Part shown: one piece after another, positions 1 to 64,000 of the stretch
Position numbering within the stretch: the stretch's first letter is position 1
How the letters are laid out: every line of letters begins with the position of its first letter
DNA from: Chloroflexota bacterium
GTDB lineage: Bacteria; Chloroflexota; Anaerolineae; Aggregatilineales; Ch27
Direction: 5' to 3'
DNA length: 64,000 nucleotides
Assembly (NCBI GenBank): GCA_019873685.1
Contig: JAIOAT010000008.1
Coordinates: forward strand, 1-64,000
Notes under the pieces: model-generated
Database searches by the model: none
Told to the model about the DNA's origin: nothing
Seen by the model: only the letters and a program-made list of their open reading frames with translations
Position numbers and translations under genes: made by a program

Positions 1-456
1 CATCCAGCGAAGCCTCGATTGTCGGCGCGGTCAGGTCAACGTCGATATCTTCAACCGTCACCGAAGCGCTGTTGCCCGCCACATCCTCAATCGTCTTGCT
101 GACCGACTGATTCTCCCCTTCGCCCAGGGTCACCGCGGCAGGACACTCGACCACACCGGACAGGTTGTCGCCACAGGTGAAGCTCACCTCCACTTCGCTG
201 ACATACCAGCCGTTGTTGCCTGCTGTACCATCCAGCGAAGCCTCGATTGTCGGCGCGGTCAGGTCAACGTCGATATCTTCAACCGTCACCGAAGCGCTGT
301 TGCCCGCCACATCCTCAATCGTCTTGCTGACCGACTGATTCTCCCCTTCGCCCAGGGTCACCGCGGCAGGGCACTCGACCACACCGGACAGGTTGTCGCC
401 ACAGGTGAAGCTCACCTCCACTTCGCTGACATACCAGCCGTTGTTGCCTGCTGTAC
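1..456 (-). repeat. Two near-identical 228-bp tandem copies of one Ig-like module
   Basis: Bases 1-228 and 229-456 align with a single difference that I can find (A at 143, G at 371). It is synonymous, TGT versus TGC for Cys. Each copy encodes exactly 76 residues, so copy number can change without breaking the frame. The next module (457 onward) has clearly diverged. The array may continue beyond the left edge. Confidence 0.9.
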
Positions 457-2296
457 CATCCAGCGAAGCGATGATCGTCGGTGCGGTCTTGTCGATCTTG
501 ATGCCGCTCACCGAGGCTGAAGCGCTGTTGCCTGCCTTGTCATATGTTGTGCCGGATGCACTGAGATTATTCCCCTCGATTGCGCCCAGTGTGATATCAG
601 CAGGGCAGGAGGCAGTGCCAGACAAGGCATCACTGCACGTGAAGTGAATGGTGACGTTCGTGTTGTACCAGCCGTTGCTGTTGGGGGATGTGGTCGGTGC
701 AGCGCTGATCGTCGGCGCGGTCTTGTCGATGTTGATGCCGGAGACAGTCTCCGAGGCGCTGTTGCCTGCCTTGTCATAGATTGTACGTGCTACAAATTGA
801 TCTGCCCCTTCGCTACTTAGTACTTCGTCGAGGCCACAATCTACCACGCCTGACAAATTATCATTGCACTCGAACGACACCGTCACATCCGAGTTGTTCC
901 AGCCGTAGCTATTTGCAACTGGCAAACGCGACCCGCTGATCGTCGGCGCGGTCTTATCGATGTTGATGTTGGAGACGGTCGCTGAGGCGCTGTTACCGGC
1001 GTTGTCAACGGCTGTTCCAGTGACAAACTGCCCTGCACCTTCGCCGGTGAGTGTTGTACCTCCCGTGCAGGAAGCCACGCCTGACGTCCCATCATTGCAC
1101 GTGAAGGAGACCGTCACATCCGAGTTGTTCCAGCCGTAGGCGTTTGCACCCGGCGAACGCGACCCGCTGATTGTCGGCGCGGTTGCATCGCGCTTGATCG
1201 TGACCGACTGCGAGCTTGTCCCGCCGGCGCTGGTCGCGGTGCAGGTCAGGGTGGTGCCAGTTGTGTCGGCACTGATGGTTGTTGACTCGCAGCCGGAAGC
1301 AGTTACGGGCGAAATGTCAGTGTACGACCAGCTTACAGCCACATCACTCGTATACCAGCCATTGTTGCCGAGCGTGCCATTGACAGTGGGAGTGATCACT
1401 GGCGCAGTCTTGTCGATGTTGATGTTGGACACGGTCGCTGAGGCGCTGTTGCCCGCGTTGTCAACTGCCGTGCCCGTTGCAGACTGCCCCGCGCCTTCGC
1501 TACTCAGGGTCACATTCGGGCCACAGGAGGCAACGCCTGACAGGTTGTCCGCACACGTAAAGGACACGGTCACGTCGGTGTTGTTCCAGCCGCCAACAGG
1601 CGCAGGCGCTGCTACCCCGCTGATTGTCGGCGGGGTCGCATCGCGCTTGATCGTGACCGACTGCGAGCTTGTCCCGCCGGCGCTGGTCGCAGTGCAGGTC
1701 AGGGTGGTGCCGGTTGTGTCGGTGGTGATGGTCGTTGAGCCGCAGCCGGAGGTAGAGGTAATTGGCGACTCGTTATCGACAACAGTCCAGCTCACGGTCA
1801 CATCGCTCGTATACCAGCCGTTATTGCCGAGGGTGCCGCTGATGCTGGGCGTGATCACGGGCGGGGTGGAGTCGGGTGGGGCGAGGACGTGCAGGGTGAA
1901 CTTAGCGGGGTTAGTATTGTAGGTGCCAGTACCACTGTCACTCACTGAGACAGTAATCTCAAAGTTGCCTGTAACAGTGGATGTAAACACAGTTGGCACA
2001 TACACACCGCACGCCGTAAAAGTGAGGGGATTTGGATTGGCCGTAACCCCTTGAGGAACGTTGATTGTGACTGTGGCCGGGGAGCCGTCACTTGCATTGC
2101 AGCCGGTTTGCCCGTCGCCGCTGTTCGCGGTGATTCTGTAATTCACAGTTGTTGAGCCGCCGAGTATGAAGGTGTCGTTGCCACCAACTACAACATCGTT
2201 TTGGACGTTGTCCGCCAGTACGACATAGGCCGAGAACAACAGAAGAGCTGCAATCACCAATGTCCAAAATCGATTGAACCGCTGCCTTTGCTTCAT
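1..2296 (-). CDS. Secreted multi-domain Ig-like repeat protein, partial (C-terminus beyond left edge)
   Basis: The frame is open from ATG at 2296 to the left edge without a stop, about 765 codons. GGAGG lies 7 bases before the ATG. The N-terminus is basic, then hydrophobic, with a likely signal cleavage after VLA near residue 28. After about 130 residues of beta-rich sequence come at least eight modules of about 75 residues, each ending in a version of IDKTAPTIS. Two types are seen: type B (GWYTSDVTVSW, ending TIKRDATPPTIS) and type A (GWNNSDVTVSFTC, then AGNSASATVSNINIDKTAP, with a Cys pair that could form a disulfide). The order from the N-terminus is B-A-B-A-A-A-A-A. Such arrays are typical of exported surface or adhesive proteins; the ligand is unknown. 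The last two modules in view are almost identical. Confidence 0.85.
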   Translation of the reverse strand, partial: MKQRQRFNRFWTLVIAALLLFSAYVVLADNVQNDVVVGGNDTFILGGSTTVNYRITANSGDGQTGCNASDGSPATVTINVPQGVTANPNPLTFTACGVYVPTVFTSTVTGNFEITVSVSDSGTGTYNTNPAKFTLHVLAPPDSTPPVITPSISGTLGNNGWYTSDVTVSWTVVDNESPITSTSGCGSTTITTDTTGTTLTCTATSAGGTSSQSVTIKRDATPPTISGVAAPAPVGGWNNTDVTVSFTCADNLSGVASCGPNVTLSSEGAGQSATGTAVDNAGNSASATVSNINIDKTAPVITPTVNGTLGNNGWYTSDVAVSWSYTDISPVTASGCESTTISADTTGTTLTCTATSAGGTSSQSVTIKRDATAPTISGSRSPGANAYGWNNSDVTVSFTCNDGTSGVASCTGGTTLTGEGAGQFVTGTAVDNAGNSASATVSNINIDKTAPTISGSRLPVANSYGWNNSDVTVSFECNDNLSGVVDCGLDEVLSSEGADQFVARTIYDKAGNSASETVSGINIDKTAPTISAAPTTSPNSNGWYNTNVTIHFTCSDALSGTASCPADITLGAIEGNNLSASGTTYDKAGNSASASVSGIKIDKTAPTIIASLDGTAGNNGWYVSEVEVSFTCGDNLSGVVECPAAVTLGEGENQSVSKTIEDVAGNSASVTVEDIDVDLTAPTIEASLDGTAGNNGWYVSEVEVSFTCGDNLSGVVECPAAVTLGEGENQSVSKTIEDVAGNSASVTVEDIDVDLTAPTIEASLD
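1185..1690 (-). repeat. Repeated type-B module segments, 453-bp period
   Basis: A 53-base block at 1185-1237 recurs identically at 1638-1690. It encodes the end of each type-B module (SAGGTSSQSVTIKRDA). The 453-bp offset equals 151 codons, so a B+A module pair was duplicated as a unit in this gene. Confidence 0.8.
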
Positions 2297-2409
2297 GATA
2301 GGTCCTCCGTATGAGCCATGAAAAGTCAACAGATAATGTGGCAAAGATAAAGTACAACACGGCAGTCGCAAAGCCGGTGTTCAAATAACACCGCCGGGTC
2401 GCAGGAATC

Positions 2410-2440
2410 GCGCCCGCAGTCGCAATCCGACTGCGGGCGC
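2410..2440 (-). terminator. 13-bp perfect hairpin between two leftward genes
   Basis: The arms 2410-2422 and 2428-2440 are perfectly complementary with a 5-base loop. It lies 60-90 bases downstream of the response regulator stop and upstream of the Ig-repeat gene. No T-run follows on the minus strand, so termination is inferred from stem strength and position. Confidence 0.6.
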
Positions 2441-2499
2441 CACCGTATGGATAGAAATCGGTTTGAGCGCTGTTGGAATTGCGCGGGGCGGGCCGGGCG

Positions 2500-3198
2500 C
2501 TAGGGGTAGAAGGTGTAGCCCTCGCCCGCCACAGCCACGATGTGCCGGGGCTGGGCCGGGTTCGGCTCGATCTTGCGGCGCAGGCGGTACACCACGTTCT
2601 TCACCAGCGTGCTATCCGCCCCGCCCATATAGCCCCATACCCGGTCGATGATCATGCTGGTTGGCAGCACCTGCCCGGCGTGGGCCACCAGCAGGTGCAG
2701 TAATCGCAGTTCCAGGTTGGTCAGCCTGACCGTTGTCCCGTTCGGCGTCACCAGCTGGCGCTGGCGGGTATCCAGCCGCAGCGGGCCGATCTGCAGCGGA
2801 TCCAGCGCCTCCGCCGGAGCCTGCCACGAACGTGCCACCCACACCCGCACCTTGGCCAGGAACAGGCGCGGGTCCAGCGGCTTGCCGACGCACTCACTGG
2901 CCCCGGCCTGGTAGGCTTCCAGCGCGTGCGCCTCGCTGTAGTCGCTCAGGAGCAGCAGGATGGGCGCGGCGGCGACCGTGCGCAGCGCGCGCACGATCTC
3001 GATCCCGCCCTGGTACGGCCCGCACACGTCCACGATGATCATCTCGCTGGCCTGCCCGCCCCACCAGTCCAGCGCTTCCTGTGCGGAATGGAGAAGGGTG
3101 GTCTCGTAATCCTTCGCCTGCAGGAGATGCGTCCACAGGTGCCCGCTTTCGGGGTCATCAGCGATAAAGAGGATGCGTACTTTGAGGACCTCGTTCAT
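2500..3198 (-). CDS. OmpR/PhoB-type response regulator
   Basis: This 232-residue protein has a receiver domain and a winged-helix DNA-binding domain. Visible receiver residues are the acidic pair D14-D15, phospho-acceptor D57 (MIIVD), S85 and K106 (VGKP). The C-terminal domain carries NLELRLLHLLVAHAGQV and the recognition-helix region NVVYRLRRKIEP, ending in the usual GEGYTF. The frame is open for 89 codons further upstream, but the receiver begins directly after ATG 3198, and the extension is unlike any family member. No sensor kinase is adjacent, so it is an orphan regulator here. Its target is unknown; the leftward Ig-repeat gene lies downstream behind a hairpin. Bases 3199-3448 hold nothing I recognise. 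Confidence 0.85.
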   Translation of the reverse strand: MNEVLKVRILFIADDPESGHLWTHLLQAKDYETTLLHSAQEALDWWGGQASEMIIVDVCGPYQGGIEIVRALRTVAAAPILLLLSDYSEAHALEAYQAGASECVGKPLDPRLFLAKVRVWVARSWQAPAEALDPLQIGPLRLDTRQRQLVTPNGTTVRLTNLELRLLHLLVAHAGQVLPTSMIIDRVWGYMGGADSTLVKNVVYRLRRKIEPNPAQPRHIVAVAGEGYTFYP

Positions 3199-3448
3199 GG
3201 GTGCCTGCCCGGTACTTAGCACTACCGTTAAATAATACGTAGTCTCCAAGGCAGAATCCGGTCCTTCCTCTGATTTCATTATGGTCTGGTAGCGCGTACC
3301 ATGCAATCCACCGGGCCTAAATTTCTCATAAAAAATGTCAGGATGCGCCGGGCTGCGCGGTGCTGCCGCCCGCGATTTGGGCTGCTGCAGGCGGCGGGTT
3401 ACAATCGCCGGGCAAAGGTACGGCAGCGGAGCACTCAGGAGCGCGGCG

Positions 3449-3823
3449 GTGGAACGGACTTTCACGGTGATAGCGGCGGTTCTGGGCGGGCTGGCGGTGG
3501 CGCTGGGCGCCTTCGGATCGCACGGGCTGGCGGCGCACTTCGCCGCTCACCCCGATCTGCAGGGGCCGTATGAGACGGCCAACCGCTACCACATGGCGCA
3601 TGCGCTGGCGCTGCTGGCCGTGGCCTGGGCGGCCACGCGCTGGAACAGCCCGCTGTTGCCCTGGGCGGGGTGGCTGTTTGTGGCCGGGGTGATTCTGTTC
3701 TCCGGCAGCCTGTACGCCCTCAGCCTGACCGGGCTGCGCTGGCTGGGCGCGGTGGCGCCGCTAGGTGGGGCGGCGTTCGTGGCCGGCTGGGCGCTACTGG
3801 CGCTGGCCGCCTGGCGGGGGTAA
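3449..3823 (+). CDS. DUF423 family small membrane protein
   Basis: This 124-residue protein has four hydrophobic segments and the family signature GAFGSHGL near the N-terminus, followed by YETANRYHMAHALALL. I chose GTG 3449 because AGGAG lies about 8 bases upstream and the protein then has the normal DUF423 length. The open frame starting at 3335 adds 38 residues of improbable sequence. DUF423 proteins (such as YgdD) sit in the inner membrane; their biochemical role is not established. The gene stands alone, divergent from the regulator on its left. Confidence 0.8.
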   Translation: MERTFTVIAAVLGGLAVALGAFGSHGLAAHFAAHPDLQGPYETANRYHMAHALALLAVAWAATRWNSPLLPWAGWLFVAGVILFSGSLYALSLTGLRWLGAVAPLGGAAFVAGWALLALAAWRG

Positions 3824-3943
3824 AGAACATTTCACATGTAATCCTCTATCGTGGCCTTGCTGATAATCCCAACGGAATTCGGCATACGTTCATGTGAATA
3901 CCACGGAATAGGCGAACATTAGTTTCGCCTGCTGGCCCGAGTC

Positions 3944-3952
3944 TGGTATAAT
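3944..3952 (+). promoter_or_regulatory. Extended -10 promoter of the restriction-modification pair
   Basis: TGGTATAAT at 3944-3952 is a perfect extended -10 element (TGn-TATAAT) 32 bases before the methyltransferase ATG. No good -35 box is seen, as is usual for extended -10 promoters. Confidence 0.55.
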
Positions 3953-3983
3953 TCCGGCTGAATACACTGAGAAAAGCTGAAAT

Positions 3984-5399
3984 ATGCCGAAAGAAATGCA
4001 AAGCAAAGTAGCAATAACTTTGGGGCTAGAGTATCGTGAGATGCTAATCAACCTGTTGAAAAGCGACCTGGATTTCCACGATCAGGTCAGTAATTATGCA
4101 TCACATAACTTTCATGCTTTTCCTGCCAAATTCCCTCCTCAGTTACCTCGAAAGTTCATTGAAGGACTTACAAAGCCTGGCGATGTTGTTCTTGATCCAA
4201 TGATGGGGTCAGGAACAACAGTGGTTGAAGCCCTGTTGGCTGGGCGAGAGTCGATCGGCTTTGATATTGATCCTTTAGCTGTCCGTCTTTCCAAAGTAAA
4301 GACAACATGGTTAGAAATTGAACGAATCAAGGAGATCGGTCAGCGAATTGTTCGCCAAGCGTCGTTGACCCTGAATGATCCAGAAATGCTTTTGGACAAA
4401 TTAGCCACGCGATTTGATGCCAAAACAAGAGAGTTTGTTGACTATTGGTTTGCGCCTGCCACCCAACTTGAACTTATTGCTTTGGTGATTCAGATAGAGA
4501 AATTAGCTGAGCCTGAACTTAGAGATTTCTTCTCAATAGTTCTTTCAAGCATCATCATAACGAAATCGGGAGGTGTGTCTCTAGCATTTGACCTGGCACA
4601 CACTCGTCCCCACAGAGCAAAGGTAGTTTTGTCCAAGGCTGGAGAGGTCATTGTGGGAGACGCTTGTAGCAGCAATTCACGACGCGTTAGGCTGCTGACT
4701 AAGACGTTGCGTTCACCTATAGAGGAGTTCGAGAAGCGGTTACAGCGTAATTTGTCGGGATTCATTCAATATACACCGAGTACAATTCCTCCAAGAATAC
4801 AGTATGCCGATGCACAGCAGTTGCCGCTCGACGATAAGACAGTGGATTTGATTGTGACCTCACCACCTTATATATCAAATGCTATAGACTATATGCGTGC
4901 CCACAAGTTCTCGTTGGTTTGGCTGGGCTACTCAATTCAGGAGCTTGGAGACAAACGTAGAGCGTACATTGGCGGGGAAGCCGTCTCTGGTGCAAGGCTT
5001 CTTGATTTGCCTGATGCTGCCCGCCAAGTGGTGCGTAGCATCAGCCAACTTGACATAAAAAAAGCACAAGCTGTTCATCGGTACTATTCGGAAATGACCC
5101 TTGTATTGAAAGAGATGTTCCGTGTTCTACGCCCTGGAAAAGCAGCAATAGTGGTCGTAGGTACTTCTGTAATTAGAGAAATTGACACACAAATTGATCT
5201 CTGTCTAGCAGAGATTGGCAAGCATATTGGATTTGAAGTTCCTGCCATTGGCGTAAGGAATCTGGATCGCAATCGCCGCATGTTACCGGCAAGCGCGATT
5301 ATAGACAGCAATTCTCAGATTCAACAGAGAATGCATGAGGAATTTGTCATTGGTTTTTATAAGCCGATGGTAAGACGGAATAGCAATGATTATAAATGA
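3984..5399 (+). CDS. Site-specific DNA methyltransferase (SPPY class, probably N4-cytosine)
   Basis: This 471-residue protein carries the SAM-binding motif DPMMGSGTT at residues 71-79, followed by GFDIDPLA. The catalytic motif TSPPY is at 292-296. An N-terminal HNFHAFPAKFPPQL segment is typical of these amino-methyltransferases. SPPY usually marks N4-cytosine enzymes, though N6-adenine activity cannot be excluded. Motif I precedes motif IV with about 215 residues between them, room for target recognition (alpha-like order). The gene overlaps the next one by 14 bases, so translation is coupled. It should protect host sites from the neighbouring nuclease. Base composition is clearly richer in A and T than the flanks, which suggests horizontal acquisition. 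Confidence 0.85.
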   Translation: MPKEMQSKVAITLGLEYREMLINLLKSDLDFHDQVSNYASHNFHAFPAKFPPQLPRKFIEGLTKPGDVVLDPMMGSGTTVVEALLAGRESIGFDIDPLAVRLSKVKTTWLEIERIKEIGQRIVRQASLTLNDPEMLLDKLATRFDAKTREFVDYWFAPATQLELIALVIQIEKLAEPELRDFFSIVLSSIIITKSGGVSLAFDLAHTRPHRAKVVLSKAGEVIVGDACSSNSRRVRLLTKTLRSPIEEFEKRLQRNLSGFIQYTPSTIPPRIQYADAQQLPLDDKTVDLIVTSPPYISNAIDYMRAHKFSLVWLGYSIQELGDKRRAYIGGEAVSGARLLDLPDAARQVVRSISQLDIKKAQAVHRYYSEMTLVLKEMFRVLRPGKAAIVVVGTSVIREIDTQIDLCLAEIGKHIGFEVPAIGVRNLDRNRRMLPASAIIDSNSQIQQRMHEEFVIGFYKPMVRRNSNDYK

Positions 5400-6246
5400 T
5401 CTGCGCCAAAGGTATCACCAGCAAATTGGTAACGAGATTATCCGAATCAGAGTCAGTAAGAAGAGGGGTAAATATCCCAATTTCGCCGATGGAGATAATG
5501 CTAACAGCATCAGAATCGCTTGGAACATTATCGAGCAATTGAATCTCAAATCGAATGAGACAGAATTATCTGAACAAGGGGTAGGAAAGCTTTTTGAGAA
5601 AGCGACTTGCCTCTTCCTTGAACAAGTCTTTCAGTGTCTTTCTCATTTACGGCCGGGGCGTTGGCTGTACAAAACCGATACTGAGATTTCTAGCTTTGAA
5701 CAGTATGAACATCTAGCTAATGTCGCGTCCATTCTGAAGAAAAACAAGGAATTGGCCTCAGTTCTAGGAAGTGACTATATTGTTACCCCAGACATTGTTG
5801 TTGCTAGGTATCCTGTTTCAGATGAGGAAATCAATGCCAGACAAGCACTTGTAGACAATTCAGTAAGCATTGTTAGACTGACTCCGCTTCGAGAAGGCAA
5901 CCGACAGCAACCTTTTCCTATTCTGCATGCCAGTATCTCGTGCAAATGGACAATACGCAGTGATCGGTCACAAAACACACGCACGGAAGCTCTCAACCTG
6001 ATTCGTAATCGCAAGGGCCATCTGCCCCATGTTGTTGCTGTAACGGCTGAACCGCTTCCAACGCGAATTGCTACTCTTGCGCTTGGCACAGGTGACTTGG
6101 ACTGCGTATATCATTTTGCGCTTCCAGAACTAAGCCAGGCAGTAAGGGAGGCCCATACTGAAGATCAATGGGATATGCTTTGTACCATGATTGAGGGAAA
6201 GCGGCTAAGAGACATCAGTGATCTGCCGTTTGACTTGGCTGTCTAG
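5386..6246 (+). CDS. NgoMIV-family type II restriction endonuclease, predicted GCCGGC
   Basis: The protein is 286 residues long, the length I recall for R.NgoMIV. Active-site residues of the NgoMIV/Cfr10I fold are visible: E71, D136 (TPD), S185-C186-K187 and E201. The last four fall at exactly the NgoMIV numbers. The DNA-contact motif R191-S-D193-R194, which in NgoMIV reads the CCGG core, is also present. From this I infer cleavage at GCCGGC by a Mg-dependent tetramer. The ATG lies inside the methyltransferase end (ATGATTATAAATGA), so the nuclease is made after the methylase. The gene shares its AT-rich composition and converges with the ABC gene only 11 bases away. Confidence 0.88.
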   Translation: MIINDLRQRYHQQIGNEIIRIRVSKKRGKYPNFADGDNANSIRIAWNIIEQLNLKSNETELSEQGVGKLFEKATCLFLEQVFQCLSHLRPGRWLYKTDTEISSFEQYEHLANVASILKKNKELASVLGSDYIVTPDIVVARYPVSDEEINARQALVDNSVSIVRLTPLREGNRQQPFPILHASISCKWTIRSDRSQNTRTEALNLIRNRKGHLPHVVAVTAEPLPTRIATLALGTGDLDCVYHFALPELSQAVREAHTEDQWDMLCTMIEGKRLRDISDLPFDLAV

Positions 6247-6257
6247 CTAGATCGACG

Positions 6258-7838
6258 CTAGATATCCCCCCACGCCCCGGCGTGCGCCCGCGCCTGCTCC
6301 AGCGTGGAGCCAGCCATCATCAGCCCCAGCGTCTCCACGTCGGCTTCCTCGCGGGCCAGCTCGCCCATGATCTGCCCTTCGTAGAGCACCACAATCCGGT
6401 CGGAGAGGGCCATGATCTCGTCCAGGTCTTCCGAGATCAGCAGGATGGCCACGCCGGCGCTGCGCTGCTCCATCAGCACCTGGCGGATGTATTCCGTGGC
6501 GCTGATGTCCACGCCGCGCGTCGGCTGGGAGGCGATCAGGACGACCGGCTGGCGGGAAAGCTCGCGGGCCAGGATCAGCTTCTGCACGTTGCCGCCGGAG
6601 AGATTCTTGACCGGCGTTTCCGCTGAAGGCGTCTTGATGTTGAAGCGGTTGATCAGCCCGCGCGTGTGGGCGGCGATCGCGCCGAAATCGAGGAAGATGC
6701 CGCGCGCGAACGGCTCGCTGGCGTGGGTTTGCAGGATCAGGTTTTCCGCCACCGTGAAGACGCTGATCGTGCCGTGCCGGTTGCGCTCCTCCGGGATGAA
6801 CGAAAGCCCGGCGGCCAGCCGTTCGCTGACCGGAGCGTGGCTGATCTCGCGTCCGGCCAGGCGAATCGCCCCGCCGCTGACCGGCCGCAGCCCGGCGATC
6901 GATTCCGCCAGCTCGCGCTGCCCGTTGCCAGAAACGCCAGCGATGCCGACGATCTCCCCGGCGCGGACGTTCAGGGAAACACCTTGCAGAGCGGGCAGGC
7001 CCTGGTCGCTGAGCACGGTCAGATTCTCCAGCGCCAGGCGCACCTCACCCGGCTGGACTTCCGGTCGGTCGGGCTGGAGCTTGACATCGCGCCCGACCAT
7101 CATCCGCGCCAGGGTGCGCTGCTCGATCCCGTTGTTGGGCACGGTATCCACCACCCGTCCGTCGCGCATGACCGTGATCCGGTCGCATAGCGCCTGCACC
7201 TCATACAGCTTGTGGGAGATGAAGATCAGGGCGTGGCCCTGGTCGCGCATCTGGCGCAGCGTACTGAATAGCTCGTCAACCTCCTGCGGGGTCAGCACGG
7301 CGGTCGGCTCATCGAGGATGATCAGCGCCCCGCCTCGGTAGAGCGCCTTGATGATCTCCACCCGCTGCTGCTCCCCTACGGAAAGCTGCCAGATGTAGGC
7401 ATCCGGGTTAACCTTCAGCCCGTAGATCGCGGAAAGCTCCAGCAGGCGCTCCCGCACCTCCGCCAGGTTGAGCACTGTCCCCGCCGGCTGCATCCCCAGA
7501 GCTACATTCTCGGCGACGGTCAGCGTCTGGACGAGCATGAAGTGCTGGTGGATCATGCCGATGCCCTGCGCCAGCGCATCCGAAGGCGATTCCAGCCGCA
7601 CGGGCCGGCCGTTGATCAGAATCTCGCCCTCGTCCGGGTGGTAGAGACCGTAGAGGATTTTCATCAGCGTGCTTTTGCCCGCGCCGTTTTCGCCCAGCAG
7701 GGCGTGAATCTCGCCCGCCTTGACATCGAAGTTGACATGGTCGTTAGCCAGGACGCCGGGGAAACGCTTGACGATATTGCGCATCTCCGCGCTATCGATG
7801 CGGGTGTGGCCGGAGGGAAGGGTTACGCCTGAGGACAT
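6258..7838 (-). CDS. Sugar/nucleoside ABC transporter, duplicated ATP-binding protein
   Basis: Two ABC modules are fused in one chain of about 526 residues, as in RbsA/XylG/YufO-type importers. The first has an intact Walker A (GENGAGKST), a variant signature LSVGEQQR and Walker B LIILDEPTAV. The second has the degenerate P-loop GVSGNGQRE usual in this family, signature LSGGNVQK, and PTRGVDI. The protein energises import of nucleosides or simple sugars from the cytoplasmic face. AGGGGG precedes two consecutive ATGs (7841 and 7838); the second has better spacing. No permease or binding-protein gene is adjacent: the restriction-modification pair abuts its 3' end and a lipoprotein gene lies upstream. 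Confidence 0.88.
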   Translation of the reverse strand: MSSGVTLPSGHTRIDSAEMRNIVKRFPGVLANDHVNFDVKAGEIHALLGENGAGKSTLMKILYGLYHPDEGEILINGRPVRLESPSDALAQGIGMIHQHFMLVQTLTVAENVALGMQPAGTVLNLAEVRERLLELSAIYGLKVNPDAYIWQLSVGEQQRVEIIKALYRGGALIILDEPTAVLTPQEVDELFSTLRQMRDQGHALIFISHKLYEVQALCDRITVMRDGRVVDTVPNNGIEQRTLARMMVGRDVKLQPDRPEVQPGEVRLALENLTVLSDQGLPALQGVSLNVRAGEIVGIAGVSGNGQRELAESIAGLRPVSGGAIRLAGREISHAPVSERLAAGLSFIPEERNRHGTISVFTVAENLILQTHASEPFARGIFLDFGAIAAHTRGLINRFNIKTPSAETPVKNLSGGNVQKLILARELSRQPVVLIASQPTRGVDISATEYIRQVLMEQRSAGVAILLISEDLDEIMALSDRIVVLYEGQIMGELAREEADVETLGLMMAGSTLEQARAHAGAWGDI

Positions 7839-8016
7839 CATCGGACCCCCTTGCGGCTGGCCGCCGGGAAGCGGCGGGCGCTGAACGATCGGCTGGCCCC
7901 GGCAGGGCCGCCATGCCCCCAATGTATACCATCAGAAGGCGGGTAGCTACAAGCGATAGTGTGGCAAACGAAAACAGGCCGGGCAGGAAGGCGTGCCCGG
8001 CCTGCCGGAATGCGGG

Positions 8017-10110
8017 TTAGCGCTGGCGGAGCGTGGCGCCGATGCGCGTCAACGAGAGCACACGGCCATCCGGCAGCGTCAGCACGACCTCGGAAGCGTA
8101 GTAGGAACCGCGCTGGCCTGGCCGGGCGAAGTCGTTGGTCTCCTGCACCTGGATGGTATAGCCCTGCTCCGGGGCGGTGGCCCAGCCCAGTGCATTCCGC
8201 ACGCCGGGATCGCCGACCCACAGCGTGCCAAAGCCCCGGATCGGCTGGAACAACCCCTGCGGCGGCGTCTCGCTGTAGACGACATCGCCGCCTGCCCAGC
8301 GGTCCGGATCGATGCGGCCATTGCCGCTGGCGTCCAGCCACCAGATCCGCCCCTCGAACCAGATCATCAGGCCGCGCTCAAACGGCTGGTAAGCGGCCTG
8401 GGCAAGGCGGGCTGGCGCGTTGGGGCAAAAAGTCTGCCGTTCCCCTGCGGCAAACCAGGGGTAGGTGCAGGTGATCGTCACCGGGATGCCCTCCTGGCCG
8501 GTCCCATCCTGCCCGAAGATCGTGAAACGGGCGGAAGTGACTTCCGTCGGGGCGCTGATTGTCAGCGAGCCGGAGAGCGGCAGCAGGGCGCCCGTTCCGC
8601 TCAGGGAGACGCGACGGGCGGGCAGCGCCTCATGCCACATCCACAGGCTGACGCCGTTGACGCCGCTGACATCCCAGGTGAGCGTCAGCGGCCCGCCCGC
8701 GGCCACTGTGCGCGGCTGCACATCAAAGGCGTGGATCACCAGGCCGCTCGGCGCTTCGCCCACCGGGACGATGTATGACAGGCGCTCGTCGGAATACTCG
8801 TAAACCCAGCCGGTAACGCCGCTGACCTCAGAGCGCACCTTCCACTGGCGGTGGCCGAGCGTCTCCTGGGTGGCCGGTTCGATGCGCAGGCAGTAAGGCC
8901 CTTCGATCACGGTGAAGGTTTCGCCCGCCTGCAGACTGCCGGTAGTCTGGCTGCCGCCAGGCTTATCCGCTGTATCGCCCATCAGGCTCAGGCCGTACTG
9001 CATCGTGTCGGAAAGCCGTGCGCCGAAGCCCACGCGGATGCCGCGATCGGGCAGGAACGGTGCGCTGTAGCACTGCGCCGGGTCGTAGATGCGGTAGCCG
9101 CGGAACACGCCGAAGTACAGGCGGTAATCGGTGAACGTCCCGCTGTATTCGTGAATCCAGCCCTCCAGCCCGGAGCGCTCTACGCGTACGCGCCACTGGC
9201 GGTGGCTTTCGCTGCTGCCCGGCGCGCGGTAACAGAACGGCCCTTCCAGTACGACGAACGTCTCCCCGCGCGGCAGGTAGCCTACCACACGTCCGCCCAC
9301 GCCGCTGATGGCGGTCATGGGCAGGCCGGCCGGTAGCTGCTGGCTGACGATGCCGCGCGCCCCGACCTGGACGCCGGTGCTGGGGATATAGGGCGGCTGG
9401 TAACAGGCATCGCCGCTGGCTGTGGCAAAGCCGCCCAGCGGCAGCGGATTCACCGGCACGCGCAGCTCCGCGCGGGCCAGCGTCGCGCCGGTGCTCATAG
9501 CGATCACGCGCAACTGGAGGCGAATCTCGGTCGCGTCGCCGCCGGGCAGGATCGGGATCACGCTCCCGCTGCCTTCAGAGGGCACTTCCACAAAGTGGCG
9601 GGGCCGCTCAACATTGAACGTCCGACCGTCCGGGAAAACTTGCTCAAAAACCAGGTTAGTGCCCGGCGCACGGTTGTCTACCCGCCAGTTCAGCGTTACT
9701 TCCTCCCGCCCCAGGGCCAGGTCCAGAGCGTCCACGCCGATGGTGTCGGTGGCAAAGCGCGTGATCACCGGCGGCACCAGCGTACTGGTGGGCGAGGGCG
9801 TGAAGGTGGCTGATGGGATGGGCGTAGCGATGATGCCCAGGTCCACCACCGTTGGGACCAGGGTGTATAGCACAGGCGTGAGCGTTGGCGGCGGGGTAGC
9901 GGTAGGCAGGGCGGTATGGGTGGCCGTCGGACTGGCGCGCAAAGCAGCCAGGCTCAGGGGGGTGTTGGTCGGCCCCGGGGCGGTCACCGGCGTTTCCGTC
10001 GCCGGTATCGTGCCGGTCGGCATCGGCGGCGTACCACCTCCAGTGCAGCCCGCCAGCGCCAGCACGCCGGCCAGCAGGACGGCGACGCGCTTCGTCCAGT
10101 GACACATCAT
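8017..10110 (-). CDS. Large lipoprotein with two SH3b-like modules
   Basis: This 697-residue exported protein has a lipobox LALAGC at residues about 18-23. A Thr/Pro-rich linker (many TPT/PTAT steps) follows and probably spans the cell wall. An Ig-like beta domain comes next, then two related modules each starting with a Cys-containing CYxxP(Y/F)-P segment and ending GWIHEYS or GWVYEYS, which resemble bacterial SH3 domains. A second Ig-like stretch and a C-terminal domain with GWATAPEQGY complete it. ATG 10110 is preceded by GGAGG with 8 bases of spacing; the 92-codon upstream extension is rejected. The protein should be anchored outside the membrane. Its partner is unknown. Confidence 0.75.
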   Translation of the reverse strand: MMCHWTKRVAVLLAGVLALAGCTGGGTPPMPTGTIPATETPVTAPGPTNTPLSLAALRASPTATHTALPTATPPPTLTPVLYTLVPTVVDLGIIATPIPSATFTPSPTSTLVPPVITRFATDTIGVDALDLALGREEVTLNWRVDNRAPGTNLVFEQVFPDGRTFNVERPRHFVEVPSEGSGSVIPILPGGDATEIRLQLRVIAMSTGATLARAELRVPVNPLPLGGFATASGDACYQPPYIPSTGVQVGARGIVSQQLPAGLPMTAISGVGGRVVGYLPRGETFVVLEGPFCYRAPGSSESHRQWRVRVERSGLEGWIHEYSGTFTDYRLYFGVFRGYRIYDPAQCYSAPFLPDRGIRVGFGARLSDTMQYGLSLMGDTADKPGGSQTTGSLQAGETFTVIEGPYCLRIEPATQETLGHRQWKVRSEVSGVTGWVYEYSDERLSYIVPVGEAPSGLVIHAFDVQPRTVAAGGPLTLTWDVSGVNGVSLWMWHEALPARRVSLSGTGALLPLSGSLTISAPTEVTSARFTIFGQDGTGQEGIPVTITCTYPWFAAGERQTFCPNAPARLAQAAYQPFERGLMIWFEGRIWWLDASGNGRIDPDRWAGGDVVYSETPPQGLFQPIRGFGTLWVGDPGVRNALGWATAPEQGYTIQVQETNDFARPGQRGSYYASEVVLTLPDGRVLSLTRIGATLRQR

Positions 10111-10235
10111 CTCCTGCTCCTCCTCAAAAAGATTACTTTCACTTACAGGGTACAGGAAAAAACAGGCCGCCGGAACTGGCGCGGCGGCGGTACGTTGGGC
10201 AAGCGTGGGGATAGCGGTGGGTAAGGCGCGGGACG

Positions 10236-10826
10236 CTAGCCGGCGTCGCCCTCGCTGACGCCGGTCGGCGATCGCCCGGCAGCCGCCTTGAGCCGCCGGA
10301 GCGCCCGATGGTGAGGCTTCAGCCAGCTTTCCCCCAGGGCGCGGTCGAGCAGGTCGGGCCGGCAGCGGATCGCTTCCAGCAGCCATTGGTGGGCGGTATC
10401 GCGCTGGCCAAGCTGCGTGTAGCAGACGGCCATGCGGTAGCAGATGATGCCGTGGCGGCTGGGATCAATCGTATCCAGCACGCGGTCAACCGTCAGGGCT
10501 TCTTCCCATTCCTGGCGGATCAGGTGCAGCGAGGCCAGGTTGTTCCAGGCCTGGCTCAGTTCGAGGATGGCGATCTCGCTGGCCCGCTGGACGGCGGCCA
10601 GCGCCTCGTCATGATCGCCCTGCTCCTCCAGCGCCCCGCCCAGCAGCAGCCAGGCGTCAAAGTAGGTCGGCCAGATGGCAATCGCCCGCCGGCAATGCCT
10701 GATGGCGTTGTCCCACTCGCCGCGATCCATATGCTCCAGGGCGTAGGCCCACTGCTCCGAGGGGTTTTCCTCCCAGGGGATGTGACGGCGAACCTCGAGG
10801 ATACTGCGATCATCATCGGGGGGCAT
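10236..10826 (-). CDS. Tetratricopeptide repeat protein
   Basis: This 196-residue protein contains about three to four TPR units, seen in WAYALEHMDRGEWDNAIRHC, AWLLLGGALEEQGDHDEAL, AWNNLASLHLIRQEWEEAL and YRMAVCYTQLGQRDTAHQ. It has no signal peptide or membrane segment, so it is probably a cytoplasmic protein-interaction scaffold. AGGAG lies 8 bases before the ATG. It is 76 bases downstream of the hybrid kinase in the same direction and is probably co-transcribed with it, so it may assist that signalling protein. This link is inference. Confidence 0.8.
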   Translation of the reverse strand: MPPDDDRSILEVRRHIPWEENPSEQWAYALEHMDRGEWDNAIRHCRRAIAIWPTYFDAWLLLGGALEEQGDHDEALAAVQRASEIAILELSQAWNNLASLHLIRQEWEEALTVDRVLDTIDPSRHGIICYRMAVCYTQLGQRDTAHQWLLEAIRCRPDLLDRALGESWLKPHHRALRRLKAAAGRSPTGVSEGDAG

Positions 10827-10902
10827 GGGACGCGCTCCTGGTTCACACCGGGCGAGTTGCCCCTCATTCTAGTATGGCCGCTCATGGCGGGCAACCGGGG
10901 GA

Positions 10903-12522
10903 TCAGGCCAGCGGCAGCGTGAACCCGAATGTGCTGCCCTGGCCGTAGACGCTGTTGAACACCATTTCCCCGTTGTGGCGGGTGATGATGTTGCGCACCA
11001 GGTGCAACCCCAGCCCCGTGCCTTCCACCGCGGAAACCTCGCTGCTCTTGGCCCGGAAGAACGGCTGGAACAACCGCTTTTGTTGATCTTCGGGGATGCC
11101 GTAACCGGTATCGACGACCTCAAAGCGGGCTTTGTCGCCATTGAGCTGCACCTGTAACTGTATGGCCCCACCCGCCGGGGTGTATTTGATGGCATTACCG
11201 ACCAGGTTCGAGATGGCCTCATACAGCAGTGATGGCTCCCCCTGCACCATCACCGGCCCCGGGGCCAGCGCCAGCTCGAAGCGTTGCTCCTTGCGGCGGG
11301 CCTGTTCATGGTAGTCGCGGTAGGCCTGCTCAACCAGCGCCTGCAGATCCAGTAGTTCGGTCCGCAGGGCGCCCGATTCGTCCAGCCGCTCCAGGGAGAG
11401 GATATCGGTCGTGATCTTCTGCATCCGTTCGGCGGAGCGCTCAATGAAGTCGAGGTATTCCAGCGCCTGCGGCTGGGTAACCGGGTCCAGTTCGCGGCGT
11501 AGCAGGTAGGCAAAGCCAATGATGTTGTTGAGCGGGGCGCGCAGGTCGTGCGTGGCGATGCGGATCATGTCCGTCTTCATCTGCTCCAGGTTGCGCACCT
11601 GGTTGTACAGCTCCTGGAGCTTGGCCAGCTGGCTGCGGGACTTCTCATACAGCCGGGCGTTATCGACCGCCGTAGCGATCCGGGCGGCCAGCAGCTTGAG
11701 GAAATCAAAGGTTTCCTCGGTGAAGCGGTTGGGATCGGTGGTTTCCAGGTTCAAGAAGCCCACCAGACGATCCTGGGACAGCAACGGGATGGCGATCTGG
11801 GCGCGGGTCTGGGGCAGCAGCGGCAGGTAATCCGGGTCGGTGCTGACATCCAGCACACGCTGGGGCTTGCGCTCCCGCAGGGCGCGGCCCACCACGCCGC
11901 GCGTGAGAATCGTCTCATCCTTCAGGTCGGGGACATTGTAGTTGATATCCCTGACCAGCCGCAGGTGTTCATCCTGCAGCAGGCCGATCAGGCCAGCGCT
12001 GGCCACGCTCAGGCGCACGGCGGTATCCAGGGCCATGGTCAGGACGTAATCGAGGTCCAGGTGGCGGGTTAGTTCCTCGTCAATATCGCGTAGGATGGCC
12101 AGACGCATATTCTGGCGGTTGCGATCGGCCTGGACACGCTGGCGCTCGATGGCATAGGCGATCGATTGGGCCAGGGCGCGCATATCGGTGTGGCCCTTGA
12201 CCAGGTAATCCTGCGCTCCATTCTGCACGGCGCTGAGCGCGATCTGCTCGTCATCCAGCCCGCTGAGCACCACAATCGGCAATTCCGGGTCAGCCTTGTG
12301 CAGGCGGGCGAAAGTCTCCAGCCCCCGTGCGTCGGGCAGGGTCAGGTCCAGCAGCACCGCGTCAAACGTGCGCTGTTTGATCTCCACCAGGGCGTCGCTG
12401 AGGTAGTCGACATGCACCAGCTCGTACTGCCGCCCGCGGGAGCGCCGCAGCGCCGTCGCGATCAGGCGGGCATAGCCGGGATCATCTTCCACCAGCAGGA
12501 CGGCGGTGCTTTCACTGCTCAT
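10903..12522 (-). CDS. Hybrid sensor: receiver-GAF-histidine kinase
   Basis: This 539-residue soluble protein begins with a receiver domain (D13-D14, phospho-acceptor D59 in LLDLTLPD, K109). A GAF domain of about 150 residues follows, then a coiled-coil linker. A HisKA dimerisation domain has the phosphorylated H325 in THDLRAPLNN, and an HATPase domain shows the N box NLVGNAIKY, G1 box DTGYGIP and GTGLGLHL. It lacks membrane segments, so it senses an internal ligand through GAF or takes input through its receiver. ATG 12522 has GGAG 9 bases upstream; a GTG five codons earlier is the alternative. A receiver at the N-terminus suggests a place within a multi-step relay. Confidence 0.87.
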   Translation of the reverse strand: MSSESTAVLLVEDDPGYARLIATALRRSRGRQYELVHVDYLSDALVEIKQRTFDAVLLDLTLPDARGLETFARLHKADPELPIVVLSGLDDEQIALSAVQNGAQDYLVKGHTDMRALAQSIAYAIERQRVQADRNRQNMRLAILRDIDEELTRHLDLDYVLTMALDTAVRLSVASAGLIGLLQDEHLRLVRDINYNVPDLKDETILTRGVVGRALRERKPQRVLDVSTDPDYLPLLPQTRAQIAIPLLSQDRLVGFLNLETTDPNRFTEETFDFLKLLAARIATAVDNARLYEKSRSQLAKLQELYNQVRNLEQMKTDMIRIATHDLRAPLNNIIGFAYLLRRELDPVTQPQALEYLDFIERSAERMQKITTDILSLERLDESGALRTELLDLQALVEQAYRDYHEQARRKEQRFELALAPGPVMVQGEPSLLYEAISNLVGNAIKYTPAGGAIQLQVQLNGDKARFEVVDTGYGIPEDQQKRLFQPFFRAKSSEVSAVEGTGLGLHLVRNIITRHNGEMVFNSVYGQGSTFGFTLPLA

Positions 12523-12865
12523 GCTTTCGTACTCCACTCTGCCCGTAAGCTATTTCGCAACCATCATATGACGGGCATGGCCGGTCAGGCAATCGATCAT
12601 GCCTATGGCAACCTACTTCATTGTAGCACGCAAACGCTTATACTGGCCTGACGGCGTCGCCAGTGGTGGGCCGGGAGGCAGGGGACGAGCGGCAAACAGG
12701 CGGCACGGCCTGAATCCGGGCGGCAGGCAGATCGCTGGCAGGCGGGTACCTGTGCCTGTTTGACCCCATCGCGCTCCCCCAGAATGACACTCACGCCGCT
12801 TCCAGCGCGGAGGCGGCGTGAGTGTCCCGGCCAGTTACCGGGAGAGCTTCAGCCAGGCGCGGTGC
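12523..12865. other. Intergenic region with a nuoN 3' hairpin
   Basis: This 343-base gap separates nuoN from the hybrid kinase, both leftward. It contains the hairpin listed at 12786-12826 and GC-rich sequence without a supported ORF. No clear promoter was found, although the kinase must start somewhere here. Confidence 0.5.
12786..12826 (-). terminator. 14-bp perfect hairpin after nuoN
   Basis: The arms 12786-12799 and 12813-12826 are perfectly complementary with a 13-base loop. The element lies 40-80 bases past the nuoN stop. No strong T-run follows. Confidence 0.65.
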
Positions 12866-14374
12866 TCAGCCGCCCAGCGCCAGGGTCACCCCGCTGGATA
12901 CCCCGGCCAGCAGGTCGGGGAAGACGCCCAGGATCAGCGTTCCCAGCATGGCAATGACCAGGGCGACAGTCAACGAGCGCGGCAGCCGCGGCGTGGCTAT
13001 CGTGGCCGGCCCTTCCTGCAGGAACATGGCTACCACCACCCGCAGGTAGTAGTACGCCCCGAACACGCTGGTCACCACGCCGAGCACTGCCAGCCAGACT
13101 AGCCCGGCGTCCACCGCGCTCAGGAAAACGTACCACTTCCCGACAAACCCCGCCGTCAGCGGGATGCCGGTCAGGCTGAGCAAGAAGAGGGTCATCAACA
13201 GGGCCAGCAGGGGATGTTGCCGCCCCAGACCGGTGAAGTTTTCCAGCTCAACGCCGCTGCCATCGTTGCGCTCCACGGCAATCACGACGGCGAAAGCGCC
13301 CAGGTTGGTGAAAGTGTAGGCCAGCAGGTACAGCAGTGCCGCCTGCACGCCGCGATCGGCCACCCCGGGATGCCCTGCCGCCGCCACCGCTACCAGCACA
13401 TAGCCCGCATGGGCGATGGAGGAATAGGCCAGCAGACGCTTGAGGTTGGTCTGCCAGATCGCGGCCAGGTTACCCAGGATCATCGTCAGCGCCGCCATGA
13501 CCGCCAGCGCGTCCACCCAGGCCGCCCGTGTACCTTGTGCTATGACCAGCGTGGGCAGCCCCACCAGCAGGACGCGCAGCAGCGCCGCAAAGCTGGCCGT
13601 CTTGGTCCCCACGCTCATGAACGCGGTGACCGGTGTGGGCGCTCCTTCGTAGACATCCGGCGTCCACATGTGGAAGGGCACGGCGGCTACCTTGAAGCTC
13701 AGCGAGACGGCAACCAGCCCCACGCCCAGCAACAGCAGATACACTGTTGACGAGCCGCCCTCCACAATGGCGCTCACCGCCTGCCAGACAGCAGGCAGGC
13801 GGGTGGAGCCGGTCGCGCCGTAGATCAGGGCGATCCCGAAGACGATGAACCCGCTGGCAAACGCGCCCAACAGGAAGTACTTCAGCGCCGCTTCCTCGCT
13901 CAGCAGATCTGGCCGGCGGATGCCGCTCAACACATACAGGGGGATGCTCACCAGTTCCAGGGCAATGAAGATGATGATCAGGTCGTTGGCCGCGCCCATC
14001 AGCATCATCCCCCAAGTGGTGAACAACAGCAACAGGTAGTATTCCGTACGGTGTTCGATCTGGGCGCGCCTGAGATAATCATTCGCCAGCAGGATACTGA
14101 TCGCGGCGGCAGTCAGGACGGTCACATTGACCAGACTGGCGAAGGGATCGGCGCGGAGCATCCCGCCGAAGGCTTCCCCGCGTAAATCAAAATTGACCAG
14201 AGCGATCCCCAGGCTGATCAGCGTGATGAGCAGGGCCAGCCAGGCAATCCACCACTGGCGTCGCTGCGGCAAGAGCAGCTCGATCACCAGCAATACGATC
14301 GTGCCGATCACCAGCGCCAGCGCCGGGAGCGCCGCGCCCATATTGAGGCTTTCCAAGGTTGGCAGTTCGAACAT
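12866..14374 (-). CDS. nuoN: NADH-quinone oxidoreductase subunit N
   Basis: This 502-residue, highly hydrophobic protein shows the antiporter-like fold of complex I membrane subunits, with about 14 predicted helices. Recognisable conserved stretches are ALELVSIPLYVLSG, ALKYFLLGAFASGF, PFHMWTPDVYEGAPTPVTAF and LLAYSSIAHAGY. NuoN takes part in proton translocation by complex I. ATG 14374 has AGGGG 5 bases upstream; the 22-codon extension to 14440 is unlikely. No other nuo gene is in the window, so this copy is isolated. It could be a separated piece of a split nuo operon or an extra copy. Confidence 0.92.
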   Translation of the reverse strand: MFELPTLESLNMGAALPALALVIGTIVLLVIELLLPQRRQWWIAWLALLITLISLGIALVNFDLRGEAFGGMLRADPFASLVNVTVLTAAAISILLANDYLRRAQIEHRTEYYLLLLFTTWGMMLMGAANDLIIIFIALELVSIPLYVLSGIRRPDLLSEEAALKYFLLGAFASGFIVFGIALIYGATGSTRLPAVWQAVSAIVEGGSSTVYLLLLGVGLVAVSLSFKVAAVPFHMWTPDVYEGAPTPVTAFMSVGTKTASFAALLRVLLVGLPTLVIAQGTRAAWVDALAVMAALTMILGNLAAIWQTNLKRLLAYSSIAHAGYVLVAVAAAGHPGVADRGVQAALLYLLAYTFTNLGAFAVVIAVERNDGSGVELENFTGLGRQHPLLALLMTLFLLSLTGIPLTAGFVGKWYVFLSAVDAGLVWLAVLGVVTSVFGAYYYLRVVVAMFLQEGPATIATPRLPRSLTVALVIAMLGTLILGVFPDLLAGVSSGVTLALGG

Positions 14375-14660
14375 AATCGCCCCTGGTTGGTCAGGATCGC
14401 TAAGAACGCAGCGCAGCATGGCTCCCGGGAACGCAGGCATGACGCAATAGCCCAGGCGCCAGAAACTCTACCAAACCTGTCTATGACGGTCAGTATTGTA
14501 TCCCGTCGCTCCGCAATGCGCCAGAAGCCGGCCTCCCTGCGGCTTCATTGTCAGGCAGCGCGGAGTCGGGTAAACTCCGCGCCGGATCGATGGGGGGCGG
14601 GCGTCCGCACAGGCCCGCCCCTCCTGTCTGTAGCCGGACTGTACTGAGGACAGCGGACTG

Positions 14661-16307
14661 ATGCCCGGAACCCTGACCCGTGTTGCCCGTACCGTGATCG
14701 CGCTCGCCGCGCTGGTCGGCCTGCTTGCCCCGGCGGAGGCCGGGGCGCAGGAGGGGGCGACTTTGCGCGTCGCCGCCCGGCCCATCTCCGGCGCGACGGC
14801 GGGAATCCCCCTGCCAGACCCGCAGGCGCTGCCCGCCGGCCCTTCCGCTGCCCGCGATCTGGTGGAGAATCTGTTCGTCGGCCTGTTCCGCTACGATGCG
14901 GCCACCCGCCAGGCGACGCCCGTCCTGGCCCGCGACTGGTCGGTCAGCGCTGACGGCCTGACCTGGACCTTCCGCCTGCGGGAGGATATCCCCTGGGTAA
15001 GCTTCAACGCCCAGGAGGGGGCGATCCAGGCCCTACGGCCGGTGGTGGCCGATGATGTTGTCGCCGCGCTACGTCGCGCCTGCCACCCACTCAAGCCCAA
15101 ACCGTCCAGCACGGCCATCTTCATCATTCGCGGCTGCTACGCCGCTATGCAGGCCAACCCGCTGCTCACCACTGATGAGCAGGTCGCCGCCCTGATCGGC
15201 GCGGAAGCGCCCGACCCGACCACGCTGGTGTTGCACCTGACCTTCCCGGCGGCCTACCTGCCCGGTTTGCTGACCGCGCCGGAGTTCCGGCCCATCCCCC
15301 GCGAGTTCGCCGCCTTCACCGCCGCCTGGCCGATGCAGGCCAGCAGCGGCCCCTATGTCCTGACCGGCTGGACAGCAGGCGAGCGCCTGATCCTGGAACG
15401 CAACCCCTTCTGGCCGGACCCCTTGCCGGGCAACATCAACCGGGTGGAGATCGCCTACGCCGACGATCCGGGCGAGGTCTTTGCCGCTGGCGGGGCCGAC
15501 TTCGTCCGGCTGGGGGCGGAGGCCGCGCCTGGCGCATCCGCGCTGCGCGGCGACCGGGTGACCATCCTGGGTTTCTCCACCGAGCGAGCCTTTGTCAGCG
15601 CGGCGGGTGTCCGGCAGGCGCTTTCGTGGAGCATCGACCGCGCCGCGCTGGTCGCCGATGATCCCGACCATCTGGCGGTGACAACGTTCACCCATCCGGG
15701 GAGCATCGCCGGGCCGGAGGAAGCGGCAGCTGTCGGCTACGCGCCGGAGGCGGCCCGTGCGGCGCTGGCGGCAGCCGGTTATCCGAACTGCACCAACGTA
15801 CCGGAAGTCCTCAAGCTGGGCGTTCCGCCCGGCCAGGAGTCGCTGGCGGAGCAGATCATCGGGATGTGGTCGAGCGTGCTGGGCTGCCAGCCGGGGCTGT
15901 TCGAGGTGGTGCGGGTCCGTGCAGCCACACTGCGCAACATTGGCCGCGACCTGATCGACGAGGAAGCCAGCGACCGCATTCACCTGTGGCTGACCGACTA
16001 TACGCCTGAGCATCTGGACGCCCACGGTGGTGCGGCGGATGCCTTCCATTGCACCTTTGGCTATTTTCACAGCGGTCTGCCGTGCGGTGCGGTAGACGCG
16101 CTGATCGACTGGGCGGCGACCAGCGTCGCTGACCCCGGCGAACGCGCCGATGTCTACACCCGGATTGAAGCGCGGCTTTTCGGTCCGGCGGGGACACTCC
16201 CGGCGGCTCCGTTGTTTGCCAGTGCAGAATACGTCGGGGTCGCTGCCGGGCTGACCGGCGCGGGGAGCTACGGCCCGGCCTGGTGGGGCGCGTGGACGAA
16301 AACGTGA
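14661..16307 (+). CDS. ABC transporter substrate-binding protein, peptide/SBP_bac_5 type
   Basis: This 548-residue protein has a signal peptide with likely cleavage after AGAQ near residue 30. The family pattern follows: LVENLFVGLFRYD, then PVLARDWSVSADGLTWTFRLRE and later SGPYVLTGW with NPFW. SBP_bac_5 proteins capture oligopeptides, dipeptides or similar ligands outside the membrane and deliver them to an ABC permease. No lipobox is seen, so it is soluble or held by its signal anchor. No permease or ATPase genes flank it, and its ligand cannot be read from sequence. GAGGAC lies upstream of the ATG. Confidence 0.82.
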   Translation: MPGTLTRVARTVIALAALVGLLAPAEAGAQEGATLRVAARPISGATAGIPLPDPQALPAGPSAARDLVENLFVGLFRYDAATRQATPVLARDWSVSADGLTWTFRLREDIPWVSFNAQEGAIQALRPVVADDVVAALRRACHPLKPKPSSTAIFIIRGCYAAMQANPLLTTDEQVAALIGAEAPDPTTLVLHLTFPAAYLPGLLTAPEFRPIPREFAAFTAAWPMQASSGPYVLTGWTAGERLILERNPFWPDPLPGNINRVEIAYADDPGEVFAAGGADFVRLGAEAAPGASALRGDRVTILGFSTERAFVSAAGVRQALSWSIDRAALVADDPDHLAVTTFTHPGSIAGPEEAAAVGYAPEAARAALAAAGYPNCTNVPEVLKLGVPPGQESLAEQIIGMWSSVLGCQPGLFEVVRVRAATLRNIGRDLIDEEASDRIHLWLTDYTPEHLDAHGGAADAFHCTFGYFHSGLPCGAVDALIDWAATSVADPGERADVYTRIEARLFGPAGTLPAAPLFASAEYVGVAAGLTGAGSYGPAWWGAWTKT

Positions 16308-16373
16308 TGCAACCCTGGCCCCCGCCCTGCGTACAGAGGATCAGAGTCGCAGCGGGTGGAAAGGAGCCAGACC

Positions 16374-16754
16374 ATGCGCGGATTCATCCTGCGCCTGATC
16401 ATCAACGGGATTGCCATCGCGGTTGTCGCCGCGTTATTGCCGGGCATCACGGTGGCCAACAACGATCTCGGCACGCTGGCGGTGCTGGCGCTGATCATCG
16501 CCCTGGTCAACGCCCTGGTGAAGCCGGTGATTATGTTGCTCGGCTGCCCGTTCATCATCCTGTCGCTTGGCCTGCTCATCCCGATCATCAACGGCCTGCT
16601 GCTGATGCTGGCAGCCGCCCTGTCCGGCGGACGCCTGATCGTAGACGGCCTGGGCTGGGCCATCCTGGGCGGGCTGATCATGGGCGTTGTCAGCATGGTG
16701 CTGGAAGGCGCGCTGGGCGTGAAAGAAGAGGAGCGTCAGGAGCAGCGTCGCTAG
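16374..16754 (+). CDS. Phage holin superfamily IV-like small membrane protein
   Basis: This 126-residue protein has four hydrophobic helices with the usual pattern of the 'phage holin family 4, superfamily IV' group: FILRLIINGIAIAVVAALLPGI, ALVNALVKPVI and PIINGLLLMLAAAL. The C-terminus is charged (KEEERQEQRR). AAAGGAG precedes ATG 16374 by 7 bases. Chromosomal members are common and not tied to prophages; their function is unknown. No other phage gene is nearby. It lies 66 bases after the substrate-binding protein gene and may be co-transcribed with it. Confidence 0.8.
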   Translation: MRGFILRLIINGIAIAVVAALLPGITVANNDLGTLAVLALIIALVNALVKPVIMLLGCPFIILSLGLLIPIINGLLLMLAAALSGGRLIVDGLGWAILGGLIMGVVSMVLEGALGVKEEERQEQRR

Positions 16755-16809
16755 GCTGCTGCTGACTTCTGCGCCGGGTCAGTTGCCGGAGCGCAATAAC
16801 TGACTGCAA

Positions 16810-16842
16810 AACGCCGGAGGGAGCATCCTCCGGCGTTCTTTT
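16810..16842. terminator. Bidirectional terminator between convergent genes
   Basis: The perfect 11-bp arms 16810-16820 and 16827-16837 have a 6-base loop. They are followed on the plus strand by CTTTTACC and on the minus strand by TTGC. It separates the holin-like gene from the end of the arsenic operon. Confidence 0.85.
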
Positions 16843-16864
16843 ACCTGTGGTCAGCCAGCCGCGT

Positions 16865-17401
16865 TTACAGCATCGCCTGTAACGTAGCCCGACGATCCGC
16901 CAGGGCCTCGTCAGTGAGTAGCGGGGTGCATTCGTCCACTGTCCGCTGCCCCTGGATCAGCGCCACGGCGAAGGCCATGCAGGTCGGTTCCCCGCAGGCT
17001 TTACAGTTCGTCTGCGGCAGCAACGACCAGACATCCATCATGCGCGGGGCGCGGCGGGCCGCCCTGGCCGGGGCCAGCGCGGCGCGTTCCGCCCAGGTAG
17101 CATTGATGGCCTCCACCAGCGCCCCCAGCAGCGCCAGCCCTTCCTCGACATCCGCTACCTGGGTGAAGTACACCCGGTCAGGATACAGCGTCAGGAAGCC
17201 GCGCTGGCGGCGAAAGGTCAGCGCGCCCTGCTGCGGGTCGTAGGTGATCACATCCGGCAGCGTCGCCAGGTAAGGCAGCACATCATCCAGCGATCGGGAC
17301 GGTTGCCCGATCACGATGATCCGACCCGGTTCCGCCAGGCAGGGCAGCGTTCGGATCAGCGCGATCGATTCCAGGTACGGGCTGTCTTCCGGCGGCTGCA
17401 T
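16865..17401 (-). CDS. 4Fe-4S domain protein at the end of the arsenic operon
   Basis: This 178-residue protein has an N-terminal alpha/beta region of unknown fold and a C-terminal iron-sulfur motif, C133-x2-C136-x4-C141-x16-C158 (CKACGEPTCMAFA). That motif matches the FeS domain seen in CO-dehydrogenase-associated and electron-transfer proteins. An AAGGAG site lies 7 bases before the ATG. It is the last gene of the run arsR to acr3, 40 bases after acr3. I infer a redox or electron-delivery role linked to metalloid handling, but only position supports this. Confidence 0.75.
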   Translation of the reverse strand: MQPPEDSPYLESIALIRTLPCLAEPGRIIVIGQPSRSLDDVLPYLATLPDVITYDPQQGALTFRRQRGFLTLYPDRVYFTQVADVEEGLALLGALVEAINATWAERAALAPARAARRAPRMMDVWSLLPQTNCKACGEPTCMAFAVALIQGQRTVDECTPLLTDEALADRRATLQAML

Positions 17402-17441
17402 GGGCTATCTCCTTGCACAGAGCAGGCGCTCACACCCCCTG

Positions 17442-18563
17442 CTAAAGTGATGGGCCGGTCTCTGGCGACTCTGCCGGGAGGGTGGGATCACCCGCGAACA
17501 TCCGCCGGCCCAGCCACAGGGCCACGTAGACCAGGCCGATGAGCACCGGCACCTCGATCAGCGGACCAACGACGGTCGCCAGCGCCTGGCCGGAAGCGAT
17601 GCCGAATGCGCCCACCGCCACCGCGATCGCCAGCTCGAAGTTATTGCTGGCTGCCGTAAAGGAGAGCGTGGCTGAGGCATCATAAGGGAAGCCCAACCGC
17701 CTGGCCATGAAAAAGCTCATGGCAAACATAATGACAAAATAGGCCAGCAGAGGCAAGGCGATCCGCAGCACATCACCGGGCAGGGCCAGAATTTTCTCGC
17801 CCTGCATACTGAACATGACTACGACGGTGAACAGCAGGCCGATGATCGCCGTCCGCCCCAGGCGCGGCGCGAAATCCGTGTCGTACCAGACTTTGCCCCG
17901 GCGGCGGATGAGGGTGAAGCGGGTGATCACCCCCGCCACCAGCGGGATGCCCAGGAAGATCAGCACGCTTTTGGCGATGTCCCACATGGTCACGCCGACA
18001 CTGGCCGTGTCCGCGCCGAACCAGCCGGGCACGATCGTCAGGTAGAAGTAGGCCAGCGGGCTGTACATGACGATCTGGAACACAGAATTCAGCGCAACCA
18101 GCACGGCGCAGTCCTCGCTGTTCCCTCCGGCGAGCATATTCCAGATAAGCACCATGGCAATGCAGCGAGCCAGCCCGACAATGATCAGGCCAGTGCGGTA
18201 TTCGGGCATATCCGGCAGGAAGAGCCAGGCCAGGCCGGTCATCAGTGCCGGGCCGATCAGCCAGTTCTGCAGGATGGAGACGCCAAAGAGCCGGCCCTGG
18301 TTCCGGATCCTGCCCAGTTCCTCATACTTGACCTTTGCCAGTACGGGGTACATCATCCACAGCAAGCCGATGGCAATGGGAAAGGAAACAGTGTCAATAC
18401 GCAGGGCGTCAAACGTCGTCTGGATGCCAGGAAAAGCGGCGCCCAGTGACACGCCGACGGCCATTGCCAGAAAGATCCACAGCGGTAAGAACCGGTCCAG
18501 CAGCGAAAGCCGCTGAAATACACTGGCCGCCTGTCGGCGGGATGCGAATGCTGTTTCTGTCAT
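17442..18563 (-). CDS. acr3: Acr3-family arsenite efflux permease
   Basis: This 373-residue protein has about ten membrane helices. It contains the Acr3 signature GLARCIAMVLIWN with the conserved Cys needed for arsenite transport, and SFTAASNNFELAIAVAVG in the C-terminal half. Acr3 exports As(III) using the membrane potential. ATG 18563 has AAAGGAG about 10 bases upstream; an ATG at 18587 has a site too close to be used well. The gene is in a leftward run that starts with an ArsR gene. A 257-base gap precedes it (18564-18820) in which I saw no operator copy or clear promoter. Confidence 0.92.
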   Translation of the reverse strand: MTETAFASRRQAASVFQRLSLLDRFLPLWIFLAMAVGVSLGAAFPGIQTTFDALRIDTVSFPIAIGLLWMMYPVLAKVKYEELGRIRNQGRLFGVSILQNWLIGPALMTGLAWLFLPDMPEYRTGLIIVGLARCIAMVLIWNMLAGGNSEDCAVLVALNSVFQIVMYSPLAYFYLTIVPGWFGADTASVGVTMWDIAKSVLIFLGIPLVAGVITRFTLIRRRGKVWYDTDFAPRLGRTAIIGLLFTVVVMFSMQGEKILALPGDVLRIALPLLAYFVIMFAMSFFMARRLGFPYDASATLSFTAASNNFELAIAVAVGAFGIASGQALATVVGPLIEVPVLIGLVYVALWLGRRMFAGDPTLPAESPETGPSL

Positions 18564-18820
18564 GGATCTACTGCTCCTTTCAGACATTCCTCCGGTCAGA
18601 GAATTACTTCAAAAAACCACCAAGAGCGCCCGGCAGGGCCGCCAACACGCAAGGCTCCGCCATCTGCCGCGAGGGCAGGCATTTCACCACAGGCGCTCAA
18701 CACCCTGGCATGAGCAACAGGTAGCGCTGGACAAGCAACCTACCGGAAGCGCGCCTTCCGCCTGAAGAGATCGCCCTGCATCCTGGCTGTACCCGCACCG
18801 GGCGCCTGAATGAGCACCTT

Positions 18821-19009
18821 TCAGCCGCCTTCGAGCAGGTTGCGCACCTGGCCTTTCAGATGGGTCTTCAGGAAAGCCAGTGCACCTTCGGGGTCTTCAT
18901 CGAGCAGGATGCGGTATAGCTCGATGATTTCCTCGTGATCCAGAATCAGCGTGACAGCCTTCTTCATCGCAGGCTCCGCGCGGCTATCCGGCCTGGCGGT
19001 TTCGGTCAT
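18821..19009 (-). CDS. Small acidic protein in the arsenic operon
   Basis: This 62-residue protein has no Cys or membrane segment and looks mainly helical (ILDHEEIIELYRILLDEDP, ALAFLKTHLKGQVRNLL). Its ATG lies 16 bases after the permease stop, so it is probably translated from the same message. A second ATG at 18967 with GGAG 6 bases upstream would give 48 residues starting MKKAVTLIL and may be the true start. I do not recognise a named family. Confidence 0.6.
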   Translation of the reverse strand: MTETARPDSRAEPAMKKAVTLILDHEEIIELYRILLDEDPEGALAFLKTHLKGQVRNLLEGG

Positions 19010-19025
19010 TGGCTCTCATCTGTCG

Positions 19026-20342
19026 CTACAGCGCGGCCAGGAACACCCCGAACAGGTACCCGGCCAGCGTGCTGAACACAGCTACCAGCGAGACATACAC
19101 TGCCGTCTTTCTGCGGCCCAGGATGCGCCCGGTCACCAGGATGCTCTGCAGACTCAGCTCCGGGTCGGCCAACAGGTAGGCCAGCAGCGGCCCGCGATGC
19201 ATCCCCAGGTCCAGGAACATGCGGGCGATCGGCACCTCGACCAGCGTCGGGAAGTACATGAAGACGCCGAACAGCACAGCCAGCAGGTTAGCCGGGAGCG
19301 TGTTCTGCCCGGCCAGCGTCCGGATCCAGTCCTCCGGGATGATCGCCCGCGCCATCCCGGCCAGGAAGACGCCTACCAGCAGCAGGGGGAAGATCTGCCG
19401 GACAAAGCGCCACGTCTCCCACAGCCAGTGAGCCAGTTCGTCTTCGGTGAGTCTGCGCGTCGCCACGTAGCCGATCGCGCCGATCAGCACCAGTTCGACC
19501 ACAAAGCGCCCGGTGATATGGATGACCAGGCTGCCTGCTTCGGTGGCCGGGGCGGCCAGCAACACAGTCAGGCCGACCAGCGCCAGGGCGCCCCACGTCC
19601 AGCCGCTGACCGCGCTCAGGACGTTGTTGAAGCCCTTCCAGGCCAGCGGCGCGATGATCACCAGCATCAGGATCAGGACGGCTCCCTGCAATGTCAGGTT
19701 AAGCGCGTCCAGCGTGTTTGCCACCCCGGCAGGCAGTTCCAGCGGCAGGGTCACACTGAAGAGCGTCCCGGTCAACAGATCGATCTGGAGCGTCCCGGCG
19801 ATCAGGACGGCGATCAGCAACCCGAACAGCGCCCACAGCGCCGGGCGCAGCGCCGCCCGCGCCTCAAACATGGCGGCGTTCTGAACAGCCGTCTGCTCTC
19901 CCCGGAAGATAGCGGCCATGATCATGCCGATCACGATGCCGAAGGTGATCGATAGCACGATCCGGGCCAGAGCGATATCCATCCCGATCGCCGCGCCGGT
20001 GTAGCTGATCGCCAGGATGTTGACTGCCGGACCGACAAACAGGAAGGTGATCGCCGGGCCGAGGCCCGCGCCGCGCTTCCAGATTCCGGCGAACAGCGGC
20101 AGGATGGTGCAGGAGCATACCGCCAGCAGAAAGCCGCCGATCGCCGAAGCCGGGTAGCTGATCCACTTCGGCGTCTTTGGCCCCAGGTAGCGGGTGACAA
20201 TTTCCTGCGGCATCAAACCGCCCAGGTAACCGGCGATGAAAAAGGCGGGCAGCAGGCACAGCAACACATGCGCAGCCAGATAGTCCAGCAACCCCGTCCA
20301 CCCCGCCTGGAGCAGGTGCAGAATCAGATCGCCAACAGACAT
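19026..20342 (-). CDS. DUF318/UPF0718 permease (ArsP-like)
   Basis: This 438-residue protein has eight to ten helices and the diagnostic DUF318 motif CSCTILPLFAGIWKRGAG followed by GPAVNILAI. A second half-repeat has FGVFMYFPTLVEVPIARM. Family members include ArsP, which exports organoarsenicals. Here the gene lies between arsR/thioredoxin-like genes and acr3 and carries its own operator copy at 20397-20414, so a metalloid export role is likely. AGGAGG is 5 bases before ATG 20342. The exact substrate is inference. Confidence 0.87.
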   Translation of the reverse strand: MSVGDLILHLLQAGWTGLLDYLAAHVLLCLLPAFFIAGYLGGLMPQEIVTRYLGPKTPKWISYPASAIGGFLLAVCSCTILPLFAGIWKRGAGLGPAITFLFVGPAVNILAISYTGAAIGMDIALARIVLSITFGIVIGMIMAAIFRGEQTAVQNAAMFEARAALRPALWALFGLLIAVLIAGTLQIDLLTGTLFSVTLPLELPAGVANTLDALNLTLQGAVLILMLVIIAPLAWKGFNNVLSAVSGWTWGALALVGLTVLLAAPATEAGSLVIHITGRFVVELVLIGAIGYVATRRLTEDELAHWLWETWRFVRQIFPLLLVGVFLAGMARAIIPEDWIRTLAGQNTLPANLLAVLFGVFMYFPTLVEVPIARMFLDLGMHRGPLLAYLLADPELSLQSILVTGRILGRRKTAVYVSLVAVFSTLAGYLFGVFLAAL

Positions 20343-20396
20343 AGCGTCCTCCTGAAGGCGGTTCGCCGTGGCGATACCCGCCGATGAACCGCAAAA

Positions 20397-20414
20397 CATT
20401 CACATTTCTGAATG
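20397..20414. promoter_or_regulatory. Predicted ArsR operator, copy 2 (before the permease)
   Basis: CATTCA-N6-TGAATG forms an 18-bp inverted repeat 55-72 bases upstream of the permease ATG. The 16-base core differs from the arsR-proximal copy at only three positions, all in the spacer. A second site implies an internal regulated promoter or a second repression point. Confidence 0.65.
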
Positions 20415-20460
20415 AGTCCGCGCCAGCAAAACGCCTCGCCGGGGCGAGGCGGCAGGCATC

Positions 20461-20715
20461 CTAACCGGCTTCCAGTGCATCGGCCAGCCAGGTCATGATC
20501 TCGTCGGTGGAGGGGATGCGCCCCTGGGCGACGACTTTCTCGTTGATCACCAGACCCGGCGTGCGCAGGATGTAGCTGCTGATTTCCATCGGGTCTTTGA
20601 CCTTGATCAGTTCGTAGCCGCCTTCCGGCTGGAGCATCGCCAGCGCCTGGCGGGTGCGTTCCTCAACCTTCTGGCAGTTGGGGCAACCGGGGCCGAGCAC
20701 TTTAATGGTGAGCAT
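20461..20715 (-). CDS. Thioredoxin-like redox-active disulfide protein (TM0996/MTH895 type)
   Basis: This 84-residue thioredoxin-fold protein has the active-site C11-P-N-C14 (LGPGCPNCQKVEERT) and a conserved cis-Pro region RTPGLVINEKVV. Proteins of this size commonly accompany DUF318 permeases and ArsR regulators. It overlaps the arsR end by 14 bases, so translation is coupled. It probably supplies thiol reduction or metalloid transfer in the cytoplasm. Confidence 0.88.
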   Translation of the reverse strand: MLTIKVLGPGCPNCQKVEERTRQALAMLQPEGGYELIKVKDPMEISSYILRTPGLVINEKVVAQGRIPSTDEIMTWLADALEAG

Positions 20716-21076
20716 AGGGTTCCTCCTCTTCGCTCAAACGTAGCGTAGATGGGTTCGCCGCGGCGCAACGCGGGCAGGGGCACGCCTCCAGCGCGGGATT
20801 CTCCACCGGGGCCGGGCCGAACAGATCGTCCAGCAGCCGCAGCGTCCGTTCCTCCGTGATCCAGTAGAAGACCTGCCGCCCTTCCTTACGGGAGTCGATC
20901 AGGCCCGCTTCGCGCAGGATCATCAGTTGCTGGGAGATGTAAGCCTGCCGCCTGCCCAGTGCGGCTTCCATATGGCAAACACAGACCTCGCCCGCCCGCA
21001 ACAGACTCAGGATTTGCAGGCGGACGGGATGAGCCAGAGCTTTGAATAGCGCAGCGCAGGCATCGAAGTCAGGCAT
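20702..21076 (-). CDS. arsR: ArsR/SmtB family metalloid-responsive repressor
   Basis: This 124-residue winged-helix repressor has FKALAHPVRLQILSLL at the start, then EVCVCHMEAALG, where C32 and C34 match the classic ELCVC site that binds As(III) or Sb(III). The recognition helix region is RRQAYISQQLMILREAGLI. Additional cysteines (CPCPRC) near the C-terminus could add a metal ligand. ATG 21076 fits the family; the TTG at 21136 would add 20 odd residues. It should repress the whole run to 16865 and is released by arsenite. A palindromic operator lies just upstream. Confidence 0.92.
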   Translation of the reverse strand: MPDFDACAALFKALAHPVRLQILSLLRAGEVCVCHMEAALGRRQAYISQQLMILREAGLIDSRKEGRQVFYWITEERTLRLLDDLFGPAPVENPALEACPCPRCAAANPSTLRLSEEEEPYAHH

Positions 21077-21088
21077 GGCAATACACCT

Positions 21089-21105
21089 ATTCAATATTCT
21101 GAATG
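21089..21105. promoter_or_regulatory. Predicted ArsR operator, copy 1 (before arsR)
   Basis: ATTCA-N6-TGAAT (21089-21104) is an inverted repeat 13-28 bases upstream of the arsR ATG. The half-sites and the TTC next to the right arm are the same as in the copy at 20397-20414. Confidence 0.7.
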
Positions 21106-21253
21106 TAAATCTACCCCTCTCCCGCTGCCGGGACAATAGCCGGATGTCATCTCAATGGCATGATCTCCGGCTGGCGCGGTAGCAGGCGGAGCAAAAGCTA
21201 AAGGCAAGCGAAGGTTTTCATCAGGTATTCATTTTCCGACCCGCCAGACCCGT

Positions 21254-21259
21254 TATAAT
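21254..21259 (+). promoter_or_regulatory. -10 element of the NarL-type kinase gene
   Basis: A consensus TATAAT ends 35 bases before ATG 21295. No convincing -35 box was seen at the expected distance. Transcription would start near 21266. Confidence 0.5.
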
Positions 21260-21294
21260 GCGGAGTGTTTCGGTTGGAGAAAGACGCTGCCGCG

Positions 21295-22782
21295 ATGAAC
21301 GCTTTCCTCTCCGCTTTGCTGAACCGCCTGTGGGCTGTGCTGGGCGGAGTAAGCATCCGGATCAAGGTGCTGGGGATCGTCCTGGGCATGGTGACGCTGC
21401 TGGGGGTGTTCGTCACCTTCCAGATGCGGGAGGTGCTGGCCAGCACCCTGAGTCAACAGCTGGAAAACCAGGGCCTGGCCCTGATTGAACGGCTGGCGGA
21501 GCGCAGCGCCGGCTACGTGGCAGCGGGAGACAGCCACAGTCTGGCGCTCTTCCTCAAGGAGGAAGAAATCCACTATTCCACCGAAGCCCACAACACCCAT
21601 ATAGCCTACATCGTTGTGCTTGATCAGCAGGGGCAGGTGATCGCCAGCACGTTCGGAGACGACCTGCCGCCCTGGCTGGCGGCCCATCTGGGCACGCCGA
21701 CAGGCAATGGCGACCACCACACCATCACGGCACTGGAAGGGGGCGCTTCCGGCCCCGTGCTGGATGTGAGCAGGGATGCACCGGAAAGCGGCCTGGAGGT
21801 GCATCTTGGCCTGGCGCAAGAACATCTGCTGGGGACGGCGGACACGGTCACCTGGCAGCTGGTGCTTACCACACTGGTCATGGTGGCGGTGGGGCTGGTG
21901 GCGGCGATCTTCCTGACCTGGGTATTGACGCGCCCCATCCTGGAACTGGTCGCGGCGGCGCACGCCGTGGAGCGCGGCGACTTTTCCCGGCGGGTCGGAC
22001 GCTGGGCAACCGATGAGATCGGCGATCTGGCCGATGCCTTCAACAGCATGACCGAAGCCCTGGCTGTGGCTGACCGTGAACGGGCCGAGCGCGAACGGCT
22101 GCGGGCGCGCTACATCAGCGGCGTGATCGTGGCTCAGGAGGCCGAGCGCCAGCGTATCGCCCGCGAGCTGCACGACAGCACCAGCCAGTCCCTGACCTCG
22201 ATTCTGATCGGTTTGCGCAATCTGGCGGAAGGGCCGCAGGGGGCATTGCTCAAACCGCAACTGGACGAGTTGCGCCAGATTGTTGACGCTACCCTGAGCG
22301 AGGTGCATACCATCGCCTGGCAACTGCGCCCGGCGGTGCTGGATGATCTGGGCCTGCTGGCCGCGCTGGAACGGCTGGCCGAGGATTACCAGCGTCGCTA
22401 CGGCATCCCGATCGATCTGGTCGCCAAAGGGCTGGATCGGCGGTTGCCGCTGGAGATGGAAACAGCCCTGTACCGGATTGTGCAGGAAGGGTTGACGAAT
22501 ATCGTCCGGCATGCGGAAGCCAGCGTGGCCAGCGTGCTGATCGATTGCCAGGATGGGGCACTCCAGATCGTGATCGAGGATGATGGGCGCGGCTTTGACG
22601 CGGCGGCCATCAGCGGCGGCGCAAGCCTGGGCCTGCAGGGTATCCGCGAACGCGCCCGGTTGTTTGAGGGCAACCTGACCATCGAGTCACAACCGGGCCG
22701 GGGAACCAGCCTGTTCATTCGCCTGCCGCTGCCGGAGGATCTCCAGGATGTTGCCCGCCAGAAGGAGGACCCGTATGCCTGA
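21295..22782 (+). CDS. Membrane sensor histidine kinase, NarX/LiaS (HisKA_3) type
   Basis: This 495-residue protein has an N-terminal membrane helix, an extracytoplasmic sensor region of about 145 residues rich in His, a second helix (LTTLVMVAVGLVAAIFLTWV) and a HAMP domain. The HisKA_3 box RIARELHDSTSQSL has the phosphorylated His at about residue 293. The HATPase part has EGLTNIVRHAEA and DDGRGFD. ATG 21295 is my choice; GTG 21265 lies in frame only a few bases after the predicted -10 and would be nearly leaderless. The stop overlaps the partner regulator by 8 bases. The signal is unknown. Confidence 0.88.
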   Translation: MNAFLSALLNRLWAVLGGVSIRIKVLGIVLGMVTLLGVFVTFQMREVLASTLSQQLENQGLALIERLAERSAGYVAAGDSHSLALFLKEEEIHYSTEAHNTHIAYIVVLDQQGQVIASTFGDDLPPWLAAHLGTPTGNGDHHTITALEGGASGPVLDVSRDAPESGLEVHLGLAQEHLLGTADTVTWQLVLTTLVMVAVGLVAAIFLTWVLTRPILELVAAAHAVERGDFSRRVGRWATDEIGDLADAFNSMTEALAVADRERAERERLRARYISGVIVAQEAERQRIARELHDSTSQSLTSILIGLRNLAEGPQGALLKPQLDELRQIVDATLSEVHTIAWQLRPAVLDDLGLLAALERLAEDYQRRYGIPIDLVAKGLDRRLPLEMETALYRIVQEGLTNIVRHAEASVASVLIDCQDGALQIVIEDDGRGFDAAAISGGASLGLQGIRERARLFEGNLTIESQPGRGTSLFIRLPLPEDLQDVARQKEDPYA

Positions 22783-23434
22783 ACCCAGGCGAATCTTGCT
22801 GGCCGACGACCATGCCATCCTGCGGGCCGGGTTGCGCCTGCTCATCGACCGCCAGCCGGACCTGGCTGTAGCCGGCGAGGCGAGCGACGGCCAGGAAGCG
22901 GTGCGCCTGGCGCTGGCGCTCCAGCCAGACCTGATTCTGCTCGACCTGAACATGCCGGGGCTGGATGGGCTGGCCGTGCTCCCGTTACTGCGGGAGAAGC
23001 TGCCCCAAACCCGTGTCCTGATCCTGACCATGCATGACGACGCCAGCCACCTGCAGAAAGCCCTGCAGCTGGGCGCGGCAGGCTATGTCCTCAAGAAAGC
23101 GGCGGACGCCGAATTGTTGCTGGCCATCCGCGCTGTGCTGCGCGGGGAAACCTACGTCCATTCCGCCATGACCCAGAAGCTGCTGCAGAGCGTCCTGCCC
23201 GGCGCGGGCGGTAACAAACCCTCCGCCGCCAACCCCTGGCAGGAGCTTTCCGAGCGCGAGTACGAGGTGCTGCGCCGCGTGGCGCTCGGTTACACCAACG
23301 CCGAGATCGCCGAGGAAATGTACATCAGCGTCAAGACGGTGGAGACGTACCGGGCGCGGGGGATGGAAAAGCTGGGGCTACAGACGCGGGCGCAACTGGT
23401 GCGCTCCGCGCTGGAGCACGGTGTGCTGGAATGA
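22775..23434 (+). CDS. NarL/FixJ-type response regulator
   Basis: This 219-residue protein has a receiver domain (LLADDHAILRAG, phospho-acceptor D in LILLDLNMPG, Lys in YVLKKA) and a C-terminal LuxR helix-turn-helix (LSEREYEVLRRVALGYTNAEI, SVKTVETYRARGMEKL). GGAGG lies 6 bases before ATG 22775. It overlaps the kinase stop and is clearly its partner. Its target genes are not evident. Confidence 0.93.
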   Translation: MPEPRRILLADDHAILRAGLRLLIDRQPDLAVAGEASDGQEAVRLALALQPDLILLDLNMPGLDGLAVLPLLREKLPQTRVLILTMHDDASHLQKALQLGAAGYVLKKAADAELLLAIRAVLRGETYVHSAMTQKLLQSVLPGAGGNKPSAANPWQELSEREYEVLRRVALGYTNAEIAEEMYISVKTVETYRARGMEKLGLQTRAQLVRSALEHGVLE

Positions 23435-23435
23435 G

Positions 23436-23461
23436 CAGGCCACGCCGGTTCCGGCGGCCTG
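23436..23461. terminator. Bulged hairpin between convergent genes
   Basis: The arms CAGGCC/GGCCTG and GCCGG/CCGGC stack with a 2-base bulge and a short loop. It starts just after the regulator stop and faces the end of the DUF4256 gene. No T-run is seen. Confidence 0.45.
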
Positions 23462-23497
23462 TCCGCGCGCTGTAGCTGCTTTCCTGGCGTGTGGAGT

Positions 23498-24055
23498 TCA
23501 GACCCTCAGCAAGCCGCGGAACCCTCTGGCGCTGTAGAAGGAGGGTGCGCTGTTGTGATATACGAAGACATGGCCGTAACGCCGATCGGCAAAGAGGGCG
23601 CCGCCAAGCTTTCGAATGTCAGGTGGAGTCTTCACCCAGCTGGAAGTCTTCGTATCGAAGGCGCCGAGGCTCTGCAGGGCGCGGTACTGCTCCTCCGATA
23701 GCAGTTCAATACCCATGGCGGCGGCCATATCCACCGCGTTGCCGTGAGGATGTATCCCCTGCTTTTCCCGCGCCTGCTGCCCCTCACGGTCGTAACACAC
23801 ATTGCGGCGGCCCGCCGGACTTTCCGCGGAACAGTCGCAGAAGAGGTACTCGCCTGTCTTTTCGTCATAGCCGATAACATCCGGTTCGCCGCCGGTGCTT
23901 TCCATTTCATGGAGCGACCGGAGCTTTTCCGGGCTGGCTTCCAGCTTTGCCTGTACCCCGGCCCATTCAAGCCCCGGATGGCGGTTCATGTTCTGCTCAA
24001 AGCGGGCTTTCAGTAGCCCAAGCAACTCCTGGCGCTGTTCCACGGATAACACCAT
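23498..24055 (-). CDS. DUF4256 family protein
   Basis: This 185-residue soluble protein matches DUF4256 along its length: LLGLLKARFEQNMNRHPG, then VIGYDEKTGEYLFCDCSAESP, GIELLSEEQYRALQ and GGALFADRRYGHVFVYHN. ATG 24055 follows GGAAGGGG and gives the normal family length. The open frame continues 81 codons upstream but reads through the structured element at 24209-24292, so it is not coding. The function of this family is unknown. Confidence 0.82.
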   Translation of the reverse strand: MVLSVEQRQELLGLLKARFEQNMNRHPGLEWAGVQAKLEASPEKLRSLHEMESTGGEPDVIGYDEKTGEYLFCDCSAESPAGRRNVCYDREGQQAREKQGIHPHGNAVDMAAAMGIELLSEEQYRALQSLGAFDTKTSSWVKTPPDIRKLGGALFADRRYGHVFVYHNSAPSFYSARGFRGLLRV

Positions 24056-24359
24056 CCGACACCCCTTCCAGATTTTCTGACAAAAATGATACATATGTTC
24101 TACAAGGAAGACTATACAGGAAGTTGTAGCAGCCGTCAAGCTGTCTGTGGCGTGGCCGGGCCGCCGGTCTCGTCGCGCCAGCGCCGGAAGAAACCTGTCC
24201 GGTCCCCCGTAGCGGGCTGTCAGGATTTCCCCGGCGGAAATCCAGCGCGATCCCTGACAGGCGGCGGAGTAAAAGCGGGTTTTCCCCGCTACAGGCATCC
24301 CTTGTCCAGCGTTACCCTTGGGTCATCACTGTGGGTAGCAACAACGAGAGGATACCATC
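24056..24359. other. Intergenic region between divergent genes
   Basis: This 304-base gap holds the multi-arm structured element at 24209-24292. Bases 24056-24120 are AT-richer and could carry the leftward promoter of the DUF4256 gene, but I found no well-spaced pair of boxes. Confidence 0.4.
24209..24292. other. Nested palindromic element, candidate attenuator or small repeat
   Basis: Three perfect 8-bp helices nest or stack: GTAGCGGG 24209-24216 with 24285-24292; CTGTCAGG 24217-24224 with 24253-24260; GGATTTCC 24223-24230 with 24236-24243. In addition GCGGG at 24275-24279 can pair with CCCGC at 24285-24289, which competes with the outer helix. It sits 68 bases upstream of the DoxX ATG. It does not match a riboswitch class I recognise. 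Helices two and three share two bases, so they cannot both be complete. Confidence 0.5.
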
Positions 24360-24971
24360 ATGGCCAACCTGCTCAAGCGTCATCAGGATCGCGTGATTGA
24401 AGACCCGGCGTTCGTCAGGACGCTGTTCAACGATGTGCGGTTTTCCATCCTGTGGCTGGTCGTACGCATCTGGCTGGGTTACCAGTGGATCGACGCCGCC
24501 AGCCACAAGATCGGCAACCCGGCCTGGGTGGTCACCGGCGACGCGCTCAAAGGCTACTGGAGCAACGCCGTTGCCATCCCGGAGACAGGGCGCCCGCCTA
24601 TCGCCTTTGACTGGTACCGGAGCTTTATCCAGGGCCTGCTGGACGCCCAGGCGTACACCTGGTTCGCCAAGCTGGTCGCTTATGGCGAGTTGCTGGTCGG
24701 CATCGCGCTGATCGTCGGCGCGTTTGTGGGAATCGCGGCTTTCTTTGGCGCGGTCATGAACTGGAACTTCATGATGGCCGGCAGCGCCAGCACCAACCCG
24801 ATGCTCTTTGTCGCCGCGCTGCTGCTCATCTTCGCATGGAAGACGGCTGGCTTCCTGGGGCTGGACTACTTCCTGCTCAACTGGCTGGGTACACCCTGGG
24901 GACGCCGACGCGCCGCCAGCGGGTCGGAGTCGCTGCGGCGGGAACCGGCCTCCGCGCCCTCCGGCGACTGA
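24360..24971 (+). CDS. DoxX/DoxD-like membrane protein
   Basis: This 203-residue protein has four membrane helices and the DoxX pattern RIWLGYQWIDAASHKIGNPAW, AYGELLVGIALIVGAF and NWNFMMAGSASTNP, the last typical of the thiosulfate:quinone oxidoreductase (DoxD) branch. Charged N- and C-terminal tails are cytoplasmic. AGAGGA lies 7 bases before the ATG. A redox role at the quinone pool is known for DoxD, but most DoxX proteins are uncharacterised, so the reaction here is uncertain. The structured element at 24209-24292 lies in its probable leader. Confidence 0.82.
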   Translation: MANLLKRHQDRVIEDPAFVRTLFNDVRFSILWLVVRIWLGYQWIDAASHKIGNPAWVVTGDALKGYWSNAVAIPETGRPPIAFDWYRSFIQGLLDAQAYTWFAKLVAYGELLVGIALIVGAFVGIAAFFGAVMNWNFMMAGSASTNPMLFVAALLLIFAWKTAGFLGLDYFLLNWLGTPWGRRRAASGSESLRREPASAPSGD

Positions 24972-25118
24972 TCAGAACCGCCTAGCGTATGCGGGCCGCA
25001 CCCTGCCGTGCGGCCCGTTCTGTTTGCCCCGTGGAGCGTTCGCTCTGCCGCGGCCATTGGCGTACAATCAGGCATCCATGCGCCGGCGATGTACGCTGAT
25101 CAGGAGGGATGACCCGCC

Positions 25119-25592
25119 ATGACCACCCCGCCGACACCCCGCCGCAGCCGTCCACAGATCGAAAAAAGCTATGGCATCCCCGAAGAGGAAGAAGGGATGC
25201 TCCCCTGGGAATTCGTTGACGCGCAGATGGCCGCCGCCCGCAACTACTGGCTGGCGACGGTCCGCCCGGATGGCCGCCCGCACGCCATGCCGGTCTGGGG
25301 CGTATGGCTGGAAGGCGTGTTCTACTGCAGCGGCGGCCCGACCACGCGCTGGAACCGCAACCTGGCCGCTAACCCCAACCTGGTTGTGCACCTGGAAAGC
25401 GGCGACAACGTCGTGATTCTGGAAGGACAGGCGCAGCAGGTCAGCGATCCGGCGCTGGTGGCCCGCATCGACGCGGCTTACCTGGCCAAGTACGACACGC
25501 CACATGGCGAGCCGATGTGGGCGTTGCGGCCCCGTGTGGCCTTTGCCTGGACGGATTACCCCACCACGGTGACCCGCTTCCAGTTTGACTAG
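25119..25592 (+). CDS. Pyridoxamine 5'-phosphate oxidase-fold flavin/F420-binding protein
   Basis: This 157-residue protein has the split-barrel pattern NYWLATVRPDGRPHAMPVWG, FYCSGGPTTRWNRNLAANP and VVHLESGDNVVILEG. Such proteins bind FMN or F420 and reduce small molecules. AGGAGGG precedes the ATG by about 10 bases. It stands alone between DoxX and the ABC-2 exporter. The cofactor cannot be decided from this reading. Confidence 0.82.
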   Translation: MTTPPTPRRSRPQIEKSYGIPEEEEGMLPWEFVDAQMAAARNYWLATVRPDGRPHAMPVWGVWLEGVFYCSGGPTTRWNRNLAANPNLVVHLESGDNVVILEGQAQQVSDPALVARIDAAYLAKYDTPHGEPMWALRPRVAFAWTDYPTTVTRFQFD

Positions 25593-25642
25593 CGACGCGG
25601 CCCGCAGGCCACCTACGGGCTGCCGCAGTCTTTGATGAGGGG

Positions 25643-26485
25643 CTAGAATTCCTCCCGCGCAAAGCGCCAGAGCGCCACGCCGACGAAGACAGCGATCCAG
25701 ACGATGGTGGCGATGATCGGCAGCAGCGAGGGCACAGGATCGCCGCGCGCGATCAGCAGAACCAGGGCCGGGTTATCCGGCCCGGCCTGTACAACCAGAC
25801 CGTAAGGCGTGATCTGGTGCAGGCCGGGCGCGATCCCCAGCAGGATCTGGTAGCCAAAGACCAGCAGCAGCGGGATGGCGATCACCGGCCCCCGGTTGTC
25901 AAAGAGCACCCCCAGCATCAGCGTCAGGGTCAGGTAGAACAGCAGGTGCAGCCCCAGTATGCCCAGCGCCAAAAGGAACGGCCCCGGCGCCACGTCACTC
26001 CCCGCCAGCCGCAACTGGGCAAAAGCGACTGCCCCCTGCAGCAGGATCATGATCGCCAGGGCGCCGATGCTGTTGGCAACCAGCTTGGCGATGATCACCG
26101 CCGGACGGGCGACCGGCTTGGAGAGCACCCAGGCCAGCGTACCGGACTTTTTCTCGTCCATGATGGAATCCTGCATGATGATGGCGATGCCGACGGCGGT
26201 GGCCATCGCGCTGATCATCAGGAAGACCTCCAGTCCATCAACGGCGGCCTGCTGTCCGGTGAGTTCTTCGGCGGCCCGGCCAGCTTCCGCTGCCTGGCGC
26301 GATTGCGCGGGAGCCACCCACAGGATCATTGCCAGCAGGCCGTTGCAGATCGCCAGCCAGATGACAGCCTGAACCAGCCAGGCCCTGGTGCCCCACCATT
26401 CGCCGTTTTCCTTGCGCAACAGGTTGGCCAGTCCCACCCGCCAGCCACGCTCATTGATGCGCTGCAGTTTGCTTTCGCTGACCAT
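25643..26485 (-). CDS. ABC-2 type transporter permease
   Basis: This 280-residue protein has six membrane helices with the ABC-2 pattern: a first helix after RAWLVQAVIWLAIC, a charged loop EKKSGTLAWVLSKPVARPA just before the second group, and GVLFDNRGPVIAIPLLLVFGY. It forms the channel of an exporter together with the ATPase encoded directly upstream. The ATG overlaps the ATPase stop by one base (TGATG). The exported substrate is unknown. Confidence 0.87.
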   Translation of the reverse strand: MVSESKLQRINERGWRVGLANLLRKENGEWWGTRAWLVQAVIWLAICNGLLAMILWVAPAQSRQAAEAGRAAEELTGQQAAVDGLEVFLMISAMATAVGIAIIMQDSIMDEKKSGTLAWVLSKPVARPAVIIAKLVANSIGALAIMILLQGAVAFAQLRLAGSDVAPGPFLLALGILGLHLLFYLTLTLMLGVLFDNRGPVIAIPLLLVFGYQILLGIAPGLHQITPYGLVVQAGPDNPALVLLIARGDPVPSLLPIIATIVWIAVFVGVALWRFAREEF

Positions 26486-27447
26486 CAGGCTTCCCCTCCC
26501 TCGGTCATCCGGAGGAAGATGTCCTCCAGCTCATAGCGCCGGCGGCCAAATTCGGTTACGGTTACACTCTCGTCAGCCAGCACCAGCCGCAGGAGTTGCG
26601 CCTCGGCGGCAGCCTCGTCGCTTACGCTGACCTGCCAGTGAGTCAGGCCGTGCCCGGCGGCAGTTGCGCTCACGTCTTTCACCCACGGCTGGGCGCTCAC
26701 CACGGGCAGGACACGGCCCGCATCCCCGCGCAGGGTCAGGGCATACACGACGCCCTCGCTGCCGGCCAGTAACTGCTCGATCGGCGCCTGGGCGATCAGC
26801 TGCCCCTTGTTCAGGATGGCCACCGTGTCGCTAACCTTCTGCACATCATCCAGGATATGGGTGGAATAGAAGATCGTGGTGTACTTGCGCAGGCGTTCCA
26901 TCACCTCCAGCACGTCGCGGCGACCGCCGGGGTCCAGGGACGCTGCCGGTTCGTCCAGGATCAGCAGGTCAGGGTAGTTGACCTGTGCCTGAGCGATGCC
27001 CAGCCGCTGCCGCTCGCCGCCGGAAAAGCCGCGCACCGGCCGGTCGGCCCTGTCCTCCAGACCAACCAGCCGCAACGTGTCCTCAATGCGCGCCTCGATG
27101 GCCTCCGCCGGGCCGCTGTAGAAGAAACGGGCGGTAAAACGCAGTGTCTCGCGCGCGGTCATGTGGTCGTAAAAGCGCGGGTCCTGGGCCAGGTAACCAA
27201 CGCGCTTGCGGATTTCGGCGCTGTCATGCCGGATGTCGTGGCCCAGGATCGTGCCGCCGCCGCTGGTAGGGCGAGCCAGGCCGAGCAGCAGCTTCATCGT
27301 GGTGGTCTTACCCGCGCCGTTAGGACCAAGGAAACCGAAGATCGAGTTCCGACGCACCCTGAGGTCCAGCGCCCTGAGCGCCTGCACGTTGCCGTAGCTC
27401 TTGCTCAGGCCATGCGTTTCGATAACATACGTGTCCGGCTGGTTCAT
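26485..27447 (-). CDS. ABC transporter ATP-binding protein
   Basis: This 320-residue ATPase has Walker A GPNGAGKTT, Q-loop LAQDPRFYD, signature FSGGERQRLG, Walker B LLILDEPAASLDP and the switch STHILDDV. About 90 residues beyond the ABC core form the usual C-terminal domain of drug/antibiotic-type exporters (CcmA/YhaQ-like). ATG 27447 has GGAGAAGGGGGG upstream. It is coupled to the permease gene. No regulator is adjacent. Confidence 0.9.
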   Translation of the reverse strand: MNQPDTYVIETHGLSKSYGNVQALRALDLRVRRNSIFGFLGPNGAGKTTTMKLLLGLARPTSGGGTILGHDIRHDSAEIRKRVGYLAQDPRFYDHMTARETLRFTARFFYSGPAEAIEARIEDTLRLVGLEDRADRPVRGFSGGERQRLGIAQAQVNYPDLLILDEPAASLDPGGRRDVLEVMERLRKYTTIFYSTHILDDVQKVSDTVAILNKGQLIAQAPIEQLLAGSEGVVYALTLRGDAGRVLPVVSAQPWVKDVSATAAGHGLTHWQVSVSDEAAAEAQLLRLVLADESVTVTEFGRRRYELEDIFLRMTEGGEA

Positions 27448-27610
27448 TGATCCCCCCTTCTCCAGTCGGGCGGTTGTTTTGCTCCCCGTGCAGTGGCACA
27501 ATGGGAGCAGAGTCACTGCCCCGCTATACGGGGAAAACGGTCGTCTGGTTGCGGCGGGTTTCCGCCGTACCGGGTTGCCGGATGGTTGTCAGAGGCGTAA
27601 GGAGAGTACA

Positions 27611-28738
27611 ATGCGGGTGGGTCTGCTGGCCCCGGAACTGAGCGAAGCGCATGGCTGGGGCCGCTACACGCTGGATCTGGCGCGGGCGCTGGCGGCGCAG
27701 GGCGATATCGAGCTGGTCATCACCACTTCATCGGCCAGCCCTGGCGATGGCGGCCTGCCGCACGCCGGCTATTACCCGATCCTGCCACCGCTCATCCCGG
27801 CCCGGCGGGGCACCAGCCTGCGCAGCCTGCTGGCCGTCCCCCGCCTGCAGGCTGCCCTGCGCGGCTGCGACGTGATCCATGCTGTTGCCGAGCATTACCT
27901 GCCGGTGGCAGCGGTAGTCGCCGGGCGCCGCCCACTCATCGCCACGGCGCACGGGACGTATTTGCCCCTGCATCTGGGGCGCTGGAGCGGCCCGCTGTTC
28001 CGCTGGGCGGCGCGGCGGGCAGTGATCCTGCCCGTCAGCGCCTATACTGCGGGACGTGTGCGCGAACAACTGCCGGAAGCCCGCCTGCAGGTGATCCCCA
28101 ACGGCGTACACGCGGAACGCTTCGCCACGCCGCCGGCTCACCTGCCGCCCCGGTCCGGCCCGACCGTGCTGGGGGTGGGCGTCAATAAGGCCCGCAAAGG
28201 CTTTCACATCCTGTTGCAGGCGGTTGCGCAGGCCCGCGCAACTGTGCCGGATATTCAATGCGTGATCATCGGCGACACCAGCGACGCCGCCTACCAGGCG
28301 GAACTGGCCCGCATCAGCGCGGAAAACGCGCTGGAGGGGCGCGTGCACATCCTGGGTCGCGTGCCGGACGAGACGCTGATCGGCTACTACCACATCGCCG
28401 ACGTGTTCGCCCTGCCCTCGATCAACATTGGCGGGCGCTTTGAGGGCTTCGGCCTGGTCTATCTGGAGGCTGGTGCGGCGGGCCTGCCGGTTATCGGCAC
28501 GCTGGGCTGTGGGGCGGAAGACGCCATCGTGAACGGCGAGACCGGCTTTCTGGTGCCCCAGCATGACGCCGGGGCGCTGGCCCGCGCCATCGTCCGCCTG
28601 TTGACTGACGCCGACCTGCGGGCGCGGATGGGCGCGGCGGGCCGGGCGCGGGCGGCAGCCTGCTCCTGGACCAACGTGGCGGCGCAGGTTCGGGCCGTCT
28701 ATGAATCCGCCCCGGTGCTGCCCGCCGCCAGTCGCTGA
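27611..28738 (+). CDS. Glycosyltransferase family 4 (GT-B fold)
   Basis: This 375-residue protein has the two-domain GT-B layout. The N-terminus is MRVGLLAPELSEAHGWGRY. The C-terminal nucleotide-sugar domain has GVGVNKARKGFHILLQA, RVPDETLIGYYHIADVFALPS and EGFGLVYLEAGAAGLPVIG, with the EGFG...E acceptor-side motif. It adds a sugar to a growing glycan at the cytoplasmic face. The long frame upstream to 27401 is discarded since GGAG lies 6 bases before ATG 27611. A Wzz-like gene follows, so both may serve exopolysaccharide synthesis. Confidence 0.88.
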   Translation: MRVGLLAPELSEAHGWGRYTLDLARALAAQGDIELVITTSSASPGDGGLPHAGYYPILPPLIPARRGTSLRSLLAVPRLQAALRGCDVIHAVAEHYLPVAAVVAGRRPLIATAHGTYLPLHLGRWSGPLFRWAARRAVILPVSAYTAGRVREQLPEARLQVIPNGVHAERFATPPAHLPPRSGPTVLGVGVNKARKGFHILLQAVAQARATVPDIQCVIIGDTSDAAYQAELARISAENALEGRVHILGRVPDETLIGYYHIADVFALPSINIGGRFEGFGLVYLEAGAAGLPVIGTLGCGAEDAIVNGETGFLVPQHDAGALARAIVRLLTDADLRARMGAAGRARAAACSWTNVAAQVRAVYESAPVLPAASR

Positions 28739-28957
28739 CGGGCAGATCACCTTTTAGATTCCCTGGGGGGTGCCTGCGTCTGCGGAAACAGGGAGCAGGC
28801 AGGCGCTGGTGCGGCCCCTGCCCGGTTTCCCGGCCTCTGGCTATCATAGGCGGATGGCCGATTGAAAGGCGGCGCAAAACCGGGTATAGTGCGCACGCTG
28901 GAGACCGGAGCCGGTCGCAGCGTCGGCCCGGAAGCCGACGCTCTGGAGAAGCGCAGT

Positions 28958-29653
28958 ATGGAACTGAAGAACCTGTGGAAGATGATCCGGCGGCGCTGGT
29001 GGCTGATCCTGATCCCGCCGGCGGTGGTGCTGGCCCTGACCTATCCGGCCCTGCTCAACCCACCGGGCGGCGCCTTCACCACGGCCATGCACATTACCGC
29101 GGCCCAGCCATTGGCCGGTATTGAGCGAACATACGAGGACGCCAGCTACTTCCCCTGGCTGGCCGCCGAGCAACTGATCGACGCCCTGACCATGTGGGCG
29201 CGCACCAGCACCTTTGCCGAAGAAGTGCGGCTGGCAGCAGCCGAACAGGGCGTCGCACTGCCGCCCCGGGCGCTGCTGGGCGCCTTCGCCGCTGACAATT
29301 CGCAGATGGTGATGCGCCTGATCATCACCTGGCCGGATGCCGACCAGCTGGAGGTTATTGCCCGTGCGGCGGTGGAAGTGCTCAAGAACCGCAACCGGGA
29401 CTACTTCCCCTCGCTGGCCGATAACCCGGCGCAGGTGATTGGCCTGGACGAGCCGGTGCTCAGCCCGGTCGCCCCACCGCTGCTGACCCGCTACCGGCCG
29501 GTGGTGCAGATCGCCCTGGCGCTGGCTGTCGGGTTAGGGCTGGCCGCCCTGCTGGAATATCTGGATACCGCTGTTCATTCCCGCGAAGAAGTGGAGGCGC
29601 TCGACCTGCCCGTGCTGGGGGAAATCCCGCGTCATCGTGGCCTGCGCTACTGA
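28958..29653 (+). CDS. Wzz/YveK-like polysaccharide chain-length protein
   Basis: This 231-residue protein has two membrane helices, one near the N-terminus (RRRWWLILIPPAVVLALTY) and one near the C-terminus (VVQIALALAVGLGLAALLEYLD), with an extracytoplasmic part between. That is the Wzz/polysaccharide co-polymerase layout without a fused kinase. The end, REEVEALDLPVLGEIPRHR, matches the conserved tail that precedes the kinase in fused forms. GGAG is 9 bases before ATG 28958. It probably sets glycan length for the glycosyltransferases in this window. Confidence 0.8.
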   Translation: MELKNLWKMIRRRWWLILIPPAVVLALTYPALLNPPGGAFTTAMHITAAQPLAGIERTYEDASYFPWLAAEQLIDALTMWARTSTFAEEVRLAAAEQGVALPPRALLGAFAADNSQMVMRLIITWPDADQLEVIARAAVEVLKNRNRDYFPSLADNPAQVIGLDEPVLSPVAPPLLTRYRPVVQIALALAVGLGLAALLEYLDTAVHSREEVEALDLPVLGEIPRHRGLRY

Positions 29654-29684
29654 GCAGCGCCGGGGAAAAGGGAAGGACTGCCTG

Positions 29685-30290
29685 ATGAACGCTGACGCGC
29701 CGTCCACCCCGCCCGGTTACCGGCTGGCGCACCGCTTCCGGCTGAGCCGCCGCTGGACGCTGCTCTGGATCAACGTGACTGCCATAGCGCTGTTCGTGGT
29801 CACGCTGGGCGCGGCTTTCAGCGGCCTGTTGATCTACGCCCGGCTGGGCGCGCCGCTGGTGCGCACCGACCTGCCGGCGTTCCTGCCGGCCTGGGCCTAC
29901 GTCCTGTTGCTGATCGGCACGCTGATCCTGCACGAAGCGCTGCACGGCCTGGCCATGCTGGTCTGCGGAGCGCGCCCGATCTTCGGTGCGCAACTGACCC
30001 GCCTGGTGCTCTACACCACCAGTCAGGCGTTCTTCTCCCGCCGCGCCTATCTATTCGTGACGCTGGCCCCGCTGTTCGGCGTGACCCTGCTGGGCCTCCC
30101 GGCCATGCTCCTGCTGCCGAGCGGGCTGGCGATCTGGGCGGCGATCATGGTCGCCATGAACGTCGCGTCCTCCCTGGGCGACCTGTGGATGGGAGCGGTG
30201 ATCGCCAGCTTTCCACCGGAAGCGCGCTTCCGTGACGAGATGGATGGCATGAGCATCTTCCTGCCGGAAGGGTTACCGCTCGAGATGTGA
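29685..30290 (+). CDS. DUF3267 putative membrane metalloprotease
   Basis: This 201-residue membrane protein has four to five helices and the zinc-protease motif HEALHGL (HExxH) in the second helix, followed much later by SLGDLWM, which could supply the third ligand. This is the DUF3267 arrangement, distantly like site-2 proteases. AAGGA lies 7 bases before the ATG. It follows the Wzz-like gene by 31 bases in the same direction. The substrate is unknown and proteolysis is inferred from the motif. Confidence 0.75.
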   Translation: MNADAPSTPPGYRLAHRFRLSRRWTLLWINVTAIALFVVTLGAAFSGLLIYARLGAPLVRTDLPAFLPAWAYVLLLIGTLILHEALHGLAMLVCGARPIFGAQLTRLVLYTTSQAFFSRRAYLFVTLAPLFGVTLLGLPAMLLLPSGLAIWAAIMVAMNVASSLGDLWMGAVIASFPPEARFRDEMDGMSIFLPEGLPLEM

Positions 30291-30518
30291 ACGGCGTAGC
30301 AACGTAGGACAACATTCAGGGCAGGGCGCGTTCAGCCGTGCCCCATCCACCGGAGATGAGAGCCGCTCATGGCAAGCGACACGCCCGTTGCTCTCCCCGG
30401 CGGTCGCCGCCTGGCCTCCTGGCGGGCAGTGGGGGCCTGAGCAGCACCCGCTGCAGCGGGCGCTGCAGCGCATACCGCAGCGGCCACCGCCCGGACCCCC
30501 GCCTGAACTGCTGAACGG

Positions 30519-31079
30519 TTATTGCTCGCGCGACCAGCGCTCGCGGTCAATTTCCGTGACGAAGACGACGTTGCCTTCCTGATCCAGGATGCGGATCTCC
30601 TTGGCCTGCAGGTCGGTGTCCAGGTTCCACAGCGGCACGACCAGATCGACAACCACACTGGTCTGCATCTCAGAGGCATGAGCTACGTCGCGTTGCTCCT
30701 CGCCTCCGCCGTAAACGTGCAGACGACGCGGGTCCTCGATCCCGAAGCTCAGGTTGCGCTCCCCGATGACTTCGACTGTCCACTCTCCGGGGCGCTCAGC
30801 GACATTGGGCGCATAGCTGTTGACGATCCGCCCCCGTTCAAGCTGGGCGCCCTTGAGCCTTCCCTCGGGGTCCGATTCGATGACCAGGGTCAGGATAGCA
30901 ACCTGCCGCCCATCCGGTGGGGTTGGCACCGGCGTCAGGGCGTCAGCGGGCACAAAAGTCGGCTTGGGGCCGACTTCATTCTGGGCGGTGATGGCGGCGG
31001 AGCCGAACAGGAGCACAGCCCCGGCCAACACCAGCACACCCAGCCCGGCGGTCAGAAGGATAGTCTGTTTGCGGTTCAT
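30519..31079 (-). CDS. Exported hypothetical protein upstream-paired with the M64 peptidase
   Basis: This 186-residue protein has one N-terminal hydrophobic segment (ILLTAGLGVLVLAGAVLLFG), a short Thr/Pro-rich linker and a beta-rich domain with VAILTLVIESDPEGRLKGAQLERGRIVNS and EIRILDQEGNVVFVTEID. AAAGGAG precedes the ATG. It starts 18 bases after the M64 peptidase stop, so the two are probably one operon. I do not recognise the family; a partner or inhibitor of the peptidase is possible but unsupported. Confidence 0.65.
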   Translation of the reverse strand: MNRKQTILLTAGLGVLVLAGAVLLFGSAAITAQNEVGPKPTFVPADALTPVPTPPDGRQVAILTLVIESDPEGRLKGAQLERGRIVNSYAPNVAERPGEWTVEVIGERNLSFGIEDPRRLHVYGGGEEQRDVAHASEMQTSVVVDLVVPLWNLDTDLQAKEIRILDQEGNVVFVTEIDRERWSREQ

Positions 31080-31097
31080 CGCCAGGCTCCTTTGCCT

Positions 31098-31955
31098 CTA
31101 CGGCCAGTCCCAGTTGGTGGGGGCGAACACGCTTGGCGCGTTAACCGTCGCGCCGAGCGCAGTGAGCACATTGCGCACGATCACCCAGTCAGCCGGCCCG
31201 AATTCCCAGACAGTCGGCCCGGCGTCACGCATCAGGTCGATGTTGTTGTCCTCGGAGCGCCACCAGGTGGTGCCATTGTTAGCGGTAAACGATCGGCAGT
31301 TGCGCCAGCCAGCGTTGGCCGGGTCGCTGGTACAGGCGGTTTGACTGTTGTACAGGATGGGGGAGATGTTCCAGTAGCCGCCGTCGCAGCAGTATTCATC
31401 CGGCAGACCAAAGGCTGCATGCCCGGATTCGTGGACGGCGATCCACTCTCTGCCGCCCCCGGCCATGGCACTGGCCCGTCCGCCGCCGCCGCAATCGCGT
31501 ACGCCTGCCTCGCGGTGAACGATCACGACCAGCTCGGCAAAGGCGGCGTCGGCCAGGTTCGGCCAGGTGACGCGCGGGCAAATGCCGCTGGTCGGCGGCT
31601 CAACATCACCACCGGCAGCCGTAGAGAACCAGAAGTTGAACAGCCCCAGGTTAGCGCCGACGACGGCGTTCTGCCAGAAGCCGGTATCAATCAGGTCGGC
31701 CACATCATTGAGGAAATTCTGGCGGTTGGCGGTGTTGGTCAGGGCGCCATAGCCCTCATCCGCCACGAAGACAACATCGATCGCGCTGGCCGGATCGCGC
31801 CAGCGGATGGCCGAAAATACGGTTGTGCCGACGGAAAACGCTGGTGTCGCCGTCGCGGAGAGGGTGAAATCGCAGCCGGTCAGGATCAGGGCCAGCAGCG
31901 TCAGTCCGCCCAGCAGGCGACGCCAGGGCACGGCACTTCGGCGACGCTTGTCCAT
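31098..31955 (-). CDS. M64-type (IgA peptidase-like) zinc metallopeptidase lipoprotein
   Basis: This 285-residue protein has a signal peptide with lipobox LILTGC (C28). The catalytic motif is HESGHAAFGLPDEY, with zinc ligands H175 and H179, catalytic E176, and D186/E187 following as in M64 peptidases. Upstream is IDVVFVADEGYG and ELVVIVHREAG, also typical. Several Cys suggest disulfides. It should be a cell-surface endopeptidase. AGGAGG lies 7 bases before ATG 31955; the longer frame to 32432 is rejected. M64 was named for IgA1 cleavage, but environmental members act on unknown proteins. Confidence 0.85.
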   Translation of the reverse strand: MDKRRRSAVPWRRLLGGLTLLALILTGCDFTLSATATPAFSVGTTVFSAIRWRDPASAIDVVFVADEGYGALTNTANRQNFLNDVADLIDTGFWQNAVVGANLGLFNFWFSTAAGGDVEPPTSGICPRVTWPNLADAAFAELVVIVHREAGVRDCGGGGRASAMAGGGREWIAVHESGHAAFGLPDEYCCDGGYWNISPILYNSQTACTSDPANAGWRNCRSFTANNGTTWWRSEDNNIDLMRDAGPTVWEFGPADWVIVRNVLTALGATVNAPSVFAPTNWDWP

Positions 31956-32262
31956 AACAAGGCCTCCTTCAGATGCTACAGGGCAGGGTGAATTCGGACG
32001 CGCAACACTCACAGCGCGACGACACAGTTGGGTTGACGGCGTAGCACCCGGGCCAGACCAAAGGACCGCCGGTCGACGACCGGCCGGGGCAGTCCGGGGA
32101 AGTCCGCGCCCGCCGGACATCCTTAGCCACTGTACAGGAGTTTTATGGAGTGCGCAAATCCGATTTTCGGGGTTGTATACAGCAAACGGGGTAGACAAAA
32201 ACGAGAGCGCCGGGCACAGGCTCCGGCGCTCTCCTGCTCGATCGGATTGCCGCTGGCGGCGC
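31956..32262. other. Intergenic region with SDR-gene terminator
   Basis: This 307-base gap lies between two leftward genes. It contains the terminator at 32195-32233 and then about 240 bases that must hold the promoter of the M64 peptidase. I saw only a loose TATACA-like box near 32175-32180 with no well-spaced -35. Confidence 0.4.
32195..32233 (-). terminator. Rho-independent terminator of the threonine dehydrogenase-like gene
   Basis: The perfect 11-bp arms 32203-32213 and 32223-32233 enclose a 9-base loop. On the minus strand they are followed by GTTTTTGT. It lies 30 bases past the gene's stop. Confidence 0.88.
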
Positions 32263-33291
32263 TCATGCGCCGGGCATGGTGTAGCGCTCGCGGATGTTGG
32301 GCACCAGGTACTCGTCAAAGGCGCGGCGCAGGTCGTAATCGGGCGCCCAGCCCCAGTCCTGCCGGGCGCGGCTATCGTCCTGGTTGACCGGCCAGCTATC
32401 CACAATGCCCTGCCGCCGCCGATCCGGGACAAAGGTGATCTCCGCGCCGGGGAAGGCCCGCAGCACCTCCCCGCGGAAGTCCCCGGCGGAGAGGCTGAAA
32501 CTGGTCACATTGTAGGCGTGGGTGGTCAGGCGTTCCTGCGGCGCGGCCTCCAGCATCAACAGGGCCTTGATCGCGTCCGGCATGGCCATGAAGGGCATGG
32601 TTGTATCTTCCCGGACAAAGCAGGCATACGGCTCGCCCCGCGCGGCAGCGTGGAGCATCTCCGGGCCGTAGTCGCTGGTGCCGCCGCTGGGTACGGTGAA
32701 GGCGCTGATCAGGCCGGGGAAGCGGATGGCGCGGAAGTCAACAGTGTGCTGGGGGCGTTCCGCAGCCAGCTGGCGGTAGTGATGGGCGTAGTAGCGGCCC
32801 AGGTGCTCGGCGTAGAGCTTGTTGCAGCCGTACATGGTGGTCGGGATGTTCCACTCATGTTCGCGGACGGCCCCGGCGCGGGCTTTGGTGGCCAGGTCCG
32901 GCAGGCCGTAGACGGCGATCGAACTGGGGAAGATGAACTTGACCGGCTGGCCCAGCCACATGGCCTGGTCAACGGCCAGCTTGAGCAAGCCCAGCGTGCC
33001 ATCAACATTGACACGGTGGGCGGCTTCCGGCGTGAATTCCGCGCGGGTAGAAAGCAGAGCGGCCAGGTGAAAGATGCGCGGGATGGAAAACTCTGAAACC
33101 AGGCGATCCATCAACTTGTCATCCAGCAGATCGCCGGTGATGCTGTACGGGCAGTGCTTACGGATTTCGTCCGGCAGGGGGCGGACATCCAGGGCCAGGA
33201 TATTGCGCACGCCGCTGGCGGACAGGCGCTGGATCAGGGCCTGACCCATCTCGCCACTGGCGCCCGTCACAAGCACAACTTCTTTGCGCAT
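32263..33291 (-). CDS. SDR-type L-threonine 3-dehydrogenase-like epimerase-fold enzyme
   Basis: This 342-residue protein has the extended-SDR Rossmann motif TGASGEMG at residues 9-16, LAALLSTRAEF in the position of the LLSA.E motif, the catalytic SSIAVYG and YGCNK, and PSGGTSDYGPEM. That last stretch, with the PxTxYGxxK pattern, is characteristic of UDP-galactose-epimerase-like threonine dehydrogenases. These oxidise L-threonine to 2-amino-3-ketobutyrate with NAD+. No glycine C-acetyltransferase gene is adjacent. GAGGAG lies before the ATG. A sugar epimerase role is the alternative. Confidence 0.8.
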   Translation of the reverse strand: MRKEVVLVTGASGEMGQALIQRLSASGVRNILALDVRPLPDEIRKHCPYSITGDLLDDKLMDRLVSEFSIPRIFHLAALLSTRAEFTPEAAHRVNVDGTLGLLKLAVDQAMWLGQPVKFIFPSSIAVYGLPDLATKARAGAVREHEWNIPTTMYGCNKLYAEHLGRYYAHHYRQLAAERPQHTVDFRAIRFPGLISAFTVPSGGTSDYGPEMLHAAARGEPYACFVREDTTMPFMAMPDAIKALLMLEAAPQERLTTHAYNVTSFSLSAGDFRGEVLRAFPGAEITFVPDRRRQGIVDSWPVNQDDSRARQDWGWAPDYDLRRAFDEYLVPNIRERYTMPGA

Positions 33292-33382
33292 GGCTTCTCC
33301 TCAAGGTGAGTATCGCGGTCTCCCGGCCGGCGGGTCAGCGCCTCAGGCGCTCCAGCTGGCCGGTGAGGGCATTCTAGCGCCC

Positions 33383-33637
33383 TCAGGCGGCGCCTGCCAG
33401 GTTCCGATCCTCATCAAGCGGGACGCCAAGTGACCTGTCATGCTCGCGTAGCCTGCCGCCGTACGGCAGCAGACCGTCAGGCGCTGGCTCGCCGATCAGC
33501 AGGAGCGATCGGCGGCGGCAAACATGGAAATCACCGCGGCAATACAGCATCAGGTAAACCCGCCGGGCGTTCTGGCGGAAGTAGGCGAACATCGGACAGG
33601 CATCCACAAACTCGCAAACCTGCTGTTCAGGGGCCAT
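33383..33637 (-). CDS. Small four-cysteine protein
   Basis: This 84-residue protein has C8-x5-C14-P, C33 and C40 (VCEFVDACPMF, LMLYCRGDFHVC) followed by a Leu-rich segment and LLPYG. I have seen the general pattern CxFxxxCPMF...YC.G...C.R...LLP.G in many bacterial small proteins. The four Cys could bind a metal or an iron-sulfur cluster. GAGAGG lies about 10 bases upstream. The region upstream (33638-33755) is AT-rich with a minus-strand TATACT at 33691-33696. It has no operon partners. Confidence 0.65.
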   Translation of the reverse strand: MAPEQQVCEFVDACPMFAYFRQNARRVYLMLYCRGDFHVCRRRSLLLIGEPAPDGLLPYGGRLREHDRSLGVPLDEDRNLAGAA

Positions 33638-33755
33638 GCGGAACGTTGCCTCTCAGCCAGATAGCGAATCTCTACCGGTTGTCATAATAAAGTATAAAAC
33701 TAAAATACAGATTATCACCCGGAATTTACGGTTTATTTACGATCCAGAGGAACGG

Positions 33756-35144
33756 CTACCCGGCCACGCCCTGCAGGATGGCCGCCAGGGCGGCCAGCGC
33801 CAGGCCGGTCGCCAGCAGCAGCGGGAAGGGGAATAGATTCGCCTGCTTGAGCCGGAAGCGCACAAAGGCGGCATGGAAGAGGAACAACAGCAGGTAGCCC
33901 AGGACAGTTGTCCAGGCGGCGGCGGGGTAGCCATAACGGGGGATGAGGGCCACATTGAGGGTGATATTGGCTGCCGCCGCCAGAATCGTCCCCAGCGAGA
34001 TCGTGCCGGTGCGCTTTGCGTAGTATTCCAGGTTGACGTAAAAGGTGTGCGGCAGCATGAAGAAGCAGCCCGCCATCACCACCGGGATGATCGCCAGCCC
34101 TTCGCGGTATTCCGGCGGCGTCACCAGCCGGGCCAGCGGCGGCCCGACGACGATCAGGATGGCGGTAGCCATGGCAAACAGCAGGGTGTACTGCCCGGCG
34201 CGGGTGCGTACCGCCGCGTGGATGGCGGTGCAGGCGTTAGAGTCGCCCTCCCGCTCTGCACGGGCCATCTGCTCAAAGAACCAGGGCACCCAGGCGCGGT
34301 TGGCCCCGGCCCACAGCACAAAGACTACACTGCCGATCTGGTAGGCAAAGCTGTAGACGCCCGCCGCCCCCAGCCCGGCATACTGGCCGATCAGCACGCG
34401 GTCAAACTGGCTCAACAGCAGCCCGGCCAGCAGGTGCGGAATCAACGGGACGCTGTAGGCCAGGGCGTAGCGCCAGGCCGCCCGGTCGAGGGGGCGCCGT
34501 CCGCGCCACAGCAGCCCCGCTCCCAGCGCCAGCCCTCCTCCCCCGCTGACCAGGGTGATGCCCAGGGCGCGGGCCAGCGCCCCGTCCACGTCCGGCAGCC
34601 GACCCGGCAGCATGGCGATAAGGGCGAGCGATAGCGCGATACGCAGAACAGCCAGCCCCAGGCTGACCACCGTATACAGCCGGTAGCGGTAGGCGTAGAG
34701 CCAGACTTCCAGGACAATCTCGATGACAAAGAGACCTGCCGCCGCGCCCGCCGCCAGCAACACCAGCCGCCGCTCGATGCGGAAGAGCGCCGCCAGTGTC
34801 TCCCCCGGCAACAGGGCCAGCCCGCCCAGCGCCGCCAGCGCCGTCAGCGTTCCCAGCGTGGCGATGGCAGAGAGAAACTGGCGGAAGCGCCGATCATCAT
34901 AGTCGTAGCGGGCGCGGCCCACCGCCCGATCCAGCCGGAGCGTAATCGTGCTGTGGAAGATCGTCATCCAGGTGAGGAACAGGGCTACCGCCCCGTACTC
35001 CTCCGGCGTCAGCAGCAGGGCGAAAACCGGCATGAAGAGGAAGTCGAGGCCTTTTTGCAGGGTATGGCCGGTCACATACCACAGGGTGGCGCGGGCCGGG
35101 CGGCTTTCCAGGGCGTGCTGGCCGCGGCGCAGGACGGCGATCAT
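33756..35144 (-). CDS. Polysaccharide flippase (Wzx/MATE-like)
   Basis: This 462-residue protein has about twelve to fourteen membrane helices and the oligosaccharide-flippase pattern: TLWYVTGHTLQKGLDFLFMPVF, LLTPEEYGAVALFLTW, then YSVPLIPHLLAGLLLSQFDRVLIGQY. It should move lipid-linked glycan across the membrane. Its ATG overlaps the upstream gene stop (ATGA), so it belongs to the operon 37119-33756. A TTG two codons earlier is less likely. It is the last gene of that operon. Confidence 0.87.
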   Translation of the reverse strand: MIAVLRRGQHALESRPARATLWYVTGHTLQKGLDFLFMPVFALLLTPEEYGAVALFLTWMTIFHSTITLRLDRAVGRARYDYDDRRFRQFLSAIATLGTLTALAALGGLALLPGETLAALFRIERRLVLLAAGAAAGLFVIEIVLEVWLYAYRYRLYTVVSLGLAVLRIALSLALIAMLPGRLPDVDGALARALGITLVSGGGGLALGAGLLWRGRRPLDRAAWRYALAYSVPLIPHLLAGLLLSQFDRVLIGQYAGLGAAGVYSFAYQIGSVVFVLWAGANRAWVPWFFEQMARAEREGDSNACTAIHAAVRTRAGQYTLLFAMATAILIVVGPPLARLVTPPEYREGLAIIPVVMAGCFFMLPHTFYVNLEYYAKRTGTISLGTILAAAANITLNVALIPRYGYPAAAWTTVLGYLLLFLFHAAFVRFRLKQANLFPFPLLLATGLALAALAAILQGVAG

Positions 35145-36229
35145 CGACAACTATCCTCACTCCCCGCCATCCGGACGCCGATCGCGGTCAGGAAGCGGGC
35201 CAGTTCCGCCGGGAGAGGGGCGTCCTCCGCGCCGACGAGCCAGGCTTCCGCCGCCGGGTTGAGCCAGCGCGTGGTGTGCAGGACGCTGGATGGCCCGGAA
35301 GCCACCGCCTCCAGCGCCGCTCCCAGCCGCGCGACGATCAGTTCGGCGGGGATGGCCCGCGCCAGCACGTGGATGCCCTCTTCTGCCGCCAGCAGCCGGA
35401 CGGGGTCCTGCTGGTCGCGCGGGTGGGCTTTGAGCAGCACCTCCCGGTCCTGCTCCCGCCAGGCCCGGATCAGGCCGCGCAGGCTTGCCAGCAGCGCTGG
35501 GGTCAGCCCTGATGAATGAGGGACGCAGATCAGGGCGGCGCGGGTCAGCCCCTGCCAGCCGGAGGAGCCGCCCTCTGGCGGGGTGAAGAGGCCGATGAGC
35601 GCCTCCACTTCCTGCGGTGAAAAAGCCGGGCGCGGCAGGGCGTAGCAGGGCAGCCGTCGCAGGGCAGCGCCGGCATGTTCCGGGAAGGTCAGGTAGGCGG
35701 CCTGCAACAGACTGAAGCCACCCATGCTTTCCAGGCGTTCAAAGCGCCGCCCGTAGACCAGCGGGAAGAGCGCCGTCAGCCGCCGGGCATGGGTGCGCTC
35801 CGGCGGCTGGCGATCCACGTAAGCCGCCAGGCCATCTTCGATGGCGTACAGGCGGCAAGCGGGGCTATGCTGGAGGGCTTCCGCCGCGATCTGCTGGACA
35901 TCCGGGCGCATGTCATTGAACAGGTAAACGGCCTGCGGCGGGTGGGTGGCCAGCAGGCGGCGGGCGTGACGGACGGCGGTGAGCAGCGGCAGGTGGGCGG
36001 TGAGGCGGCGCAGCGGATACGGCAGGCGCGGGGCATCCTGTGCACCGGGGAGCAGGATCGCCCGGCCCGGCGCGGGCAGCAGCCCCGCCAGCCCATCGAC
36101 GGTGCGGCCTGCCCCCTCGAAATCGTTGAACACCGCCAGCCATGGCGGAAGACCCGGCTCAGCCCGGATCAGGCTGAGGCTGTACAGGATGTGCAGGGGG
36201 GTATGAGCCAGAAAGAGGCGGATGGTCAT
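35141..36229 (-). CDS. Polysialyltransferase-family-like glycosyltransferase
   Basis: This 362-residue soluble protein begins MTIRLFLAHTPLHILYSL, the start typical of alpha-2,8-polysialyltransferase and related GT52-like proteins. It has VLLKAHPRD in the second half, matching the KxHP motif, and SGPSSVLHT near the end matching the conserved Ser region. The family transfers sialic or other sugars from CMP or nucleotide donors. No sialic acid synthesis genes are in the window, so the donor is uncertain. It overlaps the GT2 stop by one base (TGATG) and the flippase start by four. Confidence 0.72.
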   Translation of the reverse strand: MTIRLFLAHTPLHILYSLSLIRAEPGLPPWLAVFNDFEGAGRTVDGLAGLLPAPGRAILLPGAQDAPRLPYPLRRLTAHLPLLTAVRHARRLLATHPPQAVYLFNDMRPDVQQIAAEALQHSPACRLYAIEDGLAAYVDRQPPERTHARRLTALFPLVYGRRFERLESMGGFSLLQAAYLTFPEHAGAALRRLPCYALPRPAFSPQEVEALIGLFTPPEGGSSGWQGLTRAALICVPHSSGLTPALLASLRGLIRAWREQDREVLLKAHPRDQQDPVRLLAAEEGIHVLARAIPAELIVARLGAALEAVASGPSSVLHTTRWLNPAAEAWLVGAEDAPLPAELARFLTAIGVRMAGSEDSCR

Positions 36230-37119
36230 CAGTAGAGCAGCCTGGCGCCAATGCGCCGCAGATAGCGGACGGTCGCCGGGCGGATCGGGCGGCGTTCCCG
36301 GCGCAGCAGGGCGCGTTCCGCCCACAGCGCGCCCAGCACCCCCAGCGCCACGCCCGGTCGCCGGGTCCTGACCAGCGCCGCCACCGCCCAGATTAGCGTC
36401 GTGGTCAGCGGGTAGGGCAGCGGCAGCAGCCGCCAGGCCATGCGGGCCTTGTTGAGGCTGTGGCGCTGCCAGTATTCGACCGCTTCCAGGCGGCCCTCCG
36501 GCGCGGCATAGTGGTGGGCGGCGACTGTCGGCAGGTAGACGATCTCCCACCCGGCGTCAATCAGGCGCAGGCTCAGATCGATCTCCTCCATGGCGTAAAA
36601 GTAGCGCTCCGGGTAGACCTCCGGGCCGTCCAGAGCCGCCGCGCGCAGGGCGTGCGCTGTGCCCAGAAAGTAGGGGGCCGGGGTGGGTGCGGTCAGGGCG
36701 CGGGCGTAGGCTTTGTCGGGGTAAGGCAGATGGCGTTCATCGAGCTGGCCATCCGGGTGCAGGATGCGCCCGCACAGCCCGCCGCAGCACGGATTAGCGG
36801 CGAAGTACGCCACGATCCGGGCGACCTCCTGCGGGGTAGCCCAGGCGGCGTCATCGTCGATGAAGACCAGCACATCGCCCCCGGCCAGCCTGATCCCCAG
36901 GTTGCGCCCGCCGCAGACGCCCAGATTGTGCGGCGCATGTTCCACGCGGAGGCGGGCGCGATCGTCCGGCGGGGGAAGGCGCAGGGCTTCCTGCGGGTCG
37001 TTGTTGATCAGGATGACCTCATAGGGCGCGGGCAGGCCCTCCTGACGGAAGATCGACTCCAGGCAGCGGTAGAGATCATCCTGGCGTCCGTAGGTAAGGA
37101 CAATGAAGGAAAGCTGCAT
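36229..37119 (-). CDS. Glycosyltransferase family 2
   Basis: This 296-residue GT-A protein starts MQLSFIVLTYGRQDDLYRCLESI. It has the donor-binding VLVFIDDD at residues 83-90 (metal-binding Asp cluster D88-D90) and FYAMEEIDLSLRLIDAGW, where the ED-type acceptor motif lies. A hydrophobic segment near the C-terminus may tether it to the membrane. It is the first gene of a tight operon with the polysialyltransferase-like protein and the flippase. The sugar is unknown. Confidence 0.88.
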   Translation of the reverse strand: MQLSFIVLTYGRQDDLYRCLESIFRQEGLPAPYEVILINNDPQEALRLPPPDDRARLRVEHAPHNLGVCGGRNLGIRLAGGDVLVFIDDDAAWATPQEVARIVAYFAANPCCGGLCGRILHPDGQLDERHLPYPDKAYARALTAPTPAPYFLGTAHALRAAALDGPEVYPERYFYAMEEIDLSLRLIDAGWEIVYLPTVAAHHYAAPEGRLEAVEYWQRHSLNKARMAWRLLPLPYPLTTTLIWAVAALVRTRRPGVALGVLGALWAERALLRRERRPIRPATVRYLRRIGARLLY

Positions 37120-37358
37120 AGCGGGCGTCCCGTCCGGCGCTCAGGTTAAGCCTGCCTTATTATAGACGCGCAGTCCCATCCTGACATGCTGGCCGCAGCC
37201 GGGAGGTCAGGAGGCCGCGAAGAAAGTGACAGGCGGCAAGCAACAGGAATACGGTCGCTACGACGCCCGACCTCTTGCGGCAGCGGGACGGATCGTTTAC
37301 TGTTGGACCAGCGTGGATCGCGGGGGCGACTTCCCCCGCCTGGTTATGAGGTGAAGCG

Positions 37359-37751
37359 ATGCGTGACGTAATCAAAGCCTCCGACGCCCCGAAGGCCATC
37401 GGGCCGTATTCACTGGGGATCAGAATCGGCAATCTGGTTTACACCGCCGGGCAGGCAGCGGTTGACCCGGCTACCGGTCGCCTGATCGAGGGCGACATCA
37501 AAGCTCAGACCGAGCAGACGATGAAGAACCTGGAAGCCATCCTCAGGGCGGCGAGCACTTCCCTGCGCCATGCGGTCAAGACGACCGTCTACCTGCACAA
37601 CATCGCCGACTTCGCCGCCATGAACGAGGTGTACGCCCGCTGGATCGACCCGGAGAAGCCGCCGGTGCGGACGACCGTCGGCGGGTTGGATTTGCCGCTG
37701 GGGGCTCTGGTGGAGATCGAGGTGGTGGCCGACGCGAGCGCGGGCGGCTGA
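37359..37751 (+). CDS. ridA: RidA family enamine/imine deaminase
   Basis: This 130-residue protein has the RidA pattern APKAIGPYSLGIRIGNLVYTAGQ, TMKNLEAIL, and KPPVRTTVGGLDLPLGALVEIEVVA. The Arg of PVRTTV is the catalytic residue that binds the substrate carboxylate. RidA hydrolyses reactive 2-aminoacrylate and related enamines from PLP enzymes. GAGGTG lies before the ATG. Nothing nearby is functionally linked, and a strong hairpin follows. Bases 37120-37358 upstream hold no other gene I can support. Confidence 0.92.
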   Translation: MRDVIKASDAPKAIGPYSLGIRIGNLVYTAGQAAVDPATGRLIEGDIKAQTEQTMKNLEAILRAASTSLRHAVKTTVYLHNIADFAAMNEVYARWIDPEKPPVRTTVGGLDLPLGALVEIEVVADASAGG

Positions 37752-37776
37752 CGCCTCAGCAGAGAGCAGGAGGAAG

Positions 37777-37820
37777 CCCCAGGCCGCCGGTGACGATCCT
37801 CGCTCACCGGCGGCCTGGGG
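37777..37820. terminator. 17-bp perfect hairpin after ridA
   Basis: The arms 37777-37793 and 37804-37820 are perfectly complementary with a 10-base loop. It is 26 bases past the ridA stop and has no T-run after it, but the stem is very strong. Confidence 0.75.
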
Positions 37821-37941
37821 ATGTGGAATAGGGTAGCACCCATTTCAAATGTGGAAAAGTGGAGACGGAGTGCAATAGTCGGCATTCACGCCAATACAAG
37901 CCAATAGTTATCAAATTTTAGTGTAATAACTTTACTCGTCA

Positions 37942-37970
37942 CTGACCTATTTGCTCGAATTAAGTATAAT
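37942..37970 (+). promoter_or_regulatory. Promoter for the secreted protein gene
   Basis: CTGACC at 37942-37947 (four of six matches to TTGACA) and TATAAT at 37965-37970 are separated by 17 bases. Transcription would start near 37977, giving a leader of about 308 bases to the ATG at 38285. Confidence 0.6.
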
Positions 37971-37993
37971 AATATCATAAATAATATGATATT
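37971..37993. promoter_or_regulatory. AATATCAT/ATGATATT palindrome at a start site
   Basis: Perfect 8-bp arms 37971-37978 and 37986-37993 with a 7-base centre directly follow the -10 box. The position over the expected start site is that of a repressor operator. Random occurrence in AT-rich DNA is possible. Confidence 0.4.
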
Positions 37994-38284
37994 CTATACA
38001 ATATTTCATGTCTTTTTTAGATCTGCTTTTATTGTCTTGCCTTATATTATTCATGGGATTGTGATAGTAGCACCTACTCCGCAACTCATCATCGTGATAC
38101 TTCCACTGCAACCACACGTTGTTAGTTCATCGCTGCATGCCGGTTTTCCTTCGCAACTATCATTGCACGATTAAGCCTCGAACAATAGGAAAGGAGGATG
38201 CGTCATAGATTACAGACAGATGAACTAAGGCATGAGGCAGGATTTTATTTCCAACGCGCTGGGAAAGCATCTGGGGGGAATCAT

Positions 38285-39379
38285 ATGAACAGCCAGCACG
38301 CCTTTTCTGTACTCCTGAAGTGCACGTTAGTGATCATGGTTGTTTTCGCTGGGTTGCTACCTGTGTCCGAGAATGTGGCGGCCCAATCCGGAGGAACCAC
38401 ATATCCACTACGAGAGGAATTCGATAATCCGAGTGCATTCCAGTACACAGCCCCTGACCGTGTCTATATTTCCGGTGGGCAAGTAATCTGGAATGTCAGC
38501 CGAGCTGCACCTTATCCGCAATATGTTTATCGCAGCATTCCGGAATTCAGCGGCGACGTCAGGTTGACAGTCCGCGGACAGGTCAACTGGTACAACAACA
38601 ACTGCGGCGTCTGGGCCGGGATTGGCGATGGCTTTGGCGGACAACACCGTGGCGAAGCAACAGCAGTCAATTTCGGTTTTCTCGGCGGCGGGTGTGGCCC
38701 AGTGCAACCAACGACCCTACCAGGTACGATTGTCGGGGGAGCCGGCACCTATGCTTGGGACTATGGTGAAAGTACCACCTGCAACTTCTGGGGTAACTGG
38801 TTGCGCATCAACCCGGGCGTTCCCTACGAAGCGACATTAATTGTATCCGGCGGAACAGCGACTCTGCGGGTCCCCGGTGCGCTTGGGGCAACTCAGGCCA
38901 ACGGTATCCCGCCATTCTATTCCGGTCCATACAATACGCTATTCGTTGGTATAACTGGTGGTGGAGACTGGCCATCTTGCTCCGGAACCATTGACTACAT
39001 CGAGGTTGAGCCATTGTCCACGTTGGTATCTCTGGACATTAAACCTGGTAGCCAACCGAATGCCATCAACTGCCAGAATCGGAATGCGCTGGTCCCCGTT
39101 GCGGTCCTGACCACGGAGAATTTCAACGCAGTGACAATTGACCACACAACAGTCCGTTTTGAAGGTGCAGCAGAGTTCCATACCAACCAGCGGACAGGGG
39201 AATCACAGCGCCATGAAGAGGATGTCGATGGAGACGGAGACATCGACCTCGTATTCCATTTCAGATTTGCTGACACGAACCTAGGTTGTTCTTCGACAGA
39301 AGGCACCCTCACAGGCTATACCTACAGTGGCAGAGTGATACGTGGTACTGACTCGATCTGGGTGAACCCAGCCAATTAG
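38285..39379 (+). CDS. Secreted beta-rich protein with C-terminal DVDGDGD domain
   Basis: This 364-residue protein has a signal peptide ending near ENVAAQ. A beta-sandwich-like region of about 220 residues follows (REEFDNPSAFQY, then DVRLTVRGQVNWYNNNCGVW and GGAGTYAWDYGES), similar to concanavalin/laminin-G folds. The last 110 residues, VSLDIKPGSQPNAINCQNR, ALVPVAVLTTENF and EDVDGDGDIDLVFHF, match a domain common in exported proteins of Chloroflexota and Planctomycetota, with a probable Ca-binding loop. GGGGGG lies 6 bases before ATG 38285. Expression is probably controlled from the AT-rich region upstream. The ligand is unknown. Confidence 0.78.
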   Translation: MNSQHAFSVLLKCTLVIMVVFAGLLPVSENVAAQSGGTTYPLREEFDNPSAFQYTAPDRVYISGGQVIWNVSRAAPYPQYVYRSIPEFSGDVRLTVRGQVNWYNNNCGVWAGIGDGFGGQHRGEATAVNFGFLGGGCGPVQPTTLPGTIVGGAGTYAWDYGESTTCNFWGNWLRINPGVPYEATLIVSGGTATLRVPGALGATQANGIPPFYSGPYNTLFVGITGGGDWPSCSGTIDYIEVEPLSTLVSLDIKPGSQPNAINCQNRNALVPVAVLTTENFNAVTIDHTTVRFEGAAEFHTNQRTGESQRHEEDVDGDGDIDLVFHFRFADTNLGCSSTEGTLTGYTYSGRVIRGTDSIWVNPAN

Positions 39380-39566
39380 AGGTTGAGTTGATCCCTCCAA
39401 ATCGGACTGGAACCACAACAAAAGGGTAATTGGCCTGAGGACATACGCGCTTGGGAGCAACCGCATGGTTGCTCCATTTTTATCTGCTGAAACCTGAGAT
39501 TGCGCTCCAGCATCGCTGCACTATGGCAGCCCTGTGCTGTGCCAACATCCCCTATCCCGCTTGTCC

Positions 39567-40670
39567 CTACCCCCCGATCACCTGCAGCTCGCGCGGGAAG
39601 GTCGTCAGCGACTCCGCGCCGTCCGGCGTAATCAGCACGTTATCCTCAATGCGCACCCCGCCCACACCCGGCAGGTAGACGCCCGGCTCCACCGTGAACA
39701 CATGGCCCGGCTCCAGCAACTGCGTGTTCCCTTCGCGGATGTAGGGGCCTTCGTGCACCTCCATGCCCAGGCCGTGCCCGGTGCGATGGGTGAAGTACGC
39801 CCCCAGCCCGGCCTTCTCGATCTCCGCGCGGGCGGCGCGGTCAACCTCCTGGCAGGGCACGCCCGGCCCGGCGGCCCGCCGCCCGGCAGCGTTGGCCGCG
39901 TAGACCGCCGCGTAAGCCTCCCGCAGGCGCGGGTCCGGCTCCCCCAGGGCGAAGGTGCGGGTGATGTCGGACGTGTAATGGTCATAACTGATGCCGAAAT
40001 CAAAGAGCAGCAGGTCGCCTTCGCGCAGGGGGCGGTCGCCCGGCACGCCGTGTGGCAGGGCGCTGTTCGGCCCGCCCAGCACAATCGGCGAAAAGAGCAA
40101 TTCACCCCCGCCGCGCTGCAACATGGCGATCACCAGAGCGTTGGCGATCTGGCGCTCAGTCATACCGGGCCGTACGGCTCCGATCACCTCCTGCAGAGCG
40201 TCCTGGCTGATGGCGATCGCCCGGCGCAGGGCGGCCACCTCGGCGGCATCCTTGCGCAGCCGCAGCGCGGCCAGCGCATCCCCGGCGTCAGTGATGATGC
40301 TCCCCGGCGCATGGCGGGCGATCAACTGCACCTCGTTATAGCGCATCCGCAGCCCTTCCACGCCCAGCCGCTTGCCGGGCATGTCCAGCGCCGCCAGCGC
40401 AGCATGTACGGCTCCGTCCGGTCCATCGGTGTCGGTGTAGGTGAAGAGCTGGATCGGGTACGGCGGGCTGGCCAGCTTATCCTGCTCCAGGGCGGGCAGG
40501 ACGAAGACCGGGTCTCCGGCGGGCGGGTAGAAGCCGAACAGTGGGCGTTCCATCAGGTGGAACTCCTGCCCGGTCAGGTAGATCATATTGGAGCCGGGGA
40601 CAAGCGCGACGGCGTCCAGCCCCGCGCTGGCTACGATCTGCTGGAGGGTCTGCAAGCGTGTCGTGTACAT
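39567..40670 (-). CDS. M24 family metallopeptidase (Xaa-Pro aminopeptidase-like)
   Basis: This 367-residue protein has a creatinase-like N-terminal domain and a pita-bread catalytic domain. The five metal ligands are visible: Asp in LLLFDFG, Asp in TSDITRTF, His in HRTGHGLG, Glu in TVEPGVYL and Glu in VRIEDNVL. Such enzymes cleave X-Pro bonds with two Mn or Co ions in the cytoplasm. AGAGG lies upstream of the ATG. It is followed after 82 bases on its upstream side by an MFS gene in the same direction. Confidence 0.9.
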   Translation of the reverse strand: MYTTRLQTLQQIVASAGLDAVALVPGSNMIYLTGQEFHLMERPLFGFYPPAGDPVFVLPALEQDKLASPPYPIQLFTYTDTDGPDGAVHAALAALDMPGKRLGVEGLRMRYNEVQLIARHAPGSIITDAGDALAALRLRKDAAEVAALRRAIAISQDALQEVIGAVRPGMTERQIANALVIAMLQRGGGELLFSPIVLGGPNSALPHGVPGDRPLREGDLLLFDFGISYDHYTSDITRTFALGEPDPRLREAYAAVYAANAAGRRAAGPGVPCQEVDRAARAEIEKAGLGAYFTHRTGHGLGMEVHEGPYIREGNTQLLEPGHVFTVEPGVYLPGVGGVRIEDNVLITPDGAESLTTFPRELQVIGG

Positions 40671-40752
40671 TGATCACTGCCTCTGGGCGTCAGATGAGCG
40701 CAACTACAGCCAAGCGTAGCAACGGAGCGGGATTCGGGCAACCGAAGCGCGG

Positions 40753-41919
40753 CTACTCCTGCCGCACGAACAGGATCACCACCCCCAGCGCCAGCAGGTA
40801 GGCCAGCGCCGCGGCGGCAGCATTGACGCCGATTCCTCCGGCGAAGAGGGCCGTCCCCAACGGCGCGCCTAGCATACGCCCGAAGGAGACAAAGGCCACA
40901 TTGCCGGCCAGCAGCGTCGCCCGGCGCTCCGGAGCGATCTCCGTCATCAGGGCGATGCTCGTCACCAGCGTCGCCTCAAACGTCAGGTAGAACAGGAACA
41001 GCCCCAGCAGGCTGCCCTCCACGCTGCTTCCCAGCGCCGGCAGGGCCAGGGCGCTCAGGATACTGGCTCCCGCGCCCATCGCCACGGCCCGCCGCTTGCC
41101 CAGCCGGTCAACCACGCCGATGACCAGCCCTTCGCCGCCCAGTTCCGCCACGCCGATCACCATCGATGCTGCGCCCAGCGCTGCGATTTGCAGGCTGAAG
41201 GCGTTCTCCAGCCACACGCCAAAGACGATGCTGACCAGCTCATTGGCAAAGGTGATCAGCAGGCTGACGCTCAGCGCGGCCAGAGCAGAACGGTGAGTCA
41301 GCAGGTCGCGGATGGCTTCCAGCAGCGCGGGCGGCTGACCGCCCGATCCACGCCCGCCGCTGACCAGTCGCGCCAGCAGGACGCTACAACCGACCAGCAG
41401 CGCCGCCAGCCAGGGAAAGGCCGCGTTCCAGCCGCTGCGCGCGATCAGCCAGCCGGCCAGGGGGATTCCCACCAGGTATGCCGCTGACCAGGCCAGCTCG
41501 GTCAGACCGATGGCCAGGCCCCGCCGCCGGTAATCTACCCGATCGCCTACATAAGCCTGCATGGACGTGTCAAAAACGATCTTGCCCGCGCCCAGCAGCA
41601 GCATCCCACCGAACAGCGCGCCATAGACCGGCAGGAGTGTCATCAACAGCAGGGCAGCGATCACCGCACCGAGGCCGATCAGCATTCCCGCCCGGCGCCC
41701 GCGCCGATCAGCGATCACGCCAAAGGCCGGGCCGAGCAGCCCCAGGCTGGAACGGGCGGTGATGGCCAGCGCCACAGCCTCCAGGTCCACGCCCAGCCCG
41801 CGGGCGATGGTCGGCAGGAAGGGGTAAACCAGCCGGTAGGCGGTATTGATCAGGGTGCGGGTGACGGTGATGGTGACGATCTGGTAGCGCAGGCGGGCAG
41901 GTTGGCGAACAGCGGTCAC
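40753..41919 (-). CDS. MFS transporter
   Basis: This 388-residue protein has twelve predicted helices and the loop 2-3 motif GVIADRRGRRAG characteristic of the major facilitator superfamily, with a related copy GVVDRLGKRRAV between helices 8 and 9. The start is GTG 41919 with AAAGGAG 5 bases upstream. It lies 24 bases after the double-Nudix gene in the same direction and is probably co-transcribed with it. Its substrate is not evident; drug-type efflux is most common for this size. Confidence 0.87.
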   Translation of the reverse strand: MTAVRQPARLRYQIVTITVTRTLINTAYRLVYPFLPTIARGLGVDLEAVALAITARSSLGLLGPAFGVIADRRGRRAGMLIGLGAVIAALLLMTLLPVYGALFGGMLLLGAGKIVFDTSMQAYVGDRVDYRRRGLAIGLTELAWSAAYLVGIPLAGWLIARSGWNAAFPWLAALLVGCSVLLARLVSGGRGSGGQPPALLEAIRDLLTHRSALAALSVSLLITFANELVSIVFGVWLENAFSLQIAALGAASMVIGVAELGGEGLVIGVVDRLGKRRAVAMGAGASILSALALPALGSSVEGSLLGLFLFYLTFEATLVTSIALMTEIAPERRATLLAGNVAFVSFGRMLGAPLGTALFAGGIGVNAAAAALAYLLALGVVILFVRQE

Positions 41920-41943
41920 GGGGTCTCCTTTGGACGGCGAGCG

Positions 41944-42951
41944 TCAGCGGATATGTGGCCAGCCGCCGCGATCCAGATAATCGCGCATGATCTGGCTGAT
42001 GGCTGCCAGGCGTGTTTGCGCCAGCACCTGCTCGACCGGCAGAAAAGCCACCGCCGAGTTCTCATCGTCCGCGCCTTCCGGGATGAGCCGCCCGCCGGTC
42101 ACGCGGCAGGCGTATGCTGCGCCCACGCCATGAACCGCATCACCGTTGGGATAGGTGATGTAGAACAGGCGCGGATCGCTATAAAGACCCACCAGCGCAT
42201 ACGGCTCGACGATCAGGCCGGTTTCCTCCTGCACCTCGCGGACGACGGTGGCCGGACAGGTTTCGCCCAGATCGCTAAAGCCGCCGGGGAAGTCCCAGCA
42301 GGCGAAGTCGGCGCGGTAGGTCATCAGGATGTAACCGCGGTCATCCTCCACGATGGCCAGCGCGCCGGGCAGAATCACTGTGTCGTGACCGACGGCAGTC
42401 CGCAGTACAGGATAGTACGAGCGCAGCGGCGGAAAGGACTCGACCGGCTCGATCTGTGGCGGTTCCCCGGCGCGGGCGCGCAGGGCGCATGTCACCATCT
42501 CCTGATGGGAGGGATGCGTCCGGCGCAGGAAGTCTTCCGGCGCGATGAAGAAGGCCGTCAGCGTCTCGCCGCCGTCGGCCTGGAGCGCGCCGCCAGCCGC
42601 CTCCCCCCAGAAGATAGCCGTCCACTGCTGAACCTGATCGCCATTGGGATAGCGCAGGTTGTAACGCGGATGAGTCAACACCCCGGCCAGCCCTCGGATT
42701 CGGGCGGTGATGCCCGTCTCCTCCAGCACTTCCCGCCGGGCCGTCTGGAGCAGGGTCTCACCCGGTTCCATCGCCCCGCCGGGGATGCTCAGCCAGTCGA
42801 AGTCATAGCGCGTCTGGGCCAGGATGCGCCCCTGCGCGTCAAAGATTACGGCGCTGGCGTAAACCAGATAGATCAGCTGGCTGCCGACCTTGCCGCGCAG
42901 CCATTTGACATAGCCATCGGCCAGCGACTGAGGCGGTTCTTTTGTCTTCAT
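41944..42951 (-). CDS. Tandem double-Nudix hydrolase
   Basis: This 335-residue protein contains two complete Nudix domains. The first box is at residues 59-81 (GAMEPGETLLQTA then REVLEETGI) and the second at 224-246 (GFSDLGETCPATVV then REVQEETGL). Both keep the full GX5EX7REUXEEXGU pattern, so both may be active. A YPNGD segment follows each box. Nudix enzymes hydrolyse nucleoside diphosphates linked to other groups. A substrate cannot be assigned. The gene is divergent from the tRNA-Ala promoter and precedes an MFS gene. Confidence 0.87.
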   Translation of the reverse strand: MKTKEPPQSLADGYVKWLRGKVGSQLIYLVYASAVIFDAQGRILAQTRYDFDWLSIPGGAMEPGETLLQTARREVLEETGITARIRGLAGVLTHPRYNLRYPNGDQVQQWTAIFWGEAAGGALQADGGETLTAFFIAPEDFLRRTHPSHQEMVTCALRARAGEPPQIEPVESFPPLRSYYPVLRTAVGHDTVILPGALAIVEDDRGYILMTYRADFACWDFPGGFSDLGETCPATVVREVQEETGLIVEPYALVGLYSDPRLFYITYPNGDAVHGVGAAYACRVTGGRLIPEGADDENSAVAFLPVEQVLAQTRLAAISQIMRDYLDRGGWPHIR

Positions 42952-42991
42952 AAGCCTCCCTGATCGGCGCGGCGGGCGTGGCGGCGCGCCC

Positions 42992-43021
42992 TTGACAAGC
43001 GCCGCTGGCGGGCGCTACAAT
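42992..43021 (+). promoter_or_regulatory. Promoter of tRNA-Ala
   Basis: TTGACA at 42992-42997 and TACAAT at 43016-43021 are separated by 18 bases. They end 14 bases before the tRNA. Confidence 0.85.
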
Positions 43022-43035
43022 GCTTGCCACAGGAC

Positions 43036-43108
<73 letters not shown>

Positions 43109-43113
43109 CACAC

Positions 43114-43143
43114 AAAAGCGTGAGCCGCGCGCTCACGCTTTTT
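43114..43143 (+). terminator. Terminator of tRNA-Ala
   Basis: The perfect arms 43114-43125 and 43131-43142 (AAAAGCGTGAGC and its complement) enclose a 5-base loop and end in a five-T run. It begins 6 bases after the tRNA. Confidence 0.9.
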
Positions 43144-43209
43144 ACATCGTTCGCCCCGGTTGCGCACATCCTGATTCCACGGGTTCCGCCCCCGGCAGCG
43201 CCAATGACG

Positions 43210-43608
43210 CTACGGCCAGACCTCGTCGACGCGGTCGGCCCGGATCGTGATTCGCTCCTCAACCAGATCGCTGCGTCCCGAGTCGAAATCGGAGTACTGG
43301 ATCGCCAGGATGATGGCGTTGCGGTAGATCCAGCGGCGGGTTTCCACCCCCTCATCCAGGGCGATGATGGCCACGTCGCGGGCAGGGCGGCTGCCATCGC
43401 GGGAGGCGCGCGCCCAGGCATTGAAGGGCGTGGCGGGATCGTGCTGCACCATCTTGGTGATGGTGAGCGGCGGCAATTCGCCCTCCAACACAAAACTGGT
43501 CAGGCCCTGCACGGCAAAGATGCCGCTCACCACCTGACCATCCAGCGCTACCTGAAACTCGTGAGCCGAGAGACTGTCAACCGATTTGATGCCGATGGCT
43601 GGATTCAT
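43210..43608 (-). CDS. Small protein resembling phage/contractile tail-tube protein (gp19 fold)
   Basis: This 132-residue protein has the order of elements seen in T4 gp19-like tube proteins: FQVALDGQVVSGIFAVQGL, then PPLTITKMVQHDPATPFNAW, a segment RDVAIIALDEG, RRWIYRNAIILAI and a final strand EERITIRADRVDEVW. No signal or membrane segment is present. No other tail, sheath or baseplate gene is nearby, so it may be a lone derivative or another beta-barrel protein. AAAGGAG lies about 13 bases before the ATG. It is between tRNA-Ala and the second restriction-modification pair. Confidence 0.5.
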   Translation of the reverse strand: MNPAIGIKSVDSLSAHEFQVALDGQVVSGIFAVQGLTSFVLEGELPPLTITKMVQHDPATPFNAWARASRDGSRPARDVAIIALDEGVETRRWIYRNAIILAIQYSDFDSGRSDLVEERITIRADRVDEVWP

Positions 43609-43757
43609 AGCCCGAGCCAGACTCCTTTCTGCCGGGAAGACCGGTCAGTGGCTTCGTAGCACGCTCATGCCGGTGAGCGTACTCACCTGCCTCAGCACCT
43701 GCAGATAACAGTATACAGGGGGGCCGAAAATCCACGCAAACAGCCTTTGGACAATAC

Positions 43758-44510
43758 TTACATCTGAAAGTCAACCAGGTCGAAATTGCCACAACTGAAC
43801 TCGACCAGCTTATCCCAGTTGATCCGCCCGTTGTCACAGAATTGAGCCGAAAACCTCTCTGTAAACATATTGATGACCGCTGCCTTCTGGACTTCAAAAT
43901 CCTCGTTGTGCTGTTTGGCCCTGTAACCGAGTGGTTCAATAATGTCCGTATAGAGTGTTTTATTGCCGCTGATCAAGTACCAGAAGTTCTGCCCGACGAC
44001 TTTCATATAGTTCCGCAGGTAGGCTGTCCTTGTGTTTCCATAGCAAATACCAAGCACAGCCTGGATGTTGAGCATCTGATTGGACTGTTTGAGCCGCTTA
44101 ACGGCATCTTTGAAGTCTTCTTCCTGTTTTCGCTGTTGTGAACTGTTCCCCCAGTTTGGACCCGACTTGATAGACACGAGATAACGAGTCCGCAGGTGAT
44201 CAAACTCAAGGTCAATACCGGGAGCAGTCGATTTACGACCATCCAGCGTCCGGCTGGCAATAAAGAGCGCCAGTTCCTCCAGGAAGTCACCGAAGAGTTT
44301 TTCCTCTGAAGAAGAAAGATAAGCCTCCAGAACCGCCCGGATCAGATCGGCGGCGACGTTCAGATTCTTGGCTCTGAAGAGATAGGGATTCTTGCGCTTT
44401 AACAGGGCATCCAGCTTTAGCTGGCTGAGGGAACGTATCCTGTTCTGGTGAAAGAAGATGATGTTTTCATTCACAAAACGCTGGATTTCAGCTGATTCAA
44501 GACTCTTCAT
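43758..44510 (-). CDS. PmeII-family type II restriction endonuclease
   Basis: This 250-residue protein matches the PmeII family as I remember it: KRKNPYLFRAKNLNVAADLI, YLSSSEEKLFGDFLEELALFI and YLVSIKSGPNWGNSSQ. The PD-(D/E)xK core is seen as GID100-LEF and S-I-K115, with acidic residues E69/E70 in the helix before. The methyltransferase gene lies 12 bases upstream. The pair has lower GC than its neighbours. The recognition site cannot be predicted from sequence. Confidence 0.8.
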   Translation of the reverse strand: MKSLESAEIQRFVNENIIFFHQNRIRSLSQLKLDALLKRKNPYLFRAKNLNVAADLIRAVLEAYLSSSEEKLFGDFLEELALFIASRTLDGRKSTAPGIDLEFDHLRTRYLVSIKSGPNWGNSSQQRKQEEDFKDAVKRLKQSNQMLNIQAVLGICYGNTRTAYLRNYMKVVGQNFWYLISGNKTLYTDIIEPLGYRAKQHNEDFEVQKAAVINMFTERFSAQFCDNGRINWDKLVEFSCGNFDLVDFQM

Positions 44511-44522
44511 GCCCCCTAACCT

Positions 44523-45377
44523 TCAGAAAAGAGGAGTTGGAATAGCTGCCAGTTTTGCCCGGCTGAGTTCACAATACTCCTCATGAATATCAATGCCGAT
44601 GTAGTATCGGCCCAGTCTCTTGGCAACAACTGGCGTTGTCCCGGAGCCGACAAATGGGTCCAGGACAACGTCCCCTTCTACCGTAAAGAGCTTGATAAAC
44701 CACTCTGGCAACGCTTCAGGGAACACAGCGCTGTGATTGCGGTTAGAGGTTTCGGTAGCAATATGCAGGACGTTGGTTGGGTATGCCATTCTACGTCCTA
44801 CCCAGTTGGACACTTTCTTACCGAAACCACTTTCCACCCTTGATTCGTCGCGTACCTTGTCCACTTCGCTGAGTCTCCTGAGTCGTGTCTTGGCCCAGTC
44901 TCCCATCGGCACCATCACAGCTTCCTGATACATGTTGAACTTGTGCTGTTTGTTGAACTGCAGACAGCGTTCCCATGAATCACGGAAGCGATTGGGCCAT
45001 TTTCCAGGATAGCTATTCTTCTTGTGCCAGATGTACTCTTCAGTCCAGAGCCAACCCTGCTTGCGTAGTGCCAGAATCAACTCAATCACATAGGTGTGGC
45101 GCTCGCCATTGATGACTCGTTCCTTGATGTTCAGGATAAACGTACCGGTAGGCTTGAGAACGCGCAGAAATTCCGCCGCTTTGGGCAAAAACCATTCAAC
45201 ATAGTCATCGGGATGCACCCCTCCATATGTCCGCTTGCGGCTGTCCGCATAAGGAGGAGAGGTGATGATCAAATCGATGCTGTTATCCGGAAAGTACCGG
45301 AGTTCTTCTTCACAGTCGCCATGCAGAATTTGGTTAAGGGGAAGCTGTCGGTTTTCCATAGGCAAACCTGCATCCAT
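44523..45377 (-). CDS. Site-specific DNA methyltransferase (beta class, TSPPY)
   Basis: This 284-residue amino-methyltransferase has the catalytic motif TSPPYAD at residues 39-45 and the SAM-binding motif DPFVGSGTT at 240-248, with the recognition region between. That is the beta-class order. TSPPY favours N4-cytosine; N6-adenine is possible. It should protect the sites cut by the PmeII-like nuclease. Two starts are possible, ATG 45377 or ATG 45359 (MENRQLPLNQILHGDC); neither has a strong ribosome site. Confidence 0.87.
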   Translation of the reverse strand: MDAGLPMENRQLPLNQILHGDCEEELRYFPDNSIDLIITSPPYADSRKRTYGGVHPDDYVEWFLPKAAEFLRVLKPTGTFILNIKERVINGERHTYVIELILALRKQGWLWTEEYIWHKKNSYPGKWPNRFRDSWERCLQFNKQHKFNMYQEAVMVPMGDWAKTRLRRLSEVDKVRDESRVESGFGKKVSNWVGRRMAYPTNVLHIATETSNRNHSAVFPEALPEWFIKLFTVEGDVVLDPFVGSGTTPVVAKRLGRYYIGIDIHEEYCELSRAKLAAIPTPLF

Positions 45378-45484
45378 CTGGCCCGCACAAATATTCTAAC
45401 ATCTAATCCGACTCGCGAAAACACCTCAGATTGGCGCCAACCAGCATGACTACCCTGCTACCGGAAGCATAGTCGGTACATGAG

Positions 45485-46333
45485 CTACGACACCAGTAGC
45501 CCCTCCTTCGCCAGGAAGTCCAGCATAGCCTCCTGCCAGGGGCGCAGGGTGATGCCCAGCAGAGCAGCAGCGCTATTCTCCAGGGCGCTGAACTCCGGCG
45601 GGCGGGAAGGACGCGGGTACTGGGCCAGGACGATCGGTTCGATCGGCACACCCGTGTAGCCAGCGTGATCCAGGATGAAGCGGGCCAGCCCCCAGCGGGA
45701 GACATAGCCAGCGTTGACCAGATGGTACGTGCCATAATGCCCGCTGACTAGCAGGCGGACAATCGCCTCCGCTAGGTCGTCGTTGTACGTCGGAGCGGCG
45801 ATCTCGTTGATCACCACGCGCAGCACCTCCCCTTGCTGCGCCCGGTTGAGGATGGCGTGAACGAAATTATGGCCGCCATGGGCGATCAACCAGGAAGTGC
45901 GCACAATGTAGTGTTGCGGGACCAGCTCGCGCACGATCTGCTCGGCCACCCATTTGCTGTAGCCATACGGGTTGATCGGGTTGGCGGCGTCGTATTCGCG
46001 GTAAGGGACGCGAGACTGGCCGTCAAAGACCTCGTTGGTGCTCACGAATAGCAGCGCCGCGCCCAGACGCTGACAGGCCAGGGCGACGTGCTTGGTGCCG
46101 TAAGCGTTCACACGCAGGGCGTGGCCCGGATCGCGGGCGCAGCCGTCCACATCCGTCCAGGCAGCGCAATGAATGATCGTTTCAGGGGCCTGCTCGACCA
46201 GCGTGCTCACACTCGCCGGATCGGCCAGGTCAAGCTCCGGCAGGTCGACACCCAGGATGGTGTGGTGTGGGGCGAGCAGAGCAGCCAGCCGTCCGCCCAG
46301 TCGACCTTTGACGCCGGTGATCATGATGCGCAT
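45485..46333 (-). CDS. RmlD-like dTDP-4-dehydrorhamnose reductase family protein
   Basis: This 282-residue SDR has MRIMITGVKGRLGGRLAALL as nucleotide-binding motif, AAWTDVDGCARDPGHALRVNAYGT and FVSTNEVFDG, all typical of RmlD, and the catalytic YGYSKWVAEQ. RmlD makes dTDP-L-rhamnose for cell-surface glycans. No rmlABC genes are in the window, so the sugar is uncertain. GGGAGGGG lies 6 bases before ATG 46333; a longer start at 46366 is rejected. Confidence 0.87.
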   Translation of the reverse strand: MRIMITGVKGRLGGRLAALLAPHHTILGVDLPELDLADPASVSTLVEQAPETIIHCAAWTDVDGCARDPGHALRVNAYGTKHVALACQRLGAALLFVSTNEVFDGQSRVPYREYDAANPINPYGYSKWVAEQIVRELVPQHYIVRTSWLIAHGGHNFVHAILNRAQQGEVLRVVINEIAAPTYNDDLAEAIVRLLVSGHYGTYHLVNAGYVSRWGLARFILDHAGYTGVPIEPIVLAQYPRPSRPPEFSALENSAAALLGITLRPWQEAMLDFLAKEGLLVS

Positions 46334-46507
46334 GGGCAACCCCTCCCTGATGCGTGCCAGCCACAACCGCCGGAAGTATACCCGATTTCAGGCCGCGGAG
46401 CGGCTGAGTACGTCGTTGTGCGGGTGTGGCATTGCTACCTGAGGCGAGAAGCCGATGTTCACACCCGGGCGGTATACCCCGATGATTCCGTGGCACTGGA
46501 TCCTCTA

Positions 46508-46626
46508 TCACCTTCCTGAACAAACACGAGATTCGTGAATTGAAAATAAAGTCTATCACGGATATATTGACAGTAATCAATTATAGCTTTACGATGACAA
46601 TACTGATCCTGTGTTCAGGAAGGTGA
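46508..46626. repeat. 15-bp perfect inverted repeat, arms 46508-46522 and 46612-46626
   Basis: TGTTCAGGAAGGTGA at 46612-46626 is the exact reverse complement of 46508-46522. The right arm contains the ribosome-binding site of the gene at 46630. The 89 bases between are AT-rich and hold a promoter. The arms could be ends of a tiny element, an operator pair, or a sequestering stem if transcription starts upstream. Confidence 0.6.
46567..46595 (+). promoter_or_regulatory. Promoter of the small secreted protein gene
   Basis: TTGACA at 46567-46572 and TACGAT at 46590-46595 are spaced 17 bases apart. Transcription would start near 46602, leaving a short leader of about 28 bases. Confidence 0.6.
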
Positions 46627-46629
46627 ACC

Positions 46630-47061
46630 ATGAATCGCCTCAGAATTGCTTTACCGATACTCGTCCTCCTGGTTGGGCTGATCACCGTTAGCCTGCCTGT
46701 TGCCAAGGCTATACCCTGGGAACCAATCACCATCAAAGTCTGCTGGACCAGCAATCCGCTGATCTCACAGTATGCTCTGGTTGACCTGACCAACGGCACC
46801 AGTGTTACTGCCAGCCAGCTAACCGGCGGCGTGTTGCTGGTCGCGCAATACGACGGCTATGTTGAATACGGGTACTGGACCAGCCGGGAAGGTTACTTTG
46901 TCCTTGGCTGGGGCTGGGAGTATGAAGGACAGCAATTCTATTCCGCCAATGAACAGGGCCTCCTCACTACAGAGCAGCTGACCGAAGTCATGACTGTGTT
47001 TGGACCAATGTTGCAGACCAACTGCATTGAACAGGTAAGGACCAGACCTGGGCCAGCTTGA
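46630..47061 (+). CDS. Small secreted protein of unknown function
   Basis: This 143-residue protein has a clear signal peptide (LPILVLLVGLITVSLPVAKA). The mature part is rich in aromatic residues and Gly (YDGYVEYGYWTSREGYF, LGWGWEYEGQQFYS) with two Cys that could form a disulfide. AGGAAGGTG precedes the ATG. I recognise no family. A strong terminator follows at 47218-47262. Confidence 0.7.
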   Translation: MNRLRIALPILVLLVGLITVSLPVAKAIPWEPITIKVCWTSNPLISQYALVDLTNGTSVTASQLTGGVLLVAQYDGYVEYGYWTSREGYFVLGWGWEYEGQQFYSANEQGLLTTEQLTEVMTVFGPMLQTNCIEQVRTRPGPA

Positions 47062-47217
47062 AAATAGGTCGGCGTTCCAATGGCTGGGGAATTCCCCTCC
47101 AGCGAGGTTGGGGCGCTCCACCAAACGGGATACACGCACACAGAGCGAGACGGACGATGGGAAGCTGGCAAGCTCTGATAGCACCCTAAGCGGAGCCTCC
47201 GATTCAGAATAGGTAGC

Positions 47218-47262
47218 AAAAAAGCCGGACCGCAGCCTGTATAGACTGCGGCCCGGCTTTTT
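47218..47262. terminator. Strong bidirectional-looking terminator
   Basis: AAAAAGCCGG...CCGCAG pairs with CTGCGG...CCGGCTTTTT with one mismatch (47229/47252) and a 10-base loop. It has T-runs on both strands and ends the small secreted protein gene. Confidence 0.88.
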
Positions 47263-47285
47263 ACCAAAATTTACCATCCTGGCAC

Positions 47286-47314
47286 TTGACTGACTGTAAC
47301 AGACAAGATATGAT
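47286..47314 (+). promoter_or_regulatory. Promoter of the multicopper oxidase gene
   Basis: TTGACT at 47286-47291 and TATGAT at 47309-47314 have a 17-base spacer. The expected start near 47321 leaves a leader of about 233 bases. Confidence 0.65.
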
Positions 47315-47553
47315 TTTAATTGTCTATTTTATCAAAATAATTTAGGAAAATAGAATTCTGGCCTCACGCGCTGCTGGCGTCTGCCATCCCAACCTCTTCG
47401 CCGCCCGCAGACGATCGCCGACCCAGACAACTGTATAGCTGCTCCGTGACCCGATGCCATTGATCGGGGCGCCCGCGCCGGCCTTACCAGCCTGGCAGGG
47501 ACGTCACAGGCCCTCATACTGACCTGTTTTTGACCGAGTCATCAGGAGATATC

Positions 47554-49791
47554 ATGCTAACCCGGAGAGACTTTATCAAGCTCAGCGCAGCAGCCGGCGC
47601 AGCGCTCATGTTGCCCTGGCAGGAAGCTCTGGAGGTGCTGGCCCAGATGCCCGCCCTGCTTAACCCGGCCACCCAGCCGCAGTTCGTCAACCCCATGCCG
47701 GTGATCAAGACCGCCGGACTGCGCGTCGACGCTACTGCCGGCGGGACATACACCGTGCGCATGGCCCCGACCGCGCAATCGCTCGGTCTGGTCAACCCGC
47801 TAAACGGTACGCCGCTGATCACGCCGGTCTGGGGTTATGGCGTGGACGGCCACACACCGGTGACCTACCCCGGCGCGACCTTCATCGCTCGGAAAGACAT
47901 ACCTCTCAATATCCAGTGGATCAACGATCTGGCCGTCCAGCACCACCTGCTGCCGGTAGACAGCACCCTGCACTGGGCGCTGGGACACCTGGGGCACCAC
48001 AACCACGGCATGATGGTCGACTTCAGCATGTTCGGCGGCGTGCCAGTTGTCCCCCACCTGCACGGCGGCCATACTGAATCGGATAGCGACGGCCTGCCCG
48101 AATACTGGTGGACGCCCGGCTATCACGCTGATCCGGCCAACCACCTGTTCAAAGGCCCGCGCTTTGTCAAGAGCCTGTATCGCTACGATAACGATCAGGA
48201 GGGCGGCACGCTGTGGTACCACGACCACGCCCTGGGCATCACTCGCCTGAACGTGTACGCCGGGCTGGCCGGGTTCTACTTCCTGCGGGATGCCAATGAA
48301 CTGGCCCTGATCGCCGCTAACCGGATTCCCTCCGGCGACTACGAGATCGAGATTGTGATCCAGGATCGCATGTTTGCCGCCGACGGCTCGCTGTTCTACC
48401 CCGCCGACCCGGCCATGGCGATCGCCATGGGTGCGATCAACCCGCCTGATCCGACCGCCCTGCCGGAGTTCTTTGGCAATTTCATCCTGGTCAACGGCAA
48501 GGCCTGGCCGGTGCTGAACGTGGAGCCAACCAAGTACCGCTTCCGCCTGCTCAACGGCTCGGACTCGCGCTTCTACAACCTGTGGATCAACACCGGCGCG
48601 ACCGACGCCCTCAACGGCCCTCAGTTCATCCAGATCGGTTCGGACGATGGCTTCCTCAATGCGCCCGCGCCGCTGAATCAACTGACCCTCGGCCCCGGCG
48701 AGCGCGCCGATGTGGTGGTCGACTTCGCTGGCTGGCAGGGGCAGACGTTGATCGTACGCAACAACGCCCGCGTGCCATTCCCCAGGGGGGCGACGGTCAA
48801 TCCCCGGCTCGATGGCCGGATCATGGCCTTCCGCGTGGGGCAGACCACCAGCGCCGCCCCGATCACACTACCGGCGACGCTGCGCTCCACCCCCTACACC
48901 ATTCAGGAACCGCCCATTCGGACGCGCCGGCTGGTGCTCTTTGAGGCGATGGACAAGTTCGGGCGGCTCCAGCCGCTGCTGGGGATCATCGATCCGGCGT
49001 CACCCTTTGATGGCACACTGCTATGGGACGAGGCTGTCACCGAAGTGCCCAACCTGGGGGATGTCGAAATCTGGGAGATCTTCAACGCCACGGTGGACGC
49101 CCATCCGATCCACCTGCATCTGGTGACTTTCGAGGTGCTCAACCGCCAGAAGTACACGGCGACGATCCTGCCCAAGAGCAACATTGACCCGCTGCATCCG
49201 AACGATCCGCCAACCCTGGGCGGCAGGCTAACCAACATCCAGCTCAAAGGCCGGCCTACCCTTGCCGCGGCCAATGAGCGCGGACCCAAAGACACCGCCC
49301 AGATGTTCCCCGGCGAGGTGACACGGATCAAGGTCAGGTTCGACCGGCCAGGGCGCTATGTCTGGCACTGCCACATCCTCTCCCATGAGGATCACGAGAT
49401 GATGCGCCCGTACTATGTGGGCATCCATCCGGCTTCGTTCTACCCGCAATCTGCCGCCTACTGGGCCGAGCACAGGCTCGCCGGAGTGAGTGGCTTCGAC
49501 TTCCACTGGTTGCAGCTTGGCCGACTGGGCAGCGAAGAGGTCTTCCTGCACGGGCTGACTTACGGCGCGATCATGGCGCCCGGCGGCAACGAGTGGCACA
49601 CTCTGGCCCGCCAGGTCATCGCCGCGCGGCTGAACATCCTGGCCGGGGTCACGCCTCCGGCGACGATCCAGACTGTGTTACAGTCGGCTACAGCCCAGAT
49701 CACAGCCAAGGCTCCGAATAGCCTCAGCGACGCTGACAAGGCCGCTTTCCTGGCCTTCGCCAGCACATTGGCAGGCTTCAACGGCGCTTAG
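47554..49791 (+). CDS. Multicopper oxidase with Tat signal
   Basis: This 745-residue protein begins with a twin-arginine signal (MLTRRDFIKLSAAAGAALML). Copper ligands of a three-cupredoxin oxidase are visible: HLHGGHTES, WYHDHALGITRLNVYAG, HPIHLHLVTF and the C-terminal WHCHILSHEDHEMM with the type-1 Cys and Met. An extra C-terminal region of about 120 residues lies beyond the copper domain. Such CotA/bilirubin-oxidase-like proteins oxidise phenols, metals or pigments and reduce oxygen to water outside the membrane. AGGAG lies 5 bases before ATG 47554. An 8-codon longer start is possible but unlikely. Confidence 0.92.
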   Translation: MLTRRDFIKLSAAAGAALMLPWQEALEVLAQMPALLNPATQPQFVNPMPVIKTAGLRVDATAGGTYTVRMAPTAQSLGLVNPLNGTPLITPVWGYGVDGHTPVTYPGATFIARKDIPLNIQWINDLAVQHHLLPVDSTLHWALGHLGHHNHGMMVDFSMFGGVPVVPHLHGGHTESDSDGLPEYWWTPGYHADPANHLFKGPRFVKSLYRYDNDQEGGTLWYHDHALGITRLNVYAGLAGFYFLRDANELALIAANRIPSGDYEIEIVIQDRMFAADGSLFYPADPAMAIAMGAINPPDPTALPEFFGNFILVNGKAWPVLNVEPTKYRFRLLNGSDSRFYNLWINTGATDALNGPQFIQIGSDDGFLNAPAPLNQLTLGPGERADVVVDFAGWQGQTLIVRNNARVPFPRGATVNPRLDGRIMAFRVGQTTSAAPITLPATLRSTPYTIQEPPIRTRRLVLFEAMDKFGRLQPLLGIIDPASPFDGTLLWDEAVTEVPNLGDVEIWEIFNATVDAHPIHLHLVTFEVLNRQKYTATILPKSNIDPLHPNDPPTLGGRLTNIQLKGRPTLAAANERGPKDTAQMFPGEVTRIKVRFDRPGRYVWHCHILSHEDHEMMRPYYVGIHPASFYPQSAAYWAEHRLAGVSGFDFHWLQLGRLGSEEVFLHGLTYGAIMAPGGNEWHTLARQVIAARLNILAGVTPPATIQTVLQSATAQITAKAPNSLSDADKAAFLAFASTLAGFNGA

Positions 49792-49820
49792 GCAGGGCTT
49801 TTTCAGTTGAAGTAACAATA

Positions 49821-49851
49821 CGGCAGCCGGGGGGTTCGCGCCCGGCTGCCG
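49821..49851. terminator. Bidirectional terminator between convergent genes
   Basis: The perfect 11-bp arms 49821-49831 and 49841-49851 enclose a 9-base loop. The plus strand continues TTCTTGATT. It lies between the oxidase and the leftward glycosyltransferase. Confidence 0.8.
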
Positions 49852-49859
49852 TTCTTGAT

Positions 49860-50966
49860 TCAGGCCAGCATCTCCCGGTAGACGGCCACCGTCTGCGCCG
49901 CAACCTGCTCCTGGGTGAAGCGGGCCAGCACGCGCTCCCGCCCCTTGCGGGCCAGTTCGCGGCGCAGGGCATCGTGATCGATCAGGTGACGCAGCGCCTC
50001 CGCCAGCGCCGGGACATCGCCCTCCGGCACGATCAGCCCGGCGTCGTCGATCACCTCCGGGATCGCCCCGCTGTCGGAGCCAACCGGCACCACGCCGCAG
50101 GCCATAGCCTCCACCAGCACCCGGCCAAACTGCTCCTTCCAGTTAGGGCGGGTCAGGGAGGGCAGCGCCAGCACATCCAGCTGGCGGTAAAAGGCGGGCA
50201 TCTCCGCGCTGGGCAGCGGCCCGGTGAAGGTGACGCGCTCCCGCAGGCCCAGCGTAGCCGCCAGCCGTTCCAGCGCGGGGCGCTCCGGCCCACCGCCGAC
50301 AATATCCAGCCGCCAGTTGGCGATGCCGTTACTGAGCAACCTGGCCAGCGCCTGCAGCAGCACATCGACGCCCTTCTCCGGGACGAGCCGCCCGACAAAA
50401 CCGAGCGCGCGCGTCCGCCCGGTGAAGGGTTTTTCCAGCGGATGGAACAGCGCCGGGTCGACGCCGAACTGGGGGATGACCGCCAGGGGGCCGCGGTAGC
50501 CTTTCTGCCGCCAGACTTCGGCGGCGCTGGCCGTGCCCGCGATGGCATAGTCGACCCGGCGTAGTGTCCACGCCTCCCCCAGCGCGAAGGGTAACGGATA
50601 GCGGCGGGGCAGGTTCTGCCAGCTAAAGAACAGGCTGCGCGCCCCGGCCCGCCGGGCCAGCCATAACGCCTGCCAGGTGGCGACGTTGTACGGCTCCTCA
50701 TCGATGTGGACGATATCCGGCGCAGGATCGAACCAGCGGCCCAGGCCGGGATAGTAGTGCACGTGGAAGTGGCCGTTGAAGCGAATGGGGTTGACAACCA
50801 GCCGGTAGCCGCTTGTATAGCTGCGTTCCAGCGGGGTCTCGCCGCGCTCGTCCCGCCAGGCAGGGGGGACTACCACCGTCAGGTCCACCCCCAGCCGGGC
50901 GATCTCCTCCAGCTTGCGCTGGTAAACGCCGACGATGCAGGCTTTTGAGAGCATCAGGACGCGCAT
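49860..50966 (-). CDS. Glycosyltransferase family 4
   Basis: This 368-residue GT-B enzyme starts MRVLMLSKACIVGVYQRKLEEIA. It has LGFVGRLVPEKGVDVLLQAL at the start of the second domain and PNWKEQFGRVLVEAMACGVVPVG with the E-x7-E motif. AAGGAG lies before ATG 50966; the 26-codon upstream extension is unlikely. It should act on a cell-surface glycan in the cytoplasm. No further glycan gene is adjacent. Confidence 0.88.
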   Translation of the reverse strand: MRVLMLSKACIVGVYQRKLEEIARLGVDLTVVVPPAWRDERGETPLERSYTSGYRLVVNPIRFNGHFHVHYYPGLGRWFDPAPDIVHIDEEPYNVATWQALWLARRAGARSLFFSWQNLPRRYPLPFALGEAWTLRRVDYAIAGTASAAEVWRQKGYRGPLAVIPQFGVDPALFHPLEKPFTGRTRALGFVGRLVPEKGVDVLLQALARLLSNGIANWRLDIVGGGPERPALERLAATLGLRERVTFTGPLPSAEMPAFYRQLDVLALPSLTRPNWKEQFGRVLVEAMACGVVPVGSDSGAIPEVIDDAGLIVPEGDVPALAEALRHLIDHDALRRELARKGRERVLARFTQEQVAAQTVAVYREMLA

Positions 50967-51075
50967 GCGGTCTCCTTGCCGCCGCCCGGCGCCAGCTCCG
51001 GGCGGAGCCGGGGAGGGAGTGCAACAGGCACTGCTGGGCCGCAAGTATACCGCAGGCAGCGCCCCGATGAATCAA

Positions 51076-51105
51076 CAGCCCTCCGACCCGGGGGCCGGAG
51101 GGCTG
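51076..51105 (-). terminator. Hairpin after hsp20
   Basis: The perfect 10-bp arms 51076-51085 and 51096-51105 have a 10-base loop. The minus strand continues TTGATTC. It lies 39 bases past the Hsp20 stop. Confidence 0.65.
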
Positions 51106-51143
51106 GACAGTGCGTGAGGGATACACGCCGTTGGAACCGAACC

Positions 51144-51584
51144 TTATGCGTTCTTCTTGTTCACCGGGATGGTCACCGGACGGGCTTCCGGCGCCTTGGG
51201 CAGGGTGAGGGTCAGGATGCCATTGTCAAAGGTGGCCTCGATGCCCTCCACCACCACCGGCACATTCAACCGCAGGACACGGCGGAACTGGCCCTGGGCG
51301 GCGCGTTCGCGGATCAGGTAGCGGACGTTTTCCACGTTGTGATTGAACTCGCCCGAAATGGTCAGCACATCATCTTCCAGGTTGATGTTGATCGCCTCAG
51401 GATTCACGCCGGGCACAGAGGCCAGGATCACGACCGCGTCGTCGGTCTCATAGGCATCCACAGCCAGGCGGTAGGTTGCGCCGTCGCCATTCTCGCTGCG
51501 CGGGAACTCCCGCAGCATCTCGTTGGCCATCTCGTTGAACAGTTCCATCGTGCGCCAGGGATTACGACGAACCATCAGAGCCAT
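51144..51584 (-). CDS. Hsp20/alpha-crystallin small heat-shock protein
   Basis: This 146-residue protein has the alpha-crystallin domain: YRLAVDAYETDDAVVILASVPG, INLEDDVLTISGE, and the conserved end ATFDNGILTLTLPKAPEARP. It forms oligomers that hold unfolding proteins in a refoldable state. ATG 51584 has GAGGAGG 8 bases upstream. It is a single-gene unit ended by a hairpin. I saw no CIRCE element in the 205 bases upstream, so its heat control is unknown. Confidence 0.93.
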   Translation of the reverse strand: MALMVRRNPWRTMELFNEMANEMLREFPRSENGDGATYRLAVDAYETDDAVVILASVPGVNPEAININLEDDVLTISGEFNHNVENVRYLIRERAAQGQFRRVLRLNVPVVVEGIEATFDNGILTLTLPKAPEARPVTIPVNKKNA

Positions 51585-51789
51585 AGCATTTTCCTCCTCA
51601 TCAATCCGGGCAGCCAACCGCCATGAGCGTGACTGCGCGGTTCTTTTGTTCCGTTTACTGCCCGGAACTATAGCGGCTCTGTATCAGAGGCGCGTAGGCG
51701 GCGCATAAATGTTTCATAGGAAGCCTGTTGGAGTTGTGTAAAATCCGGCCCGGCAGCGCCGATCCTTGGCCCGATGACCCGGCTGCCTG

Positions 51790-52458
51790 TCAGCGGCTGG
51801 CTTCGTCTTCGCCCGGTGCTTGGCCCAGCACGGCGCGCAGCCGTCCTTCCAGCTCGGCCAGCATCAGCGCCGTCGCCCCCCAGACCACCTGCCCGGCTAC
51901 GTCGTAGTAGGGCACACGGCAGCGCACCCCCGCCAGGATCATCTCCTGCTCGCGCTTGCGGGCGTCATCCAGCAGATCGGCCAGCGGCAATTCCAGCAGG
52001 GCGGCTACCTCCGCCGGATTAGGGCGGAACGCTGGCCGTCCCGCCAGCACGCCGAGCACCGGCGTGACCACGAAACCGCTGGGCGGGATGTACACCGCGG
52101 CCAGCTCCCCCAGCACCCGCACCGCCGCCGGAAGCAGGCCGATCTCTTCGCAGGCTTCGCGTAAAGCAGCGGCAACCGGCGAACCATCGCCCGGCTCCAG
52201 CGCCCCGCCGGGGAAGCCAATCTGCCCGGAATGGACGCCGGGATCAGGGGCGCGGCGGATCAGGACGGTCGTCAGACCGCCCTCCGCCGGGTAGACCGGC
52301 ACCAGCACGGCAGCCTGACGCGCCGCCGGGCCGGGCGGCGGTGCGGCGCGGCGCAGATCAGGGATCAGGTGCATAGGCTGCCGGGCCGCCTCCACATCAA
52401 AATCGGGCAGGCGGAGGGCCGCTTCCAGCACAGACAGGGGGATGGCCAGCCGGGGCAT
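51790..52458 (-). CDS. CoA pyrophosphatase-type Nudix hydrolase (NudL-like)
   Basis: This 222-residue protein has the UPF0035/CoA-pyrophosphatase signature VLIRRAPDPGVHSGQIGFPGG followed by a Nudix box (GGALEPGDGSPVAAALREACEEIGL). The family cleaves CoA or oxidised CoA to phosphopantetheine and 3',5'-ADP. It lies 16 bases after the isoaspartate methyltransferase gene and ends the leftward run that includes the E1/E2/JAB genes. No strong ribosome site precedes ATG 52458; a longer frame to 52530 overlaps the upstream gene. Confidence 0.85.
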   Translation of the reverse strand: MPRLAIPLSVLEAALRLPDFDVEAARQPMHLIPDLRRAAPPPGPAARQAAVLVPVYPAEGGLTTVLIRRAPDPGVHSGQIGFPGGALEPGDGSPVAAALREACEEIGLLPAAVRVLGELAAVYIPPSGFVVTPVLGVLAGRPAFRPNPAEVAALLELPLADLLDDARKREQEMILAGVRCRVPYYDVAGQVVWGATALMLAELEGRLRAVLGQAPGEDEASR

Positions 52459-52474
52459 GGCAGAGATGAGACTG

Positions 52475-53689
52475 TCAGGCACGAGGCCTGGGTTGCACCC
52501 AGAGCGTATAGGTGTGCGCCGGGCGGACAAACACGCGGGTCAGCGCGTCCCGTTCCGGCGGCAGGTAATGGCGCTGCCCGGCGGGGGTGATGTACAGCCG
52601 GAAGTCGTCAAAGTCGGGTCGCCCGGCAGCTTCCCACTCGTGGGCCAGATCGGACAGAATCAGGTAGGCGTCGCTGCTGCCATACGTATGCACCACCCGC
52701 GTATCGCCATAGGGGACCAGGCAGGCGCTGGTGGGACTCATGATCCCCCAGCCGAATAGCTCCAGCCCGTAGGCCAGCTGGCCTTCCTCCACGTGGTAGG
52801 TGATGAAGGCGTAACCGGGCGGTTGCCTGAGCAGCATGTAGTAGCTGAACAGGCCCAGGTTATGCTGCTCCAGTTCCAGCGGCAACTGGGCAATCTCATG
52901 GTCGATGGAGAGCAGCGTCTGGATAGTTGCCTCATCCAGGCCGGGGCTTTCCCCGAAGTCGACCACCAGCGACGATCCGGGCACGCGAGTCTGGCGATCC
53001 GGCCCGGCGGCGCTGCCCTGAATGAGCAGAAAGGCAGGCGGGAAGAGGTGGACACTTTCCAGCGCCCCGGTTGCCAGGCGGCGCAACGCCGCGCCGATCT
53101 GGATGCGGCCAAAGCTCAGCGGCGCAACCAGCAGGCCGCCGACCTTAAGCTGGGCCACCCAGGCCTCCGGGATGTCCCAGACGCTGACGGCAGAAACAAT
53201 CCGATCGTAAGGCGCGTGGGGTGCATACCCCTCCGCGCCATCCTGAGTCAGCACGGTGACGGCGGGGTACCCGGCGCGTTCCAGATGCGCCTGAGCCGCT
53301 TCTGCCAGGTCAGGGAGCAGTTCGAGCGTGGTCACGCGCCCTGTTGGGCCGGTCAACTCGGCTAGCAGGCCAGTGTTGTAACCGCTGCCAGTGCCGATTT
53401 CCAGCACGTTATGGCCCGGCTGGATATCAGCGGCGCTGAGCAACACCGCCAGGACGGATGGGCGCACTGAGCCGCTGACCGGCATCCCGAATTTGTCGCG
53501 CCGGATCACGATCGGCTCATCGCTGTAGACGGCGTCCAGGTTGACGCCCGGCACAAACAGATGGCGCGGTACGCGCTGGAAGGCCTGCAGCACCGCTGGA
53601 GAAAGCGGCGTGCTGGCCCGCCGCACGATCGCCTCCACCAGGGCGGCGCGGCGCTCGTCAATCGAGTGTGGGGAACCGTGACCGATCAT
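52475..53689 (-). CDS. pcm: Protein-L-isoaspartate O-methyltransferase with long C-terminal extension
   Basis: The first 210 residues of this 404-residue protein match Pcm: PRHLFVPGVNLDAVYSDEPI, SVRPSVLAVLLSA and SAM-binding VLEIGTGSGYNTGLLAE at about 95-111. Pcm repairs isoaspartate damage in proteins using SAM. The C-terminal 190 residues form an additional domain (AYLILSDLAHEWEAAGRPDFDDFRL) also seen in some actinobacterial methyltransferases. Its role is unknown. The ATG lies 6 bases after the short Pro-rich gene, itself 2 bases after the E1 gene, so it is clearly in that operon. A protein quality-control link is inference. Confidence 0.85.
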   Translation of the reverse strand: MIGHGSPHSIDERRAALVEAIVRRASTPLSPAVLQAFQRVPRHLFVPGVNLDAVYSDEPIVIRRDKFGMPVSGSVRPSVLAVLLSAADIQPGHNVLEIGTGSGYNTGLLAELTGPTGRVTTLELLPDLAEAAQAHLERAGYPAVTVLTQDGAEGYAPHAPYDRIVSAVSVWDIPEAWVAQLKVGGLLVAPLSFGRIQIGAALRRLATGALESVHLFPPAFLLIQGSAAGPDRQTRVPGSSLVVDFGESPGLDEATIQTLLSIDHEIAQLPLELEQHNLGLFSYYMLLRQPPGYAFITYHVEEGQLAYGLELFGWGIMSPTSACLVPYGDTRVVHTYGSSDAYLILSDLAHEWEAAGRPDFDDFRLYITPAGQRHYLPPERDALTRVFVRPAHTYTLWVQPRPRA

Positions 53690-53695
53690 GGACCT

Positions 53696-54058
53696 CTACT
53701 GTTCTGCCGGTGCGGGCTGACGTGCTGGCGTGCAGCCCGGCGGCGCATACCAGGCCCGGCGCTTGCGCAGGCTCATCCCGGCCTCGGTCTCCTCGCGGCG
53801 GGTGGTACGCACGCGCCCGCGCGAATCGATATGAATCTGGCCGGCCTGTTGCAGCCGGGCGAACTCTTCCGGGGAGATGGCCGGGGCTGGTTCTCCGCCA
53901 AGCCGTTCCAGGCGGCGGGCCATGGCCTCGTCGTCGCTGGCGGCGCCCGGGGCAGGCGGGGTTGTCGCGTCGGCTGAGGCGGTGCCGGGGGTGTCTGAAG
54001 CGGGCGGCTGGTCATCCGCCGGTGGGTTTGGCAGGCTGCGATCCTTGTCCTGTGCCAT
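53696..54058 (-). CDS. Pro/Ala-rich short protein between E1 and Pcm genes
   Basis: This 120-residue protein starts with a low-complexity acidic, Pro-rich half (PPADDQPPASDTPG) and has a second half with EEFARLQQAGQIHIDSRGRV and RRAWYAPPG. No diglycine end is present, and I see no beta-grasp pattern, so it does not look like a ubiquitin-like modifier. GGAG lies inside the end of the E1 gene, 10 bases before the ATG, so translation is coupled. The function is unknown; a flexible adaptor is possible. Confidence 0.65.
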   Translation of the reverse strand: MAQDKDRSLPNPPADDQPPASDTPGTASADATTPPAPGAASDDEAMARRLERLGGEPAPAISPEEFARLQQAGQIHIDSRGRVRTTRREETEAGMSLRKRRAWYAPPGCTPARQPAPAEQ

Positions 54059-54060
54059 GC

Positions 54061-54981
54061 TTAGCTTTCTCCGTCCTGTGCTTCTGCTTCCTCGTAATGA
54101 ATCCCGGAATCGCTCAACAGCTGATCCAGGCTCAACTCGTCTTCACCAGCTTCCGCTTCCTGCAGGCGGTTACGGTGGCTGCATTCCAGGCAGGCCGGAT
54201 CGCGGGCGATAGTGATCCATTCAGCGCCATAGGGCGGCGTGATCCGACCCTGGAAGATCTCCAGCGGCCGGTTGGCCAGGATCACGGTGTTGCCCGGCAT
54301 GCGACGGTACTGATCCGTGCCCTGCAGCAACTCGTTGAGCGCCAGATCGGCCTGCACCGAGGCCACCCGCACGACATGCAACCACAGGCCCGGCTCGGCC
54401 TCCAGCGTGCCATCCGGCCCGATCATACCATAATCAAGCTCATCCGCACCGGGGTCAACCAGTCCCTCGCGGACGTCATCGGCCCAGCAGGCGTAGCACG
54501 GGCTGGCTTCGTCGCGGGGGTTGATCACCACCACATCGCCGCCCTCGCCGCGCTCATAGACGCCAGCATAGACAGCGGTCAGGCCACGAGCCAGACAGGC
54601 TTCGTTGATCAGGTACTTGACGCGCTCGCCATCCACGCCGACGACGACCAGGTCTATGCCATTGAGGGCGTCAAAGTGCTGCTCGATGCGGCCACGGATG
54701 GCCGTCACTTCGGCGTCGGGATTGCGGGCGCGGATCAGATCGGCAACGGCCTCCACTTTGGGGCGGCCCACGTCGCGCAGATCGCCCACGTGGCGCACCA
54801 CGTTAACGCTCTCCAGCAGCTCGTCGTCGATCAGAACAAAGCGCCCGACGCCGCTCATGGCCAGGCTTTCCGCCACAAAGCCGCCGCCGGAACCCAGCCC
54901 GACAACACCAACCGTGCGCTTGTGCAGGTAGTCCAGCGCCTCTTTGCCCAGCAGGCGCTCAATGCGATCCCAGGCGGTCAT
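54061..54981 (-). CDS. ThiF/E1-like ubiquitin-activating-fold protein
   Basis: This 306-residue protein has the E1 adenylation domain: GVVGLGSGGGFVAESLA (residues 25-41), IDD at 51-53, the conserved R63 and K75, and VVVGVDG ending at D117. Two CxxC pairs, C162/C165 and C264/C267, fit a structural zinc site. C129 is a candidate thioester Cys, but its role is uncertain. E1-like enzymes adenylate the C-terminus of a ubiquitin-like or sulfur-carrier protein. The genes upstream encode E2- and JAB-like proteins, which favours a conjugation system over thiamin or molybdopterin synthesis. The tail has LSLDQLL at 283-289. Confidence 0.88.
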   Translation of the reverse strand: MTAWDRIERLLGKEALDYLHKRTVGVVGLGSGGGFVAESLAMSGVGRFVLIDDELLESVNVVRHVGDLRDVGRPKVEAVADLIRARNPDAEVTAIRGRIEQHFDALNGIDLVVVGVDGERVKYLINEACLARGLTAVYAGVYERGEGGDVVVINPRDEASPCYACWADDVREGLVDPGADELDYGMIGPDGTLEAEPGLWLHVVRVASVQADLALNELLQGTDQYRRMPGNTVILANRPLEIFQGRITPPYGAEWITIARDPACLECSHRNRLQEAEAGEDELSLDQLLSDSGIHYEEAEAQDGES

Positions 54982-55120
54982 GGTCCCTCACCTCTGCTCG
55001 ATCCTGACTCTCTATACGCTAAACGCCTGACCCCGGATGCAGGGACAATACATCTTCCACAGGAGAGGCAGCTTGCCGTACTTGGGGATGCGGCTTCTCC
55101 CGACGGCGAAGCGATTGCCC

Positions 55121-56176
55121 TCACCCCTCATGCGTCGCCTGCTCGTCCGGCGCGGGGCCGCTGAGGGCGGCTTCCACCGCCCGCACCAGTTCCAGCAGCG
55201 TGCGCTCCGCGGTCCAGGGCAAGTCAGGTGTCTCCCGGGCGGTCAGCGGGCGCGATTCGGCCCACAGCCGGGCGAACATATCCTCATCATCCTGCAGCCT
55301 GAGCATCGGGGCGACGCGCACGGTCGGCGGCGTGGCCGGATAGTTGTAGCCGGTGATCAGCAGCAGGACGTGATCGCCGCCCATCCGCCCGACCAGGAAG
55401 CAGATCTCCAGCGGCGGGCGCTGGTCGGCGTCCCATTCGCTGATGCTGACCGCCAGCCCGTCGCCGGTTAGCAGGTCATATTCCGCCTGGAAGCGCTCGC
55501 GGTCGGCCAGGTGCCAGCCCAGCGGCGGCATGGCTGGCAGCAAGTCATCGGCCATGACCTGTGGGCGGGCGGCGATGAATTCCGGCAGGTCGCGGCGCAG
55601 ATACCAGATGTTGATGCGCACCGGCGGGCCATCCGGTTGGGTGGCGTAGAGGTCGAACTCGTCGCCGGGCGGGCCGCTTTCCGCGTCCCAGGGCGGGGCG
55701 AGCGTCACGATGGGGACGATGATCTGGGGCATGTCATTGCCCGCTTCCTCGAGGATCGCCCGCGCGGTCTCCAGGTCGCCCTGGCTGGGCCAGAACATCT
55801 CGCCCGGCTGTTTATGCCAGTCGCCCAGGTAGCGCAGCGGCGCATCCCACTTGGCGGCCAGGGCGTTGCCGTAGCTCTGGCGGCGCAGGTCGCGGAAGCG
55901 CTTCCAGTTGATGGCCAGCCAGTACATGATCTCGTCCTGCAGCTCGTCGCCCTGCTCGACCATGTAGCCGGCGCGGTCGACGGCGTGCTGTTCCGGCGCG
56001 ATGGTGTCCAGCACGTAAAAATCCGGCTCGCCGTTTTCGGTGGGGATGATCAGGCCCACCAGCGCCTCGGCGGTTTCCTCGTCTGGGTACAGCAATGCGC
56101 CATGCGCGATCTTGCGGATGACCCGCTCCGCCAGCACCACACGCGGGCGGGAGCGCTCCGGACCGGGAATCGCCAT
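55121..56176 (-). CDS. JAB-domain protein with degenerate JAMM motif and UBC/RWD-like C-terminus
   Basis: This 351-residue protein has an N-terminal JAB fold: ETAEALVG with E34, then GDWHKQPGEMFWPSQGD at 118-134. The JAMM pattern E-Xn-HxH-x10-D is kept for E34, H121 and D134, but the second His is Gln (Q123, codon CAG at 55808-55810). Zinc binding and isopeptidase activity are therefore doubtful. The last 120 residues (RERFQAEYDLL, LLLITGYNYPATPP, then helix TLLELVRAVEAAL) have the order of a UBC/RWD fold without a catalytic Cys. The ATG directly follows the E2 stop (TAAATG), with GGAGG inside the E2 end. It probably recognises a modifier or works with the E2. Confidence 0.8.
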   Translation of the reverse strand: MAIPGPERSRPRVVLAERVIRKIAHGALLYPDEETAEALVGLIIPTENGEPDFYVLDTIAPEQHAVDRAGYMVEQGDELQDEIMYWLAINWKRFRDLRRQSYGNALAAKWDAPLRYLGDWHKQPGEMFWPSQGDLETARAILEEAGNDMPQIIVPIVTLAPPWDAESGPPGDEFDLYATQPDGPPVRINIWYLRRDLPEFIAARPQVMADDLLPAMPPLGWHLADRERFQAEYDLLTGDGLAVSISEWDADQRPPLEICFLVGRMGGDHVLLLITGYNYPATPPTVRVAPMLRLQDDEDMFARLWAESRPLTARETPDLPWTAERTLLELVRAVEAALSGPAPDEQATHEG

Positions 56177-56647
56177 TTAGGGCCTCCAGTTCAAGCCGGA
56201 AGGCGGGCGGGTGACACGCTCCTCCACACCGGGCCAGATGCCGATCTGCTTCCAGGTGTAGTAGGCGTACAGCCACTGGATGGCCCAGCCGGCCACAGTG
56301 ACCGCCGTTGAGCGGGCCGGGTTCCAGCCGTAAGTCGTGCCATCCTTGGGATTAAAGAGGCACAGTTGCCCGTCCTCAAACTGGTGCTTGGGGCTGTAGA
56401 TGTAGGGTTTGAGGACATAAGCCTCCGGCGGATGCAGCGGGTAGGCATGGGGATAGACAATCTTGAGCACGTGATCGCGCTGCGGGACGCCGGTCATGTT
56501 GACCTCGACCTCGCCGATCCAGTGCAGTTCGCTGTCATCGCGCGGAACCACCAGCCTGAACGTGTCGCCGAAGGTGACGCGCATCGCCTCGACTTCCAGC
56601 CGCAGGCGTTTGGAAACATTGGTGCGGGTGCCCCACCAGGCGGCCAT
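56177..56647 (-). CDS. E2-like ubiquitin-conjugating-fold protein
   Basis: This 156-residue protein has the UBC order: N-terminal helix RLRLEVEAMR, strand WIGEVEVNM, KIVYPHAYPLHPPEAYVL (the YPxxPP region), then HQFEDGQLCLFNP where C96 is at the catalytic-Cys position and H88 near the HPN site. The end has W108-x-P and a helical part WAIQWLYAYYTWKQIGIWPG, typical of prokaryotic E2 families next to E1 and JAB genes. It should carry a modifier as a thioester in the cytoplasm. GAGAGGAG lies 8 bases before the ATG. No ubiquitin-like gene is adjacent. Confidence 0.85.
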   Translation of the reverse strand: MAAWWGTRTNVSKRLRLEVEAMRVTFGDTFRLVVPRDDSELHWIGEVEVNMTGVPQRDHVLKIVYPHAYPLHPPEAYVLKPYIYSPKHQFEDGQLCLFNPKDGTTYGWNPARSTAVTVAGWAIQWLYAYYTWKQIGIWPGVEERVTRPPSGLNWRP

Positions 56648-56777
56648 TCGCTGTACTCCTCTCCCGCATCAGCGGGTTGTCAACCCGATCCGCCGGAACC
56701 CTCGCTCGGCAGGTCAGGGGGCCAATCTGCCCCTGCCTGTGAGGAAGAGGCTCCGGCGGCGAATCTGCAGACGGAAC

Positions 56778-57686
56778 CTAACGACGGGCGTTGCGCCGGG
56801 CGGCAGCATCCGCCGCCGGGTCTTCGTCGATGATCACACCGGGCTGCTCATCCAACAACTCATCCAGGGACAGCCGCTCAACGCGCGCGCCGGAGAGTTC
56901 TTCCAGCAAATCGTCGCTGATCTCGCCGTCGCCGGTCAGGTAGCGGCGCAACTCGCCCCCACCGGAATCCCACCAGGTGAAGTCATGGACGGCCAGCAGC
57001 GTATCCGCAGCGTAGACGCGCAGCGTCCATTCCCCGCTGTAGTCCTCGATGCGCTCAGTGGGCAGCCAGGTGGCAGGGTAGACGAAAGTTTCCCCGGCCT
57101 TCAGTTCCCATTCGGTTTCATCCACAAACCGCACCGCGCCCTGCCCATCGACCAGCTCAAACCGGATCATGCCCCGCGCCCGGCGCGGCGAGCGCAGCAG
57201 CATGAACGGGCGGATGTAAGCGGCGTCTTCCGGCAGGCGGGTTTCGCGGTAGAGTGTGGGCGTGGCCTCACGGCTTTCGTAAGCCAGCACGCCAATGTCC
57301 ACCGGCGCCACCGCCAGCGCGTCCGGATCATGGCCTGCCCTGCGGACGGCGCGGGCTGCCACCCGATGCATGCGGCTGCCGCGGCTGGCGACCGGCGCAG
57401 CGCGATCGGTCCTGGCCCGGCGGGCGGCTGGCGCCGCCTTCTGCGCCGCTTCCTGCGCCGTTTCCCGCAGGGAGTAATCTTCCTCCACGGCGAACGGGTC
57501 CACGCGGCGCGGATCGGCGCGCCGCTGGCGGGTGGCAGCGGATTGCCCGCTGTTCAGCAGTGCAAACATCAGGATCAGCCCGCCGATGAGCATGATCAGC
57601 CCGAAGTCGATATTGGCGCCGATGGCGTTGAGACCCCAGGCGATCAGCAGCAGGCCGATCAATCCCCGTCCAAACCGGTTGCCCAT
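56778..57686 (-). CDS. Membrane protein with Ig-like domain, paralog 1 of the E1/E2 cluster
   Basis: This 302-residue protein has two N-terminal helices (GRGLIGLLLIAWGLNAIG and FGLIMLIGGLILMFALL), an Arg/Ala-rich linker and a beta-sandwich-like domain of about 120 residues (IRPFMLLRSPRRARGMIRFE through GEWTLRVYAADTLLAVHDF). The tail carries LSLDELLDEQPG (starting at 272). It is homologous to the next protein upstream. ATG 57686 has GAGG 7 bases upstream; an 8-codon longer start is less likely. It is 130 bases upstream of the E2 gene in the same direction. The family is unknown to me. The charged domain probably faces the cytoplasm but could face outward. Confidence 0.7.
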   Translation of the reverse strand: MGNRFGRGLIGLLLIAWGLNAIGANIDFGLIMLIGGLILMFALLNSGQSAATRQRRADPRRVDPFAVEEDYSLRETAQEAAQKAAPAARRARTDRAAPVASRGSRMHRVAARAVRRAGHDPDALAVAPVDIGVLAYESREATPTLYRETRLPEDAAYIRPFMLLRSPRRARGMIRFELVDGQGAVRFVDETEWELKAGETFVYPATWLPTERIEDYSGEWTLRVYAADTLLAVHDFTWWDSGGGELRRYLTGDGEISDDLLEELSGARVERLSLDELLDEQPGVIIDEDPAADAAARRNARR

Positions 57687-57775
57687 GAAACTACCTCTTC
57701 TGCGCCTCATCGTCGTGTTCCTGTACCTACCATTAAAACGGGTGTCGCGGCGGCGTACCGGTGTATCACAGCGGG

Positions 57776-58585
57776 TTACTGCTGCCCGCGCAATAGCTCT
57801 TCCAGCGAGACGGGCGAATCATCGACCGACGGGGCAGCCTGATCGGCCAGCCGCCCACGGCGGCGCTCCAGATCGCCGATCTGGCGCTGGCGGCTGGCCA
57901 GCGACGGGCCAACCGGGAAGGTGTGCAGACCGACCACGCTCCCGGCCAGCGTCACCCGCAACTCCCACAGCCCCGGCCCGACGCCTTCCGGCGCCTTTGG
58001 CCCCAGCGGCAGGCGATTGCTGGAGAGGATATTGTTCTGCCCCTCGCGCAGGTAGACATCCTCAACGTGGCGGAACAACAACTGACCGGATTGATCCAGG
58101 ATTTCAAACTGGGCGGTGACGGTTTCGTTGGCCCAGGAAGAATCGGCCTCAATGACGACATAAGGCTGGATGCCTTCATCGTCCAGCGTCAGGTTATCGC
58201 GGCGCAGATGCAGGCCGTCCGGGCGTATCTCGCTCACGATCAGGCCGATGTCGGCCAGGGTGAACTGTTCTTCGTAATCGGCCAGGCGGCTGGCCCGTTC
58301 CTGCGCGCGCTGAGCCGCGCTGCTGGCCCGCACCCGGCTACGGCGGCGCGGCGTCGTGATGCGCACATCCGTCCCCGGCTGGGGCAGCCGCCGCCGCAAT
58401 TCGTCCAGATCAAAGAGACCCAGCCCGATCAGCGCCACGACCAGGTACAGCGCCAGCCCGATGACCAGCGCCTGCGACGGCAAAACGCCTGAGGCAAAGA
58501 TCGGAGCCAGCATCAGGCCGAGGAGGATTAGCCAGACTTTGGTGGCGCGGCGGCTCTTGCGCATGGTTGTTTTCCCGCTGCTCAT
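57776..58585 (-). CDS. Membrane protein with Ig-like domain, paralog 2 of the E1/E2 cluster
   Basis: This 269-residue protein has two N-terminal helices (WLILLGLMLAPIFASG and ALVIGLALYLVVALIGLGLF), an Arg-rich linker and a beta-rich domain (GIQPYVVIEADSSWANETVTA through LWELRVTLAGSVVGLHTFPV) that aligns with its neighbour. The last eleven residues are VSLEELLRGQQ. The start is ATG 58585 or ATG 58564; neither has a strong ribosome site. It is the first gene of the leftward cluster that leads to E2, JAB and E1. The function is unknown. Confidence 0.68.
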   Translation of the reverse strand: MSSGKTTMRKSRRATKVWLILLGLMLAPIFASGVLPSQALVIGLALYLVVALIGLGLFDLDELRRRLPQPGTDVRITTPRRRSRVRASSAAQRAQERASRLADYEEQFTLADIGLIVSEIRPDGLHLRRDNLTLDDEGIQPYVVIEADSSWANETVTAQFEILDQSGQLLFRHVEDVYLREGQNNILSSNRLPLGPKAPEGVGPGLWELRVTLAGSVVGLHTFPVGPSLASRQRQIGDLERRRGRLADQAAPSVDDSPVSLEELLRGQQ

Positions 58586-58746
58586 TGGCCGGTCTGTGAA
58601 CCGGAGGAACGCAGGGCGTTCCCTGTTTGTATTCTAAACCGGTATTCGGGTGGCTGCAGCCCCAAAAGGTTAGGGGAGGCTACGATTCTCTATACGCTCC
58701 GGCAGGCCGGAGGTTGCAGGGCAGCGTCGCCTATCCCGCCCGGCGC

Positions 58747-59142
58747 TCAGCCGTGCGCGTCAACATGCTCCGGCAGGATACGGTAGAGCCGCCGTACCTC
58801 GCCGCCGCGCCCGAAGTCGCCGATCCGGCCCGTGTATTTGGGCGAGAGCACGCGATTGATGTGCTCCGCTGCGCCGTCTTCTTCCATGGCAACCACGCGC
58901 CCGCGTACGGCCAGGTAGCGGTAGGGGTTGTCAGGATCGATGATCTCCACCGCCACATGGGGCCGGGCCTGCATGTTGCGGTCCTTGACCCGCCCTTTGG
59001 CCGTATTCACCAGGATGTGCGTGCCGTCGAAGTCCACCCAGACCGGCGTGACCTGTGGCGTGCCGTCCGGCATCAGGGTGGCCAGGTGGGCAAAAGCCTT
59101 CTTGTCAAACAGATCCAGGAATTCGGGTGGGATTGAAGCCAT
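58747..59142 (-). CDS. PPOX-class FMN/F420-dependent oxidoreductase
   Basis: This 131-residue split-barrel protein has HLATLMPDGTPQVTPVWVDFDG, LVNTAKGRVKDRNMQARPHVAVE and YLAVRGRVVAMEEDG, the pattern of the PPOX class F420-dependent family. Such enzymes reduce small substrates using F420 or FMN. AAAGGAGGGG precedes two consecutive ATGs (59145, 59142); the second has better spacing. It lies 36 bases after the kinase-MazG gene in the same direction. Confidence 0.85.
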   Translation of the reverse strand: MASIPPEFLDLFDKKAFAHLATLMPDGTPQVTPVWVDFDGTHILVNTAKGRVKDRNMQARPHVAVEIIDPDNPYRYLAVRGRVVAMEEDGAAEHINRVLSPKYTGRIGDFGRGGEVRRLYRILPEHVDAHG

Positions 59143-59178
59143 CATACCCCTCCTTTCTCCGGGCGCTGGCTCCATAGC

Positions 59179-60216
59179 TTACGGCCAGCGGCGGTTCAGG
59201 TTGGCCTGCATCTTCTCCAGGTAAGCCGCCTCCAGGTCGACGCCCAGATAGTTGGCCAGCTTGAGCAGGTAAGCCAGCACGTCAGCCAGTTCCAGCCCGG
59301 CCGCTTCCAGCGCGGACGGTACTTCGGCGTCGGTTCTGGCGCTGCTGCGGGCCGCTACCAGCCGGGCCAGCTCTCCGATTTCTTCCTGCAACTTGACGAA
59401 GTTGAACAGCGGATCGCGGTTGAAGCCGCGGGCGTCATCCAGCCACTCGTGGAACGCCTGGAAGTCGCGCAGGCGGCGGGCGCTGGCGGCCAGATCAGGC
59501 GGCGGGGCGCTTTCAGCGGGCGCGGCTGCTGCTGCGCCGGGCGGTTGGCTGCCGGCGGCAGCGCCGGCGGGCGGCTCGCCGCGCAGCCCACCGTTGAAGC
59601 CCGGCAGCGCTTCCTGGCGGGGAGCGCGACCCAGCGCCGCCAGCACGCGGGCGATCACCTCGGCACGGTCAGCGTCGCTGCTCACAAAGTCCAGGGCGTT
59701 GGCGTCCAGCGTCAGGACCGGCCCCTGGTCATAAGCGGCGAAGAAGGCTTCGTACGCGCGGCGCAGGCTTTCGATGTAATCAGCGGCCATGTTGCGCTCA
59801 TAGGGCCGGTCGCGCTGGCTGATCCGCCGCATCAGCAGATCGGTATCCGCCCGCAGGTAGACGAGCAGATCAGGCGTTTCGATCTGCTCGGCCAGTGCGT
59901 CATGCACCCGCTGGTAAACGGCCAGCTCGTCGCCATGCAGGTTGACGCTGGCAAAGAGCGCATCCTTGGCGAAGATGTAATCGCTGATCAGCGGGCGGGT
60001 CATCAGCCGCAACGAACGTTGCTGGTGGTAGCGGCTGAGCAAAAAGAAAATCTGCGTCTGGAAGGCATAGCGGGCGCGATCAGCGTAGAAGCTGCTCAGG
60101 AAGGGGTTCTCCTCAAAAACCTCCAGCACCAGGTGGCCGCCCAGTTCAGCGTGCAACAGCCGCGCCAGGGTGGTCTTGCCCGCGCCGATCACGCCCTCAA
60201 TCGCCACATACGTCAT
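59179..60216 (-). CDS. Deoxynucleoside kinase fused to MazG-like pyrophosphohydrolase
   Basis: This 345-residue protein has an N-terminal deoxyadenosine/deoxycytidine kinase domain: P-loop GVIGAGKT at 8-15, LEVFEENPFL, SDYIFAKD and RISQRDRPYERN (the ERS/DRPYE lid). A Pro/Ala-rich linker of about 45 residues follows. The last 94 residues (252-345) form a MazG-like helical domain with E279-x2-E282 and E309-x2-D312, the metal-binding pattern. The kinase makes dNMPs, and the MazG part removes pyrophosphate from dNTPs or damaged nucleotides. This couples salvage with pool cleaning in one chain. The fusion is seen in a single unbroken frame. Confidence 0.87.
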   Translation of the reverse strand: MTYVAIEGVIGAGKTTLARLLHAELGGHLVLEVFEENPFLSSFYADRARYAFQTQIFFLLSRYHQQRSLRLMTRPLISDYIFAKDALFASVNLHGDELAVYQRVHDALAEQIETPDLLVYLRADTDLLMRRISQRDRPYERNMAADYIESLRRAYEAFFAAYDQGPVLTLDANALDFVSSDADRAEVIARVLAALGRAPRQEALPGFNGGLRGEPPAGAAAGSQPPGAAAAAPAESAPPPDLAASARRLRDFQAFHEWLDDARGFNRDPLFNFVKLQEEIGELARLVAARSSARTDAEVPSALEAAGLELADVLAYLLKLANYLGVDLEAAYLEKMQANLNRRWP

Positions 60217-60267
60217 GCAACGTACTCCTCCCCCGCGGGGAAAGCTCTGGCCGCAGCCGGGACGGCG

Positions 60268-61530
60268 CTAGCCAGCCGGCAACAGCGGCAACAAAGCCAT
60301 GCCGCCCAGCGCCCACAACGTGACAGACAGCAGCGCCCCCAGGATCGCCACCGCGATCCCGCCCAGGAACAGGGCCAGGCAGCCGGAAAGCGCGCCAAAG
60401 CCGTGCACCCGGGCCAGCGCCCGAACCGGCCAGATGATACCCACCAGACCCAGGATCGGCCCAGCAATGCCCAGCGCCTCCCACGCGCCGGTGAACATCA
60501 GCAGAGCCATCACCGCGGCGTTGATCACCAGTAGCACCGTCTGCACCGGGATCAACGCGTGGTAAGTCTGGGTGAGCGTCCCATGCCCGCCCAGCCCGAC
60601 CGCCACCAGGTGGGTCAGCCACAGCATGACCAGCAGGCTGATGACCGACCAGACTGCCGATCCCAGGCTGGCCAGCAGGACTACCGGCAGATTGGCGCTG
60701 ACCAGCGCCGGGTCAAGCAACGCACTGGCCTCCGGCGGCAGCGGCTGGTTCAGCCGTGCAGTGAGCATCTGCAGGAAGGTCGGCATGGCACTCAGGAGCA
60801 GCACCGTAGCCAGCGTCATCAACACGAAGTAGATGCCTACATCCAGCCAGACTTCCCCCCAGGAGACGCCCCCGGTTTGCATGACGCGCTTGATGCGCCT
60901 TTCCGGGACATGACCGACGTACATCTCCCGTCGCTGTGGATCGGCCAGAATTTCCGCCGCCTGGCGGCCTTCCTGCCCGATCAGCGCCTCGGCCAGGCCC
61001 TGGGCCGCCGGATCGTAGACCAACGCCGGGTCCAGTTCCAGGGCGGCGATCAGGGTATTGAGGCTCTCCCTGAGCGTTCCCTCGTCATTGAGTTCGTTGG
61101 CGCGTTTGACCAGGGCGCGGGCGCGCGCCCGGTCGGCAGGAGACACCTTCACCTCCTCGGCGGGCTTGCGTTCCACAATCTGGTAGCCCTCGGTGGTGTA
61201 GCCCTGGCTGGCCTCGTCATAGACGGGCAGGATGTACGCTGGTGCGCTGGCTGCCGGGTCCTCGTAACGGGCGTAACGCTCGTCAATCAGGGAACGGCGC
61301 TCTACCGGCGCCGGGGCGGAAGGCTGTTCGGGGGCTGGCCGGGCGGACTGGCGAATGTGGCGGGCGGCGCGCAGGGCCAGATCACGCAGGGCCGGATCGG
61401 GGTCGCTATCGTATACCTGGCGGAGCAGGGGCAACGCCTTAGGGTTCTTGCTGCGCCCCAGGGCGATGATCGCCTCCCGCCGCACCGCCGGATCGCTGCT
61501 GTTCAGCCGGTCGCGGATAGACTGACTCAT
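60268..61530 (-). CDS. HEAT-repeat plus Yip1-like membrane protein
   Basis: This 420-residue protein has an N-terminal HEAT-type segment (SSDPAVRREAIIALGRSKNPKAL then DPDPALRDLALRAARH), a Pro-rich linker, a helical region of about 100 residues (ARARALVKRANELNDEGTL) and a C-terminal domain with five membrane helices of the Yip1 type. ATG 61530 has TGAGG 5 bases upstream; a TTG at 61551 is unlikely. It is 51 bases upstream of the kinase-MazG gene. It may organise proteins at the membrane, which is inference from the domains. Confidence 0.8.
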   Translation of the reverse strand: MSQSIRDRLNSSDPAVRREAIIALGRSKNPKALPLLRQVYDSDPDPALRDLALRAARHIRQSARPAPEQPSAPAPVERRSLIDERYARYEDPAASAPAYILPVYDEASQGYTTEGYQIVERKPAEEVKVSPADRARARALVKRANELNDEGTLRESLNTLIAALELDPALVYDPAAQGLAEALIGQEGRQAAEILADPQRREMYVGHVPERRIKRVMQTGGVSWGEVWLDVGIYFVLMTLATVLLLSAMPTFLQMLTARLNQPLPPEASALLDPALVSANLPVVLLASLGSAVWSVISLLVMLWLTHLVAVGLGGHGTLTQTYHALIPVQTVLLVINAAVMALLMFTGAWEALGIAGPILGLVGIIWPVRALARVHGFGALSGCLALFLGGIAVAILGALLSVTLWALGGMALLPLLPAG

Positions 61531-61628
61531 AAGGGCCTCACTTGATGACAAATCAACCGAAGATGCCCTTCAGTCTACACCAGGACGGCGCGGCGGGGAA
61601 TCGCCGGGGCAATCTGGGGAGCGCAGCA

Positions 61629-62099
61629 TTATTCCTGTTCCAGCGGGCCGATCTCGTGGCGTATGACCGGCGAAGAAAGCACCAGTGAGGTTGTGGTCGT
61701 CGCGTAAGGCTCCAGGATGCGGATGATGTGCTCCAGGCGGTCAACCGACCTGACCGCCACCCTGACCACGAACGACTCGTCTCCGGTGATGGTATGGCAA
61801 TCCAGCACCTCCGGCATCTCCCGGATCAGTTCCAGCAGGCGCTCGGTGCGGTCGCCGGGATTGCCCAGGCGGATGATCGCCTGGATCGGGCGCCCGATGC
61901 GGGCCAGGTCAACGGCAGCGTGGTAGCCGGTGATAATGCCGGCGTCCTCCAGGCGGCGGACGCGCTCGGTGACCGCCGGGGCGGAGAGTCCTACACGCCG
62001 CCCCAGTTCCGCAAAGGGCAGCCGGGCATTGCGTTGCAGCTCGCTGAGAATCTGCCAGTCCACACTATCCGGGAATCTGTTTTTTCGAAGGCGTTTCAT
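61629..62099 (-). CDS. Lrp/AsnC family transcription regulator
   Basis: This 156-residue protein has an N-terminal helix-turn-helix (DWQILSELQRNARLPFAELGRRVGLSAPAV, TERVRRLEDAGIITGYHAAVD) and a C-terminal RAM ligand-binding domain (VLDCHTITGDESFVVRVAVRSVDRLE). Lrp proteins form octamers and respond to amino acids. Position and orientation suggest its own unit. The target and effector are not evident. Confidence 0.92.
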   Translation of the reverse strand: MKRLRKNRFPDSVDWQILSELQRNARLPFAELGRRVGLSAPAVTERVRRLEDAGIITGYHAAVDLARIGRPIQAIIRLGNPGDRTERLLELIREMPEVLDCHTITGDESFVVRVAVRSVDRLEHIIRILEPYATTTTSLVLSSPVIRHEIGPLEQE

Positions 62100-62297
62100 G
62101 GCAAAGACCTTTGATTTTAAGGCAATAGCGATGGTTCTCCTTGTATCCCCTATGGATTTTACCTCCGATCTGGTCTAGCTTTAAGTCAGGTGAAGCCGGA
62201 GATTTTGGGCAAGACATACAACACGCGGCGCTCGTTCTTCGGCAGAATGCACAGGTTGCGAGCGCCGCGGGACTGACTCTGTGGAGGTGTTGGTACG

Positions 62298-62504
62298 ATG
62301 ATCCCGATGGAGTATTACCGCGTCTGCCATACCGAGCGCGAGCGCTACCTTGAGCGCTTCGCCCGGGAGCAGGCTATGCTGGCGCAACTGGATACGCTCC
62401 GCCCCGGTCTGCTGGCCCATGTCCGGGCCTGGCTGGACTCGCTGCGCTCAGACGAGTCGGAGGAGACGGAGGAGCTTCCCCAGCAGCAAACCCTGCTCTC
62501 CTGA
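62298..62504 (+). CDS. Small hypothetical protein
   Basis: This 68-residue protein starts MIPMEYYRVCHTERERYLERFAR and appears fully helical with an acidic tail (SEETEELPQQQTLLS). GGAGG lies about 10 bases before the ATG, and a hairpin terminator with T-rich tail follows at 62549-62572. Both support a real gene. I recognise no family. The 198 bases upstream hold no other clear feature. Confidence 0.6.
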   Translation: MIPMEYYRVCHTERERYLERFAREQAMLAQLDTLRPGLLAHVRAWLDSLRSDESEETEELPQQQTLLS

Positions 62505-62548
62505 CGACGCTGCCTGAAGCGCGTCTACCGGGCTTTTCAACCAGCGAT

Positions 62549-62572
62549 GACCGGCCTACAGGCCGGTCGTTT
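62549..62572 (+). terminator. Terminator of the small hypothetical gene
   Basis: The perfect 8-bp arms 62549-62556 and 62561-62568 have a 4-base loop and are followed by GTTTGCTTTG. Confidence 0.8.
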
Positions 62573-62634
62573 GCTTTGTCCATAACAAAGCGATCAATTG
62601 CAGGCGCGTAATGGCACTATTTAGGGCTGTTAGC

Positions 62635-62663
62635 TTGACAGTGACGCTTGATTGCAGTACAAA
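62635..62663 (+). promoter_or_regulatory. Promoter of the SH3-repeat protein gene
   Basis: A consensus TTGACA at 62635-62640 and TACAAA at 62658-62663 have a 17-base spacer. Transcription would start near 62670, 50 bases before the ATG. Confidence 0.65.
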
Positions 62664-62719
62664 ACGATCAGTATTCACCGGTGTCGAAAAGCAAACCTGT
62701 TAGGGGGAGAAGAGAGAGC

Positions 62720-63931
62720 ATGAGCATGACACGACGTGGTCTTACGGTCGTGCTGTTGGTGTTCCTGCTGCTTGCCAACATTGCTGTGATTCAGGCTCAG
62801 GGCGAAGGCGCGACGGCTACCGTCGCCCGCTTCCTTTACGTCCGCGCTCTGCCGGATGTCGAGGCCCGCGACTTTGGGCGCCTGGAACCCGAAACGGAAA
62901 TCACCCTGCTGGGGCGGACAGCCAACAGCCAGTGGCTCCAGTTGCGGACGGCGGATGGCATCGTCGGCTGGGGACGCGCCAACGCCATCACGTTTGAAGG
63001 GGACATCGCCGACCTGCCGGTGGTCAATGTCGCCCGCCAGAATGCCGCCGCTATCTTTGCCCAGAACCTGCGCGTCGCCCCCGACCTGCTGGCGGATGTC
63101 GTTGGGCAGGTCGAACAGGGCACGCTGGTCACGCTGGTCGCCAAAGCATACAACTTCGTCTACGTCACAACGGCTGATGGCCTGGCCGGATGGGCGAACC
63201 CGAACAACCTGCAGTTCACGCGGGAGCGCGGCGCCAGCCTGCCGACCATGCCTGACCTGCCGGAAGTGAACGCGGTGGCGCGGGGTTACGCCAGCGCCCG
63301 TGTTGTGCCGGCCATTGACGCCCACAGCTACGCGCAGCTTGATCCCGGCACGCCGGTCAACGTGATAGGCCGCAACGAGATCGGCAACTTCCTCCAGATT
63401 CAGACGCTGGATGGCCTGCAGGCCTGGGCAGCCGCTTCCTTCATCTGGTACCCCGGCGCGGTGGCTGACCTGCCTGTCACCGAGCCTGGGGCGGATAGCG
63501 GCGTGGTGACCCGCTTTGCCGTGCTGCGCGCCGCCCCGGATAACACCTCTGCCGAGGTGGGTCGGCTCTCCGCCGGGACGGTGGTGCAGCTCCTGCTGGC
63601 CAGCGGCGACCGGCTGTATGTGAAAGCTCCCGATGGGACGGAAGGCTGGGCGCTGGCCAGTGCGCTGTCCTTCACCGGCGGCGCTGTGCCGGAGGTGTTG
63701 GCCTCCAATGCTACCGTCACCGCTGAGGCCGCCGTCAACCTGCGTGCCGGGCCAAGCCTGGACGCGCCGCGTAATGGCGCCGCCCAGGTGGGTGAGCGGC
63801 TGGCTGTGGTGGGCGTGAGCGCCGATGGCCAGTGGTACCGCGTCATCCCCAGCACCCGCGTGGCCGCCTGGGTCTTCGCCGATCTGGTCACCCTGGATGA
63901 GGGCGTCGGCCCGCTGCCGGTCATCGAGTAG
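62720..63931 (+). CDS. Secreted protein with repeated SH3b domains
   Basis: This 403-residue protein has a signal peptide (GLTVVLLVFLLLANIAVIQAQ). About five SH3b-like units of some 70 residues follow, each with a start such as ARFLYVRALPD, ARVVPAIDA or AAVNLRAGPSLDA, and an end such as GIVGWGRANAI, GLAGWANPNNL or VAAWVFADLVT. SH3b domains bind cell-wall peptides, so the protein may stick to the envelope. No catalytic domain is present. GGGGGAG lies about 10 bases before ATG 62720; ATG 62726 is an alternative. A strong terminator follows. Confidence 0.83.
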   Translation: MSMTRRGLTVVLLVFLLLANIAVIQAQGEGATATVARFLYVRALPDVEARDFGRLEPETEITLLGRTANSQWLQLRTADGIVGWGRANAITFEGDIADLPVVNVARQNAAAIFAQNLRVAPDLLADVVGQVEQGTLVTLVAKAYNFVYVTTADGLAGWANPNNLQFTRERGASLPTMPDLPEVNAVARGYASARVVPAIDAHSYAQLDPGTPVNVIGRNEIGNFLQIQTLDGLQAWAAASFIWYPGAVADLPVTEPGADSGVVTRFAVLRAAPDNTSAEVGRLSAGTVVQLLLASGDRLYVKAPDGTEGWALASALSFTGGAVPEVLASNATVTAEAAVNLRAGPSLDAPRNGAAQVGERLAVVGVSADGQWYRVIPSTRVAAWVFADLVTLDEGVGPLPVIE

Positions 63932-63957
63932 ACCCTGCTTCCGAAGCGATCGTTGCG

Positions 63958-63990
63958 CCAGCGCCCCGCCCTCCGGGGCGCTGGTTTTGT
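63958..63990 (+). terminator. Rho-independent terminator of the SH3-repeat gene
   Basis: The perfect 11-bp arms 63958-63968 and 63974-63984 are followed by TTTTGTTG. Confidence 0.9.
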
Positions 63991-64000
63991 TGTGGCCACC

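Follow-up and report, generated by a model that had tools for sequence, protein, structure and literature searches.

A predicted GCCGGC restriction-modification pair from Chloroflexota joins an NgoMIV-family nuclease to a probable N4-cytosine methyltransferase

Introduction

The restriction endonuclease NgoMIV (NgoAIV) of Neisseria gonorrhoeae recognizes GCCGGC, and its working residues are described in passages of two papers: E70, D140, K187 and E201 serve catalysis, R191, D193 and R194 read the CCGG core, and S192, Q63, D34 and R227 read the outer pair (PMC6344858, PMC4652773). In a table of PMC6789123 the mark of the gonococcal GCCGGC methyltransferase (MTase) is given as m5C; the same entry stands in a table of PMC12114051, whose other entries partly look wrong.

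The protection of one target by MTases of several classes has a precedent at GGCC, for which a passage of PMC3425538 names M.HaeIII (m5C), M.CbeI/DmtB (m4C, alpha class) and M.SuaI/M.PhoI (m4C, beta class). PMC5578853 lists CCWGG and GGNCC among the targets of alpha m4C enzymes and gives m5C as the predicted mark of a GCCGGC MTase. M.DraR1, an alpha-class MTase encoded on a small plasmid of Deinococcus radiodurans, methylates the second C of CCGCGG to m4C, as shown by SMRT sequencing, gene deletion and protection assays (PMC6712171). For three Chloroflexi drafts, the motifs given in the relevant passage of PMC6329791 are GANTC, TTAA and m4C at GCWGC, not GCCGGC. In an open-licence subset of the literature, we found no published pair of an NgoMIV-type nuclease with an m4C MTase.

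Here we describe such a predicted pair in a stretch of 64,000 nucleotides (hereafter the window) from a Chloroflexota bacterium, and we follow the MTase partners of its nuclease family across genomes, plasmids and viruses.

Results

Layout and composition of the gene pair

The pair lies on contig C8 of a draft genome of 4.12 Mb. The first gene (3984..5399, forward strand) encodes an amino-MTase of alpha order with 471 aa, a probable m4C modification enzyme, and the second (5386..6246, forward strand) encodes a Type II restriction endonuclease of the NgoMIV family with 286 aa, for which G/CCGGC is the predicted target. Both open reading frames are complete and stand where a preliminary description of this DNA had placed them. 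The 3' end of the MTase gene overlaps the start of the nuclease gene by 14 bp (5386..5399, forward strand), and the two genes are probably translationally coupled. The neighbouring genes, which code for a DUF423 protein (3335..3823, forward strand) and the ATPase of an ABC transporter (6258..7922, reverse strand), are outside the restriction-modification (R-M) system.

The pair had been called AT-rich, and this was borne out: when G+C was computed in 500-base windows over positions 1-14000, it was 42-48% within the pair and 55-70% in the windows clear of it. No flanking direct repeats of at least 14 nt were found in 3700-6500. Counts of promoter-like sites (6, shuffle mean 3.5) and of terminator-like sites (1, shuffle mean 2.4) gave no signal. 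Elsewhere in the window, the region 400-1870 is repeat-rich and shows several off-diagonal matches to a genome of the same genus.

The nuclease keeps the catalytic and target-reading residues of NgoMIV

The nuclease matched the whole Pfam profile NgoMIV_restric (PF09015, positions 1-275 of 275) with 375.9 bits, for a cut-off of 23.2, and an E-value of 1.3e-112. It also matched the NgoMIV protein of PDB entries 1fiu/4abt (E 8e-78), with 133 identities over 280 aligned residues, and the match at the family level is thus far beyond chance. The alignment confirmed what had been noticed beforehand, namely that S185, C186, K187, R191, D193, R194 and E201 occupy the same residue numbers in both proteins. 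In addition, E70, D140, D34, Q63 and R227 of NgoMIV are kept at positions 71, 136, 35, 64 and 227 of the window nuclease, and S192, a reader of the outer pair in NgoMIV, is likewise present. The preliminary description had regarded GCCGGC as a firm prediction; the reading residues are indeed intact, but "firm" is too strong a word, and GCCGGC is best called the target predicted from the family and the kept residues.

The methyltransferase is of alpha order and related to M.DraR1

In the window MTase the SAM motif DPMMGSGTT (residues 71-79) precedes TSPPY (residues 292-296), which is the alpha order. Its best PF01555 stretch (residues 38-103) corresponds to positions 154-219 of 221 of the profile, i.e. 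to the C-terminal end, which again implies the order SAM motif, long central part and TSPPY. The Pfam search listed no match to the C5-MTase family PF00145 at E-values up to 1. When 44 alpha partners of related nucleases were aligned, TSPPY was invariant, and all 44 matched PF01555.

The window MTase and M.DraR1 aligned by BLASTP with E 4e-24 and 23% identity, and the family profile found M.DraR1 with E 5.6e-27. Homologues of the window MTase were present in 68 plasmid records, among them pCP1 of Deinococcus radiodurans; from the species, the plasmid and the motif order, we take the homologue on pCP1 to be the gene of M.DraR1 (DR_C0020). By homology to M.DraR1, the window MTase is probably an m4C enzyme. 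The earlier view of the partner as an SPPY enzyme of m4C type, different in class from the gonococcal one, therefore stands in the form of an alpha PF01555 enzyme.

A predicted model of the MTase (pLDDT 86.6, pTM 0.88) gave only weak matches with Foldseek (best E 8e-6), and in a second structure search the best-ranked proteins were tRNA amino-MTases (Trm11/TrmN/Trm14), with Z of 15-18. We took this match as a sign of common fold and motif order, not of function. The top structural neighbour was archaeal Trm11, which was solved with Trm112, and a relative of the window MTase in Haloarcula virus HJTV-2 adjoins a gene of the Trm112 family; an activator resembling Trm112 may thus be used by some enzymes of the alpha m4C class.

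SPPY methyltransferases are common partners of NgoMIV-type nucleases

Using the class names alpha, beta and gamma for MTases, we labelled the partners of related nucleases with class profiles as alpha SPPY (label L, the window's type), beta SPPY (label S, about 300 aa) or C5 (label C). Pfam agreed with the label for the eight partners tested out of eight (L153, alpha; L017 and L103, beta; L003, L028, L030, L101 and L112, C5). Of the alpha partners, 82 were scored and 10 short ORFs were not; the SAM motif preceded SPPY in 80 of the 82. SPPY came first in 18 of 18 scored beta partners (1 unscored) and the C5 order was present in 68 of 73 partners labelled C.

Partners were counted by source as loci; some of these appear in more than one set, and some split genes count as two. 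The sample of the window's phylum (24 loci) contained 14 alpha, 5 beta and 4 C5 partners and 1 nuclease with none, and other phyla (22 loci) gave 11 alpha, 1 beta, 6 C5 and 4 with none. On viral contigs (59 loci) we counted 56 C5 and 2 alpha partners and 1 locus with none; the plasmid and phage set (7 loci, from 6 of 16 plasmid records found and the one phage record) held 6 C5 partners and 1 locus with none. The 80 loci on the genome contigs nearest to the window, which are the best 80 of at least 579 relatives and hence biased to the window's type, were accompanied by 65 alpha, 13 beta and 1 C5 partner, with 1 locus lacking any.

Within the window's phylum, 21 of 400 genomes contained PF09015. 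For four other phyla the counts were 4 of 398, 4 of 296, 6 of 294 and 6 of 82, each including one centre genome that had been chosen for carrying the gene; these four phyla were reached via relatives of the window and are not a random sample of bacteria. When the window genome and the four centres were left out, 36 genomes with the nuclease remained (18 alpha, 4 beta, 9 C5, 5 none), of which 20 belong to the window's phylum (11 alpha, 4 beta, 4 C5, 1 none) and 16 lie outside it (7 alpha, 5 C5, 4 none). The preliminary description implied that an NgoMIV-type nuclease with an m4C-type partner is unusual. This was not supported, since SPPY partners occur in 22 of the 36 other carriers across the five phylum samples: such pairs are common, not exceptional. 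In essence, this is the outcome that the preliminary description had named as speaking against it.

Three of the five partnerless genomes (G166, G1396 and G1456) have nuclease fragments only. Locus L188 (G1430:C67:141869-142696) is a nuclease of the alpha branch; the 9 kb around it contain none of the three MTase classes, and it carries the changes K187P, R191G, D193N, R194Q, E201D and R227K, which fits a decay of the nuclease after loss of the partner. At G663:C3 (L174/L193), a nuclease with all key residues has no recognised MTase in the 9 kb around it.

In 89 of 89 alpha loci with a gap of less than 300 bp, the MTase was upstream on the same strand, some of these loci occurring twice between sets. 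One cultured carrier of an alpha pair is Bellilinea caldifistulae (L100). The regularity of this arrangement bears on a reading in which the window MTase is m6A-specific, or is an orphan with another role, protection coming from elsewhere. It is true that PF01555 comprises both m6A and m4C enzymes and that SPPY is merely a statistical sign of m4C; moreover, M.CbeI makes m4C with DPPY, according to a passage of PMC3425538. However, GCCGGC contains no adenine, so that m4C is the only mark with which an amino-MTase could protect it, and both the arrangement of the loci and the homology to M.DraR1 speak for an m4C enzyme working with the nuclease. We consider the m6A or orphan reading extremely improbable and retain that of an m4C partner.

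At another locus (L102, 3606-7730), an NgoMIV-type nuclease has an alpha MTase upstream, and a PF01555 MTase with DPPY and a further ORF downstream; these are possibly two R-M systems back to back. No clear case of a swap intermediate with two MTases was seen among the loci, as the second MTase of L102 may belong to a second system.

The target-reading residues hardly change across partner classes

From 192 nuclease loci, 173 with a long enough ORF yielded 134 distinct nucleases, of which 70 have an alpha, 46 a C5 and 14 a beta partner, and 4 have none. D34, Q63, R191 and R194 are identical in all 130 partnered nucleases. D193 is kept in 69 of 70 alpha-, 46 of 46 C5- and 14 of 14 beta-partnered nucleases, the exception being D193G in L099; R227 in 70 of 70, 45 of 46 and 14 of 14, respectively; and S192 in 68 of 70, 45 of 46 and 14 of 14, with S192T/N in L058 and L094, and S192T together with R227I in L184. 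Since one of the two search patterns that delivered loci L032-L170 contained S192-D193-R194, the conservation of these three letters is partly imposed in those loci, but that of D34, Q63 and R227 is free of this bias. As to catalysis, 10 of the 130 have A, G or Q in place of E70, which the window nuclease keeps as its residue 71; the other catalytic positions are nearly fixed, with D140N in L182 as an exception. As judged from these alignments, the residues predicted to read the target hardly change across the three partner classes.

The nuclease family has changed its partner class

A tree was built from 107 nucleases. Of the 192 loci, 173 had a usable ORF, and near-copies among these had been dropped. 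Most C5-partnered nucleases fall on one side of a branch (support 98/99), and the alpha- and beta-partnered ones on the other. The beta-partnered nucleases form one clade (100/99) inside a set of 48 sequences that they share with alpha-partnered ones (100/98); the bootstrap of the tree is not fully settled, with a value of 100 for this mixed set. Three C5-partnered nucleases (L101, L184 and L112) lie on the alpha side, on long branches. On the best tree the fewest class changes amount to 4, for a mean of 36.2 after shuffling. An AU test did not reject a single clade of all C5-partnered nucleases (p 0.06), nor did it reject an alpha clade apart from beta and the main C5 group (p 0.19), so that only two class changes are certain; indeed, at least two are needed whatever the topology, because three classes sit on one tree.

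The nuclease family has thus changed its partner class, and the replacement is old and widespread. We think it moderately probable that the GCCGGC-reading surface of one nuclease lineage stayed the same while its protective enzyme was exchanged among three MTase classes of different motif order, namely C5 (gamma), alpha SPPY and beta SPPY, with at least two replacements and four on the best tree, where beta takes over from alpha and C5 re-enters the alpha branch. If this is true, the m4C and m5C marks are interchangeable antidotes for one nuclease.

Within the alpha loci, the identities between nucleases correlate with those between their MTases (r 0.61 for 57 non-redundant pairs, a value reached by 0 of 2000 permutations). 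This co-divergence fits a matched pair, though it does not fix the motif of the MTase, which might be broader than GCCGGC or different from it, containing or overlapping it (e.g. a subset of CCGG), in a pair that is functional and not one-to-one. Among the relatives found, M.DraR1 (23% identity) alone has been characterised by experiment, and its site, CCGCGG, is a different hexamer of G and C. The central specificity region of the window MTase is not readable from its sequence, and MTases may be less specific than their partner nucleases. Against these points stands the co-divergence, and we hold such a mismatch of motifs to be unlikely; methylation within the very site of the nuclease is the reading that we keep.

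The window locus is resident and under purifying selection

The same-genus genome G1474 has the pair at the same place, with a nuclease 79% and an MTase 81% identical to those of the window; a recent insertion at an empty site is therefore not supported. Between the two copies, dN/dS is 0.09 for the nuclease and 0.10 for the MTase, i.e. both genes are under strong purifying selection. The split or partial nuclease matches of several genomes (e.g. G361, G134, G101, G214 and G166), like the eroded locus L188 with its lost key residues and missing MTase, make one think of a decaying remnant in which one gene is inactive. In the window, however, both genes are complete, all catalytic residues are present and dN/dS is low, which makes a remnant highly unlikely and a working pair the preferred reading. 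The dS of the pair (1.23 for the nuclease, 1.03 for the MTase) exceeds that of six neighbouring genes (0.25-0.57); either the allele was replaced in place or the pair evolves under another substitution regime, and both would fit.

Besides the window genome, 4 of 60 close relatives carry the nuclease, and in all five genomes its partner is of alpha class. The pair is hence patchy but resident and not a fresh insertion. The partner swapping round a conserved nuclease that the preliminary description had proposed is thus upheld for the family, with its three classes and at least two changes; there is no sign of a swap at this locus, where all four other close carriers, the same-genus copy among them, have the same class.

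The same description had the pair inserted next to an ABC gene that lacks its permease. The ABC ATPase gene does adjoin the pair, and none of the 16 PF02653 permease matches of the source genome is on contig C8, but a link between the pair and the missing permease found no support. In five relatives of the same order, permease matches lie 5' of the orthologue of the ABC gene, while the R-M pair of the window lies 3' of the ABC gene; because these permeases sit on the other side of the ABC gene, the pair did not displace a permease. No permease match was found near the ABC gene in the same-genus copy (L208) or in a genome of the same family (L210), in a stretch of 15 kb each. On contig C6 (about 14298-18497), two PF02653 permeases adjoin an ORF whose start reads like a BMP-type binding protein; they may be the lost partners of the window ABC gene, for which no match was present in a stretch of 14 kb round them.

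Discussion

The sequences show how the genes are built and to what they are homologous, which residues are conserved and which classes of partner occur, and that the two genes co-diverge and are under purifying selection; the target, the methylated base and the translational coupling are inferred. Taken together, these findings make it very probable that this is a working Type II R-M pair, in which an NgoMIV-type G/CCGGC nuclease is accompanied by an alpha amino-MTase making m4C in the same site. By analogy with its family, the nuclease would cut G/CCGGC sites that carry no modification, probably acting as a tetramer that engages two of them, and the MTase would put m4C on one cytosine of GCCGGC. 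D193 belongs to an R-(D/E)R motif, and in the related PfoI the acid of this motif contacts the N4 groups of both core cytosines; an N4 methyl should then disturb the contact of D193 directly. With PvuII, m4C can protect with little clash, as stated in a passage of PMC4705667.

We also looked at GCCGGC itself, whose observed/expected ratio is 0.38 in 320 kb of the source genome; a same-order genome free of the nuclease gave 0.44 over 280 kb. As the latter is nearly as depleted, the depletion of GCCGGC does not discriminate between them and was not used as a sign of activity.

Because a cell dies when its nuclease and MTase do not match, the two genes of an R-M system are expected to be tied together. 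In this family the nuclease is constant and the antidote changes class, which provides a natural test of the way in which the protective member of a lethal pair is exchanged. The family also lets one ask whether m4C and m5C protect equally well. The view drawn from the gonococcal system, that an NgoMIV nuclease goes with a C5 MTase, has to be corrected: SPPY enzymes are the majority in the five samples combined, and outside the window's phylum they were found in 7 of 16 carriers, versus 5 of 16 for C5 enzymes.

Comparison with known systems

The window MTase has a homologue (profile E 3.5e-32) in the annotated N4-cytosine MTase of Haloarcula virus HJTV-2 (L252); however, the nuclease that neighbours this homologue is annotated as Eco29kI, not NgoMIV, and a gene of the Trm112 family lies between the two. 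The homology between M.DraR1 and the window MTase extends over most of the protein, and M.DraR1, as described in PMC6712171, has the SAM motif N-terminal, a central recognition region and SPPY C-terminal. It differs in its target, CCGCGG, and in its surroundings, as none of the five features in the 6 kb around it is a nuclease annotated as NgoMIV. The GGCC systems are a precedent for several MTase classes at a common target, whereas here the nucleases themselves are of one family.

The closest system is that of NgoMIV/NgoAIV. It shares with the window pair the target GCCGGC, as predicted here, the nuclease family, a length of 286 aa, all published catalytic and base-reading residues and the gene order, since in the gonococcal locus (L028), too, the nuclease gene directly follows that of the MTase. 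The gonococcal partner, as stated in the preliminary description, is a C5 MTase: it matches PF00145 with E 3.8e-81, in agreement with the m5C entries of the two published tables. Here, the partner is an SPPY enzyme of alpha order (PF01555), and the window pair belongs to a branch of the NgoMIV family, already established, where the place of the gonococcal C5 enzyme is taken by an SPPY enzyme.

Follow-up and report, generated by a model that had tools for sequence, protein, structure and literature searches.

Gene organization of the locus

The window (the whole stretch of 64,000 nucleotides that was analysed) contains a leftward run of genes at 58585-53696, which encodes two paralogous membrane proteins (TM1 and TM2), an E2-like protein, a JAB protein, an E1-like protein, and a protein of 120 aa, here termed sml. 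The PCMT homologue and the NUDIX gene located downstream of this core run are optional neighbours, and all features described below lie on the minus strand. The preliminary description of this DNA proposed a ubiquitin-like conjugation gene set composed of E1, E2, and JAB. This assignment is supported by family matches and collinearity, and the coordinates given for the five core genes were borne out, as were those of the methyltransferase gene that flanks them. The sml gene, located between the E1 and methyltransferase genes, the UEV domain of the JAB protein, and the HxQ substitution in its metal motif were absent from that description.

Conjugation enzymes

The E2 (UBC) protein (156 aa; 56177..56647) was assigned by profile matches and alignment. 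A profile of 28 E2 orthologues matches UBE2L3 (7b5l, E 1.5e-5), and Cys96 (codon at 56360..56362), which is invariant in these orthologues (28/28), is aligned with the active-site CL motif of UBE2L3. The PADLOC E2 models match the protein with values to 2.9e-14, while the Pfam family UQ_con gives only 0.013, under the family cut-off. Judged by its sequence, the protein is a UBC-family member with a cysteine at the catalytic place, as had been suggested for C96. The closest E2s beyond the related sets are those paired with CD-NTases.

The JAB protein (351 aa; 55121..56176) has its start abutting the E2 stop, and its AF2 model has a pLDDT of 91. The JAMM/MPN domain (residues 10-214; 55535..56149) shows the JAMM fold with Z of about 15 to Rpn11, BRCC36, and the Caldiarchaeum Rpn11 homologue, in agreement with the earlier JAB assignment. 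In place of the zinc motif E..HxH..S..D, the window protein has E34..H121-K-Q123..S131..D134, that is, HxQ and not HxH; across 84 loci, the metal motif is HxQ in 71 and HxH in 13. Residues 214-345 (55142..55537) form a UEV-type domain, a UBC fold without the catalytic cysteine, whose closest structure is the UEV domain of TSG101 (Z 9.6, 3.8 A over 108). The matches listed in the structure comparison of this domain (VIA-align) are UBC, UEV, and FANCL folds, and its hhalign match to E2 has P 1.5e-5; Foldseek on its own gave weak matches (best E 0.28, none below 0.001). Where HxQ occurs, as it does in the majority of the order, the JAB protein would probably serve, together with its UEV domain, as a reader more than as an efficient isopeptidase.

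The E1 protein (306 aa; 54061..54981) is a ThiF/MoeB/UBA5-type adenylating enzyme by profiles and alignment, with a ThiF match of 9e-32 that upholds its original annotation; its PDB matches include UBA5 (1.2e-10) and MccB. The adenylation residues G28/G30, D52, R63, K75, and D117 are invariant in the alignment and correspond to Gly41, Arg73, Lys86, and Asp130 named for MoeB (PMC12355090). The only invariant cysteines are two CxxC pairs, C162/C165 and C264/C267 (C129 is found in 23/28), so that, the zinc CxxC pairs apart, no catalytic cysteine is conserved in the alignment (n=28), which makes a canonical E1 thioester unlikely. A role of this E1 as a sulfur-carrier enzyme is not needed, because a second ThiF-family E1 of the MoeB-rhodanese type is encoded beside a MoaD-like gene in the same genome.

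Membrane proteins and the shared C-terminal motif

TM1 (57776..58585) consists of N-terminal transmembrane helices and a beta-rich domain and ends in SLEELLRGQQ, with the motif SLEELL at 57792..57808. TM2 (56778..57710), with the motif SLDELL at 56854..56870, is homologous to TM1 in the alignment, so the proposed paralogy holds; no Pfam family matched either of these putatively Ig-like proteins. E1 has a motif of the same type, SLDQLL (54116..54132), in its acidic C-terminal tail. The S, L, L, and L of this common SL[DE]xLL motif are invariant in 20/20 aligned TM proteins, and the E1 tails have the looser SLxxL form in 71/77, whereas the C-terminal motif was found in 0/795 neighbouring genes. 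Genome-wide searches with IUPAC patterns gave 14 SLxxLL-type matches, among which convincing C-terminal ones occur only in E1, TM1, and TM2.

Because E1, TM1, and TM2 all carry this motif in their C-terminal tails, these tails most likely either compete for a single surface or assemble on it. Such a putative binding surface for SL[DE]xLL tails would bring the pathway to the membrane where TM proteins exist; in UBA5, short motifs recruit the Ubl and E2 (PMC12355090). An upstream TM gene is present at only 26/73 loci, which implies that membrane docking either does not occur everywhere or relies on unlinked partners. TM proteins with UEV/RWD-type domains are encoded at related loci in other Chloroflexota. 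The membrane-linked character proposed for the locus is thus supported indirectly, by these related loci and by the near-unique motif that TM1 and TM2 share with E1.

The small protein

The sml gene (53696..54058) encodes a bipartite protein with a disordered N-terminus and a conserved C-terminal part of ~55 aa (residues 49-104; 53747..53914) that ends in SLRKRRAWY. In total, 17 columns, including Asp78, are invariant in 58 sequences, and across the order the conservation of sml exceeds that of the methyltransferase. The end SLRKRRAWY is almost invariant; AWY is located 0-6 residues from the end of the protein in 58/59, and WY is followed by Ala or Gly in 34/59. A reading of this C-terminus as a proteasome-docking HbYX motif was set aside because of the 0-6 residues that follow WY.

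Relatives of sml adjoin E2 in three other Chloroflexota families and end in ..VKPSRWF, and the profile match between them has P 5e-4 versus 0.34 for the reversed control; the related-locus small genes end exactly at RWF. The first conserved block of sml resembles the SL[DE]xLL tails, and the last one (..RKRRAWY / ..VKPSRWF) resembles the N-terminus of related-locus E2. This recurrence of the C-terminal motif at the E2 N-terminus, seen in loci L236 and L215, suggests that it is a docking element.

Distribution in Aggregatilineales

Within the order Aggregatilineales, E2 is present in 66/69 good genomes, as a single copy in all but one. JAB adjoins E2 in 78/78 loci, E1 is next in order in 73/74, and the collinear arrangement E2-JAB-E1 is kept at 73/74 Aggregatilineales loci; these counts come from loci (n=84 in the survey) that are related to each other and are therefore not independent. 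The survey of gene order in relatives that had been called for thus finds the order conserved around a UBC-family E2. The sml gene lies next to E1 in 56/73 loci, and one genome (G005) retains it on a separate contig, away from E1. The set found in genome G122 is missing from the two other genomes of its own small order. A patchy spread among close relatives of the kind shown by mobile defence systems was not seen in Aggregatilineales. Given its presence in 66/69 genomes and the order kept in 73/74 loci, the gene set is an order-wide, vertically kept core module and not a patchy defence island.

Proposed pathway and nature of the modifier

The folds, residues, gene order, conservation, and shared motifs described above come from sequence analysis and structure prediction, and from them we infer a membrane-docked UBA5-style E1-E2-JAB/UEV pathway that forms part of the order-wide core, with sml as its dedicated cargo or adaptor; we put the probability of this reading at roughly 0.55. 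In a minimal scheme of the UBA5-UFC1 type, the MoeB-like E1 would adenylate a C-terminus, the E2 would receive the activated C-terminus as a thioester on Cys96 and conjugate it, and the JAB-UEV protein would bind or cleave the conjugates. As the dedicated partner of the pathway, sml would be either a cargo activated by E1 or a bivalent adaptor tying E2 to E1/JAB-UEV, the adaptor role being slightly more likely.

The E1-E2 pair might instead conjugate a beta-grasp protein encoded elsewhere, for example a TtuB-like protein of 70 aa or a YukD-like protein of the kind encoded at a related locus, with sml acting only as an adaptor. We consider this possible but doubtful. The MoaD/ThiS-type proteins of the genome do include one of 70 aa, which ends in ISGG and is encoded beside a TtuA-like gene, and in the related locus L235 a YukD-domain protein (PF08817, E 1.2e-4) is encoded two genes upstream of the small gene. 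However, the second ThiF-family E1, encoded beside a MoaD-like gene, can serve the sulfur carriers, and the conserved neighbourhood of the order contains no beta-grasp Ubl, including YukD. When 3706 leftover ORFs lying up to 9 kb from E2 at the loci of the order were clustered, no conserved small same-strand family that could represent a Ubl emerged.

It is also rather unlikely that the tag being conjugated is sml. In this reading, sml would be a disordered modifier without a beta-grasp fold, E1 would adenylate its C-terminus (after Trp-Tyr/Phe) and hand it over to E2, and JAB would trim the extra 0-6 residues. E1-like enzymes do act on non-Ubl C-termini, as in the conjugation by Cap2 of cGAS, which is without a beta-grasp fold (PMC10097602), and sml is a constant small partner that holds its motif close to the C-terminus; the exact RWF end in the related loci and the frequent Ala or Gly after WY fit such a role. 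On the other hand, the last residue of sml is not strictly defined, and in CBASS, Trp or Val as the last residue abolished both thioester formation and conjugation (PMC10097602); the repetition of the motif at the E2 N-terminus speaks for docking, and most JAB motifs in the order are HxQ. More speculative, and unlikely in our judgement, is the extension of this reading in which a short, mostly disordered peptide with a Trp-Tyr/Phe tail, read by JAB-UEV, constitutes an E1/E2-driven counterpart of pupylation as an order-wide core function.

Comparison with known systems

Among bacterial E1-E2-JAB sets, those studied best are immune operons with a patchy distribution. An antiphage operon of the Bil, CBASS, or Bub type is very improbable at this locus, although E2, E1, and JAB each have their best PADLOC matches in defence models (E2, E1-E2, and JAB, respectively) and the nearest outside E2s are CD-NTase-paired. 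The near-universal, essentially single-copy presence of the set in the order argues against it, as do the searches for mobile copies, in which JAB had no plasmid match and E2 had one weak phage match and none in IMG/VR; a defence island was rejected on the basis of this distribution. Moreover, no CD-NTase cyclase was found among the scanned genes at 51790-60216, and no ISG15-like Ubl, as in Bil, among the scanned window genes, nor is there a conserved small unassigned gene near E2. A Bil/CBASS-type antiphage function is thus not supported, and the pathway looks like one for housekeeping protein tagging or docking.

The proposed membrane-docked pathway with sml as cargo or adaptor shares features with several known systems. 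Type II CBASS Cap2/Cap3, which gives the closest profile matches, likewise combines E1, an E2 with active cysteine, and JAB in an operon without a beta-grasp Ubl. Unlike Cap2/Cap3, in which E1 and E2 are fused and the target is a CD-NTase, the locus has separate E1 and E2 genes and no CD-NTase alongside; unlike the patchy type II CBASS, it is an order core with a mostly HxQ JAB carrying a UEV domain, an additional small protein, and partners in the membrane. E1, E2, and JAB components are also united in Bil and Bub operons; the locus differs from Bil, and probably from Bub, in that it has no Ubl gene, is not patchy, encodes an E1 without a universal catalytic cysteine, and contains a JAB-UEV fusion. 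The homologous minimal adenylating E1 of UBA5-UFC1 (UFMylation) likewise has a C-terminal tail with short motifs; UBA5 has a catalytic cysteine and the beta-grasp cargo UFM1, whereas the E1 described here is without a universal catalytic cysteine and a known cargo. Among YukD/type VII secretion-linked sets, the Chloroflexota locus L235 is similar in combining a small protein, E2, JAB, a UEV/RWD-like TM protein, and a YukD-domain protein, but no YukD gene was found among the scanned Aggregatilineales window genes. The prokaryotic neighbourhood types 6a-6e described by Iyer et al. 2006 resemble the locus in their E1-E2-JAB groupings and, in 6e, inactive cysteine-less RWD/E2-like domains (PMC1779556). 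The type 6e RWD-like domain is fused to a Ubl repeat protein or standalone, and 6d and 6e occur with Ubls (PMC1779556), whereas here the inactive E2-like domain is fused to JAB and no Ubl is present.

While E1-E2-JAB sets were already known, the JAB-UEV architecture with mostly HxQ, the shared SL[DE]xLL tails, sml, and an E1 without a universal catalytic cysteine are new here. Inherited as a core set across an order, the genes may represent a housekeeping protein-conjugation pathway in bacteria. The combination of such an E1 with the JAB-UEV fusion, a dedicated small protein of bipartite build, and the putative docking tails shared with membrane proteins makes it directly testable what bacterial E1-E2 pairs conjugate outside immunity.

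Optional neighbours

The methyltransferase homologue (52475..53689) matches PCMT (4.8e-37), consistent with its earlier description as an isoaspartate methyltransferase, and its best NCBIfam model is the FxLD methyltransferase. It is found at 25/54 loci and was therefore rejected as a core part. The suggested damage-linked pathway is not supported, because the best model is a peptide-modifying one and because sml, and not the methyltransferase, is the constant component. A RiPP-like peptide-maturation cluster, with sml as the precursor activated by E1 in the manner of MccB and modified at its conserved Asp by the FxLD-type methyltransferase, is hardly credible: the matches to TIGR04364 (FxLD) and TIGR04188, both below cut-off, the presence of MccB among the PDB matches of E1, and the invariant Asp78 of sml would fit it, but the methyltransferase is not constant, E2, JAB, and UEV are not RiPP enzymes, and the conserved part of sml hardly varies, unlike natural-product cores. 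The second neighbour, a NUDIX hydrolase gene (51790..52530), is frequent, being present at 39/54 loci.

Organization and distribution of the predicted conjugation operon

The open reading frames at 52475-58585, described previously as a ubiquitin-like conjugation gene set, are real, collinear and all located on the minus strand. Profile searches supported the assignment of the 351-aa protein as JAB-like, of the 306-aa protein as ThiF-like (E1), and of the 156-aa protein as a UBC-family E2 with Cys96 at the catalytic place: a profile of 28 E2 orthologues found UBE2L3 at E 1.5e-5, with Cys96 aligned to its active-site motif, and PADLOC E2 models match the protein down to 2.9e-14. The proposed paralogy of the membrane proteins TM1 and TM2 was borne out by sequence comparison. 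Absent from the preliminary description was sml (53696-54058, minus strand), a gene encoding a 120-aa bipartite protein between E1 and the methyltransferase homologue.

The E2 was sought in the window's genome and in 100 relatives; 86 of these 101 genomes encode it, including 66 of the 69 with completeness of at least 90% and contamination of at most 5%, as a single copy in all but one, one contig-edge fragment aside. Its identity outside the window's own genus is 53-81%. The E2 loci are placed in Aggregatilineales (Anaerolineae), three families of which (f3, f5, f6) gave no E2 match; elsewhere in the class only weak matches were obtained, two examined examples being paired with CD-NTase-like proteins and one (genome G122) with E1 and JAB. 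Loci L055 and L060 show a CD-NTase-like gene immediately before an E2 and contain neither E1 nor JAB, an arrangement reminiscent of short type II CBASS. Searches with the JAB protein found nothing on plasmids; for the E2, one weak match was observed among phage sequences and none was found in IMG/VR.

Across 84 distinct loci from kin genomes, which give non-independent counts with denominators differing per neighbour, E2 is followed by JAB (78/78), E1 (73/74), sml (56/73), the methyltransferase (25/54) and NUDIX (39/54), with TM genes upstream in 26/73. Two close relatives encode a different small membrane protein between JAB and E1 (L072:11448-11969, and L073); in the window these two genes are separated by a gap of 139 nt.

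Domain architecture of the JAB and E1 proteins

In the AlphaFold model of the full-length JAB protein (pLDDT 91), residues 10-214 are predicted to form a JAMM domain, which scores Z 15 against Rpn11 and BRCC36. Residues 214-345, modelled separately (pLDDT 92), most closely match the UEV domains of TSG101 and Vps23 (Z 9.6; 3.8 A across 108 residues); UBC, UEV and FANCL folds make up the listed matches. Foldseek for this part by itself was weak. Aligned by hhalign with the operon's own E2, the UEV part gave P 1.5e-5 and the JAB part 0.35. The JAMM motif is HxQ in 71/84 loci and HxH in 13/84, and a BRCC36 'QSQ mutant' is among the structural matches of the protein. Because substitutions of the QSQ kind inactivate JAMM enzymes, the HxQ forms are probably impaired.

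The adenylation residues of E1 are invariant, and its universal cysteines are confined to two CxxC pairs, as in MoeB; C129 occurs in 23/28 sequences. Therefore, adenylation is predicted from the alignment, while a canonical thioester is doubtful.

Shared tail motif and the small partner

An invariant S-L-x-x-L-L ends 20/20 aligned TM proteins, despite only 21-41% overall identity to TM2, and S-L-x-x-L is found in 71/77 E1 tails. The pattern [ST]L[DESNQ][DEQN]L[LIVMA] was detected within the last 45 residues of 0/795 other genes around the operon. Among 14 codon-level matches genome-wide, the C-terminal ones are E1, TM1, TM2 and one short doubtful ORF (SFEELL).

The sml protein, confined to the order in a phylum scan of 400 genomes, combines a variable, Pro-rich N-terminus with a C-terminal stretch of ~55 residues in which 17 alignment columns are invariant. 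AWY lies at most 6 residues from the C-terminus in 58/59 distinct sequences of relatives, unlike in the window, where sml continues for 16 residues after it. Exactly one residue follows WY in 9/12 proteins paired with HxH JABs, versus mostly two or more in those paired with HxQ JABs, a comparison confounded by kinship. TSG101 binds P(T/S)AP peptides; sml has an invariant 'AP' within 'GEPAP' and its partner JAB carries a UEV domain closest to TSG101, which is suggestive only.

Related loci in other Chloroflexota

Related E2-E1-JAB loci were identified in G122 and, within another class of Chloroflexota, in several genomes; those examined have a 50-100-aa gene directly upstream of E2. Their small proteins ('SLEDLKRQLQTAQPVFVDSQGRL ... 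VKPSRWF') and sml ('TPEEFARLQQAGQIHIDPRGRV ... SLRKRRAWY') gave P 5e-4 in profile comparison (reversed control, 0.34). The tail motif recurs at the E2 N-terminus in loci L236 and L215 ('TRLKPTRWYAAW', 'ILRPMRWYAAW'). TM proteins of these loci contain UEV/RWD-like stretches as read by eye, with one RWD match at 0.003, and SPFH-domain and YukD-domain proteins are also encoded. The former, an SPFH/Band 7 protein with a C-terminal RWD-like stretch (L215:2792-4180), adjoins E1 and represents another membrane link. The latter (L235:7489-8478) comes from a Chloroflexota genome of 9 Mb; close to it is a set made up of a small gene, E2 and JAB, accompanied by two short helical ORFs that are ESX-like.

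Proposed pathway

The best-supported reading is a minimal, UBA5-like E1-E2 core pathway, in which JAB-UEV would act as reader/eraser, sml would be a dedicated bipartite partner, and docking would proceed through the tails common to the components. UBA5 itself uses short motifs to recruit UFM1 and UFC1 (PMC12355090). Within this pathway sml may be the cargo, as suggested by retention of its motif at the C-terminus and by the attachment of a non-beta-grasp protein by Cap2, the E1-E2 fusion of type II CBASS (PMC10097602). Alternatively, sml may be an adaptor, given that its motif mimics the E2 N-terminus and its terminal residue varies. The modifier could also be an unlinked Ubl, for example the TtuB-like 70-aa protein ending in ISGG, which the window's own genome encodes (L209, G000:C4:88459-88623) adjacent to a TtuA-like gene.

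Bacterial E1-E2-JAB sets and cysteine-less RWD/E2-like domains are already known (PMC1779556). No description of the order-wide core status, the JAB-UEV fusion with HxQ, the shared tail motif or the conserved small partner was found in the openly accessible papers examined. The 2011 survey of Burroughs, Iyer and Aravind reportedly covers bacterial sets with a YukD/RING link, possibly including the Chloroflexota loci related to this operon.

Other features of the window

At 59179-60216, a single ORF joins a deoxynucleoside kinase domain to a downstream MazG-like domain, an unusual-looking fusion. The segment 4001-6000 has a GC content of 0.445 against a background of 0.65, and was possibly acquired.
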